Assembly (NCBI RefSeq): GCF_025506335.1
Contig: NZ_JANZYO010000006.1
Span: forward strand, 164,349 to 228,348
Direction of reading: 5' to 3'
From: Mumia quercus
GTDB taxonomy: Bacteria; Actinomycetota; Actinomycetes; Propionibacteriales; Nocardioidaceae
DNA: 64,000 nt
The first letter of the stretch is position 1; each line of letters opens with the position of its first letter. Below the pieces are notes generated by a model. It was not told the origin of the DNA. It made no database searches and worked only from the letters and a program-made list of their open reading frames with translations. Shown here one piece after another: positions 1 to 64,000 of the stretch. A program made the position numbers and the translations under genes.

Positions 1-863
1 AGATCAACCCGTACGTGAACGTGATCCTCCACGAGGAGCGTCTCGACGTCGACAACGTGCTGGACATCTTCTCCGGCTACGACCTGATCCTCGACGGCAC
101 CGACAACTTCGCCACGCGCTACCTCGTCAACGACGCGGCCGTGATCCTCGGCAAGCCGTACGTGTGGGGCTCGATCTACCGCTTCGAGGGCCAGGTGTCG
201 GTCTTCTGGGCGCAGGAGGGACCGCAGTACCGCGACCTCTACCCCGAGCCGCCGCCGCCGGGCATGGTGCCGTCGTGCGCCGAGGGCGGCGTGCTGGGCG
301 TGCTCTGCGCGTCGATCGGCTCGGTCATGGTCAACGAGGCCATCAAGCTGATCACCGGCATCGGTGACCCGCTCGTCGGTCGCCTGCTGGTCTTCGACGC
401 GCTCGAGATGCGCTGGACCGAGCTCAAGATCCGTCGCGACCCGAACGCCGAGCCGCCGACGGCGCTGCTCGAGGACTACGAGGCGTTCTGCGGGGTGCTG
501 TCGGACGAGGCCGCCGACGCCGCCGCGGACTCGACGATCTCCGTGACCACGCTCGCGGGCTGGCTCAAGGAGCGCGAGGAGGGCTCGCGCGACTTCGTCC
601 TCGTCGACGTGCGCGAGCCGAACGAGTACGAGATCAACAAGATCCCGGGCTCGGTCCTCATCCCGAAGGGCGAGTTCCTCGCCGGCACCGCGCTCGAGAA
701 GCTGCCGCAGGACAAGCAGGTGGTCCTCCAGTGCAAGTCCGGCGCCCGCTCGGCCGAGGTGCTCGCGATCGTCAAGGGTGCGGGTCTCGAGGACGCCGTC
801 CACGTCGGTGGTGGCGTCGTCGCCTGGGTGAACCAGATCGACCCCTCCCAGCCCTCGTACTGA
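1..863 (+). CDS. moeZ: MoeZ-type adenylyltransferase/sulfurtransferase, 5' end missing
   Basis: This is the C-terminal 286 residues of a ThiF/MoeB-type enzyme fused to a rhodanese domain; the reading frame is open from base 3 and the N-terminal ATP-binding part lies outside the window. Visible are the DGTDNFATRY segment of the adenylation fold, a SCAEGG...VLGVLC region with conserved cysteines, and a rhodanese domain from about residue 180 (VLVDVREPNEYE) with the active-site cysteine in CKSGARS. In mycobacteria MoeZ adenylates and thiocarboxylates the C-termini of sulfur carrier proteins for molybdopterin, thiamine and cysteine synthesis. A cytosolic role is expected. The moaE gene at about 20.8 kb fits a molybdenum cofactor pathway. 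The assignment to MoeZ rather than plain MoeB rests on the rhodanese fusion. Confidence 0.93.
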   Translation, partial: INPYVNVILHEERLDVDNVLDIFSGYDLILDGTDNFATRYLVNDAAVILGKPYVWGSIYRFEGQVSVFWAQEGPQYRDLYPEPPPPGMVPSCAEGGVLGVLCASIGSVMVNEAIKLITGIGDPLVGRLLVFDALEMRWTELKIRRDPNAEPPTALLEDYEAFCGVLSDEAADAAADSTISVTTLAGWLKEREEGSRDFVLVDVREPNEYEINKIPGSVLIPKGEFLAGTALEKLPQDKQVVLQCKSGARSAEVLAIVKGAGLEDAVHVGGGVVAWVNQIDPSQPSY

Positions 864-873
864 GTCCGTCCCA

Positions 874-946
874 CTGGGGTACCCCAGCCGAAGCGCACTG
901 ACCCGACTGTCCGCAGTCGGGTCAGTGTCGTTCCGCTCGGGTACCC
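874..946. repeat. GGTACC-flanked triple palindrome, copy 1
   Basis: A 14-bp palindrome centred on GGTACC (874-887) is followed by a hairpin with a perfect 14-bp stem, CACTGACCCGACTG and its complement (896-927, loop TCCG), and then a second GGTACC palindrome (939-946). The same layout recurs at 2014-2087 and 30313-30396. It lies directly after the moeZ stop and may also end moeZ transcription. Copies 1 and 2 bracket the AbiEi-like gene. Confidence 0.85.
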
Positions 947-1030
947 CACCCATGGGTGCGCGGACGTTGTCCACAGGCGCTGCGGTCGGCCCTTCCCCGG
1001 CACCCGTACGGTCGGCCAGTGTTCTCCGGC

Positions 1031-1990
1031 ATGGACGACCTGCGGATCCTGGCCGAAGCCCGCGGTGGAGGCTTCACCACCGCCGATGCCACGAGCGTCG
1101 GGGTGGGGAGCCGTCTTCTCAGTGCCGCGGTGCAGCGGCGGGAGCTGGTCCGCCTCCGGCGCGGAGGGTACGCCTTCGCCGACACGTATCTTCGGCTGAG
1201 CCCGGAGCAGCGCTTCCTCGTACGGGCGCGGCTGGAGGCCGACCTCAACCCGGGTCGCGTGGCGCTCTCCCATCGCGCAGCCGCACTCGAGCACGGTCTG
1301 CCGCTCGTCGACCACGATCTCCGGCTCGTCGACCTGGCCCGCCTCGACCGGCAGTCCGGTCGGAAGACGTCGACCGCCCGCCATCACGAGACCGTCACCG
1401 CGCGCGAGCTGGTGGAGATCGGCGGACGAGCCGTCAGTGCGCTGCCGTGGGCCGTCTGGGAGGCGGGGACCTGCGCCGGACCCGCGAGTGCGCTCGTCCT
1501 CGTCGACGCCGCGCTGCACAGCGGCAACACGGACGTGGAGGAGCTGAGGCGCGTCGGTGAGCACTTCGCCCACGTCAAGGGCTCACCGGCGGTGAGGACG
1601 GCGCTCGCGCTCGCCGATCCCAAGGCCGAGTCGCCTGGCGAGTCGCTGACGCGCTGGCTGTGCCACGTGTTCAGGCTGCCGATGCCCGACTCGCAGGTCG
1701 AGATCGTCGACGCGAGCGGGCGGCTGATCGGTCGGGTCGACTTCGCGTGGGAGGAGTTCCGCCACGTGGTCGAGTTCGACGGCAAGATCAAGTACGGACG
1801 CGGCTTCGACCCGAAGAAGACGCCGGAGCAGATCGTCATGGACGAGCGCGCCCGCGAGACGGCGATCTGCCGGCAGCGCTGGGGCATGACGCGGCTGGTC
1901 TGGTCGCAGGTGCACCCGCCGGCCGAGGCGACCGCGCGGCATCTGCACGACGAGATGATCTGGTCGCGTCGTCGTTACCTCGGGCGTTGA
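1031..1990 (+). CDS. AbiEi-antitoxin-like protein with DUF559/Vsr-like C-terminus
   Basis: The 319-residue protein starts with a winged-helix region typical of the type IV AbiEi antitoxin family (GFTTADATSVGVGSRLLSAAV, then LVRLRRGGYAF), here about residues 10-60. The C-terminal third resembles small PD-(D/E)XK-like proteins of the DUF559/Vsr group: Asp237 in VDFAW, followed by Glu248, Asp250 and Lys252 in VVEFDGKIK. I chose the ATG at 1031 because the upstream in-frame extension runs into repeat copy 1. No AbiEii nucleotidyltransferase toxin gene is adjacent, so it appears to be an orphan. Actinobacterial genomes carry many such orphans. A DNA-binding or nuclease role is inferred. The mycobacterial version of this neighbourhood lacks this gene as I recall it, so it looks inserted. 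Confidence 0.75.
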   Translation: MDDLRILAEARGGGFTTADATSVGVGSRLLSAAVQRRELVRLRRGGYAFADTYLRLSPEQRFLVRARLEADLNPGRVALSHRAAALEHGLPLVDHDLRLVDLARLDRQSGRKTSTARHHETVTARELVEIGGRAVSALPWAVWEAGTCAGPASALVLVDAALHSGNTDVEELRRVGEHFAHVKGSPAVRTALALADPKAESPGESLTRWLCHVFRLPMPDSQVEIVDASGRLIGRVDFAWEEFRHVVEFDGKIKYGRGFDPKKTPEQIVMDERARETAICRQRWGMTRLVWSQVHPPAEATARHLHDEMIWSRRRYLGR

Positions 1991-2013
1991 TCGCCGCGCC
2001 GCGTGCGGCTCCC

Positions 2014-2087
2014 GCTCGGGTACCCGAGCGAAGCAGCACTGACCCGAGTGTGCACGGTCGGGTCAGTGCGGGCCCGTTGGGGTACCC
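2014..2087. repeat. GGTACC-flanked triple palindrome, copy 2
   Basis: A 16-bp palindrome GCTCGGGTACCCGAGC (2014-2029) is followed by a hairpin with an 11-bp stem CACTGACCCGA and its complement (2037-2068), then GGGTACCC (2080-2087). The order and spacing match copy 1 at 874-946 although flanking bases differ. It lies between the AbiEi-like gene and the ATL gene. Confidence 0.85.
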
Positions 2088-2116
2088 GAGGGGCGGGCGC
2101 GTGCGAGGGTGGGGGC

Positions 2117-2470
2117 GTGAGTGCGAGCGGGCCCGAGGAGGCGGAGGACGCCGAGGCGTACGCGGAGGCCGTCCTGCGGATCGCCGAGCAGATCCCGCCA
2201 GGACGCGTCGTCTCGTACGGCCAGGTGGCGGCGGCGCTGGAGCGCGGAGGGCCCCGCCAGGTGGGCAAGGTGATGGCGACGTACGGCGCGGCGGTGCCGT
2301 GGTGGCGGGTGATCCGCGCCGACGGGACGCTCGCCGAACCCCTGCGCGGACGTGCCCGCGAGCACTACCTCGAAGAGGGCACGCCGATGCGCAGCAGGCT
2401 CGACGAACAGGTCCGCGTCGACATGCGCGCCGCGGCGTACGAGATCCCGAGAACTGTCGGTCCGCTCTGA
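2117..2470 (+). CDS. Alkyltransferase-like (ATL) DNA repair protein, MGMT family
   Basis: This 117-residue protein has the DNA-binding fold of O6-alkylguanine-DNA alkyltransferases, seen in RVVSYGQVAAALERGG and RQVGKVMA. The catalytic PCHR motif is replaced by P61-W62-W63-R64, so the alkyl-accepting cysteine is absent. Proteins of this kind (ATLs) bind O6-alkylguanine and hand the lesion to nucleotide excision repair instead of repairing it directly. Most ATLs read PWHR, so the second tryptophan is a small departure. I chose the GTG at 2117, preceded by GAGGGTGGGGG, over a longer reading that would enter repeat copy 2. It lies 12 bases upstream of adnA, as in the mycobacterial order. Confidence 0.88.
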   Translation: MSASGPEEAEDAEAYAEAVLRIAEQIPPGRVVSYGQVAAALERGGPRQVGKVMATYGAAVPWWRVIRADGTLAEPLRGRAREHYLEEGTPMRSRLDEQVRVDMRAAAYEIPRTVGPL

Positions 2471-2482
2471 TCGAATAGCCCT

Positions 2483-5400
2483 ATGACGGTCCGCCCCCGG
2501 CCGCCGGCGTACGTGCCGGTGCCGCCGCCCGCAGAGCGCGCTCCCGCGCCTGCGCTCGACCCGCACCAGCAGGCGGTCGTCGACCATCCGGGCGGTCCGC
2601 TTCTCGTCCTCGCGGGCCCCGGCACGGGCAAGACGACGACGCTCGTCGAGACCGTGGTCGACCGCATCGAGCGCCACGGGCTGGCTCCCGAGGAGGTGCT
2701 CGTCCTCACCTTCAGCCGCAAGGCCGCCGAGGAGCTGCGGCACCGAGTCGCCGCCCGCCTCGACCGTACGGTCGCCGCGCCGCTCGCCACCACGTTCCAC
2801 TCGTTCTGCTACGGGCTGGTGCGCGAGTTCCAGGACCCCAAGAGCTACTCCGAGCCGCTCCAGCTGCTGTCGGCTTCGGAGTCCGACACGCGCATCCGGG
2901 AGCTGGTCGTTGGCGGGCTGGACGACCGTACGGTGGCGTGGCCGGCGCGGCTCGCTCCGGCCCTGCGGACCCGGGGCTTCGCCGTCGAGCTCGAGCGCCT
3001 GATGGCCCGGACGCGGGCGCTGGGGCTCGACCCCGTCGACCTCGCGGCGGCGGGTGCGGCGGCCGGCCGTACGGACTGGCAGGCCGCGGCGTACTTCTTC
3101 GAGGAGTACCTCGACGTCCTCGACGCCCAGAACTACATCGACTACGCCGAGCTGGTCCACCGAGCCGGTCTCGTGGTCGCGGACCCGGAGCACCAGCCCG
3201 GGCTGCGTGAGCGGTTCCGCTTCGTCATCGTCGACGAGTACCAGGACACCGACCCCGCTCAGGTCGCGCTGCTGCGAGGGCTGGCCGGCGACGGAGGCGA
3301 CCTGGTCGTGGTCGGTGACCCGGACCAGGCGATCTACGCGTTCCGGGGCGCCGACGTCTCCGGCATCCTCGGGTTCCCCGAGCAGTTCCCGACGCGCGGC
3401 GGCGCACCCGCGCCTGTGCTCTCGCTGCGCAGCACCCGGCGCTTCGGCCCGCAGATCCTGGGCGCCTCGCGTGCGGTCGCCGAGCGCATCCCGCTGGGGC
3501 CGCTGGCCGTGCGGGCGCGCGGGTTCCGCTCCCCGCAGCCCGCGCCGGGCAACGAGGACGACGAGGTCTGGGTGAGGACGTTCGCCGATCCCGCGGCGGA
3601 GGCCGACCACATCGCGCTGATGCTGCGGCGTGCCCATCTCGAGGAGGGCATCGACTGGGACGCGATGGCGGTGCTGGTGCGTTCGGGGTCGGCGATGCCG
3701 CGCCTGCAGCGTGCGCTGACCGCGGCGGGTGTCCCGGTGGAGGTGGCCGGCGCCGAGGTGCCGCTGCGGACGGAGCCGTCGGTGGGAGCGCTCCTGGGCG
3801 CGACCCGGCTCGCGCTGACCCTCGCCGAGGGCGACGTGCCCGACCCGGAGACCGTCGAGCGCTTCCTCACGGGTCCGCTCGGCGACCTCGACGGTGCTGA
3901 GCTGCGGATCCTCTGCCAGCGCCTGCGTCGTCTGGACGCCGTCGACGAGGACGGGACGCGTCGCGCGCCCCGCGGCTCGGCGGAGCTCCTCGTCGCGCTC
4001 GCGCAGGAGCCGATGCTCGTCGCGCCCCTCGTCGACCCGTCCGGGCGCGGCGGGCGTGCCGCCGACATCGCGCGCCGCGCGCACCGCGCAGTGTCCTTGA
4101 TCGCGGAGGCCGCGCGGCTCGTCGCCGAGCAGGCGTCGCCCGAGCACGTGCTCTGGACCCTCTGGAAGGGCACGGGGTGGGAGCGTCGGCTCCTCGCGGC
4201 CGTGGACGCCGGAGGGGACGACGCGCTCGCCGCCCACCGCGACCTCGACGCCGTCGTCGCGCTCTTCTCGCTCGCGAGCCGTGCCGAGGAGAGCCAGCGA
4301 CGCCAGCGTGTCGCGGCGTTCGTCGAGGAGGTCGCGCGGCACGAGATCCCTGCCGACACCCTGGCGGAGCGCGGCCAGCGAGGCGCAGCCGTCCGCCTGC
4401 TCACCGCCCACCGCTCCAAGGGACTCGAGTGGGACCTCGTCGTCGTCGCCGGCGTCCAGGACGGCACGTGGCCCGATGCCCGTCACCGCGGGACGCTGCT
4501 CGCGGCCGAGCGGCTCGCCGCGGCCGAGACCACCACCCCGTACGCCACCACCCCGTACGGACTCCCCGGCGGCAGCGCGACCCGCGGCGACGTCCGTGCT
4601 GCTCCGACGACCGCCGAGCTGGTCGCCGACGAGCGGCGCCTCTTCTACGTGGCGCTGACGCGGGCGCGTCGTCGGCTGGTCGTGACGGCGGTCGAGAGCA
4701 CCGATCCTGACGGTGACCAGCCGTCGCCGTTCCTCGCCGACGTGGCACGTCACGCGACCCACGTCTCGTCGCGGCCCGAGCGCCGTCCGCGCCGCGGCAT
4801 GTCGCTGCGCGGGGTGATCGCCGAGCTGCGCGAGCTCGCCACGTACGGCCCCGAGCCGGCGGTCCGGGAGGCCGCGGCTCGACGCCTCGCGAGGCTGAGC
4901 ACGAGCGGCGTGGAGGCCGCGGCCGCCGCCGATCCCGAGCAGTGGTGGGGGCTGCGTGAGGTGACGCGGTCACCCGAGCCCGTACGCCCGGTCGACGAGC
5001 CGGTCATGCTCTCCGGCAGCTCGCTCGACGGCGTCGTCTCGTGCCCGTTGTCGTGGTTCCTCTCCCACGAGGCCAAGGGGGAGACGGTCAGCTCGTCCGC
5101 GCAGGGCTTCGGTCTGCTCGTCCACGCGCTCGCCGCCGACGTCGTCCGCAGCGGCGCGGCCGCCGATCCCGCGGGGCTCGACGCGACACTCGACGCGGTC
5201 TGGGACCGCCTCGGCTACGCCGCGCCGTGGGTCGCCCAGCGCGAGCGGGAGGAGGCGCGGGCGGCGATCGGACGCTTCGCGACGTGGCACGCCGAGCAGG
5301 AGGCCGCCGGGCAGCGCCGCCCGCTCGCCGCGGAGCACGCGTTCTCCGTGACGTTCGGCGTCGACGGCGACAAGGTGACGTTGCGCGGCTCGATGGACCG

Positions 5401-5860
5401 CGTCGAGGTCGACGCCGCCGGGCTGGTGCACGTGGTCGACTTCAAGACGGGCAAGCACGCCCCTTCCGGGAGCGAGATTGCCGAGCACGCGCAGCTCGGC
5501 GTCTACCAGGTCGCGGTCGAGGAGGGTGCCGTCGACGAGCTCGTCGGGCGCAGCGCCCGCAGCGGCGGTGCCGAGCTGGTCCAGCTTCGGGTCGCCGAGT
5601 CGGCCAAGCGCCCGGAGAGCCCCAAGGTCCAGCCGCAGGACGGTCCGGGCGACGAGCCGTTCTTCGCCTACCGCGCGCTGTCCGACGCCGTCCGTACGAT
5701 CCGTACGGAGCAGTGGGTCGCGACCCCCAGCCCGAAGGCGTGCCAGTTCTGCACGTTCGCCCGGGTGTGCCCGGCGAAGACGGAGGGCGCGTCGGTCCTC
5801 GACACGGTCGCGCCCGGCGCCGCGGCGGCCGGGTGCACCCCCGAGGAAGAGGCCTCGTGA
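2483..5860 (+). CDS. adnA: AdnA subunit of the AdnAB helicase-nuclease
   Basis: The 1125-residue protein has an N-terminal UvrD/Rep superfamily 1 helicase and a C-terminal RecB-type nuclease. Walker A (AGPGTGKTTT) is at about residue 44, motif II (DEYQDTDP) at about 250, a late helicase motif in LTAHRSKGLEWDLV, and the nuclease motif VVDFKTGK at about 984. Cysteines in SCPLSWFL (about 854) and CQFCTFARVCP (about 1087-1095) match the four-cysteine iron-sulfur staple of RecB/AddB-like nucleases. AdnAB is the actinobacterial end-resection machine for double-strand breaks, the counterpart of RecBCD/AddAB. Its stop codon overlaps the adnB start (GTGA), so the two subunits are translationally coupled. 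Confidence 0.93.
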   Translation: MTVRPRPPAYVPVPPPAERAPAPALDPHQQAVVDHPGGPLLVLAGPGTGKTTTLVETVVDRIERHGLAPEEVLVLTFSRKAAEELRHRVAARLDRTVAAPLATTFHSFCYGLVREFQDPKSYSEPLQLLSASESDTRIRELVVGGLDDRTVAWPARLAPALRTRGFAVELERLMARTRALGLDPVDLAAAGAAAGRTDWQAAAYFFEEYLDVLDAQNYIDYAELVHRAGLVVADPEHQPGLRERFRFVIVDEYQDTDPAQVALLRGLAGDGGDLVVVGDPDQAIYAFRGADVSGILGFPEQFPTRGGAPAPVLSLRSTRRFGPQILGASRAVAERIPLGPLAVRARGFRSPQPAPGNEDDEVWVRTFADPAAEADHIALMLRRAHLEEGIDWDAMAVLVRSGSAMPRLQRALTAAGVPVEVAGAEVPLRTEPSVGALLGATRLALTLAEGDVPDPETVERFLTGPLGDLDGAELRILCQRLRRLDAVDEDGTRRAPRGSAELLVALAQEPMLVAPLVDPSGRGGRAADIARRAHRAVSLIAEAARLVAEQASPEHVLWTLWKGTGWERRLLAAVDAGGDDALAAHRDLDAVVALFSLASRAEESQRRQRVAAFVEEVARHEIPADTLAERGQRGAAVRLLTAHRSKGLEWDLVVVAGVQDGTWPDARHRGTLLAAERLAAAETTTPYATTPYGLPGGSATRGDVRAAPTTAELVADERRLFYVALTRARRRLVVTAVESTDPDGDQPSPFLADVARHATHVSSRPERRPRRGMSLRGVIAELRELATYGPEPAVREAAARRLARLSTSGVEAAAAADPEQWWGLREVTRSPEPVRPVDEPVMLSGSSLDGVVSCPLSWFLSHEAKGETVSSSAQGFGLLVHALAADVVRSGAAADPAGLDATLDAVWDRLGYAAPWVAQREREEARAAIGRFATWHAEQEAAGQRRPLAAEHAFSVTFGVDGDKVTLRGSMDRVEVDAAGLVHVVDFKTGKHAPSGSEIAEHAQLGVYQVAVEEGAVDELVGRSARSGGAELVQLRVAESAKRPESPKVQPQDGPGDEPFFAYRALSDAVRTIRTEQWVATPSPKACQFCTFARVCPAKTEGASVLDTVAPGAAAAGCTPEEEAS

Positions 5861-8800
5861 GCGACGCTGCGACGCTGCCGCTGCTGATCCGTGACGCCGA
5901 CCATCTGCGCGAGGTCCTCGGCATCCCCTTCTCGGCGGAGCAGATGGCCGCGATCCAGGCACCGACCGACCGGCCGAGCGCGATCATCGCGGGCGCCGGG
6001 TCGGGCAAGACGACCGTGATGGCGGCCCGTGTCGTGTGGCTCGTCGGGCACGAGGGCGTCCTCCCGGGCTCGGTCCTCGGACTCACGTTCACCAACAAGG
6101 CCGCCGCCGAGCTGGCGCACCGCGTCCGGCAGGCGCTCGACACGCTCGCGCGCGACGCGGGCGTCCCTGACCTGCTCGAGCGCCACGGCACGCCGACCGT
6201 GTCGACCTACCACGCGTACGCCGGCACGCTCATCAGCGAGTACGGCCTGCTGCTCGGGTTCGAGCCGGACCTGCGGATCACGACCGATGCCTCGCGCTTC
6301 CAGCGGGCGTTCCGTGCGATCGCCTCGTACCCGGGGCCGCTCGCGCACGCGACGACCTCGCTGCCCGACCTTGTGGGGCAGGTGCTCGGTCTCGACGGCC
6401 AGATGGCCGAGCACCTCGTGACGCCCGACGAGGTGCGTCGGTGCGACGCCGAGCTGCGCGTCGACGTGGAGCGCGCGATCGTCGAGACGAAGCGGCTCAA
6501 GCTTCACGACGAGCTGACCGCCACGACGCGTCGGCGCGACGAGCTGGTGTCGCTGGTCGAGCGTTATCGCGACGCCAAGGCCGAGGCGGGCGTCGTGGAC
6601 TTCTCCGACCAGATGGAGCGCGGTGCCAGGCTCGCGGTGGAGTGCCCCGAGGTGTCCCGCTCGCAGCGGGAGCGGTTCTCGGTCGTGCTCCTCGACGAGT
6701 ACCAGGACACCTCCGTCGCGCAGCGCGACATGCTGCAGGGCCTGTTCTCGGGTGAGGCGGGGGAGGGTCTCGGCCACTGCGTCACCGCGGTCGGCGACCC
6801 GTGCCAGGGCATCTACGGGTGGCGGGGCGCGGCGGCGAGCAACCTCACGGCGTTCCTCGACGACTTCCCGGCCGACCCGGACCGCGCCGCAGAGGGAAGC
6901 CTGTTCCACCTGCGCGTCAACCGCCGCAGCCGTGCCGAGATCCTCGACGTCGCCAACCGGGTGGCCGCGCCGTACTACCAGGTCACCGAGGTCGTACGCC
7001 CGCTCGTGCCGGCCGACGGCACGGAGGGTGGCACCGTGCGTGCCGCGCTGCACGAGACGGTCGTGGACGAGATCGCGTGGCTCGTCGACGAGGTGGTCGC
7101 CGCGCACGAGGGGCGTGACGGTGAGCCGACGTCGTGGTCCGAGATCGCGGTGCTGGTCCGGACCCGGTCGGAGATCCCGTCGCTCGTCGCGGCCCTGCGC
7201 GGGCGCGGCGTCCCCGTCGAGGTCGTCGGCCTGGCGGGTCTGCTGAGCCAGCCAGAGGTCTCCGACGTCGTCTCCGCCCTGCGCGTGCTCGCCGACCAGA
7301 CCGCCAACGCATCCCTGCTGCGCCTGCTGACGGGCCCGCGGTGGCGCATCGGGCCGCGCGACCTCGCGCTGCTGGGCAGGCGCGCCCGCATGCTGGTGGG
7401 CGCGGTCCACGACGTCGAGGGCGAGACGCTGGCCGAGGAGCTGGAGCGGTCCGTCCGCGGTACCGACCCCTCCGAGGTCGTCTCGCTCGCCGACGCCGTC
7501 GACAGCCCTGACGACGACCGCCTCCGCCTCCCGTACTCCGCCGAGGCCCGCGCCCGCTTCGCCGAGCTCTCCCGCCTGCTCCGAGGGCTGCGCCGGCGCG
7601 CCGGAGGATCGCCCGCCGACCTCCTGCGGCAGGTCGTGGCTGCGCTCGGGATCGACGTCGAGCTCGCGTCGACGCCCGGATGGGCCGCGCAGGTCGCGCA
7701 GGACAACCTCGCGCGGCTGCACGACGTGGTCTCCGACTTCGTCGCCAACGACCCGTCGGCGTCGCTGTCTGCCGTGCTGGCCTACCTCGATGCGGAGGAG
7801 CGGTTCAACGACGGCCTGGAGGTGGCCTCTCCGTCCGACGCCGACTCGGTCAAGCTCCTCACGGTCCACACCGCCAAGGGGCTGGAGTGGGACGCGGTCT
7901 TCGTCCCGTTCCTCACCGCCGACGTCTTCCCGTCCCCGCGCTCGCGCCCGGCTTGGACGAGCGTCGCCCACGCCCTGCCGCACGACCTGCGCGGCGACGG
8001 CGCCGAGCTCCCGGTGATGGAGGAGATGAGCCGCGCCGGCGACAAGGACTTCCGGGCGGCGATGCGAGCCGACGCCCAGATGGAGGAGGTACGCCTCGGG
8101 TACGTCGCCTTCACCCGGGCCCGCCGGCTCCTGGTGACGAGTGCCAGCCGGTGGAGCCGTACGCGCCAGAAGCCGTCGGAGCCCAGCCCGTTCCTCGAGA
8201 CCGTCGTGACCTGGCTGCGCGGCCGAGGCGACGAGCCCGAGCTCTGGACGCCGGCGCCCGACGACGACGCCACCAACCCGCTGCGCGGTCGGACCGAGTC
8301 CGTCGCCTGGCCAGTCGAGCCGGACGCGGACGAGCTCGCGCGGCGCCGGGAAGCCGCGGCACTCGTCCGCCGCCTCGCGGCCGAGCCCGAGCCCGAGCTC
8401 GAGGTCGCCGGCACGGAGGCTGACGTCCTCGCCCCCGACGTCGCCGCGCGTCTGGCCGTCCTCGACGAGGAGATCGAGCGTCTCCTTGCCGAGGCGCGCC
8501 GCGAGCGCGCCGAGACGATCGAGGTCCCGCTGCCGCCCCACCTGTCGGCGACCTCGCTGATCGCGCTCGACAAGGACCCTGCCGCGTTCGCCCGCAGCCT
8601 CGCGCGCCCGCTCCCGCGGCCGCCTGCGCCATCTGCGCGTTTCGGCACGCGCTTCCACGCGTGGGTCGAGGCGCACTTCTCCCAGCAGAGCCTCCTCGGT
8701 GACGACGAGCTTCCGGGCCGTGACGAGACCGACATCGACGACGAGCTCGAGCTCGCGGAGGTCATCCGGGCCTTCGAGTCCGGGCCGATGGGTGACCGCG

Positions 8801-9105
8801 TGCCGTACGCGATCGAGGAACCGTTCACGCTGCGGCTCGGCGGCCAGCTCGTGAACGGCAGGATCGATGCGGTCTACCGGACCCCGGACGGCTTCGAGGT
8901 CGTCGACTGGAAGACGAGTCGCACCGCCACCGCCGACCCGCTCCAGCTCGCGGTCTACCGGGTGGCGTGGGCCGAGAAGCACGGCATCGCTCTCGAGCGC
9001 GTGACCGCGTCGTTCCACTACGTCCGGCTCGGCACGACGGTCCGCCACGACGACCTGCCCGACCGCGCCACGCTCGAGGCCCTCGTACGCCGCGGCGCGT
9101 CGTGA
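5857..9105 (+). CDS. adnB: AdnB subunit of the AdnAB helicase-nuclease
   Basis: The 1082-residue partner of AdnA begins at the GTG that overlaps the adnA stop by four bases. It carries Walker A (AGAGSGKTTV, about residue 45), motif II (LLDEYQDTSVAQ, about 278), LTVHTAKGLEWDAV for the later helicase motifs, and a C-terminal nuclease motif VVDWKTSR at about 1016. Unlike AdnA it shows no closing cysteine cluster. In mycobacteria AdnB provides the leading ATP-dependent motor and its nuclease cuts one of the two strands. The adnA-adnB-nudC order matches the mycobacterial locus, which supports the subunit assignment. Confidence 0.93.
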   Translation: MSDAATLPLLIRDADHLREVLGIPFSAEQMAAIQAPTDRPSAIIAGAGSGKTTVMAARVVWLVGHEGVLPGSVLGLTFTNKAAAELAHRVRQALDTLARDAGVPDLLERHGTPTVSTYHAYAGTLISEYGLLLGFEPDLRITTDASRFQRAFRAIASYPGPLAHATTSLPDLVGQVLGLDGQMAEHLVTPDEVRRCDAELRVDVERAIVETKRLKLHDELTATTRRRDELVSLVERYRDAKAEAGVVDFSDQMERGARLAVECPEVSRSQRERFSVVLLDEYQDTSVAQRDMLQGLFSGEAGEGLGHCVTAVGDPCQGIYGWRGAAASNLTAFLDDFPADPDRAAEGSLFHLRVNRRSRAEILDVANRVAAPYYQVTEVVRPLVPADGTEGGTVRAALHETVVDEIAWLVDEVVAAHEGRDGEPTSWSEIAVLVRTRSEIPSLVAALRGRGVPVEVVGLAGLLSQPEVSDVVSALRVLADQTANASLLRLLTGPRWRIGPRDLALLGRRARMLVGAVHDVEGETLAEELERSVRGTDPSEVVSLADAVDSPDDDRLRLPYSAEARARFAELSRLLRGLRRRAGGSPADLLRQVVAALGIDVELASTPGWAAQVAQDNLARLHDVVSDFVANDPSASLSAVLAYLDAEERFNDGLEVASPSDADSVKLLTVHTAKGLEWDAVFVPFLTADVFPSPRSRPAWTSVAHALPHDLRGDGAELPVMEEMSRAGDKDFRAAMRADAQMEEVRLGYVAFTRARRLLVTSASRWSRTRQKPSEPSPFLETVVTWLRGRGDEPELWTPAPDDDATNPLRGRTESVAWPVEPDADELARRREAAALVRRLAAEPEPELEVAGTEADVLAPDVAARLAVLDEEIERLLAEARRERAETIEVPLPPHLSATSLIALDKDPAAFARSLARPLPRPPAPSARFGTRFHAWVEAHFSQQSLLGDDELPGRDETDIDDELELAEVIRAFESGPMGDRVPYAIEEPFTLRLGGQLVNGRIDAVYRTPDGFEVVDWKTSRTATADPLQLAVYRVAWAEKHGIALERVTASFHYVRLGTTVRHDDLPDRATLEALVRRGAS

Positions 9106-9129
9106 GCGCGGCGGCGTAGGCTCGGCGCC

Positions 9130-10002
9130 GTGGCTGAGGGATTCACGTTCGCCGACGGCGCGTACAACCGGCACTCCGAGCGGCGCGTGGACGACGCGTT
9201 CATGGATGCGCTCTGGTCCGACCCGACGACCCCGGTGCTGGTCGTGGGCGGCGAGCACCTGGCCGCGGACGACGACGGGCTCGTGTGGCGCAGCCCCGGC
9301 GAGGTGCCCGACGGGGATCGTCTCTACCTCGGCACGGTGGAAGGCGTCGAGCACGCGGCCGTGATGGTACGCCGCGTGCCGGAGCCGAGCCGTCCGCTGC
9401 GGGCGGTGGCGACCTCGCTTCCCCTCGCGCAGGCGCGCCTGGCGGTCCACGCCGTGGGGGTGGCCCAGTGGCACCGGACCCACCCGCGGTGCGCCCGCTG
9501 CGGAGCGCCGACCGACGTCGTCGACGGGGGACACGTGCGACGGTGCCCCGAGTGCGGCGCGCAGCACTTCCCGCGTACCGACCCGGCCGTCATCATGCTC
9601 ATCACCGACGACGCCGACCGCGCCCTGCTGGGCCGACGGCCCGACTGGCCGCCGAACCGCTACTCGACGCTCGCGGGGTTCGTCGAGCCGGGGGAGTCCC
9701 TCGAGGACGCCGTCCGTCGGGAGACGATGGAGGAGACCGCCGTCGAGGTCGCAGAGGTGAGGTACGCGGCGAGCCAGCCGTGGCCGTTCCCGTCGAGCCT
9801 GATGCTCGGCTTCTTCGGGCGCGCGCGGACCACTCGGATCACCGTCGACGGCACGGAGACCGCCGACGCACGCTGGTTCGGCCGAGACGAGGTCACCCGG
9901 ATGACCGCGTCAGGCGAGCTGGAGCTCCCGGGGTCGCTGTCGATCTCGCGCTGGTTGATCGAGCGCTGGCACGGCGGCCTCGTCCACGGGGAGTGGCGGT
10001 GA
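9130..10002 (+). CDS. nudC: NAD(+) diphosphatase NudC
   Basis: The 290-residue protein has the three-part NudC layout: an N-terminal domain, a zinc ribbon with two cysteine pairs (CARCGAPT and CPECGAQH, about residues 120-145), and a Nudix hydrolase domain. The Nudix box reads GFVEPGESLEDAV followed by RRETMEETAVEV, and the NudC-specific SQPWPFPSSLM follows it. The enzyme hydrolyses NADH to NMNH and AMP and in bacteria also removes NAD caps from RNA. The GTG start at 9130 is 24 bases after adnB, so co-transcription is likely. Confidence 0.93.
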   Translation: MAEGFTFADGAYNRHSERRVDDAFMDALWSDPTTPVLVVGGEHLAADDDGLVWRSPGEVPDGDRLYLGTVEGVEHAAVMVRRVPEPSRPLRAVATSLPLAQARLAVHAVGVAQWHRTHPRCARCGAPTDVVDGGHVRRCPECGAQHFPRTDPAVIMLITDDADRALLGRRPDWPPNRYSTLAGFVEPGESLEDAVRRETMEETAVEVAEVRYAASQPWPFPSSLMLGFFGRARTTRITVDGTETADARWFGRDEVTRMTASGELELPGSLSISRWLIERWHGGLVHGEWR

Positions 10003-10008
10003 CGCGCC

Positions 10009-10263
10009 TCAGACGTTCAGCGCCGCCAGCTGGGCCTTGACCTGCGCGACCGAGGGGTTGGTGAGGGCGGACCCGTCGGCGAACACCAGCGTCGGCACCG
10101 TCTGGTTGCCCCCGTTGGCCTGCTCCACGAGGAAGGCGGCGTCCTCGTTCTGCTCGATGTCGACCTCGTCGAACACGATGCCTTCGCGCTCGAGCTGGCT
10201 CTTGAGCCGCTTGCAGTATCCGCACCAGGGCGTCGAGTACATCGTGAAGCTGCCGGTGGGCAT
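10009..10263 (-). CDS. mrx1: Mycoredoxin (glutaredoxin-like, mycothiol-dependent)
   Basis: The 84-residue glutaredoxin-fold protein carries the redox motif CGYC in MYSTPWCGYCKRL near residue 14, plus the QTVPTLVF cis-proline loop. In actinobacteria that make mycothiol, mycoredoxin-1 reduces mycothiolated proteins. The ATG at 10263 follows GAGGAGAACCCCGCG, a good ribosome binding site. A longer in-frame upstream reading lacks such a site. It is convergent with nudC (six bases apart) and divergent from uvrD2, the same arrangement as in mycobacteria. Confidence 0.93.
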   Translation of the reverse strand: MPTGSFTMYSTPWCGYCKRLKSQLEREGIVFDEVDIEQNEDAAFLVEQANGGNQTVPTLVFADGSALTNPSVAQVKAQLAALNV

Positions 10264-10466
10264 CGCGGGGTTCTCCTCTGTCGTACGGAACGGCGGGCTC
10301 GGACGTGGACGTCGTGGACGGCAGACGCGCCCGCTGCCAGCAACAGTACGGGAGCGCCGACAATTCCCGCCGCGCACGGGCGAGCCTGTGAGCGGCCGGC
10401 GAACGTGTCGTCCTCCCCAACTACGCTGAACCTCAGCCCGCTTTGACCCCGATCTCGAGGAGACAC

Positions 10467-12572
10467 GTGCCGTCCGCCGACAGCCTGCTCGACGCCCTCG
10501 ACCCCGAGCAGCGCGAGGTCGCTCTCGCTCTGCGCGGTCCGGTCTGCGTGATCGCGGGTGCCGGGACGGGCAAGACGCGGGCGATCACCCACCGCATCGC
10601 GTACGGGGCGGCGACCGGCGTCTACAAGCCGACGGAGGTCCTCGCGGTCACGTTCACCGCGCGCGCCGCCGGCGAGATGCGCGGCCGGCTGCGCCAGCTC
10701 GGTGCCGAGGGGGTGCAGGCGCGGACGTTCCACGCCGCCGCCCTGCGCCAGCTGGGCTACTTCTGGCCGCGTCTGTACGGCAACGGGCTGCCCGACCTGG
10801 TGGCGTCCAAGATCCCGCTGGTCGCTGAGGCGGCGAAGCGGTGCCGCGTCCAGACCGACTCCGCGCTGCTGCGTGACCTCGCTGCCGAGATCGAGTGGGC
10901 CAAGGTGTCCAACGTTCGCCCCGACGACTACCCGCGCATCGCGCCCGGTCTCCACCGTGGCCTCGATGCCGTCGACGACGCGACGGTGTCGCACGTCATG
11001 GCGGCGTACGAGGAGGTCAAGCGCGACCGCGGCCGCATGGACATGGAGGACATCCTCCTCTGCACGGTCTCGATGCTCGCCGAGCACGAGCGGGTCGCGG
11101 CCGAGATCCGCCGCCAGTACCGCTGGCTCGTCGTCGACGAGTACCAGGACGTCAACCCGCTCCAGGCGGCGCTCCTCGAGCAGTGGCTCGGTGGCCGCGA
11201 CGACATCTGCGTGGTCGGCGACCCACTGCAGACCATCTACTCGTTCGCCGGCGCCTCGCCCAAGCACCTCAACGAGTTCGCCAAGACCCACCCGGGCGCG
11301 CGCAGGATCGAGCTCGTCCGTAACTACCGCTCGACGCCCCAGGTGGTGGCGGCGGCCAACGCCGTGTTCGGCCGGGGACGTCGTGAGGGCGTCGTGCTCC
11401 AGGCGCAGCGCGGGCCCGGTCCGGACGTCACCTACACGCCCTACTCCGACGAGGTCGCCGAGGCCGAGTCGGTCGCCGCGCAGATCCTCCAGCTCCGCGA
11501 GGGGGGCACGCCGCTGCGCGAGATGGCGATCCTCTTCCGCACCAACGCCCAGTCCGAGGCGTACGAGGAGGCGCTCGCCGCGCGCAACCTCCCGTACGTG
11601 GTGCGCGGCGTCGAGCGGTTCTTCGACCGTCCCGAGGTGCGCCAGGCGGTGACGCTGCTGCGGGGACAGGCACGCGGCGGCGACTCCGGTGACGAAGGCC
11701 TCGTCCCCGACGTCCGTGCTGTGCTCGCGACGATGGGCTACACCGAGACCGCGCCGACGTCGGCAGGCGCCCAGCGCGACCGGTGGGAGTCGTTGCATGC
11801 GCTGGTGTCGATGGCGGCCGACCTCGAGGCGGCGCAACCCGGCGCCGACCTGGCGGCGCTCGTCGACGACCTCGACCGCCGCGCGAAGCACGCCCACGCG
11901 CCGATCGCGGAGGGCGTCACCCTGACGACGCTCCACGCCGCGAAGGGCCTGGAGTGGGATGCGGTGTTCCTCGTCGGCATGCAAGAGGGCACTGTCCCGA
12001 TCGCGTACGCGACCGACGAGCGCGGGGTCGCCGAGGAGCGGCGCCTCTTCTATGTGGGGGTCACCCGCGCACGCGAGCGCCTCGAGATCTCGTGGTCGCT
12101 CGCCCGCAACCCCGGGGGACGGGGGAGCAGGAGGCCGAGCCGGTTCCTCGACGGCCTGCGGCCCGCTGACGCCGAGCCGGCCGGTGGCGGCGCGCGCTCG
12201 CGCCGTACGCGCAAGGAGCGCAGCATCGCCCGCTGCCGTACGTGCGACGCCGTCCTCTCGACCGGCGCGGAGCGCAAGCTCGGCCGGTGCCTCGACTGCC
12301 CGTCGAGCTACGACGAGGAGCTCTTCGAGCGCCTGCGCGGGTGGCGCAGCGAGCAGGCGTCCGCCCAGAAGGTCCCCGCGTACGTCGTGTTCACCGACGC
12401 CACGCTCACCGCGATCGCGGAGGTCCGACCGCGCGAGGCGACCGACCTGCTCAAGGTGCCGGGCGTCGGACGGACCAAGCTGGAGAAGTACGGCGCCGAG
12501 GTCCTCGCGCTGTGCGGTGAGACATCCGGTACGGATGACGGCGGCAGGAACTTTTTCGAAACTCGGCATTAA
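10467..12572 (+). CDS. uvrD2: ATP-dependent DNA helicase UvrD2
   Basis: The 701-residue superfamily 1 helicase has Walker A (AGAGTGKTRA), motif II (VVDEYQDVNPLQ), TLHAAKGLEWDAVF and the motif VI region LFYVGVTRARERL. The C-terminus carries a tetracysteine zinc motif (CRTCD...CLDCP, about residues 590-614) and an HRDC domain (VFTDATLTAIAEVRP to LEKYGAEVLALC), the layout that defines mycobacterial UvrD2. The GTG start at 10467 follows GAGGAGACAC. UvrD2 is a 3'-to-5' DNA helicase, essential in mycobacteria. Its stop codon overlaps the promoter of whiB7. Confidence 0.92.
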   Translation: MPSADSLLDALDPEQREVALALRGPVCVIAGAGTGKTRAITHRIAYGAATGVYKPTEVLAVTFTARAAGEMRGRLRQLGAEGVQARTFHAAALRQLGYFWPRLYGNGLPDLVASKIPLVAEAAKRCRVQTDSALLRDLAAEIEWAKVSNVRPDDYPRIAPGLHRGLDAVDDATVSHVMAAYEEVKRDRGRMDMEDILLCTVSMLAEHERVAAEIRRQYRWLVVDEYQDVNPLQAALLEQWLGGRDDICVVGDPLQTIYSFAGASPKHLNEFAKTHPGARRIELVRNYRSTPQVVAAANAVFGRGRREGVVLQAQRGPGPDVTYTPYSDEVAEAESVAAQILQLREGGTPLREMAILFRTNAQSEAYEEALAARNLPYVVRGVERFFDRPEVRQAVTLLRGQARGGDSGDEGLVPDVRAVLATMGYTETAPTSAGAQRDRWESLHALVSMAADLEAAQPGADLAALVDDLDRRAKHAHAPIAEGVTLTTLHAAKGLEWDAVFLVGMQEGTVPIAYATDERGVAEERRLFYVGVTRARERLEISWSLARNPGGRGSRRPSRFLDGLRPADAEPAGGGARSRRTRKERSIARCRTCDAVLSTGAERKLGRCLDCPSSYDEELFERLRGWRSEQASAQKVPAYVVFTDATLTAIAEVRPREATDLLKVPGVGRTKLEKYGAEVLALCGETSGTDDGGRNFFETRH

Positions 12573-12607
12573 TTGGTTTGCGCCCTGTCTCAGGACGGGC
12601 GTAGGGT
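12571..12607 (+). promoter_or_regulatory. whiB7 promoter with AT-rich WhiB7 site
   Basis: A -35 element TTGCGC (12578-12583) and a -10 element TAGGGT (12602-12607) are separated by 18 bases. An AT-rich stretch (TTAATTGG) lies just upstream of the -35. WhiB7 is known to activate its own sigma-A promoter by binding such an AT-rich site with its AT-hook, so autoregulation is the likely reading. The promoter overlaps the uvrD2 stop codon. Confidence 0.75.
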
Positions 12608-12653
12608 CTTGACTCGTCAGCCCGGATCGACTTGGGAGAGGAGCGTGAACGTG

Positions 12654-12812
12654 ATGGGCAACCTCATCATTACGGCCAACGGCGTCGACGCATGTGGCGT
12701 CGCCGTTCGCGCGCGTCTCCTCGGGTGGTTCATGCCGTCCGCGACCGATGCGTCGACGTACGCCGAGAAGCGCCACACCCCGGGATCCCGCCTCAGTCCT
12801 GATCCGACCTAG
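12654..12812 (+). CDS. whiB7 leader peptide (upstream ORF)
   Basis: A 52-codon reading frame lies in the whiB7 leader. GAGGAG at 12638-12643 precedes the ATG at 12654 by ten bases; an in-frame GTG at 12645 is an alternative start. The frame closes at a TAG 20 bases before the attenuator hairpin at 12833. In mycobacteria and Streptomyces, whiB7 is controlled by translation of an upstream ORF: stalled ribosomes during antibiotic exposure prevent early termination. Position and layout match this model. The peptide sequence itself does not resemble a known domain. Confidence 0.7.
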   Translation: MGNLIITANGVDACGVAVRARLLGWFMPSATDASTYAEKRHTPGSRLSPDPT

Positions 12813-12832
12813 CCGTCGATCAGACGCCACTC

Positions 12833-12864
12833 AGGCCGCGGAACCCGACCGGGATCCGCGGCCT
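12833..12864 (+). terminator. whiB7 leader attenuator hairpin
   Basis: A perfect 10-bp stem, AGGCCGCGGA (12833-12842) with TCCGCGGCCT (12855-12864), closes a 12-base loop and is followed by a moderately T-rich stretch. It lies between the leader peptide stop and whiB7, where an intrinsic terminator would block whiB7 transcription unless translation of the leader is disturbed. Confidence 0.75.
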
Positions 12865-12934
12865 ATCTGTCGTTGCCGGCAGAGACCGCGTTGCCCCACC
12901 ACCAGCAACCATCTCTCTCAACCCAGGAGAAAAC

Positions 12935-13204
12935 ATGACGACCGCCGTGCTCGAGCGCGAGGTTCAGCACACGTCGATCCCGTGTCATACCCACGATCCC
13001 GAGCTCTGGTTCGCCGAGACACCGGCAGGTGTCGAGGACGCAAAAGCACTGTGCCTTGAGTGCCCGATCCGTCGCGAGTGCCTGGCAGGTGCACTCGACC
13101 GGGGCGAGCCCTGGGGCGTGTGGGGAGGGGAGCTCTTCCTGAAGGGCGCCGTCATCCCGCGCAAGCGGCCGCGGGGACGCCCCCGCAAAGACGCCGTCGC
13201 ATGA
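12935..13204 (+). CDS. whiB7: WhiB7 redox-sensitive transcription factor
   Basis: The 89-residue protein has the four iron-sulfur-ligating cysteines at 17, 40, 43 and 49 (CLECPIRREC), the GVWGG turn at 61-65 that contacts sigma-A, and a C-terminal AT-hook RPRGRPRK around residues 78-85. The AT-hook separates WhiB7 from other WhiB proteins. In mycobacteria and streptomycetes WhiB7 activates intrinsic resistance genes (ribosome protection, efflux, rRNA methylation) when translation-inhibiting drugs are present. An AGGAG sequence precedes the ATG. The promoter, leader peptide and attenuator upstream show how it is controlled. Confidence 0.95.
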   Translation: MTTAVLEREVQHTSIPCHTHDPELWFAETPAGVEDAKALCLECPIRRECLAGALDRGEPWGVWGGELFLKGAVIPRKRPRGRPRKDAVA

Positions 13205-13233
13205 CGGCAGCACGACCATGAAGGAGTACCCCG

Positions 13234-13296
13234 ATGATCGACCGCCTCGTACGCGTGGCGTACGGCGCGCGCATCCGGATCGCCCGGATGCTGTAG
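13234..13296 (+). CDS. Arginine-rich 20-residue small protein, unknown
   Basis: A 20-codon frame (ATG at 13234, TAG at 13294-13296) follows whiB7 by 29 bases. It has an AGGAG ribosome binding site eight bases upstream and stands between whiB7 and the terminator at 13319. Five of its 20 residues are arginine, alternating with hydrophobic residues, so an amphipathic membrane-active or RNA-binding peptide is conceivable. I do not recognise it. The strong Shine-Dalgarno sequence and its place inside the whiB7 transcription unit are the only support for expression. Confidence 0.4.
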   Translation: MIDRLVRVAYGARIRIARML

Positions 13297-13318
13297 CACC
13301 CGCACCTTCCGCACCTGA

Positions 13319-13365
13319 GAACGGGCGGCTCTCCGCATCCGCGGGGCGCCGCCCGTTCGGCTTTT
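13319..13365 (+). terminator. Intrinsic terminator of the whiB7 unit
   Basis: A 10-bp stem GAACGGGCGG (13319-13328) pairs with CCGCCCGTTC (13349-13358) and is followed by GGCTTTT. It lies between whiB7 and the convergent ABC1-kinase gene. Confidence 0.8.
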
Positions 13366-13390
13366 GCGCGCGCTCCCGTGCGTACGCGCG

Positions 13391-14740
13391 TCAGTCGGCG
13401 AAGCCGGGCAGGCTCTCCTCGAGGATGCCCCGGAACGGCGCGGTGGCGCCGAGCTGGCTGAGGATCGCGAGTCCCCCGCTCCAGACCCGGTGGATGAGGA
13501 GGTACGACGGGGGCAGGTTGATCTTCATCGCCGTGCCGAGGCCTTCGCGGGCGGGGCGGGAGATGCGCTGGACCTGCTCGCGCATCCACTCCCGGTCGAA
13601 CGTGAACACCTCGTGGCGTGCGGGCTCGACGAACGGCTCGAGGTACGAGCGGATGATCTCCTCGTCGATGCGGACGCCGGGCTTCAGGAAGCCCTCCTCA
13701 CGCAACCCCTCGACGACGGTCGCGTAGTCGTCGTCCACCGCGGCACGCAGCAGGCGGCCGATCACGGGAGGCAGTCCGCCCGGCACTCGGGCCACCGCGC
13801 CGTAGTCCACGACGCCGAGGCGTCCGTCGTCGAGCACGCGGTAGTTGCCGGGGTGCGGATCGGCGTGGAGCATCCCGACCCGGGACGGGCCTGCGAAGAG
13901 GAACCGGGCGAACAGCTCGCCGTAGTGGTCGCGTTCGCTCGGTGTCCCGTCGGCGATGATCTGGGCGAGCGAGGCCTTGGACTCCATCCACGTCGTGATG
14001 AGGATCGTCTCGGTGTGGGTCACGACCTCGGGCACCACGATCTGGTCGTCGTCGGCGAACGCCTCCGCGAACGCCCGCTGCGCCTGGGCCTCGAGGGCGT
14101 AGTCGAGCTCCTCGCGGACCCGCTCGGCGAGCTCGTCGGCCAGCGGCTTGACGTCGATCGAGGGGAACGCCACGGCGAACATCCGGCTGAGGCGTCCGAT
14201 CTGGCGGAGATCGGACCGCATGGCGGCTGCGGCGCCCGGATACTGCACCTTCACGGCCACCTCGCGGCCGTCGAACCACCGCCCGCGGTGAACCTGGCCG
14301 ATCGAGGCCGCCGCGGCGGGCGTGTCGTCGAGCTCGACGAGCTGCTCGCGCCACTTCGGGCCGAGCTCGCCGGCGAAGATGCGGTGGACGGTCGCCGTCG
14401 GCATCGGCGGGGCGTCGTCCTGGAGCCGTACGAAGGCGTCGCGGTAGGGCTCGATGAGCTCGGGCGGCATTGCGGCCTCGTACACGCTCATGGCCTGCCC
14501 GAACTTCATGGCGCCGCCCTTGAGCTCACCGAGGACGGCGAAGATCTGCTCTGCGGTCCGGATCTGCACCTCGGTCAGGACGGCGTTGGCTGGGGCACCG
14601 ACCAGGCGACGGCCCACGCCCATGGTCGTCCGCCCGGCGAAACCGATCGGGAGCGACGCCAGCTTCGCGGCTCGGGTGAAGGCCCCGCGCGGGACCGCAG
14701 TGTCTCGGTGGTCGGACTTGTCGGCGCCGCCGTCACTCAT
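13391..14740 (-). CDS. ABC1/AarF/UbiB-family atypical kinase
   Basis: The 449-residue protein shows the hallmarks of the ABC1 family: KFGQAMSVYEA (the KxGQ motif) near residue 80, an alanine-rich nucleotide loop AAAASIGQVHRG, VAVKVQYPG with the conserved lysine, and the catalytic region HADPHPGNYRV and VDYGAV. In other bacteria such proteins support quinone or lipid metabolism. In actinobacteria the substrate is not settled. The ATG at 14740 overlaps the stop of the upstream gene by four bases (ATGA), so the two are translationally coupled. The mycobacterial homologue (Rv3197) also lies beside whiB7. Confidence 0.9.
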   Translation of the reverse strand: MSDGGADKSDHRDTAVPRGAFTRAAKLASLPIGFAGRTTMGVGRRLVGAPANAVLTEVQIRTAEQIFAVLGELKGGAMKFGQAMSVYEAAMPPELIEPYRDAFVRLQDDAPPMPTATVHRIFAGELGPKWREQLVELDDTPAAAASIGQVHRGRWFDGREVAVKVQYPGAAAAMRSDLRQIGRLSRMFAVAFPSIDVKPLADELAERVREELDYALEAQAQRAFAEAFADDDQIVVPEVVTHTETILITTWMESKASLAQIIADGTPSERDHYGELFARFLFAGPSRVGMLHADPHPGNYRVLDDGRLGVVDYGAVARVPGGLPPVIGRLLRAAVDDDYATVVEGLREEGFLKPGVRIDEEIIRSYLEPFVEPARHEVFTFDREWMREQVQRISRPAREGLGTAMKINLPPSYLLIHRVWSGGLAILSQLGATAPFRGILEESLPGFAD

Positions 14741-15693
14741 GCCGTCATTCTGACACCCCGCACCACGCCGCCGCTCCCGTCGACGTCGCCCGTCTCGGTG
14801 GCGAGGATCTGGCACGGGCAGTCGGGGTGGAGCGCCACCGGGTGGTACGTGGGTGCGCCTCCGCTCGTGGTGACGACGGCGACGGCTCCCTCGGCGGCGG
14901 CGGGGAGGCGGTCGGCGTACGCGAGCACCTGGGTCGCGACGTGCAGGGCCAGGGCGTACCCGCCGATCGCGTCCCAGCCGTGGGGGTGCAGCGGCGAGCT
15001 GCGGGCGAGGGGCCGGCTGAGCTGCTCCAGGACGAACGGCCAGGAGGGCTCACCGCCCGTACGGTCGAGGTCGTCGCAGCGTACGCATGGCGAGGTGCCG
15101 GGACGGACGAGCGGTCCGATCCGGGCCCCTTCGCACTCCGTGACGACGGGGAGGTGCGCGACTCCGGCTCCGGAGAGGACGTCGAAGGCCTCGCGTGGGC
15201 ACGGCCCGCTCGACAGCACGACGACGAGCGTGGGAGCGGCCACGGGGCCGATCGTGGCGTTCAGCCCGGACTCGCTGAGGACGCGGTGCAGCCGTGCGGC
15301 GAGCGGTCGGCTCGCGACGTCGGTGACGATCTCCACCGACGATGACGCACGCGCGCGCAGCCGTTCGGCGAGCACGGCCGGTGGTGCGTTCTCGGCGGCG
15401 AGGGCCCGTGCCTCGGTGGTCAGCGCCTCGCCGCCGACGTCGTCCCACTGGCTGGCGTCGAGGAGGGCGCCGCACGCGTGCAGGCGGGCCGCCGCCTCGG
15501 TGATCTCGGGGAGCGGCAGGCGGGCGACGGTGGCCAGCGTGAGGAGGTCGCGGGTGCCGTCGGCCAGCCGGAGGACGGCCGCGGTGCCCGGTAGATCGGG
15601 GACCTGGACGGTGCACCCGGGCAGCGTGCCCACCTGCAGGGTGCGGGCGCTGCGGCGGACGACGGTCGTGCCGGGACGGAGCAAGGGCTTCAT
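14737..15693 (-). CDS. Cyclodehydratase-like protein (Rv3196 type)
   Basis: This 318-residue protein is coupled to the downstream ABC1 kinase by an ATGA overlap and starts at an ATG behind GAGGAGCCCCCC. It has a Rossmann-like middle part (PTLVVVLSSGPCPREAFDVL) and the motif GTSPCVRCDDLDRTGG, as seen in ThiF-like and thiazole/oxazole cyclodehydratase proteins. The mycobacterial neighbourhood carries a gene of this type (Rv3196) at the same place. No peptide-substrate or leader-peptide gene is nearby, so a role in peptide natural product synthesis is doubtful and the true function is unknown. Confidence 0.7.
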   Translation of the reverse strand: MKPLLRPGTTVVRRSARTLQVGTLPGCTVQVPDLPGTAAVLRLADGTRDLLTLATVARLPLPEITEAAARLHACGALLDASQWDDVGGEALTTEARALAAENAPPAVLAERLRARASSSVEIVTDVASRPLAARLHRVLSESGLNATIGPVAAPTLVVVLSSGPCPREAFDVLSGAGVAHLPVVTECEGARIGPLVRPGTSPCVRCDDLDRTGGEPSWPFVLEQLSRPLARSSPLHPHGWDAIGGYALALHVATQVLAYADRLPAAAEGAVAVVTTSGGAPTYHPVALHPDCPCQILATETGDVDGSGGVVRGVRMTA

Positions 15694-16113
15694 CGGGGGG
15701 CTCCTCGGGCGTGGTGGGCGAGGGGGTCGGTCCACCCTGCCCGAGGAACGCGTGGCGGAGAGGACGTCGTCCACAGACTCCACCGCTCAGATCGGTCCCG
15801 GCCGGACTCGCCGCCTGCCTTCCCCTTGCGGACGCCGCGCCCGGCCAGGACCTCCTCTGCCTCCTCACGCTAAGCGGCTCCTCGAGCAGTCGGCAATCCT
15901 GGGCCGGCAGGTGTTGTCCACCCCTGTGGAAAACGTTGGGGAAAGGATGTGGGAACCGCCGGGGAACCCTGTGGAGATCTTGGGGAGGACCGGTGGACGA
16001 GCGGGCACGGCCGCGGCAGACGCGCGCCGGAGGGCCCTGTTGACCAGCGCCGATGCGATCGAGGGCTGTGGATGACGAAAAGTACGTCCGGCGCGTCGCT
16101 TACGGTGGACCCC
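15694..16113. other. 420-bp divergent intergenic region with DnaA-box-like sites
   Basis: No gene is supported here. It separates the minus-strand kinase operon from the plus-strand metallopeptidase. It contains several sequences close to the DnaA box consensus: TTGTCCACC at about 15914, TGTGGAAAA (complement TTTTCCACA) just after it, and TGTGGATGA (complement TCATCCACA) near 16066, with more degenerate CTGTGGAGA near 15970. A TTACGGT element at about 16101 could serve as a -10 for a leaderless start at 16114. Confidence 0.35.
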
Positions 16114-16680
16114 ATGAGTGCGCCCCTCGATCCCTCTCGCGCGGTCGTCCGCCCCACCGGACGCAGCGCGCCCGAGGTGGAGATCCGGCGGAGCCGGCGG
16201 CGGCGCAAGTCGGTCCAGGCGTACCGTGACGGCGCCCGGATCGTCGTCCTGATGCCGGCCGGGCTCACCCGCGCTGAGGAGCAGGTCTGGGTCGACACGA
16301 TGGTCGCCAAGGTCGAGGGCCGAGAGCGGCGCGTGCGACCAGACGACGAGGGTCTCCACGCGCGCGCCGTCGAGCTGAGCAGGCGCTTCCTCGACGGCGC
16401 CGCCGAGCCCACGAGCGTCCGCTGGGTCGACAACCAGCGCCGCCGGTGGGGCTCGTGCACGCCCGAGGACGGCACGATCCGGCTCTCGAGCCGCCTCCAG
16501 GACCTTCCTGACTGGGTCGTCGACTACGTGCTCGTCCACGAGCTCGCCCACCTTCTCGTGCCGCACCACGGCCCGGAGTTCTGGGCGCACGTCGAGCGCT
16601 ACCCCCGTACGGAGCGGGCTCGCGGGTTCCTCGAGGGTGTCGTCGTCGGAGCCGGCTGGAAGGACCTGCCCGAAGTCTGA
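16114..16680 (+). CDS. YgjP/SprT-like zinc metallopeptidase
   Basis: The 188-residue protein has the zinc-binding HELAH motif ([19 protein letters not shown]) and the [17 protein letters not shown] segment typical of the YgjP/DUF45 (M48-like) family. The third zinc ligand would be the histidine in HGPEFW. I chose the ATG at 16114 because a TACGGT -10-like hexamer lies seven bases upstream, the pattern of leaderless actinobacterial genes. An in-frame ATG at 16072 would add 14 residues. The physiological substrate is unknown for this family. Confidence 0.85.
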
Positions 16681-16771
16681 CCAGATGCCGTCACGTTCTG
16701 CCGAGGCGCTCGCGCGTGCCGAGGAGTAACGATGGTGAGGTCACGAGGCACCATTCCCCGGAGGAGCGCCG

Positions 16772-18673
16772 ATGAACGCGCAGCACACGCCTGAAGACTC
16801 CATCCCGTCCACGCCGTCGCACCCGGTCCGCCGTCGGACCGTGCTCACCGGCTCCGCGGCGGCTGCCGCGCTCGCTGCTGCCGGGTACGCCGCGCCTCCT
16901 GCCGCCGCGCACAGCAAGGGCCACGGGCACGGGCACGGGCACGGGCACGGGTCGGGCGACACTGCGACCTTCACGATCCTCGGGACGACCGACCTGCACG
17001 GCAACGTCTTCAACTGGGACTACTTCAAGGACGCGGAATACACCGACTCCGCCCAGAACGACATCGGCCTCGCCAAGATCTCGACGCTGGTCGACGCCAT
17101 GCGCGAGGGCCACGCGTACCCGTGCCCGCTGCTCATCGACGCTGGCGACACCCTCCAGGGCACGTCTCTGGCGTACTACTACGCCAAGGTCGAGCCGATC
17201 GGCCGCCGCGTCGTCCACCCGATGGCGCGCGCGATGAACGCGATCGGCTACGACGCCGCCGCTCTGGGCAACCACGAGTTCAACTACGGCATCCCGCTGC
17301 TGCGCACCTTCGAGCGGCAGTGCGACTTCCCGCTGCTCGGCGCCAACGCCCACGACGCGGCGACCGGCCTGCCGGTGTTCCCGCCGTTCGTGATCAAGCG
17401 CGTACGCGTCGGCCGGCACATCGTCCGCGTCGGCATCCTCGGGCTGACCAACCCCGGCATCGCCATCTGGGACAAGGCGAACGTCGAGGGCAGGATGGTC
17501 TTCCCGGGCCTCGTCGAGGTCGCGAAGCACTGGGTCCCGAAGATGCGCAAGGCCGGAGCGGATGTCGTCATCGTCTCCGCACACTCCGGGGCCGACACCT
17601 CGTCCTCGTACGGCGACGCGCTGCCGTACCCGGAGAACGCCTCGACCCTCGTCGCCGAGGAGGTCCCCGGCATCGACGCGATCCTCGTGGGCCACGCGCA
17701 CGTCGAGATCGGTCAGCGGGTCATCACCAACAAGCAGACCCGCCGGCCGGTCGTCCTCACCGAACCGTTGCGGTGGGGGATGCGCCTGTCCGCGATCGAC
17801 GTGACGGTCCGACGCAGGCGACGCGGGCCCGGGTACGAGGTCGTGGGCGTCACGTCGCAGGTCCTCAACGCCAACACGGTCGACGAGGACCCCCGGATCG
17901 TGAAGCTGCTCCAGGCCGACCACGACAAGGTCGTCACGTACGTCAACTCCGTCATCGGCACGTCGCTGGTGGCGATGTCGGCCGCGACCGCGCCGTGGGA
18001 GGACGTGGCGGCGCTCGACTTCATCAACTACGTGCAGGCCGACGCGGTCAAGAAGGCGATCGCCGGCACGCCCGAGGCCGACCTCCCGGTGCTGAGCATC
18101 GCGGCGCCGTTCAACCGTGCGGCGGCGATCCCGGCGGGGGAGGTCTCCGTACGCGACGTCGCCGGGCTCTACATCTACGACAACACGCTGCTCGGCGTCG
18201 TGTTCACCGGTGCCGAGGTCAAGGCGTACCTGGAGTTCTCGGCTCGCTACTTCAAGCCGGTCAGCGGCACCGGACCTTTCCCGTCGAGCGCGGTCACGAA
18301 CGCGGTCACGGACACGGCACCGAACGGCACGCCGGACTACAACTACGACGTCATGGGTGGGCTCGACGCGCCGCTGACGTACGACATCGACCTGTCGCAG
18401 CCGCTCGGCTCCCGGGTCGTCGGGCTCGCGTACGACGGGGCGCCGGTGGCGGCGGACCAGCGGTTCGTCATCGCGATCAACAACTACCGGCAGTCCGGCG
18501 GCGGCAACTTCCCGGCCGTGAAGACGGCACCGGTCGTCTACAACGCCCAGGTCGAGATCCGGCAGCTGCTCATCGACTGGGTGAGCGAGGTCGGCACGAT
18601 CGACCCCGCGCTGTTCGCCTCGGTGGACTGGCGGCTCGTCTACGCCGGCACCCCGATCACCGTCACGCCCTGA
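16772..18673 (+). CDS. Tat-exported 5'-nucleotidase/2',3'-cyclic phosphodiesterase family protein
   Basis: The 633-residue protein carries a twin-arginine signal (RRRTVLTG, then an alanine-rich core), a histidine-glycine run after the cleavage region, a metallophosphatase domain with TTDLHGN, DAGDTLQGT, LGNHEFNYG and VGHAHVEIG, and a C-terminal 5'-nucleotidase domain (about residues 370-600, with NNYRQSGGGNFP). Such enzymes dephosphorylate extracellular nucleotides and cyclic nucleotides with two metal ions. Folding before Tat export fits a metalloenzyme. GAGGAGCGCCG precedes the ATG. The His-Gly run is encoded by five tandem CACGGG units (16922-16951) and could bind metal. Confidence 0.9.
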   Translation: MNAQHTPEDSIPSTPSHPVRRRTVLTGSAAAAALAAAGYAAPPAAAHSKGHGHGHGHGHGSGDTATFTILGTTDLHGNVFNWDYFKDAEYTDSAQNDIGLAKISTLVDAMREGHAYPCPLLIDAGDTLQGTSLAYYYAKVEPIGRRVVHPMARAMNAIGYDAAALGNHEFNYGIPLLRTFERQCDFPLLGANAHDAATGLPVFPPFVIKRVRVGRHIVRVGILGLTNPGIAIWDKANVEGRMVFPGLVEVAKHWVPKMRKAGADVVIVSAHSGADTSSSYGDALPYPENASTLVAEEVPGIDAILVGHAHVEIGQRVITNKQTRRPVVLTEPLRWGMRLSAIDVTVRRRRRGPGYEVVGVTSQVLNANTVDEDPRIVKLLQADHDKVVTYVNSVIGTSLVAMSAATAPWEDVAALDFINYVQADAVKKAIAGTPEADLPVLSIAAPFNRAAAIPAGEVSVRDVAGLYIYDNTLLGVVFTGAEVKAYLEFSARYFKPVSGTGPFPSSAVTNAVTDTAPNGTPDYNYDVMGGLDAPLTYDIDLSQPLGSRVVGLAYDGAPVAADQRFVIAINNYRQSGGGNFPAVKTAPVVYNAQVEIRQLLIDWVSEVGTIDPALFASVDWRLVYAGTPITVTP

Positions 18674-18675
18674 CC

Positions 18676-18761
18676 GTTTGCCACGGGCCCGTGGCAAACC
18701 GACAGGCCCTCGGCATCTTTGCGGAGGGTGATGCCGTTTGCCACGGGCCCGTGGCAAACGG
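18676..18761. repeat. Pair of long perfect palindromes between convergent genes
   Basis: A 24-bp perfect palindrome with half-site GTTTGCCACGGG (18676-18699) is repeated at 18734-18761, where two more flanking bases pair to give 28 bp. Between them GGCATC and GATGCC (18712-18735) can form a further small hairpin. The pair fills the gap between the plus-strand nucleotidase and the minus-strand Nudix gene, so it could end transcription from both sides. Neither copy is followed by a T-run on either strand. Confidence 0.85.
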
Positions 18762-18779
18762 GAGGTGCCGCGCCAGCGG

Positions 18780-19328
18780 TCAGGCGGGGCCGGCGAGGCG
18801 CGTACGGGCGGCGGCGACGAGCGCCCGGACGGAGTCGTCGGTCTCGGGGAGTGCGTCCACGGGGAACCACGCGAGATCGAGGGACTCCTCGCTGATCGCG
18901 TGGACCGCGTCAGGCGGTGCGACCGCGAGCATCTGCACGTCGAGGTGCTCGGCGTCGTCGCGGCCGCCGCACGGCACCGGATGCCGGTCGAGCCGCAGCG
19001 GCACCGGGTCCACGAGGAGCCCGGTGATGCCGGACTCCTCGGTCGCCTCGCGCAGCGCAGCCGCCCGTACGGTCGCGTCGGTGTCCTCGCAGTGACCTCC
19101 GGTCTGCAGCCAGCGCCGCAACCGGCGGTGCAGCGTCAGCAGGACCTGCGACCCGTCGGCCGAGACCACGAGCGCGCTCGCCGTCAGGTGGTGCGGCAGG
19201 CACGTACGCCGCATTGCGTCCGGCGCGGCAGCGAGGTGCGCCACGTACGCGTCGCGCAGCGCCGCCTGCTCCCCGTCGGGAGCAGGCCAGCCGCTGAGCA
19301 GCGCGTACGCGTCAGCGTGCAGGCTCAC
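18780..19328 (-). CDS. Nudix hydrolase
   Basis: The 182-residue protein has a Nudix domain in its middle: TASALVVSADGSQVLL, then the box GGHCEDTDATVRAAALREA and TEESGI. The substrate cannot be told from sequence. It starts at a GTG that overlaps the upstream metalloprotease stop (GTGA), so the two form a coupled operon. C-terminal residues VHAISEESLDLAWFPVDALPE are typical of Nudix proteins that act on nucleotide diphosphates. Confidence 0.85.
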   Translation of the reverse strand: MSLHADAYALLSGWPAPDGEQAALRDAYVAHLAAAPDAMRRTCLPHHLTASALVVSADGSQVLLTLHRRLRRWLQTGGHCEDTDATVRAAALREATEESGITGLLVDPVPLRLDRHPVPCGGRDDAEHLDVQMLAVAPPDAVHAISEESLDLAWFPVDALPETDDSVRALVAAARTRLAGPA

Positions 19329-20797
19329 CTGTCGGAGTCGGGACGACGCTCGTCGCCCTCGCCGTCCGAGTCCTCGCGGCTCTCGCCGTCGGTGCCACCC
19401 TCCAGCAGGTCCGCGAGGGCCGCGTCGAACGCCGCGTCCGTCCCCGCGTCCTCGGTGTCACGCTCGTCGTACGCGAAGCCGAGCGGGTCGTCGAGATCGG
19501 CGGCCGTCGGCATCAGGTCGGGGTGCGACCAGACGGCGTCGCGTGCCGCGGCGCCCTTCTTGTCGCGCAGCGCGGCCCACAGGGCGGAGGCGTCGCGCAA
19601 CCGCCGCGGCCGCAGCTCCAGTCCGACCAGGGACGCGAACGTCTGCTCGGCGGGACCGCCGGCCGCCCGACGACGACGCATCGCCTCGCGCAGCGCGGGC
19701 GCACTCGGCATCCGGCCCTCGGTGGCCTGTGTGACGACCTCGTCGACCCAGCCCTCGACGAAGGCGAGCAGGGCCTCGAGCCGCTTGAGGACCGCCTCCT
19801 GCTGAGGGGTGCGCTCCGGCTCGAACAGGCCGCCCTCGAGCGCCTCCTGCGCGGCGGCGAGGTTGGTCGGGTCGAGCCCGGCCATCTTCTGCTCGATGGC
19901 GCTGACGTCGATGGTCGTGCCGCGCCCGTACTCCTCGATCGTCGACAGCAGACGCCCGCGCAGCCACGGCGCGTGGGCGAAGAGGCGCTGGTGCGCGCAC
20001 TCGCGCAGCGCCGCGTACAGGAAGAGGTCGGTGTCGCTCTGGTCGAGACCCTCACCGAACGCCCGGATGTTGGCGGGCAGGAGCGCCGAGACGCCGGCCG
20101 GGGCGAGCGGGATGCCGACGTCGGTGCTGGAGAGGACCTCGGTCGCCAGCGTGCCGATGGCCTGCCCGACCTGGGAGCCGAACATCGCGCCGCCGGCCTG
20201 GTTGAGGATGCCGACCAGCGGGCCGGCCATCGCCTTGGCCTCCTCCGGGAGCGCGCCCGCCATCGCGGCTACGACGTGCTCGGCGATCGGCTCGACCATC
20301 GCGCGCCAGGTCGGCATGGTCGACTCGACCCACTGCGAGCGGCTCCAGGCCGCCGTACGTGTTGCTGCGGCGGGGATGTCGGTCGCGGTGTCGAGCCACA
20401 CCTCAGCGAGGCGCATGGCGTCGTCGACGGCCGCCGACTCGGTCGCGAGGGGGGACGGGTCCGGCGTGGTGACGACCGTACGGCGCGCGACGTCGGTCGC
20501 GAGCTCCCAGTTGACGGCGCCCTCGTGCGGCGCGAACATCCGCTGCATCTGCTGCATCAGGAGGTTCATGTCGGGCATCTGCCCGCCGCTGCCGAACATG
20601 TCGCCGAACGCGCCGAACATGCCTTCCATCGGCGTCCCGGCGAACGGGTTGCCGCCCCCGGACGCGCCGCCGCCCTGGGTGGGACCGGGCACCTTGCCGA
20701 AGCCGATGCCGAAGTCGGGCGTGCTCGGGTCGTCTCTTCCCTCGCCCTCGGGGTCGTCGGGGAGATCGTCGGGCAGGCGGTCCGGGTCGTCAGGCAT
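19325..20797 (-). CDS. Zinc-dependent metalloprotease-like protein (DUF2342 family)
   Basis: The 490-residue protein belongs to an actinobacterial family annotated as zincin-like hydrolase or F420-biosynthesis-associated protein (mycobacterial Rv3195 sits at the same place). After an acidic, glycine-rich N-terminus with methionine-rich LLMQQMQRMF, the core shows LRECAHQRLFAHAPWLRGRL, where glutamate and histidines could serve as a variant zinc site. No signal peptide is visible. The C-terminal tail is strongly acidic. A direct role in F420 synthesis has not been shown to my knowledge. It is transcribed towards the Nudix gene and divergently from moaE. Confidence 0.8.
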   Translation of the reverse strand: MPDDPDRLPDDLPDDPEGEGRDDPSTPDFGIGFGKVPGPTQGGGASGGGNPFAGTPMEGMFGAFGDMFGSGGQMPDMNLLMQQMQRMFAPHEGAVNWELATDVARRTVVTTPDPSPLATESAAVDDAMRLAEVWLDTATDIPAAATRTAAWSRSQWVESTMPTWRAMVEPIAEHVVAAMAGALPEEAKAMAGPLVGILNQAGGAMFGSQVGQAIGTLATEVLSSTDVGIPLAPAGVSALLPANIRAFGEGLDQSDTDLFLYAALRECAHQRLFAHAPWLRGRLLSTIEEYGRGTTIDVSAIEQKMAGLDPTNLAAAQEALEGGLFEPERTPQQEAVLKRLEALLAFVEGWVDEVVTQATEGRMPSAPALREAMRRRRAAGGPAEQTFASLVGLELRPRRLRDASALWAALRDKKGAAARDAVWSHPDLMPTAADLDDPLGFAYDERDTEDAGTDAAFDAALADLLEGGTDGESREDSDGEGDERRPDSDR

Positions 20798-20845
20798 GTC
20801 TCCAAACGTACCCGCGCCCTCCGATCCGCCCTAGGCTTGTTCGCC

Positions 20846-21271
20846 ATGAGCGATGTGGTCCGGCTGGTCGACGTGCGCGACGAGCCCCTGGACATCTCCG
20901 AGGTGTACGAGGCTGTGGCCGACGACGCGGCCGGTGCGGTCGTGCTGTTCGTCGGCGCGGTGCGCGACCACGACGGCGGGCGGGAGGTGGACGGGATCGG
21001 CTACTCCGCGCACGCGCGTGTGCTCCCCGTCCTCAAGGACGTCGCCTCCCAGGTGGTTGAGGGCACGCCTGCCCGCGGGGTCGCGGTCGTGCACAGGCTC
21101 GGCGACCTCGACGTCGGCGAGCTCGCCGTCGTCGCGGCCGTGTCCGCCTCGCACCGGCCGGAGGCGTTCGAGGTCTGCCGCACGCTCATCGAGCGGCTCA
21201 AGGCCGAGGTGCCGATCTGGAAGCACCAGGTGTTCGAGGACGGCACCGACGAGTGGGTCGGGACGCCATAG
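20846..21271 (+). CDS. moaE: Molybdopterin synthase catalytic subunit MoaE
   Basis: The 141-residue protein has the MoaE signature: GAVVLFVGAVRDHDGGREV, a HRLGDLDVGELAVVAAVSA core strand, and the C-terminal KAEVPIWKHQVFEDGTDEWV with active-site lysines. Together with the sulfur carrier MoaD it converts cyclic pyranopterin monophosphate to molybdopterin. MoaD is not in the window; moeZ at the left end would supply its thiocarboxylate. The ATG at 20846 lies seven bases after TAGGCT, which fits leaderless transcription. Confidence 0.93.
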   Translation: MSDVVRLVDVRDEPLDISEVYEAVADDAAGAVVLFVGAVRDHDGGREVDGIGYSAHARVLPVLKDVASQVVEGTPARGVAVVHRLGDLDVGELAVVAAVSASHRPEAFEVCRTLIERLKAEVPIWKHQVFEDGTDEWVGTP

Positions 21272-21277
21272 CCCCGG

Positions 21278-21538
21278 TGGCTGGTCGAGTAGGGCGGAGC
21301 CCGTATCGAGACCCGTGGTCTCGGTTGTGGCTGGTCGAGTAGGGCGGAGCGCTAGCGGAGCCCGTATCGAGACCTGGGGTCTCGATACGTCCTCGCCTAG
21401 GGGCTCGGTTGTGGCTGGTCGAGTAGGGCGGAGCGCCAGCGGAGCCCGTATCGAGACCTGGGGTCTCGATACGTCCTCGCCTAGGGGCTCGGACTACTCG
21501 ACCAGCAAGAGGGGGGCTCGGACTACTCGACCAGCAAA
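21278..21538. repeat. Clustered direct and inverted GGTCGAGTAG/GTATCGAGACC repeats
   Basis: Three direct copies begin with TGGCTGGTCGAGTAGGGCGG at 21278, 21328 and 21412 and end in CCGTATCGAGACC. Copies two and three are followed by inverted halves (GGTCTCGATACG...CTCGCCTAGGGGCTCGG), and CTACTCGACCAGCA closes the array twice (ending at about 21507 and 21537). Similar REP-like units with GGTCGAGTAG and TATCGAGACC are widespread in Nocardioides and Arthrobacter genomes, as I recall. The array lies between moaE and the next gene. Confidence 0.85.
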
Positions 21539-21594
21539 AGTGCTCCCGGGCGCGCTGGCGGCCCTCGTACCGCCTGCCTGCCTAGACTGTGGGC

Positions 21595-21834
21595 GTGAAG
21601 ATCCTGTGGTGGCTGGCCGTGCCGCTGGCCGTGACGGCGCTGGCGATGCTGTGGGCCGCCTGGTACGGGCGCTCGCGCGACCGCACCCGCCGCCCCGACG
21701 ACCCGGCGTACGCGCGGTTCAGCGAGGCGGTGCAGCGTCCGCTGCCGGCCGACGTGGTCCACGCACGGCAGACGCCCCAGCGCAACAACGGCGTCGTCGT
21801 CCGCCGCTCCCGTTCGTCCCACGGGGCGCGATGA
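21595..21834 (+). CDS. Small membrane protein, unknown function
   Basis: The 79-residue protein has one N-terminal membrane segment (ILWWLAVPLAVTALAMLWAAWY) followed by an arginine-rich cytosolic tail. I do not recognise a family. The GTG at 21595 lies six bases after a TAGACT -10-like hexamer, which fits a leaderless transcript. Its stop overlaps the ATG of the downstream PDZ/Lon-type protease (ATGA), so it is the first gene of that operon and may work with it at the membrane. Confidence 0.7.
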   Translation: MKILWWLAVPLAVTALAMLWAAWYGRSRDRTRRPDDPAYARFSEAVQRPLPADVVHARQTPQRNNGVVVRRSRSSHGAR

Positions 21835-22880
21835 GCCGGCGCACCTCCACCCTGGCGACTGCCGGGATCCTCGTCGCCGCCCTGATCGCGGTCGCCTTCC
21901 TCCTTCCCGTCCCGTACGTGACGATGCGCCCGGGTCCGACGGTCGACGCACTCGGCACGTACGACGACAAGCCGGTGCTGCAGGTCGAGGGCGCGAAGAC
22001 GTACCCGACGGACGGCGAGATCCGACTCACGACCGTCTCGGTGACGCGCGCCGACTCGCGGGTGAGCCTGCCGCAGGCGGTCATCGCGTACCTCGACCCG
22101 GCCGAGGCCGTGGTGCCGCGCGACCTCGTCTACCCCGAGGGGCAGACCGCCGAGCAGGTGCGCGAGGAGAACGCCGCGCAGATGGCGTCCTCGCAGCTGA
22201 CGTCGGAGGCGGCCGCGCTCACTGCCGCCGGGTACGACGTCACCGAGGTCGTGACCGTCACCGCCGTGGCCGAGGACGGTCCCTCCGAGGGGCGCCTTGA
22301 GGCGGGGGACCACCTGCTCTCCGTCAACGGCACGCCTGTCACGGGCACCGACCAGGCGGTGGAGCTGGTGTCGGGTTCGAAGCCGGGCTCGGTGGTCGAG
22401 CTGGGGATCCGCCGTGACGGCAAGGAACGGACCGTCGAGGTCACGTCGCAGACCTCGCCCGACGACAGCTCGAAGGCGCGTATCGGGGTCAGCCTCGGCA
22501 CCGACCTCGAGCTGCCGTTCACCATCAAGAACAACCTGGGCGACTCCATCGGTGGGCCGAGCGCCGGCCTGGTGTTCGCGGTCGCCCTGTACGACAAGCT
22601 GACGCCCGGTGAGCTGCTTGACGGCGCCACCGTGGCGGGCACGGGCTCGATCAGCGCCTCCGGCGAGGTCGGGCCGATCGGGGGAGTGCAGCAGAAGCTT
22701 GCAGGCGCGTCGGAGGCGGGAGCTACGGTCTTCCTCGTCCCGTCCGGCAACTGCGCCGAGGCCGCCGCAGCCGACGACTTCGGCATGCGTCTGGTCAAGG
22801 TGGCGACGTTCGACGACGCCGTGGACGCGCTCGAGAAGCTCTCCGACGACCCGAAGGCCCAGGTACCCACATGCAGCTGA
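21831..22880 (+). CDS. PDZ and Lon-type serine protease domain membrane protein
   Basis: The 349-residue protein (mycobacterial Rv3194c type) has an N-terminal membrane anchor (TAGILVAALIAVAFLLPVPYVT), a PDZ domain (EDGPSEGRLEAGDHLLSVNGTPV), and a C-terminal Lon-type protease domain. The catalytic serine is in GDSIGGPSAGLVFAVALYD and the lysine in GEVGPIGGVQQKLAGASEAG. The layout predicts a surface protease acting outside the membrane, related to YlbL of Bacillus. It overlaps the upstream small membrane protein by four bases and the downstream gene by ten. Confidence 0.9.
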   Translation: MSRRTSTLATAGILVAALIAVAFLLPVPYVTMRPGPTVDALGTYDDKPVLQVEGAKTYPTDGEIRLTTVSVTRADSRVSLPQAVIAYLDPAEAVVPRDLVYPEGQTAEQVREENAAQMASSQLTSEAAALTAAGYDVTEVVTVTAVAEDGPSEGRLEAGDHLLSVNGTPVTGTDQAVELVSGSKPGSVVELGIRRDGKERTVEVTSQTSPDDSSKARIGVSLGTDLELPFTIKNNLGDSIGGPSAGLVFAVALYDKLTPGELLDGATVAGTGSISASGEVGPIGGVQQKLAGASEAGATVFLVPSGNCAEAAAADDFGMRLVKVATFDDAVDALEKLSDDPKAQVPTCS

Positions 22881-23392
22881 CGCCCACCAACCCGCTCCGT
22901 GAGACGGCGCTCGAGATCGCAGAGGTCGCGGGCAGCGCTGGCTGGGACCTGCCGCCCCGCCTGTACGCGCTGGTCCGGACGAGCTCGCTGATCTCCGACG
23001 AGCCGGCGCTGGCGCGTGAGCTGGGGGTCGGCGAGGACGACGTCGACGACTCCTACACCGCCGTCGAGCAGGACGATCTGCCCGCCGACCGCAGGTTCGA
23101 GGACTTCGTCACCGAGATCGTCTGGCCGCCGCAGGTCGACGGGACGGCGGTCGTCCTCGAGCGGCTCATGCTCCCGCCCGACGCCGAGGAGGCCCTGCCC
23201 GACGACGAGGCGGAGGTGGTCGACTTCGTCGCCGACCACCCCGACCGCCAGGAGGTGCGCCTCACGGTCGCCGTGACACGTGACGGGCAGGCGCACTGCA
23301 TCGTGGACGTGAGGGGGAGCGACGAGCTCGCCGAAGGCCCGGATTTGGTCCCCGGACTGGTCGCGATGCTGCGACAGACCCTCGTGGAGTGA
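22871..23392 (+). CDS. PPA1309-family protein
   Basis: The 173-residue acidic cytosolic protein belongs to the actinobacterial PPA1309 family, whose function is unknown. Typical segments are WDLPPRLYALVRTSSLI, FEDFVTEIVWPPQVDGTAVVLERLMLP and VRLTVAVTRDGQAHC. It overlaps the protease gene by ten bases and is followed by the UPF0182 gene, an order conserved in many actinobacteria. No catalytic motif or membrane segment is apparent. Confidence 0.85.
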   Translation: MQLTPTNPLRETALEIAEVAGSAGWDLPPRLYALVRTSSLISDEPALARELGVGEDDVDDSYTAVEQDDLPADRRFEDFVTEIVWPPQVDGTAVVLERLMLPPDAEEALPDDEAEVVDFVADHPDRQEVRLTVAVTRDGQAHCIVDVRGSDELAEGPDLVPGLVAMLRQTLVE

Positions 23393-23469
23393 CCTGTCAC
23401 ACTGGAAGTCCGAGCATCTCACCTCTGTGAGCACCCCGCCCCTGTGAGCACTGCGACCGAAGGAAACCC

Positions 23470-26385
23470 GTGAGCGAAGGATCCGCCGCCCGCCCTCGAC
23501 CCGACGTGGGCCGGCAAGGACGACGTGTCCTGATTCCCACCATCATCACCCTGGTGGCGCTGCTCTTCCTGGGCGCCATCTTCACCGGCGTGTGGACCGA
23601 CCGTCTGTGGTTCCGTTCCGTCGACTACAGCAGCGTCTTCTCGACGATGCTGAGCACACGGGTGCTGATGTTCCTCGGCTTCGGCCTGCTGTTCGCGGGC
23701 ATCGTGCTCCTCAACGTGTGGATTGCCTACCGCAGCCGGCCGACGGCCACGGGCCCGCTCCGCCCGAACGACCCGGTCCTGCGCTATCGCGAGGCGATCC
23801 ACCCGCTGCGCAAGGTCGGCATGGTCGCCCTCGGCGTGCTGTTGCTGATCTTCGCGGGCTCGTCGGCCGCCGGTCAGTGGCGGACGTTCCTCATGTGGCG
23901 CAACGCGACCGACTTCGGCAAGGACGACCCGACGTTCGGGCTCGACATCTCGTTCTTCGTCTTCGACTACCCGTGGCTGCGGTTCCTCACCGCGTACGGG
24001 TTCGCGGTGCTCATCGTCTCCGGCCTGGCCGTCGCGTTCGTCTACTACGTCTACGGCGGCATCGCGATCTCCGGCAAGAACCGCAAGATCTCACGTGCCA
24101 CGCAGACGCACCTGTCGATCATCATCGGCCTGATCATGCTCCTGAAGGCGTTCGCGTACTGGCTGGACCGCTTCGGGTTCTCGGTCGACGCCAACAACCT
24201 CCTTACCGGCATCACCTACACCGACGCGAACGCGCGCATCCCCAGCAAGAACATCCTGCTGGTGGTGTCGCTGCTGTGCGCGCTGCTGTTCTTCGCCAAC
24301 GCCATCTGGCAGAACTGGCTCCTCCCGGGCATCAGCCTCGCGCTGCTCGTCCTCACCTCGGTCCTGATCGGCGGCATCTGGCCGGCGATCATGCAGTCCT
24401 TCCAGGTGAAGCCGTCCGAGCCTGACAAGGAGGCGCCGTACATCGCCAGGAACATCGAAGCGACACGCGACGCGTACGGGATCGCCGGCGTCGAGAAGCA
24501 GAACTACAACGCTAAGACGACGCTGACCCCGCAGCAGCTGACCGAGTCGGCGGAGTCGCGCGTCAGCACGCGTCTGCTGGACCCGACCCTGGTGTCGCCG
24601 GCCTTCGAGCAGCTGCAGCAGGTGCGCGGCTACTACACGGTGCCCGACACGCTGGACGTCGACCGCTACCGCCTCGGGGACAACGAGAACCCGCAGGACA
24701 TCGTCATCGCGGCCCGCGAGCTCAACCTTGACGGCCTGCCCGCCAACCAGCGCAACTGGGCCAACGACCACACCATCTACACGCACGGCTACGGCGTGAT
24801 CGCGGCGCGCGGCAACGAGCGCGGCGCGCAGGGCCAGCCGGTGTGGGTCGAGCGCGACATCCCGCCGGTCGGCGAGCTGGATCTCGACAAGCAGCCTCGG
24901 ATCTACTTCGGCGAGAACTCGCCGGCGTACTCGATCGTCGGGCGTCCCGACGGTGCCGATCCCATCGAGGTCGACATCCCGCGCGGCAACGGCTCCGGCG
25001 ACGGCGACACCGCCGAGAACGCCACCCAGAACACGTACGACGGCAAGGGTGGTGTCGACATCGGCAACGCCTTCAACAAGCTGCTGTACGCGGTGAAGTT
25101 CAGCGAGCCGAACATCATCCTCTCGAACCGCGTCAACGAGAACTCGAAGATCCTGTACGACCGCAACCCGCGTGACCGCGTCGCGAAGGTCGCGCCCTGG
25201 TTGACGATCGACGGCGACCCGTATCCGGCGGTCGTCGACGGCAAGGTCGTGTGGATCATCGACGGCTACACGACGAGCGCGAACTATCCGTACTCGGAGA
25301 AGGTGTCGCTCGACGAGGCGACGTCCGACACGCTCACCGGCTCCGGCGCTCAGGCGGTGCTGCCGAGCGACCGCATCAACTACATGCGCAACGCGGTCAA
25401 GGCAGTCGTCGATGCGTACGACGGCACCGTTGACCTGTACGAGTGGGACACCCAGGACCCGATGCTCAAGACCTGGATGAAGGTCTTCCCGGGGACGGTC
25501 AAGCCGAAGTCGGAGATCTCGGCCGACCTGCTGGAGCACCTCCGCTACCCGGTGGACATGTTCAAGGTCCAGCGCAACATCCTCGGCGCCTATCACGTCA
25601 CCGACCCGCAGACCTTCTACGAGGGCGGAGAGCGGTGGAAGATCCCCGAGGACCCGACCTCCAAGGGTTCGCTGCAGCCCCCGTACTACCTCTCGATCCA
25701 GCGGCCGGGCGAGGACCAGACCCGTTTCTCGCTGACGAGCGTGTACCTCCCGAACAGCCGCCAGAACCTCGCCTCGTTCGTCTCGGTGAACTCCGAGGCC
25801 GCTGACGTCGAGGGCTACGGCAAGATCCAGATACTCCAGCTCGGGTCGGCGACACAGGTCGACGGGCCCAACCAGATCGCCAACAGCTTCGAGGCGGACA
25901 GTCGTGTCTCGTCGGCGCTGCTCCCGTTCAAGAATGCGAGCACCAAGGTCCAGTTCGGCAACCTGCTGACCTTGCCGGTCGGCGAAGGCCTGCTGTACGT
26001 GCAGCCGGTCTACATCCGACGTACCGCGACGGAGGGGTCGTACCCCGTCCTCCAGTTCGTGATCGCCTCGTTCGGCGAGGGCATCGGATTCGGTCAGAAC
26101 CTCGACGAGGCCTTGCGCGTCGCCCTCGGCATCGAAGGCGCGCCCACCCCGACTCCCGAGGAGGGCACGACCGAGGAGGGCGACGGCGGCGACACACCCG
26201 CCACCCCGAGCCCGCAGACGGTCGAGCAGCTCCTCGAGCAGGCTGACGCCGCATACGACGCTGCCCAGAAGGCACTCGAAGCGGGCAACCTGGGCGAGTA
26301 CCAGCGTCAGGTCGAGCAGATGGCGAAGCTGCTGGGGCAGGTCCGGTCGCAGGTCGGTCAGACTCCGGCGCCGGACGCCGGCTGA
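23470..26385 (+). CDS. UPF0182 family membrane protein
   Basis: The 971-residue protein has about seven membrane segments in its first 330 residues (for example VLIPTIITLVALLFLGAIF and ILLVVSLLCALLFFANAIW), then a large extracytoplasmic part and a C-terminal acidic, alanine-rich coiled-coil-like tail (VEQLLEQADAAYDAAQKALE). The mycobacterial homologue is Rv3193c. The function of UPF0182 is unknown. GAAGGAAACCC precedes the GTG start. The size and topology match the family, and no truncation is seen. Confidence 0.92.
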   Translation: MSEGSAARPRPDVGRQGRRVLIPTIITLVALLFLGAIFTGVWTDRLWFRSVDYSSVFSTMLSTRVLMFLGFGLLFAGIVLLNVWIAYRSRPTATGPLRPNDPVLRYREAIHPLRKVGMVALGVLLLIFAGSSAAGQWRTFLMWRNATDFGKDDPTFGLDISFFVFDYPWLRFLTAYGFAVLIVSGLAVAFVYYVYGGIAISGKNRKISRATQTHLSIIIGLIMLLKAFAYWLDRFGFSVDANNLLTGITYTDANARIPSKNILLVVSLLCALLFFANAIWQNWLLPGISLALLVLTSVLIGGIWPAIMQSFQVKPSEPDKEAPYIARNIEATRDAYGIAGVEKQNYNAKTTLTPQQLTESAESRVSTRLLDPTLVSPAFEQLQQVRGYYTVPDTLDVDRYRLGDNENPQDIVIAARELNLDGLPANQRNWANDHTIYTHGYGVIAARGNERGAQGQPVWVERDIPPVGELDLDKQPRIYFGENSPAYSIVGRPDGADPIEVDIPRGNGSGDGDTAENATQNTYDGKGGVDIGNAFNKLLYAVKFSEPNIILSNRVNENSKILYDRNPRDRVAKVAPWLTIDGDPYPAVVDGKVVWIIDGYTTSANYPYSEKVSLDEATSDTLTGSGAQAVLPSDRINYMRNAVKAVVDAYDGTVDLYEWDTQDPMLKTWMKVFPGTVKPKSEISADLLEHLRYPVDMFKVQRNILGAYHVTDPQTFYEGGERWKIPEDPTSKGSLQPPYYLSIQRPGEDQTRFSLTSVYLPNSRQNLASFVSVNSEAADVEGYGKIQILQLGSATQVDGPNQIANSFEADSRVSSALLPFKNASTKVQFGNLLTLPVGEGLLYVQPVYIRRTATEGSYPVLQFVIASFGEGIGFGQNLDEALRVALGIEGAPTPTPEEGTTEEGDGGDTPATPSPQTVEQLLEQADAAYDAAQKALEAGNLGEYQRQVEQMAKLLGQVRSQVGQTPAPDAG

Positions 26386-26452
26386 CCGCCAGCCGCTGCC
26401 CGTACGCCTCGCGAGGACCCGTGACGCATCTTCTTGTCACGCAATTCGGGAT

Positions 26453-26490
26453 GCCATGTGCACATGGCTGACACGCCATGTGCTCATGGC
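26453..26490. promoter_or_regulatory. Paired 16-bp dyads upstream of the XRE regulator
   Basis: GCCATGTGCACATGGC (26453-26468) and GCCATGTGCTCATGGC (26475-26490) are two near-identical dyads whose centres are 22 bp apart, about two helical turns. They sit directly in front of the XRE gene, overlapping the place where its promoter should be. An autoregulatory operator is the likely reading. A further inverted repeat GTGAC-N10-GTCAC lies at about 26421-26440. Confidence 0.7.
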
Positions 26491-26502
26491 CAGAGTGGGA
26501 GG

Positions 26503-26793
26503 GTGACCGAGGAGGCGCTCGACCCCGTCATCGCTCGCGCGCTCGCTGCCACGCTGCGTGCGTTGCGTGCCGAGACGGGGTTGTCGCAGGAGGAGGTTGC
26601 GCATGCCGCTGGCATCACCCGCAACCACTACCAGCTCCTCGAGTCCGGCCTGTCCGACCGCGCGAAAGGGTCGCCGGCCAACCCCCGGCTGTCGACCCTG
26701 ATCGATCTCAGCGACGTCTTCGGTACGCCGTTGTCGCAGCTGGTCGAGGCGGTCGTCGCTGAGGAGTCGTTGATCCGTCGACGAGCCACCTGA
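26503..26793 (+). CDS. XRE-family helix-turn-helix regulator
   Basis: This 96-residue protein is a single Cro/C1-type helix-turn-helix domain: LRALRAETGLSQEEVAHAAG and ITRNHYQLLESGL, followed by NPRLSTLIDLSDVFGTPL. I chose the GTG at 26503, just after the paired dyads, because a longer reading would translate the operator. It has no toxin partner. The target is probably its own promoter. The next gene encodes a related but clearly different XRE protein. Confidence 0.82.
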   Translation: MTEEALDPVIARALAATLRALRAETGLSQEEVAHAAGITRNHYQLLESGLSDRAKGSPANPRLSTLIDLSDVFGTPLSQLVEAVVAEESLIRRRAT

Positions 26794-26885
26794 CGTGGCG
26801 CTGTCGGCGGCATCGATCCCTGCCCACCAAGAGATGCGGCCCGTCGTTCGGGGCCTGACGACATGGAGAGAGAGGCTCACAGACC

Positions 26886-27179
26886 GTGCCGAATCGAGTG
26901 GATCCCCGGCTGCGCGAGGAGCGCGCACGAGAGTTCGGCAAGCGGGTGCGGGCCCTGCGCAAGTCGGCGGGCCTGACGCAGGAGCAGCTCGCCGAGATCA
27001 CCGGGCTCAGCCGCAACCAGGTCCAGAACATCGAGCTGTCACGCAACAACGCACGTGACGAGTCGGGCAAGCTGTCGCCCGGTGTCGGCAATCCGAGGTT
27101 CGACACGATCTGGGCGCTCGCCGAGGCGCTCGGCGTGCAGGCCGAGGACCTCGTCCGCCGGGACAAGGACGCGAACTAG
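26886..27179 (+). CDS. Second XRE-family helix-turn-helix regulator
   Basis: The 97-residue protein has one XRE domain: FGKRVRALRKSAGLTQEQLA and EITGLSRNQVQNIELSRNN, with the following helices in NPRFDTIWALAEALGVQAEDL. Both regulators carry an unusually long loop between recognition helix and the third helix (GKLSPGVGNPRF here, AKGSPANPRL in the first), which suggests a common ancestor. It follows the first XRE gene by 92 bases and is closed by the terminator at 27199. Confidence 0.82.
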   Translation: MPNRVDPRLREERAREFGKRVRALRKSAGLTQEQLAEITGLSRNQVQNIELSRNNARDESGKLSPGVGNPRFDTIWALAEALGVQAEDLVRRDKDAN

Positions 27180-27198
27180 CTCTCCGTCACCTGCTGAG

Positions 27199-27232
27199 CG
27201 AAGCCCCGTACGACACGTCGTACGGGGCTTCG
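27199..27232. terminator. Bidirectional terminator hairpin
   Basis: CGAAGCCCCGTACGAC (27199-27214) pairs perfectly with its complement ending at 27232 over a tiny loop. It separates the XRE gene from the convergent degenerate ATPase gene four bases further on. Confidence 0.8.
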
Positions 27233-27235
27233 TCG

Positions 27236-28768
27236 TCAGTGGGGACGACCTCGGAGGCGAAGCGACCCGACGACGACGACGAGCGTCGCCGCTGCCGTGG
27301 CCAGCGCTGCCGGCACCACCGCGAGCACGCCGGCCGCGGCGAGCGGGACGGCGACCACCGTGTACGCGAGGGCGAGCGAGGTGCCGGCCATCGCGGTCGT
27401 GTCGATCGCGTGCGCCAGCCTGATCGCGGCCACCGCTCCGGCGACGTCTCCGCCCGCGACGCTGACCGCAGCACCGCTGCCCGGTGCTGCGAGAGCGAGG
27501 TCGGCGCAGATGGTCGCGACGTCGTCGGGCGAAGACGAGAGCACTGCGACGCGGTGACCGTCGCCGTGCAGTCGGTCGACGAGTGCGCGTCCGCCGATCG
27601 CGCCGGTCTCCGCGACGACGTGGCTGATGCCGACCTCCGCGGCGAGCTGTTCGGCAGAGGCGCGGTCGCGGGTCGTCACGAGGACCGGCTCCAGCCCGAG
27701 CGCCCGGAGCGCGTCCACCGCCTTCTTCGACGCAGGCCGCGGAGTGTCGGCGACGGTGATCGTGCCGAGCGGCCGGGCGTCCACCTCGACCGCGACCGTC
27801 ACACCGGGCCCCTCGGGTGCGTCGACGCCGATCCAGGCCGGACGCCCGACACGTACCGGATGACGGTCGACCGAACCGCTCACGCCGAGCTCAGGATGGT
27901 GCTGGACGCCGGTCACCCGGCCGCGTACCGAGAGCCGGGAGATCGCGCGCCCGACCGCGTCCTTGCGCGTGTGCTCGAGAGCGCCGGCGAACCAGCGGAT
28001 GTTGCGGTCGTGGTCCGGCGACAGCGGGTCGACAGAGGTGACGTGCATGCCGTCGGCCACGGTCTCGTGCCCGTGCAGGACGAGCGTGTCGACCTCGAGC
28101 GCGACGTCGAGAGCGGCCGGGTCGTCGTAGGTGACGCCGTCCCGGTCGCCCCGCCGCGCCCCGGCCACCACCGCCGCCGGCACCGCGACTCCGAGCGCGC
28201 CGGGGCAGGCGGCGACGAGCACAGCCACGGCCGCGGAGACGGCGGGCCAGGGTGCGTCGGCGACGAGGAGCCAGGCGGCCAGGGTCCCCGCTGCCGCGAG
28301 GAGCAGGGCAGGGACGAGCCAACGTGGCGTGCGACGGAGCGCCGCGAGGGTCCCCGCCATCGACACCAGCCGCTGGCGTACGAGCAGGACGCAGGCGACG
28401 ACGACGGGCGCGACGAGTCTCGAAGACGGGTGCCCGACGGCGACGGCGTAGAGCGCCCAGAGGTAGGCGGCGAGGACGCCTGCGGAGGCGAGCACGTCGA
28501 ACGAGAGGTCGCGCCGGCGGAGCGCGCGGATCGCGTCGCGATGGGTGGGCCAGGTCAGCGCGCCGACGACCGTGACGAGCGCGAGGCACACCCACGACCA
28601 CGAGGGGAAGCGCAGGCTCGGCGTCATCGACAGCACGGCGACGGTGAGGGTCGCGACCGTCGCGACCGCCAGCTCCAGCAGCGACCCGTCGCGTACGGGC
28701 ACGAGTCTGTCGTGCCGTCCTTCCTGGCCGGGCTGGGTGCGCGGGTTCTCGGAGGACACGGTCGTCAT
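27236..28768 (-). CDS. Degenerate P1B-type ATPase-like membrane protein, copy A
   Basis: The 510-residue protein has the topology of a heavy-metal P-type ATPase: six membrane segments before and including AACPGALGVAVP (CPG at 188-190, where P1B pumps have CPC/CPH), a cytosolic segment, and two terminal membrane segments. Catalytic parts are lost. The actuator domain is missing, with fewer than 20 residues between segments four and five and no TGE. DKTGT reads HGHET (232-236), so the phosphorylated aspartate is gone. The HP motif reads DA (270-271), TGDN reads TTRD, and GDGIND reads SSSPDD. Ion pumping is therefore very unlikely; a sensor or scaffold role is inferred. It starts at an ATG overlapping the regulator stop (ATGA). 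A paralogue lies at 30415-31926. Confidence 0.8.
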   Translation of the reverse strand: MTTVSSENPRTQPGQEGRHDRLVPVRDGSLLELAVATVATLTVAVLSMTPSLRFPSWSWVCLALVTVVGALTWPTHRDAIRALRRRDLSFDVLASAGVLAAYLWALYAVAVGHPSSRLVAPVVVACVLLVRQRLVSMAGTLAALRRTPRWLVPALLLAAAGTLAAWLLVADAPWPAVSAAVAVLVAACPGALGVAVPAAVVAGARRGDRDGVTYDDPAALDVALEVDTLVLHGHETVADGMHVTSVDPLSPDHDRNIRWFAGALEHTRKDAVGRAISRLSVRGRVTGVQHHPELGVSGSVDRHPVRVGRPAWIGVDAPEGPGVTVAVEVDARPLGTITVADTPRPASKKAVDALRALGLEPVLVTTRDRASAEQLAAEVGISHVVAETGAIGGRALVDRLHGDGHRVAVLSSSPDDVATICADLALAAPGSGAAVSVAGGDVAGAVAAIRLAHAIDTTAMAGTSLALAYTVVAVPLAAAGVLAVVPAALATAAATLVVVVGSLRLRGRPH

Positions 28769-30018
28769 GGGGCGTCCTCGATCCGCGCATCCTCGATGCG
28801 GAAGCGTTCGAAGTCGCTCTGGTCGCCTGCGATCCACAGCGGCACGCTCGCCTTGAGCAGCATGGTGAGCTGGACGACGAACTCCGAGTCGTGCAGGGCT
28901 TCGCCGAACAGCTCGTTGATCCGCTTCCAGCGGTAGCGCACCGTCTGCGGGTGCACGCCGAGACGGGCGGCGATCGCGGGCGCGCTGTCACGGGTCTCCA
29001 GCCACGCGAGGAGGGTCTCGGAGAGGATCTCGCGCGAGTTCTGGGTCTCGGCGAGCAGCGGGCGCAGGAGCTCTTGGGCGAGCCGACGGCGGATCGCGGG
29101 CTCGGCGTGGAGCCAGATCTGCGCGCGGTACTTCTCGCAGTCGACGAGCGGGACCCTGGGGATCACCCCCTGCTCGACGAGCGCGAGCGCGCGTACGGTC
29201 CACCGGCGGGCGTCGGCGATCTCGTCCATGTCGACGCTCCAGGACCGGGCGACGACGGTGCCGGGCGCCACCGACTCGATATGCTCCTTGGCCGCGACCA
29301 CCTCGCTCGCGTCGCAGACGACCACGGCGGGGTCGAGCTCGGTGCTCACGAGGAGACTTTCGTCGAAGTCGGTCGCAGGGGGCACGTTGCCGTCCTCGTC
29401 CGCGATCGACGCGCTGAGCACGACGATCTGCGCCGGGAGGGTCCAGCCCGCGGTGAGCGCGAGGTCCTGGAGATCGGACCAGGGCTCGCCTTCCACGAGA
29501 CGGGCTGCGAGCTTGCCCCGCGCGACGCCGGTGTCCTTGTCGAGCGTGCGCAGGGCCGTCTCGTACCCGATGACGACCTGCTCGGTCAGGTGGTCGATGT
29601 AGCCGAAGAGGACGTCGCCGTAGCGGCCGAGGTCGGCCGCGCTCAGCCCCTGCGCCGCCGCGAACGCGCGCATCTCCTCCCAGGAGTCGCGGGTCGCGAG
29701 GTGCATCGCCGCCTTGATCGCGCTGAGGTCGTTGCCGTCGTTGGCCTCCCCGTATCCCATGCGGCGGAACAGGTCGTCGACGCGCACGTTCGTGGTCTTC
29801 TTCGCCTGGATCAGGTCGAGGAAGTGGTGGATGGCGCCGGTCGCGGCGAGGGCGATGAGGCGTCGGCGGCGGCCGGTGACGGGGCCTGCGAAGGACGGTA
29901 CGCCCTGCTGGATCTTGTCGGTCAGCCGCGCGACGAGATCGGGGATGCCGGGCTTGAACAGAGTGACGAGGCCGGCGGGCGCGGGGAAGAAGTCGCGTTC
30001 GCTGTGCAGCTCGATCAT
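28765..30018 (-). CDS. PucR/CdaR-like regulator, copy A
   Basis: The 417-residue protein ends in a PucR-type helix-turn-helix: AQELLRPLLAETQNSREILS, then RDSAPAIAARLGVHPQTVRY and RWKRINELFG (about residues 320-385). The N-terminal part (VARLTDKIQQGVPSFAGPVTG and the following helices) resembles the RsbRD-like domain found in actinobacterial PucR proteins. The start ATG at 30018 is read by coupling: a 15-codon leader ORF ends in the ATGA that contains it. A longer in-frame reading from 30090 (MHGTPQEGR) is possible. Its stop overlaps the start of the degenerate ATPase, so regulator and ATPase-like protein are one unit. Copy B at 31923-33167 is highly similar, most of all over the C-terminal 100 residues. 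Confidence 0.85.
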   Translation of the reverse strand: MIELHSERDFFPAPAGLVTLFKPGIPDLVARLTDKIQQGVPSFAGPVTGRRRRLIALAATGAIHHFLDLIQAKKTTNVRVDDLFRRMGYGEANDGNDLSAIKAAMHLATRDSWEEMRAFAAAQGLSAADLGRYGDVLFGYIDHLTEQVVIGYETALRTLDKDTGVARGKLAARLVEGEPWSDLQDLALTAGWTLPAQIVVLSASIADEDGNVPPATDFDESLLVSTELDPAVVVCDASEVVAAKEHIESVAPGTVVARSWSVDMDEIADARRWTVRALALVEQGVIPRVPLVDCEKYRAQIWLHAEPAIRRRLAQELLRPLLAETQNSREILSETLLAWLETRDSAPAIAARLGVHPQTVRYRWKRINELFGEALHDSEFVVQLTMLLKASVPLWIAGDQSDFERFRIEDARIEDAP

Positions 30019-30062
30019 CGCGCGCTTCCCGTGTCGCGCGCCTTCGGAATCACCACGTCCAT
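30015..30062 (-). CDS. 15-codon leader peptide overlapping regulator A start
   Basis: The ATG at 30062 has GGAGG six bases upstream, an ideal ribosome binding site. The frame encodes MDVVIPKARDTGSAR and stops at the TGA inside the ATGA that starts the regulator. The second module has an equivalent 12-codon ORF at 33164-33202. The shared layout suggests that translation of the peptide controls or couples regulator synthesis. No experimental support is known to me. Confidence 0.5.
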   Translation of the reverse strand: MDVVIPKARDTGSAR

Positions 30063-30094
30063 CCCGCCCCTCCTGCGGTGTGCCGTGCATCACA
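30063..30094 (-). promoter_or_regulatory. Conserved 32-bp leader block, copy A
   Basis: Thirty-two bases here match 33212-33243 with one difference. The block begins with TGTGATGCACGGCACA, whose TGTG/CACA ends form a weak dyad, and ends with the G-rich ribosome binding site GGAGGGGCGGG. Flanking sequence is not conserved, so the block is under selection or recently copied. It could be a shared operator plus translation signal. Confidence 0.6.
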
Positions 30095-30312
30095 GTCCCA
30101 TCAAATCGACGACCCTTCAATGGCGGCGTGGGCCCTGACCCCAGACAACCAGCCGTCGCTCCCTCCCCGAAAGCCGAACCGGTGGATCGGTGCGCCACTT
30201 CATAGAGACTTCTGAACCTGGGCCCTCCAGCGGGGGAGGACGGTGTGGAGCGCGAGGATCAGCTCCCGTCGCGCAGCGGACTCGTCGAGGGCGTCGGGCT
30301 GGTGGCCGATCC

Positions 30313-30396
30313 GCGTTCGGTGGGGTACCCCACCGAACGCGCACTGACCCCAGCGCCCTCACAGGGGTCAGTGCGGGGCCGCTCGGGTACCCGAGC
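30313..30396. repeat. GGTACC-flanked triple palindrome, copy 3
   Basis: A perfect 28-bp palindrome centred on GGTACC (30313-30340) is followed by a CACTGACCCC stem (30342-30351 with 30364-30373) and a 16-bp palindrome GCTCGGGTACCCGAGC (30381-30396). It has the same order of parts as copies at 874 and 2014, with compensating base changes that keep the stems paired. It fills much of the 350-bp gap between the two regulator/ATPase modules, where I see no gene. Confidence 0.88.
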
Positions 30397-30414
30397 GGAC
30401 GGACGCGGCGTGGC

Positions 30415-31926
30415 TCACGCGGCGAATCGGCGCAGCTTCATCGCGCTCGCCAGCACCACCAGCGAGCTCGCTGCGAGCGCGAGCGCCGCCCCCATCGGCG
30501 GGAGCACCCCGACCGCGGCGACGGCGACCGCAGCCGCGGTGTAGGCGGCGGCGGCCCGCAGCGTCGTGCGCACCTGGGCGTCGATCGTCCGCGCGAGGGT
30601 CAGTGCGGTCACGGCCTCGGCGACATCGCCTTCGGCGAGCGTCACCGTCGACCGCTCGTCCTCGCCCGCGCTCGGGTCCAGAACCAGCGACTCGTCCGCG
30701 AGCACAGCAACGGTGCGGCCCTCGTCGCGCAGCTCCGACACAAGCGTCGTCGTGCTCGTCGCCCCGGCCTCCGCGACGAACCGGTCGATGCCCACCTGCT
30801 CGGCGACGTCCTTCGCCGTCAGCGGGTTCGCCGTCGTCACGAGGACCGGGTCGACGTTGAGGCGGCGCAGGTTGGCGGCCGCCTGCTTCGCCGTCGGGCG
30901 CACGGCGTCGACGACCGTGATCGTGCCGAGCGGTCGCGCGTCGACCTCGACGCCGACGGTGGTGCCCACGCGCTCGGTCACGTCGATGCCCACCCACTCC
31001 GGACGGCCGACGCGGACCGGATGCCGGTCGACCGACCCGCTGATGCCGAGGCCTGGGTGGGTCTCGACGCCGGACAGCCGCCCGCGCGCCGACAGCTTGG
31101 CGATCGCCTTGCCGACGGGGTGGGCCGAGGCGTGCTCGAGCGCCCCGGCGAACCAGCGGAGGTTGCGTTCGTGGTCGGCGACGAACGCATCGACCGACGC
31201 GACGCGCTTGCCGGACGCGACCGTGCCGAGCCCGTCGAGCACGACGACGTCGACGCGTCTGCTCGCGGCCAGCGTGGCCGCGTCGTGGATCACCACGCCG
31301 AGGGCATCGCCGCGTCGCACTCCGCTGCGGTACGCCGCGGGCAGCGCGAGCCCGATCGCGCCGGGGCAGGCCGCGATCACGACCGCCACTCCGGCAGCGA
31401 ACGCGCGCGCTGGGCGAGCGTCGATCGCGAGCCAGACACCGACCGTAGCGGCGGCGACCGCCAATGCGACCGGGACGACCCAGGCGGGGACCGGTGTGGG
31501 GCCAGTTGTCGCCTCCCGATGCACCCCGTGGCAGGCGAGGACGACGACACCCACCACGGCGGCGACGCCGAGGTCGACCGTGCGCCCGTGCGTGACCAGC
31601 GCGCCGACGGACCAGGCGCAAGAGGCGGCGACGGCGACGAGCGAGAGTGTCGTGAGTGCGAGCCGTCGGCGACGCAACTCGGCGACGATCTCCGCGCGCA
31701 AGCTCCACACGCACGCCAGAGAGACGGCGCTCCCGGCGGCGACCACGACCTCTCGCCACGAGGGGAAGCGGACGACCGGTGTCGAGCAGAGGAGCACGAC
31801 GCCGACGGCCAGCATGGTCACCGCGCCGAGCGCTATCCGCCGCGCGGGGGAGGCGGTCGGTCGGAGTGCAGCCGGGCCCGTACGCCGGTCGCGCGGCGCA
31901 CGGGTATCAGTGGGCGCCGTCGTCAC
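30415..31926 (-). CDS. Degenerate P1B-type ATPase-like membrane protein, copy B
   Basis: The 503-residue paralogue of the 27236-28768 product has the same topology and shared blocks (RFPSW, GALEH, SGSVDRHPVRVGRP, ARPLGTITV). It keeps slightly more of the ancestral chemistry: CPG at 187-189, DGLGT (231-235) in place of DKTGT with the aspartate retained, and the HP motif intact (269-270). The actuator domain is again absent, TGDN reads TTAN, and GDGIND reads ADESLV. Without actuator and hinge aspartates a transport cycle is not expected. The GTG at 31926 overlaps the regulator stop (GTGA). Position, coupling and shared loss pattern mark this pair as a duplicated functional module and not a decaying gene. 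Confidence 0.8.
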   Translation of the reverse strand: MTTAPTDTRAPRDRRTGPAALRPTASPARRIALGAVTMLAVGVVLLCSTPVVRFPSWREVVVAAGSAVSLACVWSLRAEIVAELRRRRLALTTLSLVAVAASCAWSVGALVTHGRTVDLGVAAVVGVVVLACHGVHREATTGPTPVPAWVVPVALAVAAATVGVWLAIDARPARAFAAGVAVVIAACPGAIGLALPAAYRSGVRRGDALGVVIHDAATLAASRRVDVVVLDGLGTVASGKRVASVDAFVADHERNLRWFAGALEHASAHPVGKAIAKLSARGRLSGVETHPGLGISGSVDRHPVRVGRPEWVGIDVTERVGTTVGVEVDARPLGTITVVDAVRPTAKQAAANLRRLNVDPVLVTTANPLTAKDVAEQVGIDRFVAEAGATSTTTLVSELRDEGRTVAVLADESLVLDPSAGEDERSTVTLAEGDVAEAVTALTLARTIDAQVRTTLRAAAAYTAAAVAVAAVGVLPPMGAALALAASSLVVLASAMKLRRFAA

Positions 31927-33167
31927 GTCGGATCCTCGCTCCTGAAACGCTCGAAGTCGCTCTGGTCGCCGGCGATCCACAGCGGCACGCTCGCCTTGAG
32001 CACCATCGTCAGCTGCACGATGAACTCGGGGTCGTGCAGGGCCTCCCCGAACAGCTCGTTGATGCGCTTCCAGCGGTAGCGCACCGTCTGGGCGTGCACC
32101 CCGAGACGTCCTGCGATCGCCGGGGCGCTGTCGCGGGTCTGCAGCCAGTCGAGCAGAGTCTCGGAGAGGATCTCGCGGGAGTTCGGGGTCTCGGCGAAGA
32201 GCGGGACGAGCAGTTCCTGCGCCATCTGACGACGCAGTGCTGGTTCCGAGTGCAGCCAGAGCATGGTGCGGTACTTGGCGCACTCGATCACCTCCTCGGA
32301 GATGATGCCCTTGTCCGAGAGGTCGAGTGCTCGGACGGTCCAGCGTCGGGCGTCGGCCACGTCACCGACGGACACCTTCCAGCTGGCGGCGATGCGGATC
32401 GTCGGTATCGCGTCGCGGAGCAGGGCGAGGACAGTGACGCTGTCGTCGACGGAGCAGACATAGACGGCGGGGGACGGAGACGTGCGCGCGAGGACCGGTG
32501 CGTCGGACTCGGCAAGGTCTGGCAGCTCAGTGCCGTCCGGCGCGTCGGCGCTCAGGACGACGACGCGAGGCGCGAGGACCCATGCGGCGTTCGCAGCAAG
32601 CCTGTCGATCTCCGCTGCGTCGCTCACGCCATCGAGCAGCCCGTCGAGAAGGCGACGCCGAGCGGCGACGATGTCGCTGTCCCGTGCACGCCGGGCGGCG
32701 TCGTAGCCTGTCGTCGCCTGGTCGGCCAGATGGTCGAGATAACCGAACAGGTCGTCGCCGAGCTTGCCCAGCACGTCTGCGGACAGATTGTGCTTCGAGG
32801 CAATGGCTCGAAGCTCGGCCCAAGCCTCACGGCCAGCGAGCTGGAGTGACTCGCGGAGCGCGGTGAGGGAGTGGCCGTCGCTGGCCTCGGCGTATCCCAT
32901 GCGTCGGAAGAGGTCGTCGACACGCGCCCCGGTTGACGAGGGCTTTCCCAGAACCATGTCAAGGAAATGGCTGATCGCGCCGGTCGCTGCAGTGCTGATG
33001 AGCTTGCTTCGCCGCCCCGTCGTCGAGCCGGCGAAAGACGGCACCTCTCGCTGGATCTTGGCGGTGATCCGCTCGACAAGGTCGTCAAGAGTCGGCTTGA
33101 CGAGATTGACGACGCCCGGCGGTACCTCTCCTGGCGAGAGGGCCTGGCCGGCCCCAGCCTCGATCAT
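31923..33167 (-). CDS. PucR/CdaR-like regulator, copy B
   Basis: The 414-residue protein parallels copy A throughout: VERITAKIQREVPSFAG near the N-terminus, VDDLFRRMGYAEASDG, and a C-terminal PucR helix-turn-helix in AETPNSREILSETLLDWLQ and AGRLGVHAQTVRYRWKRINE. The last 60 residues, ending KASVPLWIAGDQSDFERF, are nearly identical in both copies, while the middle sensor-like region has diverged. This suggests the same DNA target with different input signals. The ATG at 33167 is overlapped by a 12-codon leader ORF. A longer in-frame reading from within the conserved leader block cannot be excluded. Confidence 0.85.
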   Translation of the reverse strand: MIEAGAGQALSPGEVPPGVVNLVKPTLDDLVERITAKIQREVPSFAGSTTGRRSKLISTAATGAISHFLDMVLGKPSSTGARVDDLFRRMGYAEASDGHSLTALRESLQLAGREAWAELRAIASKHNLSADVLGKLGDDLFGYLDHLADQATTGYDAARRARDSDIVAARRRLLDGLLDGVSDAAEIDRLAANAAWVLAPRVVVLSADAPDGTELPDLAESDAPVLARTSPSPAVYVCSVDDSVTVLALLRDAIPTIRIAASWKVSVGDVADARRWTVRALDLSDKGIISEEVIECAKYRTMLWLHSEPALRRQMAQELLVPLFAETPNSREILSETLLDWLQTRDSAPAIAGRLGVHAQTVRYRWKRINELFGEALHDPEFIVQLTMVLKASVPLWIAGDQSDFERFRSEDPT

Positions 33168-33202
33168 GCCGGAGTCCTCGTGACGGTCTGACTGAGATCC
33201 AT
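33164..33202 (-). CDS. 12-codon leader peptide overlapping regulator B start
   Basis: ATG at 33202 opens a frame encoding MDLSQTVTRTPA that ends at the TGA inside the ATGA of the regulator start. The GGAGG in the conserved leader block lies 15 bases upstream, further than in copy A. Peptide sequences of the two copies share only the first two residues, but length, position and overlap are the same. Confidence 0.45.
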   Translation of the reverse strand: MDLSQTVTRTPA

Positions 33203-33211
33203 GGCTGTGCC

Positions 33212-33243
33212 CCCGCCCCTCCCGCGGTGTGCCGTGCATCACA
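33212..33243 (-). promoter_or_regulatory. Conserved 32-bp leader block, copy B
   Basis: This matches 30063-30094 at 31 of 32 positions and contains the TGTGATGC...GGCACA dyad and the G-rich ribosome binding site. A TAGGAC sequence just upstream (33246-33251 on the minus strand) could be a -10 element. Confidence 0.6.
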
Positions 33244-33272
33244 TGTCCTATCACAAAGGAACGTCGTTACGG

Positions 33273-33473
33273 TCCCGCAGGGCGCCGAAAGGAGGGAGGG
33301 TTTCCGGCCGCCCTGCGGGGCGTGAAACTAGCCAAGCAGGGCGCACCGACGCGCGGAAGGTGGGTGCGGTCCGCTCGGACGGACGTCCCACGCACCTGCG
33401 AGTTCGCCCCCCTTGTTGGGATAGCGATCCGAAGGCAGCCGACCCCGCGAGGTAGGTGTCGCCTGCGGGTCGG
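33273..33473. other. Gene-free stretch with hairpins
   Basis: No gene is supported. CCCGCAGGGCG (about 33273) can pair with CGCCCTGCGGG (about 33313-33323) around an A/G-rich loop, and CCGACCC (33439-33445) with GGGTCGG (33467-33473). Between them lies a complex GTGCGGTCCGCTCGGACGGAC region with further self-complementarity. I could not match this to a riboswitch class that I know. Confidence 0.35.
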
Positions 33474-33482
33474 GACATGGGT

Positions 33483-33517
33483 GAGGGGCGGTCCGGTGAT
33501 GGCCCGGACCGCCCCTC
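33483..33517 (-). terminator. Terminator after the 33545 gene
   Basis: GAGGGGCGGTCCGG (33483-33496) pairs with CCGGACCGCCCCTC (33504-33517). It lies 28 bases beyond the stop of the secreted-protein gene on the minus strand. Confidence 0.75.
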
Positions 33518-33544
33518 ATCGAACTCGATGTCAGGGATGGCGGC

Positions 33545-34162
33545 TCAGCCGACGCTGATTCGTCCGTTGCTGACGTTGAGATCGATCGTGCTTCCGTGTC
33601 CGGGCACGATCTGGTTGAGGATGAAGGTCTGCAGTCCGCAGTTCTGGAAGGCTCCGATGGTGTACTCGCCGACGAGGCGGCCGCCGTTGGTGACGTCGAA
33701 GGACTCCCCGGCCGGGGTGTTGGCGGGGATGGTGACGGGGACCTTGGTGCGGCAGTTGTTGCCCACGAAGGCAGGAAGGCCGCCGATGAGGACGTCGGAG
33801 AGGCGGATGTAGTACGACGCGGTCGAGGTGACCTTGTTGGCGCCATCGACGTAGGCGATGCTGCCGGTGACCGGGGCGGCCTCGATGAAGTTCACCTGAG
33901 CCTTCACCGGCAGGAAGCCCAGCAGGTGGAACTTGGTGTCGGCAGGCTGCAGAGGCATGTGGCCAGTGAACGTTCCATCATCGCTCTCCATCGCGAGGGA
34001 CAGCGTGGTGGGCTTGATCCACAGGTCGGAGTCGGTGGTGTTGATGTGCGACCAGCCGGTCGCGTCGTATTCGACGTTGAGTGTGACCGCGTTGGCGGCA
34101 GTGGGCATGAATGCCAGTGCAGCAGCAGCGCCGGCCACGGCGAGGGTACGAAGAATCTTCAC
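33545..34162 (-). CDS. Secreted protein of unknown function
   Basis: The 205-residue protein starts with a clear Sec signal peptide (MKILRTLAVAGAAAALAF, cleavage near TAANA-VT). The mature part is rich in beta-type sequence and has two cysteines (NNCRTK and QNCGLQ) that could form a disulfide. I do not recognise a family. It is followed by a terminator at 33483 and preceded by a second secreted-protein gene on the same strand with its own terminator, so each has its own transcription unit. The location next to a mce locus and between PucR-type regulators suggests a cell-envelope role, but this is only context. Confidence 0.7.
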   Translation of the reverse strand: MKILRTLAVAGAAAALAFMPTAANAVTLNVEYDATGWSHINTTDSDLWIKPTTLSLAMESDDGTFTGHMPLQPADTKFHLLGFLPVKAQVNFIEAAPVTGSIAYVDGANKVTSTASYYIRLSDVLIGGLPAFVGNNCRTKVPVTIPANTPAGESFDVTNGGRLVGEYTIGAFQNCGLQTFILNQIVPGHGSTIDLNVSNGRISVG

Positions 34163-34222
34163 GCTTTTTCCGTTCGAGTCGAGGGTGCGGATTGTCGGAA
34201 GGGTGAGGGGGATTGCGGGCTG

Positions 34223-34253
34223 AAGGCGGGGGACCCGAAGTCCCCCGCCTTCA
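34223..34253 (-). terminator. Terminator after the 34262 gene
   Basis: GAAGGCGGGGGAC (34223-34235) pairs with GTCCCCCGCCTTC (34241-34253) around a five-base loop, eight bases past the stop codon. Confidence 0.82.
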
Positions 34254-34261
34254 TGAGTGGA

Positions 34262-34933
34262 TCAAGTTGTGATCTTGATCGGCCACTCGGTGTTGTTGTC
34301 GGTCTTCGTGACGTGGTAGGTGCCGGCGAAGTTCGCCGAAGCGCCGTTCGGGATGAGGTTGAAGCAGCCGACCACGTTCGACACGGTCAGCGTCGAGCCC
34401 GCCGTGACGACCGAGAGGAGCTGCCCGTTGTGCGTGTGGGCGCCCGTGCTCGTGGCGTCGTTGAAGCTGCCGTTCACCGTTCCCGCGACCTTGAACGAGC
34501 ACAGACCTGGCGTCGCCGAGGTCACCGTCGCAGAGATGTTGACGAGCCGGCCGGGGGTGACCGTGCCGCTCTCGTTCCCGGTGATCTGCAGCCCCCACGT
34601 GCCGGAGTGCGCCACGTTCATCGGGATACCCAGCGGACCGACGCAGCCGCTCCACGTGGTACCCGTGATGGTCGCCACGTTGGGTGTCGGGTAGGGCGTG
34701 TAGGACCCTGCCGTGACCGACCCGGTCGCCGTGCCGCTGGTGCACGACATGGCGACGCCGCCGGCGTTGAAGCTGATCGCGCCCGTGGTGTGGCCGCTGA
34801 TCGCGTGGCTTCCGGTCGTGGCTCCGCCAACGGTCACGTTCGCGGGCGGTCCGGCGTAGGCGGTGGTGGCTGCCACCCCAACGAACGCTGCTGCCCCCAC
34901 TGCTGCGCCGACTCCTCGGATGAAGCGTCTCAT
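34262..34933 (-). CDS. Secreted protein of unknown function, cysteine-containing
   Basis: The 223-residue protein has a Sec signal peptide (RRFIRGVGAAVGAAAFVG, cleavage near AYA-GPP) and a mature part rich in Gly, Thr and Ser with four cysteines (MSCTS, WSGCVG, LCSFKV, VGCFNL). The pattern suggests a compact beta-sandwich held by two disulfides. I do not recognise a family. AGGGGAG precedes the ATG. It is divergent from the 35269 gene across a 335-bp region. Confidence 0.7.
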   Translation of the reverse strand: MRRFIRGVGAAVGAAAFVGVAATTAYAGPPANVTVGGATTGSHAISGHTTGAISFNAGGVAMSCTSGTATGSVTAGSYTPYPTPNVATITGTTWSGCVGPLGIPMNVAHSGTWGLQITGNESGTVTPGRLVNISATVTSATPGLCSFKVAGTVNGSFNDATSTGAHTHNGQLLSVVTAGSTLTVSNVVGCFNLIPNGASANFAGTYHVTKTDNNTEWPIKITT

Positions 34934-35268
34934 GATGAGACTCCCCTCGTTCTCGTCGTTCTCGGTTTCGCCCGGACGGTTGTCCGTGGCACTCGCATTC
35001 CAGCAGTCGCGTGACCTGGTTCACATCGCCCAGGACGCACATCCTTGAGATATGGGACGGACATCCAAGTTTCGGCTTCCGCCTCATGACGGCTTGGGAT
35101 AGATATCTCCGCTTCGGCGCACCGCGTCTCACGAGGTGACGGTCGAGATCGGCCGTTCGTGCAGCGGTCTGGAGCGGGCAGGGCTCAGGTCGGATAGGCA
35201 TCCGAGTTCGTGGTGAAACGAACCGATTCTCTGGATCTCGTCCAGCGGCCCGTGTCACGATCGGCCCC
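34934..35268. other. Divergent intergenic region with short dyads
   Basis: No gene is supported. It must hold the promoters of the two divergent secreted-protein genes. GTGACCTGGTTCAC (about 35009-35022) and TCACGAGGTGA (about 35128-35138) are short dyads. GAGATAT near 35047 is inverted as ATATCTC near 35102. Confidence 0.35.
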
Positions 35269-36300
35269 ATGCGAGTTCTGGGGACCCGCCTCCGCAAGGC
35301 GGCCGTGGCGACGTCTGTCGCCGCGACTTTGGCCATCGCCGGCGGTGCGGCCGCAGAGCCAGATTCCACGTATCCCAATCTTCCCAAGCAGCTCGGTTTC
35401 GGCATGGTCGGGAGCGGGACGACCACGCTCGCGTACGTGAGGCCGTCAAAGCAGTGGATGCAGCTGGCGGACGCCCTGGTCGTCGCCGACACCATCGTCG
35501 CTCTGGCCGGCAATCCGAGCTGTCACGGCGTGATCGAGCCACCAGAACGCTGCGAGCTCGCACCGAACTCGTACCAAGGCTTTCCGTTCACTGCCAGGGT
35601 GTTCCCGGTCACCCCGAAGAAGCCGATCGAGTCGTCGACCTTCCGCACGTTCCCGCCGGTGAAGATCCGAACGGTCGCCTTCGGAACCATCCCCGCCACC
35701 GCGACAGTCGAGCTGCGACTGCGGTCCGGAGCTGACGGACTTCCCGAGCCGCTGGTGGCAACGACCGACGATGACTACTATCAGCGACTTCTCGGGCCTT
35801 GCGGTGACTGCTTCCCGACCGACAACTATCACCGGATCAGTGACTCCGACGTCCGTGGGACCTTGGATGTCCGGCTGTCGGAGCTCGTCGTCGATGGAGT
35901 GACGATGAACGTCGGCCCGCGGTGTGAGGCGAAGGGTGCGGTTCTCCGTGGACGTGGCGAAGGCTACTTCTCCAACCAGGACAACACCGCATGGCGTGAC
36001 CTGTCGACCGGCGAGCCGTTGGATTTCGACTCCCGCCTCGGAGTGCCCGTGGGCAAGTACAACGCCGCGCTGGGCGGCGTCATCCGGGCAACGATCGACG
36101 TTCCTCGCTTCGTCGGGTGCGGGACCGGCGGTGAGAACCTGAGCCCGCTGGTGAGCTCGGTCGCCTCGGGCCGGGACTTCCCCGTCGTGGTGACGCAGGC
36201 GAAGGCGCACGGACTCTGCTGGAACACGGTGCCGAGTCTGATCGATCTCGGCCAGTGCCCGTACGTGGGTGAGATGCCGTACCCCACCAACAACGGTTGA
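35269..36300 (+). CDS. Secreted cysteine-rich protein of unknown function
   Basis: The 343-residue protein has a Sec signal peptide (LRKAAVATSVAATLAIAGG, cleavage near AAA-EP) and eight cysteines in the mature part, including PCGDCFP, GCGTG, LCWN and QCPYVG. I do not recognise a family. The mature sequence begins with a low-charge segment and ends PYPTNNG. A CACGAT hexamer seven bases before the ATG would fit a leaderless transcript, since no ribosome binding site is evident. It is convergent with the first RCC1-type gene across a shared terminator. Confidence 0.7.
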   Translation: MRVLGTRLRKAAVATSVAATLAIAGGAAAEPDSTYPNLPKQLGFGMVGSGTTTLAYVRPSKQWMQLADALVVADTIVALAGNPSCHGVIEPPERCELAPNSYQGFPFTARVFPVTPKKPIESSTFRTFPPVKIRTVAFGTIPATATVELRLRSGADGLPEPLVATTDDDYYQRLLGPCGDCFPTDNYHRISDSDVRGTLDVRLSELVVDGVTMNVGPRCEAKGAVLRGRGEGYFSNQDNTAWRDLSTGEPLDFDSRLGVPVGKYNAALGGVIRATIDVPRFVGCGTGGENLSPLVSSVASGRDFPVVVTQAKAHGLCWNTVPSLIDLGQCPYVGEMPYPTNNG

Positions 36301-36346
36301 CGCCGAGCCCTCATCACGCGGCCAAGCCCTTGCGGCCCCACAACGA

Positions 36347-36376
36347 AGGCGCCCCACCCGAGCGGGTGGGGCGCCT
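36347..36376. terminator. Bidirectional terminator
   Basis: AGGCGCCCCACCCG (36347-36360) pairs perfectly with CGGGTGGGGCGCCT (36363-36376) over a two-base loop. It lies between convergent genes ending at 36300 and 36405. Confidence 0.85.
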
Positions 36377-36404
36377 CATCACGACATCGTCAGGTGCTGC
36401 GGTC

Positions 36405-38216
36405 TCAGGCCTTTCGGACCTTGACCTTGATCGTCTTCGCCGACTTGTTCACCGTGGCCGACCCCAGGTAGCGGACCGACAGCTTGACCTTCCCGGCCTT
36501 GGGCAGCTTCTTGAGTCGGACGACTGCGGTTCCGTTGGCCTTCAGACGGGCAGTTCCGACCTTCTTCGCGCCGAGGAAGACGGCGACCGTGCCGTTGGCG
36601 CGGACTCCTGTCGCTCGGACCGAGACCTTGACCTTCGCCCTGGTCTTCTTAGCGACGATCTTCTTCGTGGCTGCCTTGGCGCTGACCTTGGCGTTGGCCT
36701 TGGCAACGCTAATCCGCACGCTGGTGGCGGATGCCTTCACCGTGGCACTGCCTGCGTACCGGATCGTGAGGGTGTGCACTCCAGGAGTGAGTGCCGTCTT
36801 CGGAAGCGTCAACGACGCTCGACCCGACTGAGCAGTCCCCGTGGCGAGCCGCCGGGTTCCCTTGGAGACGTCCACCCTGCCGCTGGCACCGGCGGGAGAG
36901 ATGAGGACGTTGACCCGCGGCGCGCTCGCGCCGTACCGCACTGCTGCGGCGCTGGCCCGTACGGTCGAGGCGACCTGTGGAAGGGCGACCGGCGCCGTTG
37001 CGGCGGACGTCGCGCTGACGGTCTCGCCGCCCTTCGTCGCGGTCTGAGTCACCGTGATCCGCTTCCCAAGATGGGCGCTCGTCAGAGCGAGAGTCGTCCC
37101 CGTCGCGCCGGTGATGGGCGTGCCATCGGCCTTCCACTGCGAGGTCACGGTCTCAGGCGCGCCAGAGAACGTCCCCGAGGAGAGCGAGAGACTGTGTCCG
37201 GTCGTGGCCGTTCCGCTGACGCGCGGCGGAGTCGCTGTCCGCAACGCGGCGTACAACCCCAACGTCGTGGATTCGCTCGTCGACGCCTGGGTGTATCGAT
37301 GGTCCTCGAGAAGCTTCAGCAGCCCTCCGCTGGCATCGAAGACGAACACCTTGCCCGACTCGGTGAGGACCGAGAACCGATTGGCGTTGGGGATCGAGAT
37401 CGACACGGCCTTCTCGCCGCCCAGGACCGTCTCGACGGCGGCATTCACGAGGGCGTCGCTCGAAGGCGTCCCTCTCCAGAGGTGAACCCGGTGGTCGTCG
37501 GTGATGGCGCCGGAGACGCCTGCTCCGTTGGCGATGGCGATCGTCCTCCCCTGGATCTCGGCCGGCACAGGGAGACGCGCACAACCGCAAGAGGACTCTT
37601 CCCCCCAACCCACCACGGTGCCGTCAGACTTGAGAGCCAGCTGGAGCCCTTCGCTGGCGGCGACGTCGACGACGTTGGACAGACCGGCGGGAACGGCGAA
37701 CGCGCCGGTCGACTTGCGGCCCCACGTGACGACCGTGCCGTCCTTCTTGAGCGCGAGCGCCGTCCATGACGGGGCAGAGACCTTCGTCACGTCTCGCAGA
37801 CCCGCGGGAACGTTGGTGATGCCCCAGCCGGGATCGCCCCACGCGACGACGGTGCCGTTGGAACGGAGTGCGACACCGTTCAACCCCGCCTCCACGGCGA
37901 TGACATCCGACAGACCAGCGGGAACCTTCACGTTGTTGCGGGCGGCATCACCGATGCCGTCCCCCCAAGCGGTGACCTTCCCGTCGGCCGTGAGGGCAAA
38001 GTTGAATCCGCCGCCAGCAGCGACGGCGGTGACGGCCTTTCCGCTGAGCGAGGCAGGGATGGTGCTGAGAACCGGACTGCTGCCCCACCCGGTGACGGCT
38101 CCGGCATCCGCAAGCGGAACCCGGCCGGAGTCGGCGGTTGCGGGGCCCGGTAAGGCACCCAGGGCGAGTGCGCTCGAAGCCACGGCGACAGCGCCGCGGC
38201 GAAGCAGTGAATGCAT
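36405..38216 (-). CDS. Secreted RCC1-repeat protein with Ig-like C-terminal domains, paralogue 1
   Basis: The 603-residue protein has a signal peptide, then a series of RCC1-type blades of the form LALKSDGTVVGWG and VALRSNGTVVAWG (about residues 40-310), an Ig-like/bacterial surface domain with VTSQWKADGTPITGATG (about 330-400), and a lysine-rich C-terminal half with repeated beta-type units ending GKVKLSVRYLGSATVNKS and KVKVRKA. It is exported and probably bound to the envelope through its very basic tail. RCC1 propellers mediate protein contacts. The target is unknown. It is about half identical to the neighbouring 38292 product, so the pair is a tandem duplication. Confidence 0.82.
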   Translation of the reverse strand: MHSLLRRGAVAVASSALALGALPGPATADSGRVPLADAGAVTGWGSSPVLSTIPASLSGKAVTAVAAGGGFNFALTADGKVTAWGDGIGDAARNNVKVPAGLSDVIAVEAGLNGVALRSNGTVVAWGDPGWGITNVPAGLRDVTKVSAPSWTALALKKDGTVVTWGRKSTGAFAVPAGLSNVVDVAASEGLQLALKSDGTVVGWGEESSCGCARLPVPAEIQGRTIAIANGAGVSGAITDDHRVHLWRGTPSSDALVNAAVETVLGGEKAVSISIPNANRFSVLTESGKVFVFDASGGLLKLLEDHRYTQASTSESTTLGLYAALRTATPPRVSGTATTGHSLSLSSGTFSGAPETVTSQWKADGTPITGATGTTLALTSAHLGKRITVTQTATKGGETVSATSAATAPVALPQVASTVRASAAAVRYGASAPRVNVLISPAGASGRVDVSKGTRRLATGTAQSGRASLTLPKTALTPGVHTLTIRYAGSATVKASATSVRISVAKANAKVSAKAATKKIVAKKTRAKVKVSVRATGVRANGTVAVFLGAKKVGTARLKANGTAVVRLKKLPKAGKVKLSVRYLGSATVNKSAKTIKVKVRKA

Positions 38217-38244
38217 GATGCTCTTCTCCTTGTCGATGAGGGGA

Positions 38245-38275
38245 GGGGTGCCTCGTCGATCGGACGAGGCACCCC
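38245..38275 (-). terminator. Terminator between the RCC1 paralogues
   Basis: GGGGTGCCTCGTC (38245-38257) pairs with GACGAGGCACCCC (38263-38275), 17 bases beyond the stop of the 38292 gene, so the two paralogues are transcribed separately. Confidence 0.8.
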
Positions 38276-38291
38276 CGTTGCGCGTCGAGCG

Positions 38292-40085
38292 CTACCGCTT
38301 GCGGACCTTGAGCCTGAGGGTGGTGGTAGCCACGTCCACGGTGCTCGAGCCCAGGTAGCGGATCTTGAGCTTGGTCTTGCCGGCCTTCGGCAGCTTCTTC
38401 AGCGTCACCACGGCTGTGCCGTTCGCCTTCACGCGTGCCGTCCCCACCTTCTTCTTCCCGACGAAGACGGCGACCTTGCCGCTCGCACGGACGTTCGAGC
38501 GGACCGAGACCTTCACCTTGGCCTTTGTCCTCTTGGCGACGACCTTCTTCGTCCTGACCTTCGCGGCGACGGTTGCCTTCGCCTTGGAGATGTTCAGCCG
38601 GACGCCGACCGCCGACGGCTTCGTCGTGGCATCTCCGGCGTAGCGGACCGTGAGGTTGTGGCGACCCGGGGCGAGCGCGGTGCGAGGGAGCGTGACGACT
38701 GCTCGGCCTGCCGAGAGCCGACCGACGGCGAGCCGGCGACTTCCCGCAGCAACCTCGACGGTGCCGGAGGCGGTCGGCGGCGCGAGGCTGACCCGGACCT
38801 GGGGCGCGACGCCGTAACGGACTGTCGGCGCGTTTGCGGTCAGCCGCGAGGTCACCGCGAGCGGCGCGACGGGTGCCGTCGCTGCCGACGTGGTGGTCTC
38901 CGTCTTGTCGCCCTTCGTGGCCGTCTGGGTGACAGTGATGCGCTTCCCGACGTGTGCGGCCGTCAGCGTGAGCTCGCTGCCGGTTGCCCCGCTGATCGGT
39001 GTGCCGTTCGCCTTCCACTGAGAAACCACAGTGTCCGGCGTCTCGTTGAAGGTCGCGGGCGTCAGGGTGAGCTTCTGCCCGACCTTCGCCGTGCCCGACA
39101 CCTTGGGTGCAGTGAGTGCGTTGAGCCCCGTGACGAGCGCGAGGTTGTGGGACGTGCCCGCGGAGATCGCAGCGATCGGCTGGCCCTCGAGCGAGGCCGG
39201 AACCTCGTTCATGCTGGCCGCGTCGGGATTGGCGCCCCCACCCCAGGAGAAGACCCGGCCAGACTCGGTCCGCACGACGATCGTCGTGCTGATGTCCACC
39301 TCAGCGATCTCCTCGTCACCGAGCGCGTCCGGCCGCGGATCGGCCGCCATCGACCCCCACAGGTGCAGCACGCCGTCATCGGTGAGCGCCGCGCTCGTGC
39401 TCATCCCGGCCGCGATCTGCGTGACGTGACCCTGGATCTCGTCGGGGACGTCCAGCTCCCCGGCGATGTTCATCAGACCCCACGCCGTGACCGTGCCGTC
39501 GGACTTCAGGCCGAGCACGTGGGTCGGCGCGGATGCCAGGGACGCGACGTCCGACAGGCCGTCGGGCACGGGAAGCGTGGCGGCGCTGGCACCCCACGTC
39601 GCGACTGTTCCGTCTGCCTTGACGGCCATCGCCATCAGCGGCGTCATCTCGATCGCCTTGACGGGCCCGAGCGTGGCGGGAACGGTGTTCACGCCCGTGT
39701 TGCTGTTGCCCCAGGCGACGACGGTGCCGTCGTCCTTCAGCGCGAGCGCGTTCTGCGCGCCCGCCGAGAGGGCCTTGACGTCGTCGAGGCCCTCGGGGAG
39801 GAGGAACACCGGATCGGCGGAGTCGCGGCCCCAGGCGGCAACGGTGCCGTCGCTGACGAGCGCGAGGCTGAAGTACGAGCCCGCCTCGATCGCCGCGACC
39901 TTCTTCCCGTCGAGTCCGGTCGGCACCTGGGACTCGACGTCTGGGTTGCCCCACGCGGCCACCTTGCCTTCACTGCCCGGCGTGACGGGCGTGCCCAGCT
40001 CGGCGTGCGCAGGGACGGTCATCCCGAGCGTCACGACCGCGCCGGCGATGACGCCGGTGGCGCCCCGTCGTACGAGGGTCTTCAT
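38292..40085 (-). CDS. Secreted RCC1-repeat protein with Ig-like C-terminal domains, paralogue 2
   Basis: The 597-residue protein starts with a signal peptide (MKTLVRRGATGVIAGAVV, cleavage near AHA-EL). RCC1-type blades such as LALVSDGTVAAWG and LALKDDGTVVAWG follow (about residues 30-310), then VVSQWKANGTPISGATG in an Ig-like domain and a basic C-terminal region ending LRLKVRKR. I chose the ATG at 40085 for the signal peptide; an upstream in-frame reading has none. Paralogue 1 has the same domain order. The regulator gene 40160-41305 lies upstream on the same strand. Confidence 0.82.
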   Translation of the reverse strand: MKTLVRRGATGVIAGAVVTLGMTVPAHAELGTPVTPGSEGKVAAWGNPDVESQVPTGLDGKKVAAIEAGSYFSLALVSDGTVAAWGRDSADPVFLLPEGLDDVKALSAGAQNALALKDDGTVVAWGNSNTGVNTVPATLGPVKAIEMTPLMAMAVKADGTVATWGASAATLPVPDGLSDVASLASAPTHVLGLKSDGTVTAWGLMNIAGELDVPDEIQGHVTQIAAGMSTSAALTDDGVLHLWGSMAADPRPDALGDEEIAEVDISTTIVVRTESGRVFSWGGGANPDAASMNEVPASLEGQPIAAISAGTSHNLALVTGLNALTAPKVSGTAKVGQKLTLTPATFNETPDTVVSQWKANGTPISGATGSELTLTAAHVGKRITVTQTATKGDKTETTTSAATAPVAPLAVTSRLTANAPTVRYGVAPQVRVSLAPPTASGTVEVAAGSRRLAVGRLSAGRAVVTLPRTALAPGRHNLTVRYAGDATTKPSAVGVRLNISKAKATVAAKVRTKKVVAKRTKAKVKVSVRSNVRASGKVAVFVGKKKVGTARVKANGTAVVTLKKLPKAGKTKLKIRYLGSSTVDVATTTLRLKVRKR

Positions 40086-40159
40086 GGTTGTCTCTCTTTC
40101 TCTTGGCGGCACGACGAAGGTGTGTCGGTCTGCCGGAAACCGGGGGATGGGGTTGGGGA

Positions 40160-41305
40160 TCAGGGACGGGGGAGGCTGGACCATTCGGGGAGGACTGCTC
40201 GGAGCGCGAGGATGAGCTCGAGTCGGGACGACGGATCGTCAAGGTCGTCGCCGAAGATCTTGCGAAGTGCTTGCGCGCGGCTGTGCGCGGTCTGGGGTGC
40301 GAGCCCCAGCGCGCGGGCGACGGCGGCGACGGGTTGCCCGGTCTCGAGCCAGACCAGCAGCATCTCGCCCAGGTGCACACGGCGCTCCGGTCCGAGCGCG
40401 CTCAGGCTGCCGAGATGCTTCGTGACCAGGAGCTCGGCCAGGTAGCGGTTGCCGCCGAGGAGGAGAGGGCCGAGCAGGTCCGTGCACGGGACGATCGTGC
40501 GGTCGTCGTGCGCCGTCGACTCCCGCAGCAGCAGAGCCGCCCGGCGAGTGAGCTCGAGCGACTCCGCGATCCGTTGCAGGCCCGCTGGAGGGCCGACGAC
40601 GACCTGGCGGGTCACGTGCTCCCGGAGGTGGGCGGACCACCCAGCGGCAGCGGGGACGAGTGCTTCGCGGAGGTCGTTGCCGGCGAGGACGTCGGGGTCG
40701 TGCCGGATCCGAGGGGGTAGCGGATCGCGTACCGACACGAGCGCTGTGAATTCGTCCGTCGGGTCGAGACCGGACAGCTCGAGCGCGTGGTCGAGGCGCG
40801 AACCGCCGCGAAAGATCGTCGCGTGAAGGTGCTTCAGCTGTTCTGCCCGGAGTGCCCCCGCCCGCTGGCGCTCGGTCCAGCCGTGGTTCAAGTGGACCTG
40901 CAGCTGGGCCAGATACGCCGCGATGCCCTCGCGGAGCCGGAGGACCACGTGACCGGAGACTGAGCTGCCCAGGGTCATCTGGAGGCCACGCTGGACGGCA
41001 GCGTGGATGCTGTCGAACGCCTCGTTCACACGGTCGGGCGGAGTGTTCGCCTCGGCAAGGCGACCACCGAGGTCGCGCATGCTCGCCTCTACTCGTTGAG
41101 AGGCGAGAGCGCAGGACCCCTCGGCGTCGACGAACGCCATGATGGCCTCCGACACGAGGCCCGACAGTTCGGAGTCGTCGGGCAGACCTGGCATCACCGC
41201 CCGCACGATCTGTCGTGTGAGCATCGCGAGACGGTCGCGCGTGATATTACGGAGCGCGGGTTCCCGAGAGGGTCGTGTGCCGCGTCCAGGTGCGACGAGT
41301 GTCAT
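40160..41305 (-). CDS. PucR-like regulator upstream of the mce operon
   Basis: The 381-residue protein ends in a PucR-type helix-turn-helix (TGQPVAAVARALGLAPQTAH and SRAQALRKIFGDDL). A helical N-terminal region (LTRQIVRAVMPGLPDDSELS) resembles the RsbRD-like part of the other two regulators in the window, though overall similarity is low. The ATG at 41305 follows GGAGGGAGCTGGC. The gene is divergent from the mce operon, with 460 bases and two operator-like modules between them, so it is the obvious candidate to control mce expression. Known mycobacterial mce regulators are of GntR and TetR type, which makes a PucR-type regulator notable. Confidence 0.82.
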   Translation of the reverse strand: MTLVAPGRGTRPSREPALRNITRDRLAMLTRQIVRAVMPGLPDDSELSGLVSEAIMAFVDAEGSCALASQRVEASMRDLGGRLAEANTPPDRVNEAFDSIHAAVQRGLQMTLGSSVSGHVVLRLREGIAAYLAQLQVHLNHGWTERQRAGALRAEQLKHLHATIFRGGSRLDHALELSGLDPTDEFTALVSVRDPLPPRIRHDPDVLAGNDLREALVPAAAGWSAHLREHVTRQVVVGPPAGLQRIAESLELTRRAALLLRESTAHDDRTIVPCTDLLGPLLLGGNRYLAELLVTKHLGSLSALGPERRVHLGEMLLVWLETGQPVAAVARALGLAPQTAHSRAQALRKIFGDDLDDPSSRLELILALRAVLPEWSSLPRP

Positions 41306-41434
41306 GCCAGCTCCCTCCACCAGTCGATGTCCAGGGCGGTGCATCTGTCGGTAGGGGGCGACGAGCCGATCAAGCCACAGCGAGTGGCGCATCGGCAACC
41401 CGTTCGGAGATATTGGTCGGCAACGGGCCCGGTT

Positions 41435-41477
41435 CTTGTCATGCGCATGACAAGAGTTGGTAACGAGAAGGTAACGA
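41435..41477. promoter_or_regulatory. mce operator module 1
   Basis: A perfect 20-bp palindrome containing TTGTCA-N6-TGACAA (41435-41454) is followed five bases after TGACAA by two direct GGTAACGA units with an 11-bp period (41459-41466 and 41470-41477). The same combination recurs at 41583-41624. Confidence 0.75.
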
Positions 41478-41582
41478 CGCTCGGGGTCGTCCGCCCTGAT
41501 CAATCTGCACGCAATACCGGCCTACCCGGTGGGGGCGTACTCGTCGCGGAGCAGCGCTCGGCCGTGACGGGGTGCGCCTGGT

Positions 41583-41624
41583 TTGTCACCCACGTGACAA
41601 GTCATGGTCACGAAGAGGTCACGA
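41583..41624. promoter_or_regulatory. mce operator module 2
   Basis: TTGTCA-N6-TGACAA (41583-41600) is followed after five bases by two direct GGTCACGA units with an 11-bp period (41606-41613 and 41617-41624). Arrangement and spacing match module 1. The module lies 145 bases before the mce start codon. Confidence 0.75.
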
Positions 41625-41768
41625 ACCGTCGATCTTTGTCTGACCCTCTGCCGCGTGACGCGGAGCACACCTACGTTCGACGCCAGGCACCGAATCGGCT
41701 GAGGGGGCGATGCGGTGCCGCCTACATCACGGCGCGTCGCGGCGCGGTCGAATGCCGAGGGAGGACGA

Positions 41769-43565
41769 ATGGGCGGGACGGTCGAGGTCGAGGGCCTCAC
41801 GAAGAGCTTCGGGCGCCAGAACATCTGGCGTGACGTGACCTTGACGCTCCCGCCCGGGGAGATCACGGCGCTGCTCGGCCCGTCGGGCACCGGCAAGTCG
41901 GTGTTCCTCAAGTCGCTGATGGGCCTCATCCAGCCGGAGGCCGGCGTCGCCCACATCGACGGCGTCGACATGTGCCGCGCGAAGGAGTCCCAGCGCCTCG
42001 AGCTGCGCAAGAGCTTCGGCGTCCTCTTCCAGGACGGTGCGCTCTTCGGCTCGATGCCGGTCTACGACAACGTCGCTTTCCCGTTGCGCGCCCACACCCG
42101 CAAGACCGAGAAGGAGATCAAGCAGATCGTCTCCGAGAAGCTGGATCTGGTCGGGCTCCTCGGCCAGGAGCACAAGCTCCCCGGCGAGATGTCCGGAGGC
42201 ATGCGCAAGCGCGCCGGCCTCGCCCGCTCGCTGGTCACCGAGCCGTCGATCATCCTCTGCGACGAGCCCGACTCGGGTCTCGACCCGGTGCGTACGGCGA
42301 ACCTGGCGCAGCTCCTGCTGGACGTCAACGCACAGACCGACGCGACGATGCTCGTCGTCACCCACAACATCGAGCTCGCCCGCACGCTGCCGGACAACCT
42401 CGGGATGCTGTACCGCCGCGAGCTCGTGATGTTCGGGCCGCGCGAGGAGTTCCTGCTCACCGACCACCCCGTCGTCTCCCAGTTCATGAGCGGGGACCCC
42501 GACGGACCGATCGGCATGAGCGAGGAGGTCGACCACAGCACGACCCACGAGCCCGACGAGTCGACGTACGGGTACGGCGACGGCTACCCCGACGGGTATC
42601 CCGATGGCGGCGGCATGGCGACGATGGTCCGTTCCGGGGCCCGGGCCATCGAGGTGCTCCCGCGTCAGCTCGTCCCCACGTCGGGTGCCGTGCGCGCCGG
42701 CGCGGTCCGTCACGGCGCGCGGGTGTCGTCAGGCAAGGCGCCGCTCTACGTCGCCGACGACGAGGAGACCGACCCAGTCGCGCCACCTCGTACGCAGCCT
42801 GCCGTCGTCCGTGGTCTGGACGAGATCGGCAACCTTTTCGCCCTCGGCCTCGACACGATCCGCGCCACGTTCCGCCGGCCGTTCGCCGCGCGCGAGGCGC
42901 TCGAGCAGTTCTGGTTCGTGGTGTCGGTCTCGTGGGTCCCGGCGATGCTCGTCGCCATCCCGTTCGGCGCGGTCATCGCGCTGCAGCTCGGCACCCTGAC
43001 CGTCCAGGTCGGCGCCCAGTCCTACACCGGTGCGGCCAGCGTGCTCGCGGTCGTCCAGCAGGCAGCACCGATCGTGACGACGCTCGTCATCGCGGGGGCA
43101 GGAGGTGCGGCCATCTGTGCCGACCTCGGAGCACGGACCATCCGCGACGAGATCGACGCGATGAAGGTGACGGGTGTCTCGCCGATCCAACGGCTGGTCG
43201 TGCCGCGGGTGCTCGCGTGCATGGGCGCGGCCGTCCTGCTCAACGGGCTGGTCTCGGTCGTCGGCGTCCTCGGCGGCTACTTCTTCAACGTCGTCGTGCA
43301 GGGCGGCACCCCGGGTGCGTACCTCGCCAGCTTCACCGCGCTCGCGCAGATCTCCGACCTCTGGGTCGGTGAGCTGAAGGCCGTCATCTTCGGCTTCATC
43401 GCCGGCGTCGTCGCCGCGTACCGCGGGCTCAACACCCGTCCCGGCCCCAAGGGTGTCGGCGACTCGGTGAACCAGTCGGTCGTCATCACCTTCCTCCTGC
43501 TGTTCTTCGTCAACTTCGTCCTCACCACGCTGTACCTGCAGCTGGTGCCCGGCAAGGGAGCGTGA
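41769..43565 (+). CDS. Fused MceG-type ATPase and YrbE/MlaE permease
   Basis: The 598-residue protein joins an ABC ATPase of the MceG/MlaF type to a YrbE permease. The ATPase has Walker A (GPSGTGKS), signature MSGGMRKRAG and Walker B ILCDEPDSGLDP (residues 1-250). A linker of about 100 residues rich in Gly, Tyr and Asp follows. The permease (about residues 360-598) has VSWVPAMLVAIPFGAVIA, RTIRDEIDAMKVTGVSP and a final hydrophobic segment. Mce systems import lipids or sterols. The ATPase is usually a separate gene, in mycobacteria unlinked from the mce operons, so this fusion is unusual. The ATG at 41769 follows GAGGGAGGACGA. No stop or frameshift separates the two parts. Confidence 0.9.
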   Translation: MGGTVEVEGLTKSFGRQNIWRDVTLTLPPGEITALLGPSGTGKSVFLKSLMGLIQPEAGVAHIDGVDMCRAKESQRLELRKSFGVLFQDGALFGSMPVYDNVAFPLRAHTRKTEKEIKQIVSEKLDLVGLLGQEHKLPGEMSGGMRKRAGLARSLVTEPSIILCDEPDSGLDPVRTANLAQLLLDVNAQTDATMLVVTHNIELARTLPDNLGMLYRRELVMFGPREEFLLTDHPVVSQFMSGDPDGPIGMSEEVDHSTTHEPDESTYGYGDGYPDGYPDGGGMATMVRSGARAIEVLPRQLVPTSGAVRAGAVRHGARVSSGKAPLYVADDEETDPVAPPRTQPAVVRGLDEIGNLFALGLDTIRATFRRPFAAREALEQFWFVVSVSWVPAMLVAIPFGAVIALQLGTLTVQVGAQSYTGAASVLAVVQQAAPIVTTLVIAGAGGAAICADLGARTIRDEIDAMKVTGVSPIQRLVVPRVLACMGAAVLLNGLVSVVGVLGGYFFNVVVQGGTPGAYLASFTALAQISDLWVGELKAVIFGFIAGVVAAYRGLNTRPGPKGVGDSVNQSVVITFLLLFFVNFVLTTLYLQLVPGKGA

Positions 43566-43572
43566 CCCGCTC

Positions 43573-44427
43573 ATGACCCCCACCCCCGACACGGCACCCG
43601 TCGTCCGCCGACGGCGGCCGTGGGACAAGCCGCTGAACGGGCTGTCCAACATCGGCGCGGACATCCGGTTCCACGGCCAGGTCATCGCCGCGATCCCGAC
43701 GGCGATCCGCCGCTATCCCAAGGAGATCCTCAAGCTGCTCTCCGAGGTCAGCTTCGGGTCGGGCGCGCTCGCCGTCATCGGCGGCACGGTCGGCGTGATG
43801 GTCGGGATGAGCCTGTTCGTCGGCACGGTGGTCGGCATGCAGGGCTACGCCGCGCTCGACCAGATCGGCACCTCGACCCTCAACGGGTTCATCTCGGCGT
43901 ACTTCAACACTCGCGAGATCGCCCCGCTGGTCGCGGCGCTCGCCCTGTCCGCGACCGTCGGCGCCGGGTTCACGGCGCAGCTGGGCGCGATGCGGATCAG
44001 CGAGGAGATCGACGCCCTGCAGGTGATGGGGGTGGGCGCGGTCCCGTTCCTCGTCAGCACGCGCGTCGTCGCCGGATTCATCGCGATCATCCCGCTGTAC
44101 GTGATCGGCCTGCTCACGTCGTACGCGGGGTCGCGCATCGTCACGGTGTTCTTCCGAGGGCAGTCGGCGGGCACGTACGACCACTACTTCAACCTGTTCC
44201 TGCCGCCGATCGACATCCTGCTGTCGTTCGCGAAGGTCCTGGTGTTCGCGGTGCTGATCATCCTGATCCACTGCCGCCTGGGCTACAAGGCGAGCGGCGG
44301 GCCGGCAGGCGTGGGCACGGCGGTCGGGCACTCCGTGCGTCGCAGCATCGTCACCGTCGCCGTCCTCGACCTCATCCTCTCCATGGCGATGTGGGGCACG
44401 ACCACGACGGTGAGGATCGCCGGATGA
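43573..44427 (+). CDS. yrbEB: YrbE-type Mce permease B
   Basis: The 284-residue integral membrane protein belongs to the MlaE/YrbE family, with LAVIGGTVGVMVGMSLFVG, the conserved cytosolic loop RISEEIDALQVMGVGAVPF, and several membrane segments up to the C-terminus. It should pair with the permease half of the upstream fusion to form the transmembrane channel under the Mce ring. It begins seven bases after the fusion gene and overlaps mceA by ATGA. Confidence 0.92.
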   Translation: MTPTPDTAPVVRRRRPWDKPLNGLSNIGADIRFHGQVIAAIPTAIRRYPKEILKLLSEVSFGSGALAVIGGTVGVMVGMSLFVGTVVGMQGYAALDQIGTSTLNGFISAYFNTREIAPLVAALALSATVGAGFTAQLGAMRISEEIDALQVMGVGAVPFLVSTRVVAGFIAIIPLYVIGLLTSYAGSRIVTVFFRGQSAGTYDHYFNLFLPPIDILLSFAKVLVFAVLIILIHCRLGYKASGGPAGVGTAVGHSVRRSIVTVAVLDLILSMAMWGTTTTVRIAG

Positions 44428-45716
44428 GGTCGACGCGTGTCCTCGACTCCCTGCTCGGGGTCGGCTACTTCCTGCTCATCGCTGCGTTCGTGGCCGCCGC
44501 GCTGCTCGTCTACAACAAGGCGTTCGTTGCGAGCACCGACGTCCGCCTGACGACGGGCACGATCGGGAACGCCCTCCAGAAGGGCTCGGACGTGAAGCTC
44601 AACGGCGTGCCGGTCGGCACCGTGACCGCGATCGAGGCCGCACCCGAGGGCGCGACGCTCACGCTCGCCCTCCAGCCGGAGGTGGCCGAGACGCTGCCGA
44701 AGGACACGACCGCACGCCTGCTCCCCAAGACGCTGTTCGGTGAGCGCTACGTCGCACTGCAGGCACCCGAGGGCTCGCTCGGCGGGGCGCTCGCGTCGGG
44801 CGACACGATCCGCCAGGACACGTCGGACGAGGCGGTGGAGCTCGAGGAGGTCTTCGACGAGCTCCTCCCCGTCCTCCAGTCGATCCAGCCGGAGAAGCTG
44901 TCGGCCACGCTCGGCGAGCTGGCGGCGTTCCTGCGCGGCCGGGGCACCGAGATCGGTGACTCGATGGCGAGCTGGGCCGACTACATGGACAAGCTCAACC
45001 CGCTCGTCCCGCAGATGGCCGAGGACCTGGGCAAGCTCGGCGCGCTGGCCACCGAGTACGAGGAGGCACTGCCCGACCTGATCAGCGCGCTCGACACGAT
45101 GACGACGACGGCGAAGACCCTGACCGAGCAGCGCACGGAGCTCGGCGAGGTGTACGCCAACGTCATCGCCGCAGGCGACGAGACGACCGGCTGGGTCCAG
45201 GACAACAAGAAGACGATCGTCGTCCTGTCGAAGGAGAGCCGCGCCGCGCTGGCGGCGACAGCCCCGTACGCCTCGCAGTTCCCGTGCCTGCTCCGAGCGA
45301 CGAGCGCGTTCGTGCCGGAGATGGACGACGTGCTCGGCGCAGGCACGGACGAGCCGGGCATGCACGTCGTGCTCAACGTCGTGGAGGCCCGTGGGAAGTA
45401 CCTTCCCGGCAAGGACCGCCCGCGCTACCGCAGCAACGGCAAGCCGCGCTGCCCGTACATGAACGGGCAGACCGGGACGGCTCCCGTACGCCGGGCTGCC
45501 GGAGACCCGCCGGCGATCCCCGCGCCGCCCTCGAGCCGCCTCGAGCGTCAGTTCGCCGCCGGTGGCGGTCTCGGGGACGCCAACTCGCCGAGCGAGAACC
45601 AGCTCATCGCCGAGCTCGTCGCGCCGACCCAGGGCCTGGCTCCCGCCGAGTACCCGTCTTGGGCGAGCCTCCTGGTGGGCCCCACCCTCCGCAGCACGAA
45701 GGTGACGCTCCGATGA
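44424..45716 (+). CDS. mceA: Mce-family substrate-binding protein A
   Basis: The 430-residue protein has one N-terminal membrane segment (LLGVGYFLLIAAFVAAALLV) and an MCE/MlaD domain (VRLTTGTIGNALQKGSDVKL and NGVPVGTVTAI, about residues 40-120). A long helical region follows, and then a C-terminal tail with two cysteines in the PCLLRAT...RCPYMN section. Six such proteins form the hexameric needle that carries lipids across the envelope. It is coupled by ATGA to genes on both sides. Confidence 0.92.
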   Translation: MRSTRVLDSLLGVGYFLLIAAFVAAALLVYNKAFVASTDVRLTTGTIGNALQKGSDVKLNGVPVGTVTAIEAAPEGATLTLALQPEVAETLPKDTTARLLPKTLFGERYVALQAPEGSLGGALASGDTIRQDTSDEAVELEEVFDELLPVLQSIQPEKLSATLGELAAFLRGRGTEIGDSMASWADYMDKLNPLVPQMAEDLGKLGALATEYEEALPDLISALDTMTTTAKTLTEQRTELGEVYANVIAAGDETTGWVQDNKKTIVVLSKESRAALAATAPYASQFPCLLRATSAFVPEMDDVLGAGTDEPGMHVVLNVVEARGKYLPGKDRPRYRSNGKPRCPYMNGQTGTAPVRRAAGDPPAIPAPPSSRLERQFAAGGGLGDANSPSENQLIAELVAPTQGLAPAEYPSWASLLVGPTLRSTKVTLR

Positions 45717-46720
45717 CCGCGACCCTGATCAAGAGCATCGTGTTCACGGTGGTGACCGTGCTCGCGACCGTCGCCCTCGCCGGGACGATTCGCAACAGCA
45801 CGAGCGGTGACGCGATGGCCTACACCGCGCTCTTCTCCGACGCGACGAGCCTCAACCGCGGAGACGACGTCCGGATGGCCGGCGTGAAGGTCGGCACCGT
45901 CGAGAGCATCGAGGTCTCCGACGAGAACGTGGCCAAGGTGTCGTTCACGATCACCGACACGGTGAGGCTCACGACCGGAGCGACCGCTCAGCTGCGGTTC
46001 CGCAACCTCGTCGGCCAGCGCTACATCTCGCTGGTGCCGGCCAAGACCGACGGGGCGCCATTGCCCGCCGGTCACACGTTCACGGTCGACGAGACGAGGC
46101 CTGCGCTCGACCTCACGATGCTGTTCAACGGGTTCCAGCCGTTGTTCAAGATGCTCGACCCGGACGACGTCAACAAGCTCAGCGCCCAGATCATCGCCGT
46201 CTTCCAAGGGGAGGGCGCAACCGTCGAGGGCCTGCTGTCGAGCACCGCCAGCCTCACGTCGACGCTCGCGGAGCGCGACGAGGTCATCGGCCAGCTCGTG
46301 ACGAACCTCAACGAGGTGCTGGCCGTCGTCAACGAACGCACGGACCAGCTCGACACGACGCTCGTGACTCTCCAGAAGCTGGTCAGCGGGTTGGCTGCGG
46401 ACCGCGCGGCGATCGGCGCGTCCATCGAGGGCATCGACGCGCTCGCGACGAGCGTCAGCGGGTTGCTCGAGCAGTCGCGGCCGCCGCTCAAGGGCTCGAT
46501 CAGCGCCCTGGAGGACTTGTCGACCGTGCTGGCCGACAACGAAGACCTGGTCGGCACTTTCCTCGAGCGGCTGCCCACCAAGCTCGACAGGATCGGCCGT
46601 CTCGCCAGCTACGGTTCGTGGCTCAACTTCTACGTGTGCTCGATCGAGGGCCGCATCCCGAGACCGGAGGGCTACATGGGTGACCTCGGCGTCAAGCCGG
46701 TCGCGGGGAGGTGCCGCTGA
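45713..46720 (+). CDS. mceB: Mce-family protein B
   Basis: The 335-residue protein has an N-terminal membrane anchor (SIVFTVVTVLATVALAGTI), an MCE domain (YTALFSDATSLNRGDDVRMA and GVKVGTVESIEV), a helical stretch, and a short C-terminal end after the cysteine pair region (FYVCSIEGR). It is the second subunit of the needle. Its ATG overlaps the mceA stop and its stop shares a base with the mceC start. Confidence 0.92.
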   Translation: MTATLIKSIVFTVVTVLATVALAGTIRNSTSGDAMAYTALFSDATSLNRGDDVRMAGVKVGTVESIEVSDENVAKVSFTITDTVRLTTGATAQLRFRNLVGQRYISLVPAKTDGAPLPAGHTFTVDETRPALDLTMLFNGFQPLFKMLDPDDVNKLSAQIIAVFQGEGATVEGLLSSTASLTSTLAERDEVIGQLVTNLNEVLAVVNERTDQLDTTLVTLQKLVSGLAADRAAIGASIEGIDALATSVSGLLEQSRPPLKGSISALEDLSTVLADNEDLVGTFLERLPTKLDRIGRLASYGSWLNFYVCSIEGRIPRPEGYMGDLGVKPVAGRCR

Positions 46721-47751
46721 TGAGCCGGGTCAGGCGCAGGTATCCGACGTCGTTCGCCGAGCGCAACAAGGTCGTCCTCGCGATCGTCGGCATGGTCTCG
46801 ATGGCGCTGGTCTTCCTGGTGACCTTCAACGCCGAGGCGATGCCGGTGATCGGCGGCGGTGACATCCGTGAGGCGCGCTTCGCCGAGTCCGGAGGGCTGA
46901 AGGAGGGCAACGAGGTCCGCGTCGCCGGCGTCAAGGTCGGCAAGGTCACCGAGATCTCCCTCGACGGCGCACAGGTGGTCGTGAAGTTCCGGGTCAAGGA
47001 CGTCGAGCTGGGCAGCGAGACGCGGGCTGCGGTCAAGGTGAAGACGATGCTGGGCCAGAAGTACCTCGCCCTGGAGCCCCGCGGGACCGAGCCGCTCGAG
47101 AGTGCGATCCCGGTCGAGCACACGATGACGCCGTATGACGTCAACGCCGCGTTGTCGGACCTCTCGACGACCATCGACGAGATCGACACCGCGCAGATGG
47201 AGGAGAGCTTCCGGGCCCTTGCGGGCGCATTCCGTGACACCCCGGAATCCGTCCGTACGATGGTCGCCGGTCTCACCGACCTCTCCCGGACGATCTCCAG
47301 CCGTGACGATGAGCTCGCCGAGCTGTTCGCCTCGACCACGCAGGTCACGAGCACACTGCGCAACCGCAACGAGGAGGTCGAGAAGATCATCACCGACGGC
47401 AGCGACCTCCTCGACGAGCTCCAGGCGCGCCGCGACGCCGTCAAGGCGATGTGGGAGGGGACGGCGTCGCTGAGCCGGGAGATGAAGGGGCTCGTTGCCG
47501 ACAACGAGAAGCAGCTGCGCCCCGCCCTCGCCAAGCTCGACGAGGTCACCGAGATCCTGCAGCGCAACCAGGACAACCTCAACGCCGCGCTCAGCAAGCT
47601 CGGCCCCTACTACCGGATGCTGGCGTCCTCGATGGGCAACGGCCGGTGGGTCGACTCCTACATCTGTGGTCTCTTCGACGCGAACGGTCACCCGGTGCTC
47701 GACAACGACGTCCTCCGCAACTGCTCGCCCAAGTCGGGAGGTGCGCGATGA
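46720..47751 (+). CDS. mceC: Mce-family protein C
   Basis: The 343-residue protein has a basic N-terminus, a membrane anchor (VVLAIVGMVSMALVFLVTF), an MCE domain (EARFAESGGLKEGNEVRVAG and VKVGKVTEI), and a long helical region with heptad-like spacing (LFASTTQVTSTLRNRNEEVE). It ends in a short tail containing CGLFDANGHP. The start ATG shares one base with the mceB stop (TGATG). Confidence 0.92.
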   Translation: MSRVRRRYPTSFAERNKVVLAIVGMVSMALVFLVTFNAEAMPVIGGGDIREARFAESGGLKEGNEVRVAGVKVGKVTEISLDGAQVVVKFRVKDVELGSETRAAVKVKTMLGQKYLALEPRGTEPLESAIPVEHTMTPYDVNAALSDLSTTIDEIDTAQMEESFRALAGAFRDTPESVRTMVAGLTDLSRTISSRDDELAELFASTTQVTSTLRNRNEEVEKIITDGSDLLDELQARRDAVKAMWEGTASLSREMKGLVADNEKQLRPALAKLDEVTEILQRNQDNLNAALSKLGPYYRMLASSMGNGRWVDSYICGLFDANGHPVLDNDVLRNCSPKSGGAR

Positions 47752-48782
47752 GGATCAACGTCAAGCAGTGGACGATCGGCGCCCTCGTGCTCGCGGTACT
47801 GGGCCTGTCGGGTTTCGCCTCCGATCGGGTGATCGCAGCCGGTGGTACGGAGGTGTCCGCGCTGTTCGAGGCAACGGTCGGTCTCTATCCCGGCTCGGAG
47901 GTGCAGGTGCTCGGTGTCCCGGTCGGCACCGTGACCGCCGTTGAACCCAAGGGCGACAAGGTGCGCGTGTCGATGAAGCTCGACCGTGGCCAGGCGGTCG
48001 CCGCCGACACCGGAGCCGTACTCGTCGCCCCGACGCTGGTGAGCGACCGGTTCGTCCAGCTCACCGAGCCGTACGTCGGCGGTGCCAGGCTCGAGTCCGG
48101 CGACGTGATCACCAAGACGGCGGTCCCGGTCGAGATCGACGAGCTCTACGCGAGCCTCAACGACGTCGGCCACAAGCTCGGCCCCGAGGGCGCCAACCGC
48201 AACGGTGCACTCTCGGAGCTGCTGACGGTCGCCGCCGAGAACCTCAAGGGGCAGGGCGCCGATATCAACAAGATGTTCGGCGAGTTCAGCAAGGCCACCA
48301 GCACGCTGTCGAGCTCCGACGACGACCTGTTCGCAACCATCGCGAACCTCAAGGAGTTCAACGACATGCTCGTCGAGAACGACACCTCGGTGGCCGAGGT
48401 GAACCGACAGTTCGAAGAGGTGGCCGACTACCTCGCGGAGGACCGCGAGAGCATGGCCGGTGCGATCGCGAGCCTCGGTGACTCGCTCGCCGTCCTCGAC
48501 GACTTCATCCGCGACAACCGCGGCAATCTCAAGACCAGCGTCGACAAGCTGACCGGGCCGACGAGGGTCCTGGTGAACCAGCAGGAGTCGCTGGAGGAGG
48601 CCGTGCGCACCATCCCGCTGGCGCTTCAGAACTTCCTCAACGCGTACAACATCAAGACGAATACCGTCGACGGTCGCGGCAACCTCAACGAGCTGTCGCT
48701 CTGGACGACGAACGGTTTGGACGCCAAGACGTCGGAAGACGCGCCACCGGTGCTCCTGCCGGGGCTGGGGGAGGACCGATGA
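47748..48782 (+). CDS. mceD: Mce-family protein D
   Basis: The 344-residue protein has an N-terminal anchor (GALVLAVLGLSGFASDRVI), an MCE domain (VSALFEATVGLYPGSEVQVL and GVPVGTVTAVE), and a helical needle segment. The C-terminal tail is short and lacks the proline-rich extension of some mycobacterial MceD proteins. It overlaps its neighbours by ATGA on both sides. Confidence 0.92.
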   Translation: MRINVKQWTIGALVLAVLGLSGFASDRVIAAGGTEVSALFEATVGLYPGSEVQVLGVPVGTVTAVEPKGDKVRVSMKLDRGQAVAADTGAVLVAPTLVSDRFVQLTEPYVGGARLESGDVITKTAVPVEIDELYASLNDVGHKLGPEGANRNGALSELLTVAAENLKGQGADINKMFGEFSKATSTLSSSDDDLFATIANLKEFNDMLVENDTSVAEVNRQFEEVADYLAEDRESMAGAIASLGDSLAVLDDFIRDNRGNLKTSVDKLTGPTRVLVNQQESLEEAVRTIPLALQNFLNAYNIKTNTVDGRGNLNELSLWTTNGLDAKTSEDAPPVLLPGLGEDR

Positions 48783-50071
48783 GAGGGCTCCGACTGGCGA
48801 CGTTCGCTGCTGCCGCGGCTCTGACGCTCACCGGGTGCGGGGTCGGCAACGTGTACGAGGCGCCGCTGCCCGGTGGCGCGGACGTGGGCTCGGACCCCGT
48901 CACGATCACCGCCGACTTCGACGACGTCCTCGACCTGGTGCCCCAGTCGAGCGTGAAGGTTGACAACGTGGACGTCGGCCGGGTCTCGAAGATCGCGTTG
49001 AACCCCGACGGTCGCAGCGCCAAGGTGACCCTGGTCGTCAACAAGGGTGTCGCTCTGCCGGCGGGCACGACGGCACGGCTCCAGCAGACCTCGCTGCTCG
49101 GCGAGAAGTACGTCGCGCTGGTGCGTCCGGCCGGCCAGAAGGCGGGTGACCCCGTCGCGGACGGTGACGAGATCCCGTTGGCGGCCACCTCGGAGGCGGC
49201 GCAGGTCGAGCAGGTGCTGGGGGCGCTGTCGATGGTCCTCAACGGTGGAGGGATCGGGCAGTTCCAGGAGATCTCCCGCGAGCTCCAGGCAGTGAGCAAG
49301 GACCGGCCGCGCGAGATCAAGGGCTTCTTGCGCGAGATGGAGGGTTTTGTCACGGCCCTCGACGAGCGCAAGGGTGCGATCACCGACGCGATCGACGGGT
49401 TGGCCTCGCTCTCGGCGACGCTCGAGCAGGACTCGGACAAGATCGCGTCGGCGCTCGAAGGTCTCAGCCCTGGCATGGAGGTGCTGGTCGAGCAGCGCGC
49501 CCAGCTCGTGGCGATGCTGAAGTCGCTCGACCGTCTCTCGAAAGTCACAGTCGACACCCTCGACAAGGCACAGGACGACATCGTGGCCGACTTCGAGCTG
49601 CTGGAGCCGATCCTCAAGCAGCTCGCCCGAGCCGGTGAGGACCTTCCGAAGTCGCTGGAGATCCTGCTGACGTACCCGTTCCCTGACTCGGTGCTGGGTG
49701 CGATCAAGGGCGACTACATGAACGTCTTCATCACGACCAACTTCCGGACGCTGCCGACGGGCTGCGAGGAGCAGGGCTGCCGCTGGCCGCAGGTTGCGGC
49801 CCAGTTCCCGACCGAGCCCGGGCCGGCGCCTACGAAGGAAGGCAAGAAGGACACGCCCGAGGACCCGCCGACGCTGCTGCCTCCCACGGACTCGCCGACA
49901 CCCGGGGCACCCGGACCGACGATCCCCGTGCCGACCGACGGGCCTGAGTCGCCCCTCTCGCCGGATCCTGAGGCACCGGAGTCGCCGGCGTCGCCGTCCC
50001 CGACCGCCCCGGAGTCGCCGACCGCGACGCCGGACGACCCGGCAACCGCACCGAAGGAGGGTGACGACTGA
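48779..50071 (+). CDS. mceE: Mce-family lipoprotein E
   Basis: The 430-residue protein has a lipoprotein signal with the lipobox LTGC (lipidated cysteine at residue 20), an MCE domain (ITADFDDVLDLVPQSSVKVD and NVDVGRVSKIAL), a helical region, and a C-terminal tail of about 90 residues rich in Pro, Ser, Thr and Glu. MceE is the lipoprotein member (LprK type) of mce operons. The P/S/T-rich tail could span cell-wall polymer. Confidence 0.92.
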   Translation: MRGLRLATFAAAAALTLTGCGVGNVYEAPLPGGADVGSDPVTITADFDDVLDLVPQSSVKVDNVDVGRVSKIALNPDGRSAKVTLVVNKGVALPAGTTARLQQTSLLGEKYVALVRPAGQKAGDPVADGDEIPLAATSEAAQVEQVLGALSMVLNGGGIGQFQEISRELQAVSKDRPREIKGFLREMEGFVTALDERKGAITDAIDGLASLSATLEQDSDKIASALEGLSPGMEVLVEQRAQLVAMLKSLDRLSKVTVDTLDKAQDDIVADFELLEPILKQLARAGEDLPKSLEILLTYPFPDSVLGAIKGDYMNVFITTNFRTLPTGCEEQGCRWPQVAAQFPTEPGPAPTKEGKKDTPEDPPTLLPPTDSPTPGAPGPTIPVPTDGPESPLSPDPEAPESPASPSPTAPESPTATPDDPATAPKEGDD

Positions 50072-51237
50072 TGCTGACCGCTCGTACGAAGACCCAGCTC
50101 GTGGCGTTCGTCGTGGTCGCCCTGATCGGCACCACCTACCTCGGCGCGAAGTACGTGGGGATCAACCTCTTCGGCTCCGGCTACACGGTGACGGTGTCAT
50201 TGCCCGAGGCGGGAGGCCTGTTCAAGAACGGCGAGGTCACCTACCGCGGGGTGCCGATCGGGAGGATCGAGAGCCTGAAGGCCACCGAGAGCGGGGTCGA
50301 GGCCGTCCTCGCGATCGACGCCGACGCCCCCGACATCCCGGCCGACGTCAGTGTGAAGGTGGCGAACCGCTCCACGATCGGCGAGCAGTACCTCGACCTG
50401 CGTGGCAGCTCGGGTGGGGAGACGCTCGCGGCGGGCGCACACCTGAGCGCCGGCACGGAGGCGATCCCGCAACGGATCGACGTGCTGCTTCGCACCTCGC
50501 GCGACTTTGCGAAGTCCGTTCCGCGGGATGACCTCGTCACCGTCATCGACGAGAGCTACGACCTCTCGCAGGGCGCCAGCGGCGACCTCTCGCAGCTTCT
50601 CGAGACGTCGACGGAGTTCCACGAGATCGCCGACAAGAACTTCCTCGTGAGCGCCGCCCTCATCCGTAACTCCGAGACCGTCCTGGACACGCAGCTCGCG
50701 GCAGCCGACAGCATCAAGAGCTACAGCAAGAGCCTCGACCTGCTCGCGACGACGCTCGCCGACTCAGACGGCGACCTGCGTGCGCTGATCGCGGCCTCGC
50801 CCGTGGCCGCGCAGGAGATCCACAGGCTCTTCAAGGACGTCGGCGTCCCGCTGGGAGTGCTGATGAGCAACCTCGTCTCGACGGCGCAGGTGTTCGGCAC
50901 GAACTCCCAGGGGGTGGAGGACGCCCTCATCCGCATCCCGGAGGCGATCAGCGTCGGCTGGGCCGTCAACGGCTCGAAGGGCCTGAACCTCGGGCTCGCC
51001 CCGACGTTCTTCGACCCGCTGCCCTGCGTGGCGGGATACGGTGGCACCCAGCTGCGGCAAGGGACCGACACGACCGCAGGCAGGCCGTTCAACAAGCGTG
51101 CGCGTTGCACGGCCAGCCCGCGCTCCGGCACGAACGTCCGCGGCCCCCACGTCCTGCCGAAGAAGAAGACGAGCACCGGGGCGGCCCGCGTGACCGTCCC
51201 CTCGACGCTGGGCGACCTCATGGGAGGGAGCGAATGA
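50071..51237 (+). CDS. mceF: Mce-family protein F
   Basis: The 388-residue protein has an N-terminal anchor (LVAFVVVALIGTTYLGAKYV), an MCE domain (YTVTVSLPEAGGLFKNGEVT and YRGVPIGRIESL), a helical region, and a basic C-terminal tail with two cysteines. Its start shares one base with the mceE stop. It is the sixth and last Mce subunit, as in the canonical A-to-F order. Confidence 0.92.
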   Translation: MLTARTKTQLVAFVVVALIGTTYLGAKYVGINLFGSGYTVTVSLPEAGGLFKNGEVTYRGVPIGRIESLKATESGVEAVLAIDADAPDIPADVSVKVANRSTIGEQYLDLRGSSGGETLAAGAHLSAGTEAIPQRIDVLLRTSRDFAKSVPRDDLVTVIDESYDLSQGASGDLSQLLETSTEFHEIADKNFLVSAALIRNSETVLDTQLAAADSIKSYSKSLDLLATTLADSDGDLRALIAASPVAAQEIHRLFKDVGVPLGVLMSNLVSTAQVFGTNSQGVEDALIRIPEAISVGWAVNGSKGLNLGLAPTFFDPLPCVAGYGGTQLRQGTDTTAGRPFNKRARCTASPRSGTNVRGPHVLPKKKTSTGAARVTVPSTLGDLMGGSE

Positions 51238-51812
51238 CCGTGGACCAGACCGAGGAGCCGACCAGCACCACCGAGGCGCCGGAGGAGACGACCCCGTCCG
51301 AGCCGTCGTCGCCACCGCGCTGGCGGCGCTTCGTCCTGCCCGCCGCGGCCGCCGCGGTCTTTGCCGCCGGCATCTTCTGGTGGTGGAGCGCGGCCACGGA
51401 CGAGCAGCTAAGCCAGGCCGAGCTTCGCGACGAGGTGCTGATCGCGGCCACGGGGCACATCGAGACGATGAACACGCTCGACTACCGCGAGGTGGACGAA
51501 GGCCTCGACGCGTGGAAGGACGTGACGACCGGGACGCTCCACGACCAGCTGGCCCAGGTCGACGAGGACGAGCGGCAGCTGCTGGCCGACCAGAAGAAGA
51601 TCTCGACCGGCAAGGTCGTCGACAGTGCCGTCTTCTCGCTGGACGGCGACACCGCGACCGTCGTGGCGTCCGTCGAGGTGACGGTCCGCGACGACGCCGA
51701 TCCGGATGCCGAGCCGACGCTCAAGCGCAACCGCTTCAGCGCCGACGTGGTCAAGGTCGGTGACGAGTGGCTCCTCGAGAACCTTCAGCAGGTGGCGGTG
51801 AGTCTCTCGTGA
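51234..51812 (+). CDS. Mce-associated membrane protein, first
   Basis: The 192-residue protein has a Glu/Thr/Pro-rich cytosolic N-terminus, one membrane segment (FVLPAAAAAVFAAGIFWWW), and an extracytoplasmic NTF2-like domain (IETMNTLDYREVDEGLDAWK to VVKVGDEWLLENLQQV). Such Mas-type proteins close mce operons and stabilise the transporter in mycobacteria. It overlaps mceF by ATGA. Confidence 0.88.
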   Translation: MTVDQTEEPTSTTEAPEETTPSEPSSPPRWRRFVLPAAAAAVFAAGIFWWWSAATDEQLSQAELRDEVLIAATGHIETMNTLDYREVDEGLDAWKDVTTGTLHDQLAQVDEDERQLLADQKKISTGKVVDSAVFSLDGDTATVVASVEVTVRDDADPDAEPTLKRNRFSADVVKVGDEWLLENLQQVAVSLS

Positions 51813-52333
51813 CGAGCGTCCGCACACGGCTCTCCGCCCTCCGCCCGTACCTGGTGTCGGCGCTGCTCGTCGCGCTGACGGTCGTCGGTCTCGTCGGTGC
51901 CTGGAGGGGGTACGAGCTCCGCTCGACCCCGGCGGCGCAGAACCTCGCGGTCGTCGACACCACCGCGACCGCCGAGGTCCAGTCGGAGGTGTCGCAGGCG
52001 CTCACCCGGGTGCTGAGCTACAGCTACGACGACCCTGAACCGACCGAGCAGGCTGCCGACGAGGTCCTGTCGGGCCAGGCGCGCGAGGAGTACGACACGC
52101 TGTTCGCGTCGCTCCAGGAGCGCGCTCCCGGTCAGCAGCTCGTGCTCACCGCGCAGGTGCAGACAGCGGCGGTGAAGGAGCTGACCGCGGACACGGCCCG
52201 GCTGCTCGTCTTCCTCGACCAGTCCTCTCAGCGAGCGGACGACGACGAGGCGAGCGTGTCTGCCGCCCAGCTGGCGGTCGAGGCCGAGCGGGTCGACGGC
52301 GCCTGGAAGGTCACCGGCCTCACCCCGCTGTGA
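51809..52333 (+). CDS. Mce-associated membrane protein, second
   Basis: The 174-residue protein has one N-terminal membrane segment (YLVSALLVALTVVGLVGAW) and a domain like that of the previous gene (ALTRVLSYSYDDPEPTEQAA to VDGAWKVTGLTPL). The GTG at 51809 overlaps the upstream stop (GTGA). It is the tenth and last gene of the operon. Its 3' end overlaps the convergent FAD/NAD-binding gene by 14 bases. Confidence 0.88.
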   Translation: MTSVRTRLSALRPYLVSALLVALTVVGLVGAWRGYELRSTPAAQNLAVVDTTATAEVQSEVSQALTRVLSYSYDDPEPTEQAADEVLSGQAREEYDTLFASLQERAPGQQLVLTAQVQTAAVKELTADTARLLVFLDQSSQRADDDEASVSAAQLAVEAERVDGAWKVTGLTPL

Positions 52334-55097
52334 CGCGGGCGACGGCCTCCCGACGGCGGGCGTCGAGCGGGGACGCCCTCCGGTCGAGGCGGGCGTCGAG
52401 GATCACGGCGGCGCGTTCGGCGGACCCGGCGCGGACCAGGCAGGAGAGCAGGGTCTCCTCGACCACCTCACGCTGCGCCGCCGACCCTCCGACCTGGACG
52501 AGCACGGGAAGGATGTCGTCGAGCAGCGCGATCGCGTCGGCCCACCGCTCCTCACCGGCGGCGAGAAGCGCGTCGCAGACGGCCGCGACGACCGTACGGA
52601 CGGCGGGATCGGACGAGTCGCGGCAGTGCCGTGCCAGCGCGGCCAGGCGCGAGTGGTCCTCCGCGCCGGCGAGCGTGAGCGCGGCGTGCAGGGCGACGAA
52701 CGGGGTCTGGGGCTGGTCGAGGAGCGCGTCGTCGACGGCGTCGACCACGGGATGCACCGGCGGCGCGATCTCGTCGGTCGTCATGCGCCAGCGCCACAGC
52801 AGCGACCCGGAGTCGATGAGCGCCCGGACACCGGTCACGGTCGGCGGGGCGAGCTGTGAGTAGTAGCGCTGCCGGACGGCCTCGGTATCACCGAGCGCGA
52901 GCTCGTGCAGCGCCGCGTGCCAGGAGAAGTGCGCGCGATGGCTCGCCGAGCGTCCGCTCTCCGCGACCCAGTGGTCGAGCCAGACCCGGCCGCTCTCGTG
53001 CTGCCCCGTCTCGTACATGACGTGGGTCAGGGCGTGCACCGCGTGGCCCGACGACGGCTCGCACGACAGCGCGCTCTCGGCGAGCAGGCCGGCCTCTTCG
53101 AAGCGGCCCTGGTCCTGGCGGGTGAAGGCCAGCAGCGAGATGTACCACCAGTGGTCGCCATAGGCGGGAGCCAGCCCTTCGACCAGGTCCCACGCCTCCT
53201 GCTGCACGTCGGTCACGCCGGAGAACGCGATCGTCGGGACGGCCGCGGAGACCGCGAGGATGTCGCGCGGGTGTGTCGCGAGGTGGTTCATCAGTGCGCG
53301 GGCGCCCTTGTTGCGGACGTCGCGCACACGCTGGCCGACGACGTCGACCAGGCTGCGCTCGCGCTCGTCACCGCGCTTGCTGATCGCGCGCCGCGCTTCC
53401 TCGAGCGAGGCGGCGACGTCAGCATCGGCGCCCGCCTCGTGCCCGAGCAGGGCGAGCGTGGCGTGGCCGAGCGCGAAGTCGGGGTCGTGCGCGACCGCCT
53501 CGCGCAGCGGCACCTCGACGTCGTCCTGCATGCGCATGAGGCGTTCGAGACCGACGTTGTAGGCCGCGGCCGCCTCGGCCGTTGTCGAGAGGGGGAGGCC
53601 GAGCGGGTCGCGCGGCCGCGCTGCCGGGTGGTGGCCGCTGACGAGCCGGCCGTCGGCGAGGCGGCGCGGCTGCGGTGCGACGGCGTCGAGGATCGAGGTG
53701 GCGAGGGCGAGCGCCTGGCTGCGGATCTCGGGCACCGCCGTCGACTCCCACAGCTCGCCGCGCCGCAGGGCGCCGAGCGTCCAGACCGGGGCGTCCGTAC
53801 GGCCCTCGGAGTCGACCAGCCGGCCCTGGTCGGTACGCAGGCCCATGCCAGCCGTGGCGACCACGGCAAGCGCGGCCCCGCCACGCGGGCGGAGCAGGTC
53901 GTCGAGGAAGGGGTCGCCGAGCGTACGGATGTCGGCGCGCGGCCCCGTACAGTTCACGACCCAGCCCACGTCGTACGAGGTCTCCCCGTCGGGGGCGGCG
54001 ACCCGGACGCGCAGTCCGCCCTGCGGGAGCGGCTCTGCCCCGAGGACGGAGCCGGCGCCGAGGACGAGGCGGCCCGCGTCGCGCAGCCCGGCGACCAACG
54101 CGGCGCTCGAGGGCGGCATCCGGTGGCGCAGGACGTTCCACGCCCCGGCGTGCTCGGCCACGAAGGCGAGCTTGTCGTCCTTGCTGAGCCGCCCCCACAG
54201 CGTGGAGATCTGGAACCGCAGACCGTCCGCGCCCGGACGCCAGTCGCCGGAGTCGCGGCGGACGGCGGCGAGATGGCGCTGCGCGGCGTCGAGGATCGAC
54301 CGCAGGTCGTCGCCCCAGTCGGAGACGTCGGGGATCGCGGCCAGCTTGAGCTCGTCGGCGTGACGGCGGGGGAGACGGCCGTTGCGGGAGATCGCGCGGA
54401 CGACCCGGTCGGTGCGGGCACCGGCGTCGGTGAGGGAGAGGGTGACGTCGACGGCGGTCAGGCCCGTACCCACGAGCAGCACGTCACCCGGAGCCGTACG
54501 GTCACGACGGACCACGTCGAGCGCGCCGGGCGCCCACGGGTCCGGGACGAAGAAGGCGGAGTCGCTCAGCTCGGCGGGTGCCCACGCGTGACCGGCGGCA
54601 GGCAGGCCCGTCGCCACGACGACGGCGTCGGCCTCGAGCTCGCGCCCGTCCGCGGTGGCGACCACGGCGCCGGACGGCGTACGGCGCAGCGACACCGCGC
54701 GGGTGCGGAAGTGGCGCAGCGACGCGAACTCCCCGGGCGGGCCCTGGTAGGTCTCGGTGAGCGTCTCGTCGAGGTAGCGGGCGAACTCGCGGCGGCGCGC
54801 GAAGGTGCCGGGATCGCTCCCGTGCACGGGATCCTCGCGGGTGCGCCACGCGACGAAGTGCGCCGGGTCCTCGGGCAGGGCGCTCATCCCTGCGGCGGGC
54901 ACGTTGAGCAGGTGCTGGTCGTCGAGCGTGCCGAACGACGGACCACGTCCCCAGCGGTCGGCGGGGTCGACGAGGATCACGTCGATGCCGGTCGAGCGGC
55001 GGCCGGCCGTACGTGCGAGGTGGAGGGCGACCAGAGCGCCGGACGCGCCGGCGCCGACGATGACGACGGTCGGACGGTTGCGGCGGGGAGCGGTCAC
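52320..55097 (-). CDS. FAD/NAD(P)-binding protein fused to a TTC38/TPR-like domain
   Basis: The 925-residue protein starts with a Rossmann dinucleotide-binding motif (VVIVGAGASGALVALHLA, about residues 11-28) and GRGPSFGT. A second glycine-rich motif (VLLVGTGLTAVDVTLSL) follows, matching the FAD-NAD(P)-binding family (NAD_binding_9) over about 490 residues. The remaining part, about residues 510-925, is helical. YNVGLERLMRMQDDVEVPLR, ALGHATLALL and EPSSGHAVHALTHVMYETGQ resemble the TTC38-type tetratricopeptide protein family. The two parts are normally separate proteins. GAGGTGCCCC precedes the GTG start. The substrate is unknown. Confidence 0.8.
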   Translation of the reverse strand: MTAPRRNRPTVVIVGAGASGALVALHLARTAGRRSTGIDVILVDPADRWGRGPSFGTLDDQHLLNVPAAGMSALPEDPAHFVAWRTREDPVHGSDPGTFARRREFARYLDETLTETYQGPPGEFASLRHFRTRAVSLRRTPSGAVVATADGRELEADAVVVATGLPAAGHAWAPAELSDSAFFVPDPWAPGALDVVRRDRTAPGDVLLVGTGLTAVDVTLSLTDAGARTDRVVRAISRNGRLPRRHADELKLAAIPDVSDWGDDLRSILDAAQRHLAAVRRDSGDWRPGADGLRFQISTLWGRLSKDDKLAFVAEHAGAWNVLRHRMPPSSAALVAGLRDAGRLVLGAGSVLGAEPLPQGGLRVRVAAPDGETSYDVGWVVNCTGPRADIRTLGDPFLDDLLRPRGGAALAVVATAGMGLRTDQGRLVDSEGRTDAPVWTLGALRRGELWESTAVPEIRSQALALATSILDAVAPQPRRLADGRLVSGHHPAARPRDPLGLPLSTTAEAAAAYNVGLERLMRMQDDVEVPLREAVAHDPDFALGHATLALLGHEAGADADVAASLEEARRAISKRGDERERSLVDVVGQRVRDVRNKGARALMNHLATHPRDILAVSAAVPTIAFSGVTDVQQEAWDLVEGLAPAYGDHWWYISLLAFTRQDQGRFEEAGLLAESALSCEPSSGHAVHALTHVMYETGQHESGRVWLDHWVAESGRSASHRAHFSWHAALHELALGDTEAVRQRYYSQLAPPTVTGVRALIDSGSLLWRWRMTTDEIAPPVHPVVDAVDDALLDQPQTPFVALHAALTLAGAEDHSRLAALARHCRDSSDPAVRTVVAAVCDALLAAGEERWADAIALLDDILPVLVQVGGSAAQREVVEETLLSCLVRAGSAERAAVILDARLDRRASPLDARRREAVARVTAG

Positions 55098-55265
55098 GGG
55101 GCACCTCGGTCCAGTCGGAACACTGATACAGGTAACTATAGAGACCAAGTCGAGTTTGACCGGCGTTGCCTCTTCCACTGGCCGCGCGGTGTGTCGGGCG
55201 ATACGTTGCGCCCGTCGCGTCTGCGATGACGCTCCGACGCGGCGCCGAACGGAAGGCGGGGGCCT

Positions 55266-56564
55266 GTGGCGGAGGAGACGGAGGCGCCCCCGATGGCGCC
55301 GCTCGCGCACTCGAAGGACTTCTGGAGACTGCTCCGCGACGCCGTCGTGTTCGGCGTGACGCTGGCCTTCGGTGGGCTCGCCTTCCTCTTCGTCGTCGAA
55401 AACGGTGACTTCTGGAGCGACCCGACCAGCGATGGATGGTGGGGCGGTCGGTGGTGGTGGGTCGCGGTCACCGCCGGGGCGGGTCTGGTCGTTGGACTGA
55501 TCCGACGTGTTCTCACCATGCCTGCACGTACCCCCGGTCTCGTCGACGAGCTCGCGACGGAGTACGTCGAGCCACGCAGCGTCCCCGGTGCCGTCGCCGT
55601 GTCGGCCGTCTCGCTCGTCGGCGGCGCCAGCCTGGGCCCGGAGGCGGCCCTGGGTGCGATGGGCGGAGGTCTCGGCACCCACGTCGGCCAGCGTCGTACG
55701 GACCCGGACATGCAGAAGGCGACGATGCTCACGGGGACGGCCGGCGCGTACGGCGGACTCCTCGTGTCGCCGATCGTGGCCACGCTGCTGGTGCTCGAGC
55801 TCGCCAAGCCGGACCGCCGTCGCCTGACCCACGTGGTGTTCGGCTCGCTCGTCGCCGCGACCGTGGCGTTCGCGATCTTCTACCCGATCGCGGGGACCAC
55901 CTTCCTCGGTCTGTACGACGTGCCCTCGTACACGTTCGAGGACTGGCACATCCTCGCCGGCGTCGGGCTGGGCCTGGCGGCGGCGCTCGGTGCGCTGGTG
56001 CTGGCCGTCATCACCGGGGTGGTCCGCCGCCTCGCCGCGCCGCTGACCACCAGGACGGTCGTACGCCCGGTGGTCGGGGGAGCGGTGTTCGGCCTCCTCG
56101 CCGTCGCGCTGCCTCTGACGCTGTTCACCGGCAGCGAGCAGCTCGAGACGGTGGTCGCGTCCGGCTCGCGCCTGGGTGCGGGGTTCCTGCTGGCCGTCGT
56201 GCTCGCGAAGATGGTCGCGTTCGCGGTGTGCTCGGAGACCGGCTTCATCGGGGGACCGTTCTTCCCGATGCTCTTCATCGGCGGGACGTACGGGTATGCG
56301 ATCCACCTGCTCGTGCCCGACGTGCCGTTGGCGCTCGCGTTCAGCTGCGTCTTCGCCGCGCTCCCCGGCGCGGTGGTCGCCGCCCCGTTCTCGCTCGTCC
56401 TCCTGGCCGCGCTCATGATGAGTCTCGGCGCGCTCGAAACCGTCCCGATCGCCGTCGCCGTCCTCACCGCGTACATCGCCGTCACGGGCTCGGGAGTGCT
56501 CGTTGCGCTGGCGAAACGCAGGAAGGGGGACCCCGAGTTTGGGTCCCGCAGAGGCGTCCGGTAG
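55266..56564 (+). CDS. ClC-family chloride channel/transporter
   Basis: The 432-residue membrane protein has about ten hydrophobic segments and the ClC signature regions: GASLGPEAALGAMGGGLG, where the gating glutamate region is GPEAALG instead of GREGP, and ETGFIGGPFFPMLFIGG for the GxFxP anion-binding loop. ClC proteins carry chloride or exchange chloride for protons. The altered first motif means selectivity and coupling cannot be predicted with confidence. It starts at a GTG and ends 15 bases before the tRNA gene. Confidence 0.88.
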   Translation: MAEETEAPPMAPLAHSKDFWRLLRDAVVFGVTLAFGGLAFLFVVENGDFWSDPTSDGWWGGRWWWVAVTAGAGLVVGLIRRVLTMPARTPGLVDELATEYVEPRSVPGAVAVSAVSLVGGASLGPEAALGAMGGGLGTHVGQRRTDPDMQKATMLTGTAGAYGGLLVSPIVATLLVLELAKPDRRRLTHVVFGSLVAATVAFAIFYPIAGTTFLGLYDVPSYTFEDWHILAGVGLGLAAALGALVLAVITGVVRRLAAPLTTRTVVRPVVGGAVFGLLAVALPLTLFTGSEQLETVVASGSRLGAGFLLAVVLAKMVAFAVCSETGFIGGPFFPMLFIGGTYGYAIHLLVPDVPLALAFSCVFAALPGAVVAAPFSLVLLAALMMSLGALETVPIAVAVLTAYIAVTGSGVLVALAKRRKGDPEFGSRRGVR

Positions 56565-56579
56565 TGTTCTATCTACCGA

Positions 56580-56653
56580 CGCGGGGTGGAGCAGCTCGGT
56601 AGCTCGCTGGGCTCATAACCCAGAGGTCGCAGGTTCAAATCCTGCCCCCGCTA
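56580..56653 (+). tRNA. tRNA-fMet (CAT), initiator
   Basis: A 74-base cloverleaf with anticodon CAT in CTGGGCTCATAACCCAG. The anticodon stem has three consecutive G:C pairs and the first base (C1) does not pair in the acceptor stem, both features of initiator tRNA. The CCA end is not encoded. It marks the left attachment site of the integrated element. Confidence 0.95.
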
Positions 56654-56657
56654 CGAA

Positions 56658-56693
56658 TTTCAGGCTCGGAATCTACGGATTCCGAGCCTGAAA
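56658..56693. terminator. Hairpin directly after tRNA-fMet
   Basis: TTTCAGGCTCGGAATC (56658-56673) pairs perfectly with its complement (56678-56693) around TACG. It probably ends tRNA transcription. It lies on the element side of the presumed junction. Confidence 0.75.
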
Positions 56694-56835
56694 GCATTTA
56701 GAGACTTGATCGAGTGTCCACTTAGTGTCCAGAAACCCGGTCCAGGAACCCTCTGTTGGCCGGTAGCCGGCTTCAGATGCGGAGTCGCCCCGTCCAGCAC
56801 GGAGTGGTGCGGAGGCCTCCGCACACCTACTCGGC

Positions 56836-57066
56836 ATGGACAGCACCACACCGACCTTGAGCGGCTTGGAGCCGCTGATGAGCATCGAGGACCTCTCCGA
56901 GTACCTCAACGTGCCTGTCAGGACGCTGTACGACTGGCGCTTGGCCGGCAAAGGACCGTGCGCGGTTCACATCGGACGACAGATCCGCTACTTCGTCACC
57001 GACGTTCACGAGTGGCTGCGGCAGAACCGCGAGGCCGAGCCGGGGCGCCCGCCCAAGGGGCGGTGA
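56836..57066 (+). CDS. xis: Excisionase-type helix-turn-helix protein
   Basis: The 76-residue protein has a MerR/excisionase-like DNA-binding fold: MSIEDLSEYLNVPVRTLYDW, then RLAGKGPCAVHIGRQIRY and a C-terminal helix before a Pro/Gly/Lys/Arg tail. It lies six bases upstream of the integrase, between it and the attachment site, which is the usual place of an excisionase or recombination directionality factor. Confidence 0.85.
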   Translation: MDSTTPTLSGLEPLMSIEDLSEYLNVPVRTLYDWRLAGKGPCAVHIGRQIRYFVTDVHEWLRQNREAEPGRPPKGR

Positions 57067-57072
57067 AGCGTC

Positions 57073-58266
57073 GTGGGTAGGCCACGCACGCCGATCGGCA
57101 CCTTCGGGGACATCACCTACGTCAAGGTGTCGGGCGCTCGGGTCCGCGCACGCACCCGCTACCGCGACGACGACGGCCAGGTCCGCCGTGTCTCGGCCAC
57201 CGGTGCCACCAACAAGGAGGCCGAGCGCAACCTGAAGAAGGTGCTCTCGCAGCGGCCGAGCCACGTCGCCTCGGGAGAACTCACCGGCGACACCTCCTTC
57301 GGCAAGCTCGTTGAGGTCTGGTTGGAGGACCTCGATCTGGAGAACAAGCTCGCGCCCAGCACGCGGGCGCTCTACGAGCGGAACATGCGCCAGCTCGTGA
57401 TGCCGGCCTTCGAGCACTACGTGCTGCGGGAGATTACCGTTCGCAAGGTCGACCTTTTCATCAAGACCTTGGCGACCACGAAGAGCTACAGCATGGCCAA
57501 GCAGGCGCGGACCGTTCTCAGCCTCGCGTTCGGATTGGCGGTGCGGTATGACGCGGTGGCCAAGAACCCAGTGCGCGACACGACCAGGCTCAGGAAGCCG
57601 CCGTCGCAGGCCATGGCGCTGACGGCCAAGCAGGTCCATGCCATCCGGGCCGCCGTCCGGGGCTGGCGGCGTGGTCCTGGCGTGCCCGGACCACCTCCGG
57701 ACGGCCAGCTCGAGCAGATCATCGAGGTCATGCTCGGGACATCCGCCCGCATCGGTGAGGTGCTCGCCATCCGCAAGTGCGACGTCGACGTCACCAGCAC
57801 GCCGGCGACGGTTCGCATCTGCGGGACAATCGTGTCGCCGGCGGGTAAGCCAACGCATCGGCAGCCGCACCCCAAGACAGCGAGGTCGACTAGGACCGTG
57901 TCGGTCCCGAGCTTCACCGCCGAGGTGTTGCGGCAGCGGCTCGTCGTGGCCGCATCCGAGGACCCCGAGCACCTGCTTTTCGTCACTCGCAACGGCACGC
58001 CCCTCACGACCAACAACGTCCGGCGGCGCCTTCGCAGCGTCATGGCGGAGGCGGGCATTGAAGGGGTCACGCCTCACTCCTTCCGCCGCACGGTCGCCAC
58101 GATCCTCGACCGGGCCAGTGGCCCCGATCTCGCCGCCGAGATGCTCGGGCACACCTCGTCGAAGATCACCAAGGAGCACTACATCGAGCCCGAGGAGAAG
58201 GTGAACCCGGTCACCGCCGAGATCCTTGAATCGCTCGCTCCCCATGCTGGGGATGTGAACCAGTGA
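57073..58266 (+). CDS. int: Tyrosine site-specific integrase
   Basis: The 397-residue recombinase has an N-terminal arm-binding domain, a SAM-like core-binding domain (about residues 75-165) and a catalytic domain. The catalytic residues are visible: Arg in SARIGEVLAI, His and Arg in HSFRRT, His in LGHTS, and the nucleophilic Tyr in KEHYIEP. It inserts the element at the tRNA-fMet gene. The GTG start follows the excisionase closely. Confidence 0.93.
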   Translation: MGRPRTPIGTFGDITYVKVSGARVRARTRYRDDDGQVRRVSATGATNKEAERNLKKVLSQRPSHVASGELTGDTSFGKLVEVWLEDLDLENKLAPSTRALYERNMRQLVMPAFEHYVLREITVRKVDLFIKTLATTKSYSMAKQARTVLSLAFGLAVRYDAVAKNPVRDTTRLRKPPSQAMALTAKQVHAIRAAVRGWRRGPGVPGPPPDGQLEQIIEVMLGTSARIGEVLAIRKCDVDVTSTPATVRICGTIVSPAGKPTHRQPHPKTARSTRTVSVPSFTAEVLRQRLVVAASEDPEHLLFVTRNGTPLTTNNVRRRLRSVMAEAGIEGVTPHSFRRTVATILDRASGPDLAAEMLGHTSSKITKEHYIEPEEKVNPVTAEILESLAPHAGDVNQ

Positions 58267-58314
58267 CGCGCCGACCGTAGACACCACACACCCTTTCCGA
58301 GGTTGACCTGCCGG

Positions 58315-59658
58315 TCACATCGAGAGGGATGGCCCGGTTGCCCCGCTGGCGGGACGATGCACGATCGCGGAATGCAGTTCGGCTCGGCTCCTGGCGGCAC
58401 CTCGCGGCGCGGATGGCGGCTCGGGGGTCGGGCGGAGTCGGTCGCGGACGAGTTCGACGATGGGGGTGTGGTCGGTCTCGCCGAGCGGGATGTAGCGCTC
58501 CCTGGGTGGCGCGACCATCTGGCCGCTGTTCTCGACGATGCGCGGCATCTTCATCCGGGTGAAGTAGATATTTCGCTTGATGCCAGCGTCGATAACGTCG
58601 GCGATCCGGGTGTCGAGTTTGGTGAAGAGCGTGGTGAACGCATGCAGGACGCGCCGGTCGAAGTCGGCGTCGGGGCGGATCGCTTTGAGCCTGCTGACAG
58701 CGTTGGCGCCCTCGGCCACCGCGAGCCCACCGGTTCCGACCTGGCCACCGACCTCGCGCAACTCGTGTTGGAGATCGAGGTAGGTCTGTGCCCGACTGGG
58801 CCACGCTTGTTGGAGGTCTGGGTCGATCTTTGCGGCCAGCTTCGCGAGTCCTTCGGATAGGAGTCGCTGGGAGTCGACCACGAGGCGCAGGTTCGTCGCG
58901 CTGGGGAAGGACTGCATCCGAATCACGAGGTTGTGCTCGGCCTGGAGCACTCCGAGCAGACCTGGTTTGGCGGGTCCGGGGATGACCTTGGTCTTGGGGC
59001 GCCAGCCGCGCATGTCGATCGCGTAGTCGGGCGGCTCCAGGCTGGCGTCGAGGGCGCATGCCAAGGCTGCCCAGCCGAGCCGGTCGGAACGGTGGAGCTT
59101 CTCCCAACCGGGGACCGTCGAGTAGCGCTGGTCGAGCACGATCAGGGCACGGACGGTGGCCGCGATGTCGCCGATGAGCGTCTGGGTCTGCCGGGTGTCA
59201 AGGCTGCCGTAGTCGAGTCCGGCTTCGAAGTCATGCTCGCCGAGCGCCGCGGCACGGGCGATCTGTCGCCAGTGTTCGACCATCGGCAGGTCGTGAGGAG
59301 TGATCAGCTCCTCGAGGCCAGGCAGACGTGCGGTCGATGCTTCGACAGTCTGGTTGAGCGCGTGCCGTAATGCTGCCAATCCGCCGTGCTGGATGGCGGG
59401 TAAGCGGAATGGGTTCGCGACGGTCGGGTTCAGGTTGCTGGCGGCCCGTGGTGCCACGGCGCCAACGGCCTCCTGGCACCACACGAGGGCGGACTGCCGG
59501 TAGCGGCGGATCTGCTCTCCGATCTGGCGGCGCTCAGCCTCGGTCGTCGTGATCGGGACCGTATGGGTGCCACCGCCTCCGATCCGGAGCTGGACTCGGT
59601 GCTGCTTCAGCAGCGATGACAGCTCTGCGCGCAGCAGTGCGCTGTTCTCGCCGTACAT
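58315..59658 (-). CDS. Element-borne protein of unknown function
   Basis: The 447-residue protein is mostly helical with no membrane segment, no signal and no nucleotide-binding motif that I can see. Segments such as LRRYRQSALVWCQEA-like RRYRQSALVWCQEAVGAV and LDLQHELREVGGQVGTG suggest coiled or bundled helices. I do not recognise it, although proteins of this kind accompany DUF4913 and SSB genes in actinobacterial integrative elements. Its start shares one base with the stop of the upstream 99-residue gene (TGATG). It is convergent with the integrase, 49 bases away. Confidence 0.65.
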   Translation of the reverse strand: MYGENSALLRAELSSLLKQHRVQLRIGGGGTHTVPITTTEAERRQIGEQIRRYRQSALVWCQEAVGAVAPRAASNLNPTVANPFRLPAIQHGGLAALRHALNQTVEASTARLPGLEELITPHDLPMVEHWRQIARAAALGEHDFEAGLDYGSLDTRQTQTLIGDIAATVRALIVLDQRYSTVPGWEKLHRSDRLGWAALACALDASLEPPDYAIDMRGWRPKTKVIPGPAKPGLLGVLQAEHNLVIRMQSFPSATNLRLVVDSQRLLSEGLAKLAAKIDPDLQQAWPSRAQTYLDLQHELREVGGQVGTGGLAVAEGANAVSRLKAIRPDADFDRRVLHAFTTLFTKLDTRIADVIDAGIKRNIYFTRMKMPRIVENSGQMVAPPRERYIPLGETDHTPIVELVRDRLRPTPEPPSAPRGAARSRAELHSAIVHRPASGATGPSLSM

Positions 59659-59957
59659 CAGGGCTCGTCCAGTGCCCGAGCATCCGCGAGCGCGGCAAGG
59701 AGCAGCTCCATCTGGAGGGCATCGAGGCCGTAGTCGAACAGCTGTTGAACGGCCGAGACAGCGACCGCCATGAGGATGTCGCGGTCGTCGGTGATACCGA
59801 AGGTGTCGAGAGCGGGTACGTCGTCGCCGTGGGCCCAGTCCAGTTCGATGAGGGCACGCTCGAAGGCGGAGGAGGCCTCAACGGTACGGGCGTGATCAGC
59901 GAGAGCTGCGATATGGGAGCGGGCCTCGGCAAGGGTGACCGCGTGGGCAAGCAGCAT
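59658..59957 (-). CDS. Small acidic protein of unknown function
   Basis: The 99-residue acidic, leucine- and alanine-rich helical protein (for example DILMAVAVSAVQQLFDYGLD) has no recognised motif. It is translationally coupled to the downstream 447-residue gene by TGATG, so the two products probably act together. It lies 120 bases downstream of the DUF4913 gene in the same direction. Confidence 0.6.
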   Translation of the reverse strand: MLLAHAVTLAEARSHIAALADHARTVEASSAFERALIELDWAHGDDVPALDTFGITDDRDILMAVAVSAVQQLFDYGLDALQMELLLAALADARALDEP

Positions 59958-60076
59958 GGGCTTCTACTTTCGGCGGAGGGAGCACGACCAACCACCGTGC
60001 GGCCGGCAGCGGGATCGTTCGCGGCGAGTTGTTCAAGCTGTGGACAACTGGGTGGGGTGGACGGCCTGTGAACGCG

Positions 60077-60649
60077 CTACGGCGTCGAGCGGATCTGCTC
60101 TTCGATGCGCCGCCGCGCGGCGACGTCTTCGCGCACGAACAGGAGGAAGTCGGCGTAGCGGTCGACGATCTCGACCTCGCCGCCGGTCTCTCGGAGGGCT
60201 TCGCCGGGCCAGGTGGTCTGTCTCGTGGGTCGGTCACGGTCGAGTCGGCAGCCGGCCGTGGAGACCCACTCGCGTAGCCGGTGGCGGCACTCGGCGAAGT
60301 CGCGATGCCACCCGATCGGCCCCGAGGGTGTGCCCTCGGAGTTGTAGGCGTTGAGCCAGTGGGTGTGCAAGGCCGAGAGTTCCCAGACGAGCTCGTCGTG
60401 GCGATGCCAGTACGGCGGCACCACCGTCGGCGGCAGCCCGTAGGTCAGGCGCAGCCAGTCGACCCAGGCGTCCAGGTCGGTCCACTCAGCCATCGCCTCG
60501 TCAGCCGAGAGCAGGTTCCAGTTGATCGGGCGAAGCGACTCTTGGTCGTTGAAGTCGGCGGTCCCGAACACCGCGTCGGGACCGCCGAACTCCGAGTCGC
60601 CGTCCTCGAGGTCCAGCAGGGTCTGCTGGCCGTGAAGGTCGGTACTCAT
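60077..60649 (-). CDS. DUF4913 family protein
   Basis: The 190-residue protein has the tryptophan-rich core of DUF4913 (DAWVDWLRLTYGLPPTVVPP, then WHRHDELVWELSALHTHWLN), about residues 60-110, after an acidic N-terminus. The family is typical of actinobacterial integrative elements and plasmids and has no known function. It lies 11 bases downstream of the SSB-like gene in one operon. I chose the ATG at 60649 because the in-frame extension upstream overlaps the SSB gene. Confidence 0.78.
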   Translation of the reverse strand: MSTDLHGQQTLLDLEDGDSEFGGPDAVFGTADFNDQESLRPINWNLLSADEAMAEWTDLDAWVDWLRLTYGLPPTVVPPYWHRHDELVWELSALHTHWLNAYNSEGTPSGPIGWHRDFAECRHRLREWVSTAGCRLDRDRPTRQTTWPGEALRETGGEVEIVDRYADFLLFVREDVAARRRIEEQIRSTP

Positions 60650-60660
60650 CGTCGGCACCC

Positions 60661-61092
60661 TCAGATGCCGACGGCCTGGGCAGGCTCGTTGACCACCGTC
60701 ATGTCGTTGGTCGGCGGGTCGGGCTGCTTGGCCGGGGTGCGGTCCACGACGTAGCGGGTGCGGGCGCACTCGTGCCCGATGCGCCGGGCAACGAACTGCT
60801 CACGGATCTCACTAGGACCGCCGGGGCGCTCCTGCTCGTACTCGTGGACGTAGCCCGAGGCGACGATCTGGTCACCGGGCTTGAACCTCGGGTACGCCCG
60901 CTCGGCCGCACGGTCGAACAGCACCAGGTCGCAGTAGACCGGGTCGAGCTTGGTGAACGACCCGTCGACTTCCTTGCGGTGCTGCTCGATGCCGACCCGG
61001 CAGTAGAACCGGGCGTGGCCCTTGCCGGTGAAGGTCAGCTCTGGCGCGGTGGCGATGAATCCCTGGAGACTCATCTGGGTGGGAATCGTCAT
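60661..61092 (-). CDS. Single-stranded DNA-binding protein (SSB-like)
   Basis: The 143-residue protein has an OB-fold pattern of the SSB family: MSLQGFIATAPELTFTGKGH, ARFYCRVGIEQHR, YCDLVLFDRAAERAY and QIVASGYVHEYEQE. It lacks the acidic DDIPF-type C-terminal tip of chromosomal SSB. AGGAG precedes the ATG at 61092. On an integrative element it probably protects single-stranded DNA during transfer or replication. Confidence 0.82.
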   Translation of the reverse strand: MTIPTQMSLQGFIATAPELTFTGKGHARFYCRVGIEQHRKEVDGSFTKLDPVYCDLVLFDRAAERAYPRFKPGDQIVASGYVHEYEQERPGGPSEIREQFVARRIGHECARTRYVVDRTPAKQPDPPTNDMTVVNEPAQAVGI

Positions 61093-61272
61093 GACTTGAC
61101 TCCTGACCTCGGGCGGTGCCCCGATGGCGACCACTCTCAGGAGTCAGGTGTTCGCGCCTCGCCAGTCCAAGACCGACATGCGAAGCCGACGTGGGGCGGT
61201 CGGCACGTCGGCCCACTAGATTCCTACCAGTGGACGGCTGGTTGGTCGTTGGACCTGCGAAGGAGGTGCCGG

Positions 61273-62652
61273 GTGGCCATTGACCGCGAGAAGGGCGTCA
61301 GAGTCGTCACCGTCCGCGACCTCCTGAACGAAGACCTGACGATCCCGTCCTATCAACGGCCCTACAGCTGGGAGCCCGCCACCGCCCTCCAACTGTTCGA
61401 CGACATCCGTGAAGCACTGAAGCCAGCGAGCGCTTCTGCAGACAAGGATCAGGCTCACGGGCCGTCGTACGTGCTCGGTGCAGTCATCCTCCACCTGGAC
61501 GACGAGTCTGATCAGACGCACGTCGTCGACGGTCAGCAACGCCTCCTGACGCTCACAATGTTGTTGGACCTACTCGATGGGGCGGGGCAGTTGGATGCCA
61601 GCTCCGGGGTGATGAAGGGCGAAGATCCCGAGGCTCCCGTCGTTCGGGTACGCACGGCGTTGGCTGGCCGCGTCAAACACATGGAGGAGCCGGCGAAGGT
61701 CGTCGCCGAGTTCATACGTGGCAACTGCGAGGTCATCCGCGTGGCAACGGACGACCCGGACGAAGCTTTCCGCGTATTCGACTCGCAGAACTATCGGGGC
61801 AAGCCCCTGCTGCCACATGACCTGCTAAAGGCGTACCACCTTCGCGAGATGCGCGGCGAATCTGACGCCATGCGGGAAGCCCTCGTCGAGGTCTGGCAGA
61901 GCGTCCCCGATGCCGAGCTAGATCGGCTCTTCTCGACCTACCTGTGGCGCATCAAACGGTGGACACGTGGGCTCTCCGCGCCAACCTTCACGACGCGCCA
62001 CGTGGACGCGTTCAAGGGGCTGACCGCCAAGTCGGCAACCACTCCTGGGGCTCGCTATCACCTCGCCGCCCAGGCAGCCGTCCCTATGCTCGCGGCCTGG
62101 GTTGAGCAATCCAACGAATCGGACCGAACGGCCGACCGGACTCGCTTTCAGATTGATGCCCCAGCAGTCGCGGGCAAGTCCTTCTTCGAGATGGTCACGT
62201 TCATGCTGGCGGAGTTGCGGAGACTTCGTCACGAGGGCTTCGACGAGAACTACGCAGACCAGGGCAAGGCAAAGTCATGGGGCACCTTCGCCTCCACCGA
62301 CGACGAGTTCCGCGAGCTGTCATCTCGGGCGAGATATCGATACGTCTCGGAGCTCTACCTAGCCGCGTTGCTGTATTACACGAACAAGTTCGGTGACACG
62401 GAGATTCAAGAGACAAGGCACCGGCTGTTCAAATGGGCTTATAGCCTTCGGACGGCGTACCAGCGGCTCCAGCTCGCTACCGTCAACAACTACGCCAGTT
62501 CATTGAACGACGGCCGATCCGCCTTCGTACTTCTTCGCAGCCTTGAGACTGCCACTGAGCTCCGCAGACTTCGCATCGAGGTCGAAGGGCGAGATGAAGA
62601 TCCGGAGCACGAGAAAGATCTACTCCGCCTCTTGAACCAGCTGGTGGGCTGA
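61273..62652 (+). CDS. DUF262 protein, first of a tandem pair
   Basis: The 459-residue protein has the DUF262 (ParB/GmrS-like) signatures SYQRPYSWE near residue 22 and VVDGQQRLLTL near residue 85, which in GmrSD and SspE form the nucleotide-binding and hydrolysing part. I see no C-terminal HNH-type DUF1524 nuclease motif. AGGAGG six bases before the GTG start gives strong translation. Base composition is less GC-rich than the chromosomal genes, in line with horizontal transfer. Its stop shares a base with the next gene's start (TGATG). A defence function is inferred from family and setting. Confidence 0.83.
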   Translation: MAIDREKGVRVVTVRDLLNEDLTIPSYQRPYSWEPATALQLFDDIREALKPASASADKDQAHGPSYVLGAVILHLDDESDQTHVVDGQQRLLTLTMLLDLLDGAGQLDASSGVMKGEDPEAPVVRVRTALAGRVKHMEEPAKVVAEFIRGNCEVIRVATDDPDEAFRVFDSQNYRGKPLLPHDLLKAYHLREMRGESDAMREALVEVWQSVPDAELDRLFSTYLWRIKRWTRGLSAPTFTTRHVDAFKGLTAKSATTPGARYHLAAQAAVPMLAAWVEQSNESDRTADRTRFQIDAPAVAGKSFFEMVTFMLAELRRLRHEGFDENYADQGKAKSWGTFASTDDEFRELSSRARYRYVSELYLAALLYYTNKFGDTEIQETRHRLFKWAYSLRTAYQRLQLATVNNYASSLNDGRSAFVLLRSLETATELRRLRIEVEGRDEDPEHEKDLLRLLNQLVG

Positions 62653-64000
62653 TGGTCACGAGCCTTGAAGCCACTCTGTTCGCCGTTAGCGACGTCTTCG
62701 GCGAAGACGAAACGCACTACGAGATCCCCATCTACCAACGCAACTTCGCCTGGGGCGTCGAGCAGATCGAACAACTGATCGACGACGTGTGGGCCGCGGC
62801 ACAGGCGGACGCAGACGACTACTTCTTGGGCAACCTGATCGTCGCCCGGAAGCCTCCAAAGCCTGACATGAAGCACGTGACCTTTGAGGTCGTTGATGGA
62901 CAGCAACGGCTAACAACGCTTTTCATGCTGCTGACCTACCTCGGTGTCGATTCGAAGACGCGGTTGACCTACCAATCCAGAAGGAACGCGACCGACGCGC
63001 TGACCCGCCTCGCGACCTCGGACGACGACGAGGGGGCCGGCATCCACCTGGGCTTCAGAGTGATCGAGTCGCGCATGGGAAAGTTCGCGACCTCTGACGA
63101 ACGGAAGGCCTTCCAGGAGTTCCTGGGCGAACGCGTGCAGCTCGTGCGAGCGATCCTTCCGGAACGAACCGACCTCAACAAGTACTTCGAGATCATGAAC
63201 ACCCGCGGCCAGCAGCTGGAGCAAGTGGACATCGTCAAGGCCCGACTCATGAGCTACTTGCGCGATGAGGCAGGAGAAGTCGAGGCCGAAAGAGCCTGCC
63301 TCGCGTGGGTGTGGGATGCCTGCGCGGAGATGGAGTCATACGTTCAGATGGCCCTAACCCCAGGCGACACGGAGTTGCGAGACACGATCTTCAGCCCGAC
63401 CTGGGATCGACTTCAACTTTCGAAGTTCCATGAGTTGCTCGCGAAGCGGCCCCAGGCCGGAGATCGAAGGGGCACAAGCCGGAGCACGGGGGTCGGAGTC
63501 AGGGATGCGCTCCGGCTCTACGCCCAGGCCCCTGAGCAACCGATCGAGGAAGATTCGGAGAACCGTCGGTTCGAGTCACCGGTCAAGTTCCCGAACCTGC
63601 TGCTTCACGCGTTGAAAGTTCTTCGGGGTGCCGGTGACGGAGAGGACGTCGACGGTCATCTAGACGACAGCAAACTGATCAAGCTCTTCGAGGCCGAGTT
63701 CAAGCCGCTCACTGAGGTTCAACGGTCGGACCGTACTAAGGAGTTCGTCGAGGTTCTTCTGCGCTGCAAGTTCATTCTCGACAACTACGTCCTCAAGCGT
63801 GAGTTCACGGCCACGAATGGCGAGGACGGCGCCTGGTCGCTCAAGCGTCTCACTCGTGGAGAATCAGTGTCTCGACGAGAAGGACGGACCCGGGTCAACG
63901 CGCGATTCCCAAATGCCTTCTCGCCCACCAAGGAGGAGTGGGAAGACACTCCGGTCGACGACGCGACGCGCGAGGTGTTGTTGCTCCAGTCGATGTTCCG
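62652..64000 (+). CDS. DUF262 protein, second of a tandem pair, 3' end cut
   Basis: At least 449 residues are visible before the window ends. The N-terminus has IPIYQRNFAWGVEQI (residue 27 on) and VVDGQQRLTTLFMLL near residue 82, the same DUF262 motifs as the upstream protein, but overall similarity is low, so the two are distinct subunits and not a recent duplication. The segment TRGQQLEQVDIVKARLMSYL is also conserved in this family. A nuclease domain, if present, would lie beyond position 64000. Confidence 0.83.
   Translation, partial: MVTSLEATLFAVSDVFGEDETHYEIPIYQRNFAWGVEQIEQLIDDVWAAAQADADDYFLGNLIVARKPPKPDMKHVTFEVVDGQQRLTTLFMLLTYLGVDSKTRLTYQSRRNATDALTRLATSDDDEGAGIHLGFRVIESRMGKFATSDERKAFQEFLGERVQLVRAILPERTDLNKYFEIMNTRGQQLEQVDIVKARLMSYLRDEAGEVEAERACLAWVWDACAEMESYVQMALTPGDTELRDTIFSPTWDRLQLSKFHELLAKRPQAGDRRGTSRSTGVGVRDALRLYAQAPEQPIEEDSENRRFESPVKFPNLLLHALKVLRGAGDGEDVDGHLDDSKLIKLFEAEFKPLTEVQRSDRTKEFVEVLLRCKFILDNYVLKREFTATNGEDGAWSLKRLTRGESVSRREGRTRVNARFPNAFSPTKEEWEDTPVDDATREVLLLQSMF

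Follow-up and report, generated by a model that had tools for sequence, protein, structure and literature searches.

Why would a genome keep, twice in a row, a gene for an ion pump that seems to have lost the means of pumping, each time directly behind a gene for a transcriptional regulator? The question is posed by a locus in the window, by which we mean the whole 64,000-nucleotide stretch of the Mumia quercus genome that was analysed. Reading its open reading frames places two tandem operons at positions 27236-33239, both on the minus strand, and each consists of a short leader ORF followed by genes for a PucR-type regulator and a membrane protein resembling P1B-ATPases.

Two tandem modules

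Leader ORF 1 (30015..30062, minus strand; 15 codons from an ATG taken from the ORF list, the same frame also having shorter GTG starts) is preceded by GGAGGGG, and its stop lies over the regulator ATG (ATGA). Regulator 1 (28765..30018, minus strand; 417 aa from ATG 30018, with an in-frame alternative start at 30090) overlaps, again by ATGA, pseudo-ATPase 1 (P0001; 27236..28768, minus strand; 510 aa), which has a predicted CopA-like fold without the actuator domain. The second module repeats this order on the same strand: leader ORF 2 (33164..33202, 12 codons) has its stop overlapping the ATG of regulator 2 (31923..33167; 414 aa from ATG 33167, alternative start 33239), and a GTGA overlap leads into pseudo-ATPase 2 (30415..31926; P0003 plus its GTG start codon, 503 aa). 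The leader ORF stops precisely at 30018 and 33167, where aligned relatives also begin, and these were therefore judged likelier starts than 30090 and 33239. Ahead of both leaders, on the minus strand, stands the same 18-mer, TGTGATGCACGGCACACC (30077-30094 and 33226-33243), here called putative operator A. The first-pass annotation had described two adjacent units with ATGA or GTGA overlaps and a common leader, and the locus is built as it claimed.

A leader ORF with its stop over a possible regulator start was found by one permissive script in 43/46 cases, versus 47/505 control genes. Only 23 of the 46 are ORFs of at least six codons ending at the called start; the rest rely on alternative starts, have very few codons or are missing altogether. 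Genes in relatives were called with a purpose-made codon-usage caller, so starts there may be off and small genes may have been missed.

The regulator copies are 56% identical and the ATPase-like copies 46%, and the closest relative of each copy sits in a different congeneric genome. Judged from these comparisons the duplication of the module is old, identities of 46-56% with different orthologues ruling out a recent event. How the copies diverged is only partly as first annotated. The DNA-binding ends of the regulators are indeed near-identical (72/80) and their middle parts divergent (37/90 and 36/94 identical). However, the cytosolic parts of the ATPase-like proteins, said to differ, include their most similar portion, the N-domain core (71/108 identical), and it is the first helices that agree least (33/115). 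Nor is the catalytic loss the same in both, as had been claimed: the phospho-Asp is replaced by His in module 1 (VLHGHETV) and is still Asp in module 2 (VLDGLGTV). Pseudo-ATPase 2 retains this Asp together with the E..HP and GxG nucleotide motifs, which module 1 has partly lost, and is without DKTGT, the actuator TGE, CPC and GDGxND. The different inputs that the first-pass annotation proposed for the duplicates are unsupported; both copies keep an identical putative operator and are therefore likely to serve the same set of promoters.

The partner regulator and a neighbouring import operon

Pfam finds HTH_30 in both window regulators (E 3.8e-15 and 4.3e-13) and in 21/21 partner regulators of our alignment A2, three of which also match GGDEF_2. 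The best sequence match in the PDB is MabR (2e-5), and the regulator model, with a pTM of only 0.54, is matched in fold by 9f80 (Foldseek, 1.1e-4) and weakly by RsbR-N (2bnl, 0.1). Besides HTH_30, the partner regulator may share with MabR, whose structure 9f80 is its best structural match, a GGDEF-like middle domain and a helical, perhaps globin-like, N-domain. MabR (Rv2242) is a PucR-type regulator of mycolic-acid synthesis (PMC11617747); the word "membrane" is absent from the main text of that paper, so no membrane partner is described there.

Unlike MabR, the partner regulators carry a C-terminal tail of the GDQSDF type, which in regulator 1 reads KASVPLWIAGDQSDFERF. Scored with the pattern G[DN][QL][SRT]D[FV], widened after the sequences had been viewed, the tail occurs in 44/44 regulators with a pseudo-ATPase gene downstream and in three loci of reversed order, versus 1/32 regulators without the gene, that one being a tandem copy beside a paired regulator. 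Tail-bearing regulators form one clade in a quick tree, which came with long-branch warnings, and two regulators of this clade that are without a pseudo-ATPase gene (in G043 and G075) have lost the tail. The tail may be structural instead of a dock.

The first-pass annotation had presented regulator and ATPase-like gene as a pair, and this holds well beyond the window. Exact motifs of the ATPase-like protein, scanned over 84,980 species genomes, gave 129 pattern matches, 39 of them encoding a relative (38 loci). A same-strand regulator adjoins the ATPase-like gene in 37 of these 38 loci, upstream in 34 and downstream in three, and the end of a contig truncates the remaining locus (L123); 13 of the 38 proteins had already been collected, and the motifs, being derived from an alignment of regulator-linked members, may favour linked ones. 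Distances among the regulators and among the pseudo-ATPases are correlated (Mantel r 0.88, 0/2000 permutations as high), a figure that includes shared descent. The gene order at these loci supports the two genes as constant partners.

All 38 loci come from named Nocardioidaceae and three loosely named records (LLX17, an Actinomycetes MAG and a Propionibacteriales MAG), and no relative was seen outside the family in the exact-motif scan or in genome searches of the order and the class. With four candidates taken per genome, the best match outside the family among those listed for 391 genomes of the order (E 1.5e-72) lies in the range of intact pumps. Across 393 genomes of the class, 15 had matches at 1e-85, all of them Nocardioidaceae; in three of these (G037, G069, G076) the frames, at 730-818 aa, are pump-like. 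The Foldseek and VIA lists were not taken as evidence of absence.

Further along the window lies an mce operon on the plus strand. Its first gene encodes a fused ABC ATPase-MlaE permease (41769..43565), followed by a second MlaE permease (43573-44427) and six Mce-family proteins (44424-51237), the first identified by Pfam and the others by BLAST cluster. The MlaE, MlaD and Mce4_CUP1 domains of this operon are those of actinobacterial Mce/MlaE lipid importers such as the Mce4 sterol importer; unlike known importers of this kind, it has the ABC ATPase fused to MlaE and a promoter with two putative operator motifs, A and B. Operator B (TTGTCA-N6-TGACAA) occurs at 41436..41453 and 41583..41600 on the plus strand, and perhaps is the candidate site of a third PucR-type regulator, without a GDQSDF tail, encoded divergently from the operon (40160..41224, minus strand). 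Operator A, with one mismatch, lies at 41654..41671 (plus strand), directly before a TACGTT -10-like hexamer. The sterol mce operon of N. simplex has been assigned to the KstR regulon in PMC7593942.

Allowing one mismatch, TGTGA-N7-CACACC occurs three times in the window, at both modules and the mce operon; shuffled windows average 0.84 matches and 4/100 shuffles reach three, so this count alone is weak. Across relatives, a matrix for motif A (TGTGA-N7-CACA), with its threshold set at a 2% pass rate of other genes (6/334), finds it before 22/51 partner regulator operons and 21/35 mce operons, and misses it at 29/51 and 14/35. With each promoter's own locus left out the counts are 21/46 and 12/20, versus 6/311 others. 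In the scoring that gave 22/51 and 21/35, the ten distinct seed sites had been taken from the partner promoters themselves; related species are, besides, dependent samples. A -10-like hexamer stands directly before the motif in only 10/50 partner promoters, so that an overlap of the motif with the regulator's own promoter is unsupported, and an extended pattern for the mce promoters, read off those promoters themselves, is descriptive. Between the modules and the mce operon lie genes for three putatively secreted protein families, S4 (33545-34162, minus), S1 (34262-34876 or 34933, minus) and S6 (35269-36300, plus), for which a Pfam search gave no match; as targets of motif A they are unsupported (S4 0/36, S1 5/68, S6 1/33). 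By the same matrix the motif is also rare before RCC1 genes (2/23) and tail-less PucR genes (3/44). The TGTGA half resembles that of a CRP site, and a CRP-type site appears unlikely, the right half not being TCACA in the listed seed sites. Motif A may also be bound by some regulator besides the partner. What appears to be new is a putative operator common to the regulator operon and a lipid-type mce import operon, and it suggests that the regulator probably controls lipid import in soil actinobacteria related to Nocardioides.

Of 149 family genomes the same 30 carry the regulator and the fused mce gene, and 29 of those 30 also have the pseudo-ATPase. Such co-occurrence would also be expected if the membrane protein were an effector, working for the mce system in the membrane or envelope and doing no more than share the regulator's operon, and the gene overlap would equally suit an operon of regulator and target. 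We consider this unlikely: the tail of the regulator comes and goes with the pseudo-ATPase gene, and the pair stays intact in genomes whose mce operon is on a different contig (G064, G073, G093, G105, G137). The genome G043, for its part, keeps a clade regulator and the mce operon without the pseudo-ATPase.

A pump fold without pump chemistry

Both window membrane proteins match the end of E1-E2_ATPase and Hydrolase in Pfam. Their nearest NCBIfam families are heavy-metal pumps, and their TIGR01525 scores (128.3 and 144.1 bits) are far under the cut-off of 346.25. The predicted structure of the window ATPase-like protein (pLDDT 90.6, pTM 0.84) has a CopA-like P-type ATPase fold and topology, with E 3.2e-22 to 4bbj in Foldseek; in VIA-align it scores Z 31.2 against 3rfu_A (484 residues), on a par with the Cd pump 7qbz (31.7). 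The best solved sequence relative is likewise 3rfu (2.4e-24), and intact pumps of the same bacterial family are ~40-44% identical over residues ~140-506. The order MA-MB-M1..M6 and the P- and N-domains are those of CopA-type Cu+ P1B-ATPases (3rfu/4bbj, A. fulgidus CopA, ATP7B). Unlike these, the pseudo-ATPase has no metal-binding domain and no actuator domain: in the model, helices 115-144 and 151-169 have no domain between them.

The losses extend throughout the relatives. None of 47 distinct relatives has DKTG, CPC or GDGxND, a set that includes two (L123, L124) that are cut or odd and show no WFA core motif in the frame as called. Of the two outcomes that the first-pass annotation named as refuting it, close relatives with intact motifs in the same position and homologues found only as isolated, frameshifted remnants, neither turned up. 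In an alignment of 38 relatives, the DKTGT column holds D in 29, K in 12 and T in none. The actuator TGE is missing because the entire region between M2 and M3 is absent, all 38 rows being gapped there. The tripeptide TGE does occur in some relatives, where it lies elsewhere and is not that of an actuator. By DKTGT, actuator TGE, CPC/GDGxND and the TIGR01525 cut-off alike, the protein falls outside the functional P1B pumps.

What has been kept is chiefly the N-domain. The share of the majority residue is 0.70 in its core versus 0.15-0.43 in the membrane and late P-domain parts. Nine positions (R255, W259, F260, G262, G283, R302, P304, E328, R344) are fixed in at least 92% of the 38 relatives and present in at most one of ten pumps; 13 pumps had been gathered, three wrong-frame ORFs (L021, L070, L079) were left out, and one of the ten with DKTGT that were used (L004) has CPH instead of CPC. 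A retained N-domain could read ATP/ADP and tie the energy state of the cell to the regulator, as its conservation, the second Gly of GxG in 38/38 and the retention of E..HP and GxG in module 2 might suggest. However, the residues that we take, from work on CopA, to contact ATP drift (Glu 21/38, His 11/38, first Gly 30/38), and it is residues new to the ATPase-like family that are fixed instead, which makes a nucleotide sensor rather improbable, though in module 2, with its nucleotide-binding residues retained, such a role could persist.

The first-pass annotation had also pictured a metal or ligand sensor. Such a protein would bind its ligand in the old transport path and signal to the regulator, and the helices MA, MB and M1-M6 are all still predicted in the window protein, whose fold matches Cu-, Cd- and Zn-pumps. 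Among the 38 relatives, however, the CPC cysteines survive in six (first) and one (second), the M5 Tyr in five, and the M5 Asn and M6 Met in one each, and hydropathy gives only two to four helices in 23, with the N-domain retained. With the metal motif lost and the membrane part so reduced, metal sensing is unsupported, and we give this reading little credence. That these are decaying pump genes hitchhiking beside a regulator is very improbable, for although pump motifs are lost, sizes vary strongly (309-510 aa), dN/dS exceeds that of the regulator in nine of ten close pairs and broken-looking regulators occur (at L121 and L124 only, among the 38 loci), the ATPase-like protein itself is under purifying selection (dN/dS 0.10-0.48 across the ten pairs), has new fixed residues, keeps its frames open across genera and is constantly paired. 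The first-pass annotation had argued against decay on the same side. The impression is less of a gene in decay than of a signalling partner of a new kind, a catalytically dead copper-pump gene that was retained and reshaped as the regulator's constant membrane companion.

A proposed membrane-held switch for lipid import

On balance we favour, with some reserve, a mechanism in which a membrane-anchored pseudo-ATPase docks and controls the PucR regulator of mce lipid import, each module being a dedicated two-protein regulatory unit. The MabR-like regulator, with a helical N-terminal sensor, would bind TGTGA-N7-CACA before its own operon and the mce operon, where it would most likely act as a repressor; the target would be a lipid/sterol-type importer made of the fused ABC ATPase-MlaE and Mce proteins. 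The pseudo-ATPase would be a former CopA-like copper pump minus its metal-binding domain, actuator domain, metal site and phosphorylation chemistry. Its rebuilt N-domain would dock the regulator, probably via the GDQSDFERF tail, and hold or release it according to membrane state or a bound ligand. Through the overlaps between the genes (leader ORF-ATGA-regulator-ATGA/GTGA-pseudo-ATPase) the two partners would be made in a set ratio.

Signalling by catalytically dead relatives is known among kinases and transporters, and transport proteins of the membrane hold or inform a regulator in MalK-MalT, PtsG-Mlc and the yeast pseudo-transporters Snf3/Rgt2. As in these systems, a transport protein or its non-transporting descendant would here control transcription; unlike in them, the transport domain can largely be dispensed with, and what is retained is the cytosolic N-domain. 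To our knowledge none of them is a P-type ATPase, and we found no case of a signalling pseudo-P-type ATPase in the open-access literature. More tentatively, and at somewhat less than even confidence, we hypothesize that a P-type ATPase was converted, probably once in a Nocardioidaceae lineage, to a non-transporting signal protein whose N-domain captures a PucR regulator through the GDQSDFERF tail and couples membrane state to transcription of a lipid importer, which would make it the first pseudo-P-type-ATPase signalling family.

If this is true, an ion pump can be pared down to a docking domain held in the membrane, and the graded deletions that nature provides among the relatives, from about eight helices to two, would separate what signalling needs from what pumping needs. 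It would also provide a regulator of lipid import that can be tested in the Nocardioidaceae, a family that includes degraders of steroids and pollutants.

A membrane protein without pump chemistry, paired with a PucR-type regulator

Both modules (27236-33243) of this 4.1 Mb genome lie in tandem on the minus strand, each transcribed in the order putative operator, short leader ORF, PucR-type regulator and ATPase-like membrane protein, with a GGAGGGG stretch resembling a ribosome site at the leader ORF and an ATGA or GTGA overlap between regulator and ATPase-like gene. HTH_30 is found in both regulators, and the end of E1-E2_ATPase plus Hydrolase in both ATPase-like proteins. Among the family genomes, module 1 is nearest to the module of G038, while for module 2 the nearest are in G057 and G064; the search found no partner-type match in G021 and G049, which belong to the same genus.

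The first-pass annotation saw one pattern of catalytic loss in the two ATPase-like proteins. This stands for the absence of DKTG, CPC and GDGxND but not for the remaining residues, as the module 2 protein retains the Asp and the nucleotide-contact residues and the module 1 protein does so only partly. Compared with intact pumps from the same bacterial family, both proteins lack the actuator domain in its entirety as well as the N-terminal metal-binding domain. DKTG, CPC and GDGxND each occur in 0/47 distinct relatives, a count that includes one from a locus ending at a contig end (L123) and one without part of the core (L124). Counted by column in 38 relatives, TGE is gapped in all 38, the DKTGT columns hold Thr in none, Asp in 29 and Lys in 12, and the Lys of PEDK and the Asn of GDGxND are each found in 0/38. 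The predicted model of P0001, the module 1 pseudo-ATPase (pLDDT 90.6, pTM 0.84), matches P1B pumps, with a Foldseek E of 3.2e-22 to 4bbj and a Z of 31.2 over 484 residues to 3rfu_A, level with a Cd pump at 31.7. Hydropathy gives 7-8 helices in the window proteins and 2-4 in 23/38 relatives; across the 38, the first four helices have an occupancy of 0.33 and a majority share of 0.15, and the N-domain core, present in every one, has 1.00 and 0.70.

That regulator and ATPase-like gene co-occur as neighbours is borne out across genomes. Starting from the regulator, the ATPase-like gene adjoins it in 20/20 fetched loci picked among the strongest matches, directly downstream in 19 and in reversed order in L098. 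A second search, using two motifs of the ATPase-like protein against 84,980 species genomes, returned 38 loci, 13 of which encode proteins that the set already contained. The regulator adjoins in 37/38, directly upstream in 34 and directly downstream in 3 (L128-L130), and L123 ends at the contig end; the regulator looks broken in L121 and L124. The pseudo-ATPase is also under constraint, in agreement with the earlier view that these are not decaying pump genes: dN/dS in the ATPase-like family is 0.10-0.48 across ten close pairs (Nei-Gojobori count), and each of nine family-fixed positions is shared by no more than one of the ten pumps compared. The window copies give 0.62 against each other, and the pseudo-ATPase exceeds its partner regulator in 9/10 pairs. 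Six of the nine positions fall in two N-domain stretches, RNLRWFAGAL and VDRHPVRVG, and these residues look like a new constraint, not a leftover of pumping.

The C-terminal tail of the regulator

Tail-bearing regulators, which end in KASVPLWxAGDQSDFERF, fall in one clade of a quick tree (support 94, rising to 99 when the member from G043 is left out). Using the pattern G[DN][QL][SRT]D[FV], broadened after inspection of the sequences, we found the motif in 44/44 distinct regulators with complete C-termini and the gene downstream, and in three regulators of reversed-order loci. It occurs in 1/32 regulators without a pseudo-ATPase gene, and this one is a tandem copy adjacent to a paired regulator. 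Six regulators located after a pseudo-ATPase gene lack the tail, and one of the six is frame-shifted. Clade members of G043 and G075 without a pseudo-ATPase gene (L165:2944, L168:1935) have lost the motif. This distribution is the strongest pointer to a docking element. In Nocardioides marmoriginsengisoli, a tandem second regulator (L097:7173, the same as L133:7403) with the partial tail RTGDQSDFPRQ directly precedes the paired one.

Putative operators and the mce operon

The exact site TGTGA-N7-CACA lies upstream of 13/46 partner regulators versus 4/484 other genes in the same orientation, with six more among the 484 in reverse. We also derived a matrix from sites in front of regulator operons; with each locus excluded from its own scoring, and at a threshold chosen so that 6/311 other operon-first genes pass, it finds partner promoters in 21/46 cases and the first mce gene in 12/20. 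A scan of a larger locus set, seed sites included and no locus left out, gave 22/51 partner promoters, 21/35 mce promoters and 6/334 others. No site was found at the related mce genes that are split in G040, G122 and G142 (0/3), genomes without a close partner regulator. The site directly precedes a TAnnnT hexamer in 24/40 mce upstream regions versus 1/977 others, the combined pattern having been taken from these same promoters. A -10-like hexamer precedes the site in only 10/50 partner promoters, so repression as the sign of regulation is a guess. Allowing one mismatch, TGTGA-N7-CACACC has three sites in the window, one at each module and one at the mce operon. Shuffled windows average 0.84, and three is reached in 4/100 of them; the count by itself is therefore weak, and it is where the sites lie that matters. 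The putative operator is identical in both modules, and they therefore probably share target promoters.

The regulator and a fused ATPase-MlaE gene occur in the same 30/149 family genomes, which share descent, and we attach no probability to this. Presence cuts were set, after the tables were seen, at gaps in E-value: the best regulator match per genome is 3.4e-81 or better within the 30 and 4.4e-36 in the next genome, and the corresponding values for the fused gene are 9.3e-263 and 1.0e-211. The pseudo-ATPase is in 29 of the 30; the exception is G043, in whose mce promoter the scan found no TGTGA-N7-CACA site. A Mce or MlaE gene lies inside the fetched stretch at 20 of the 38 loci found by the ATPase-like motifs (L101-L138). 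The window gene (41769-43565) joins an MlaF-like ABC ATPase and an MlaE permease in one chain; the corresponding genes are called split in G142, G122 and G040.

A second palindrome, TTGTCA-N6-TGACAA, precedes mce genes (20/35), tail-less PucR genes (13/44) and the putatively secreted families S1 (14/68) and S6 (10/33), versus 8/334 for other genes and 4/51 for partner regulators. The window has two perfect copies (41436-41453, 41583-41600), where shuffled windows had none; both separate the mce operon from the third, tail-less PucR gene (40160-41224), and the operon may thus be under two PucR regulators. The putatively secreted families S4, S1 and S6 (33545-36300) have no Pfam match. In many Nocardioidaceae they recur in the vicinity of these regulators and mce operons, and S1 is often multicopy. 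Two tandem secreted-looking proteins (36405-40184), with RCC1 repeats then bacterial Ig-like domains (Big_3_5), recur in the same neighbourhood.

Leader, regulator fold and proposed mechanism

The leader ORFs (30015-30062, 33164-33202) are similar in length but dissimilar in peptide, and each ends in a stop that overlaps the start of its regulator. A permissive script places a leader stop over a possible start in 43/46 partner regulators versus 47/505 control genes; by our own count, 23/46 have a leader of at least six codons at the called start. As the peptide is not visibly conserved across genera, translational coupling is a likelier role than attenuation.

In the predicted regulator model (pLDDT 86.0, pTM 0.54), the N-domain is helical and is followed by GGDEF-like and HTH domains. 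The model also weakly resembles (0.1-0.5) the globin folds of RsbR-N and sporulation inhibitors; nonheme globin domains of this type can bind fatty acids. Its best solved matches are MabR 9f80 (1.1e-4) and 3onq. The effectors of MabR "remain to be identified", according to PMC11617747.

In the open-access full-text literature we found no description of a pseudo-ATPase/PucR pairing or of an inactive P-type ATPase as a sensor. The data show the pairing and the constraint; operator binding, docking and the signal are what we infer. We propose that the membrane-held pseudo-ATPase would use its N-domain to dock the PucR regulator and would control that regulator, a putative repressor of mce lipid import.
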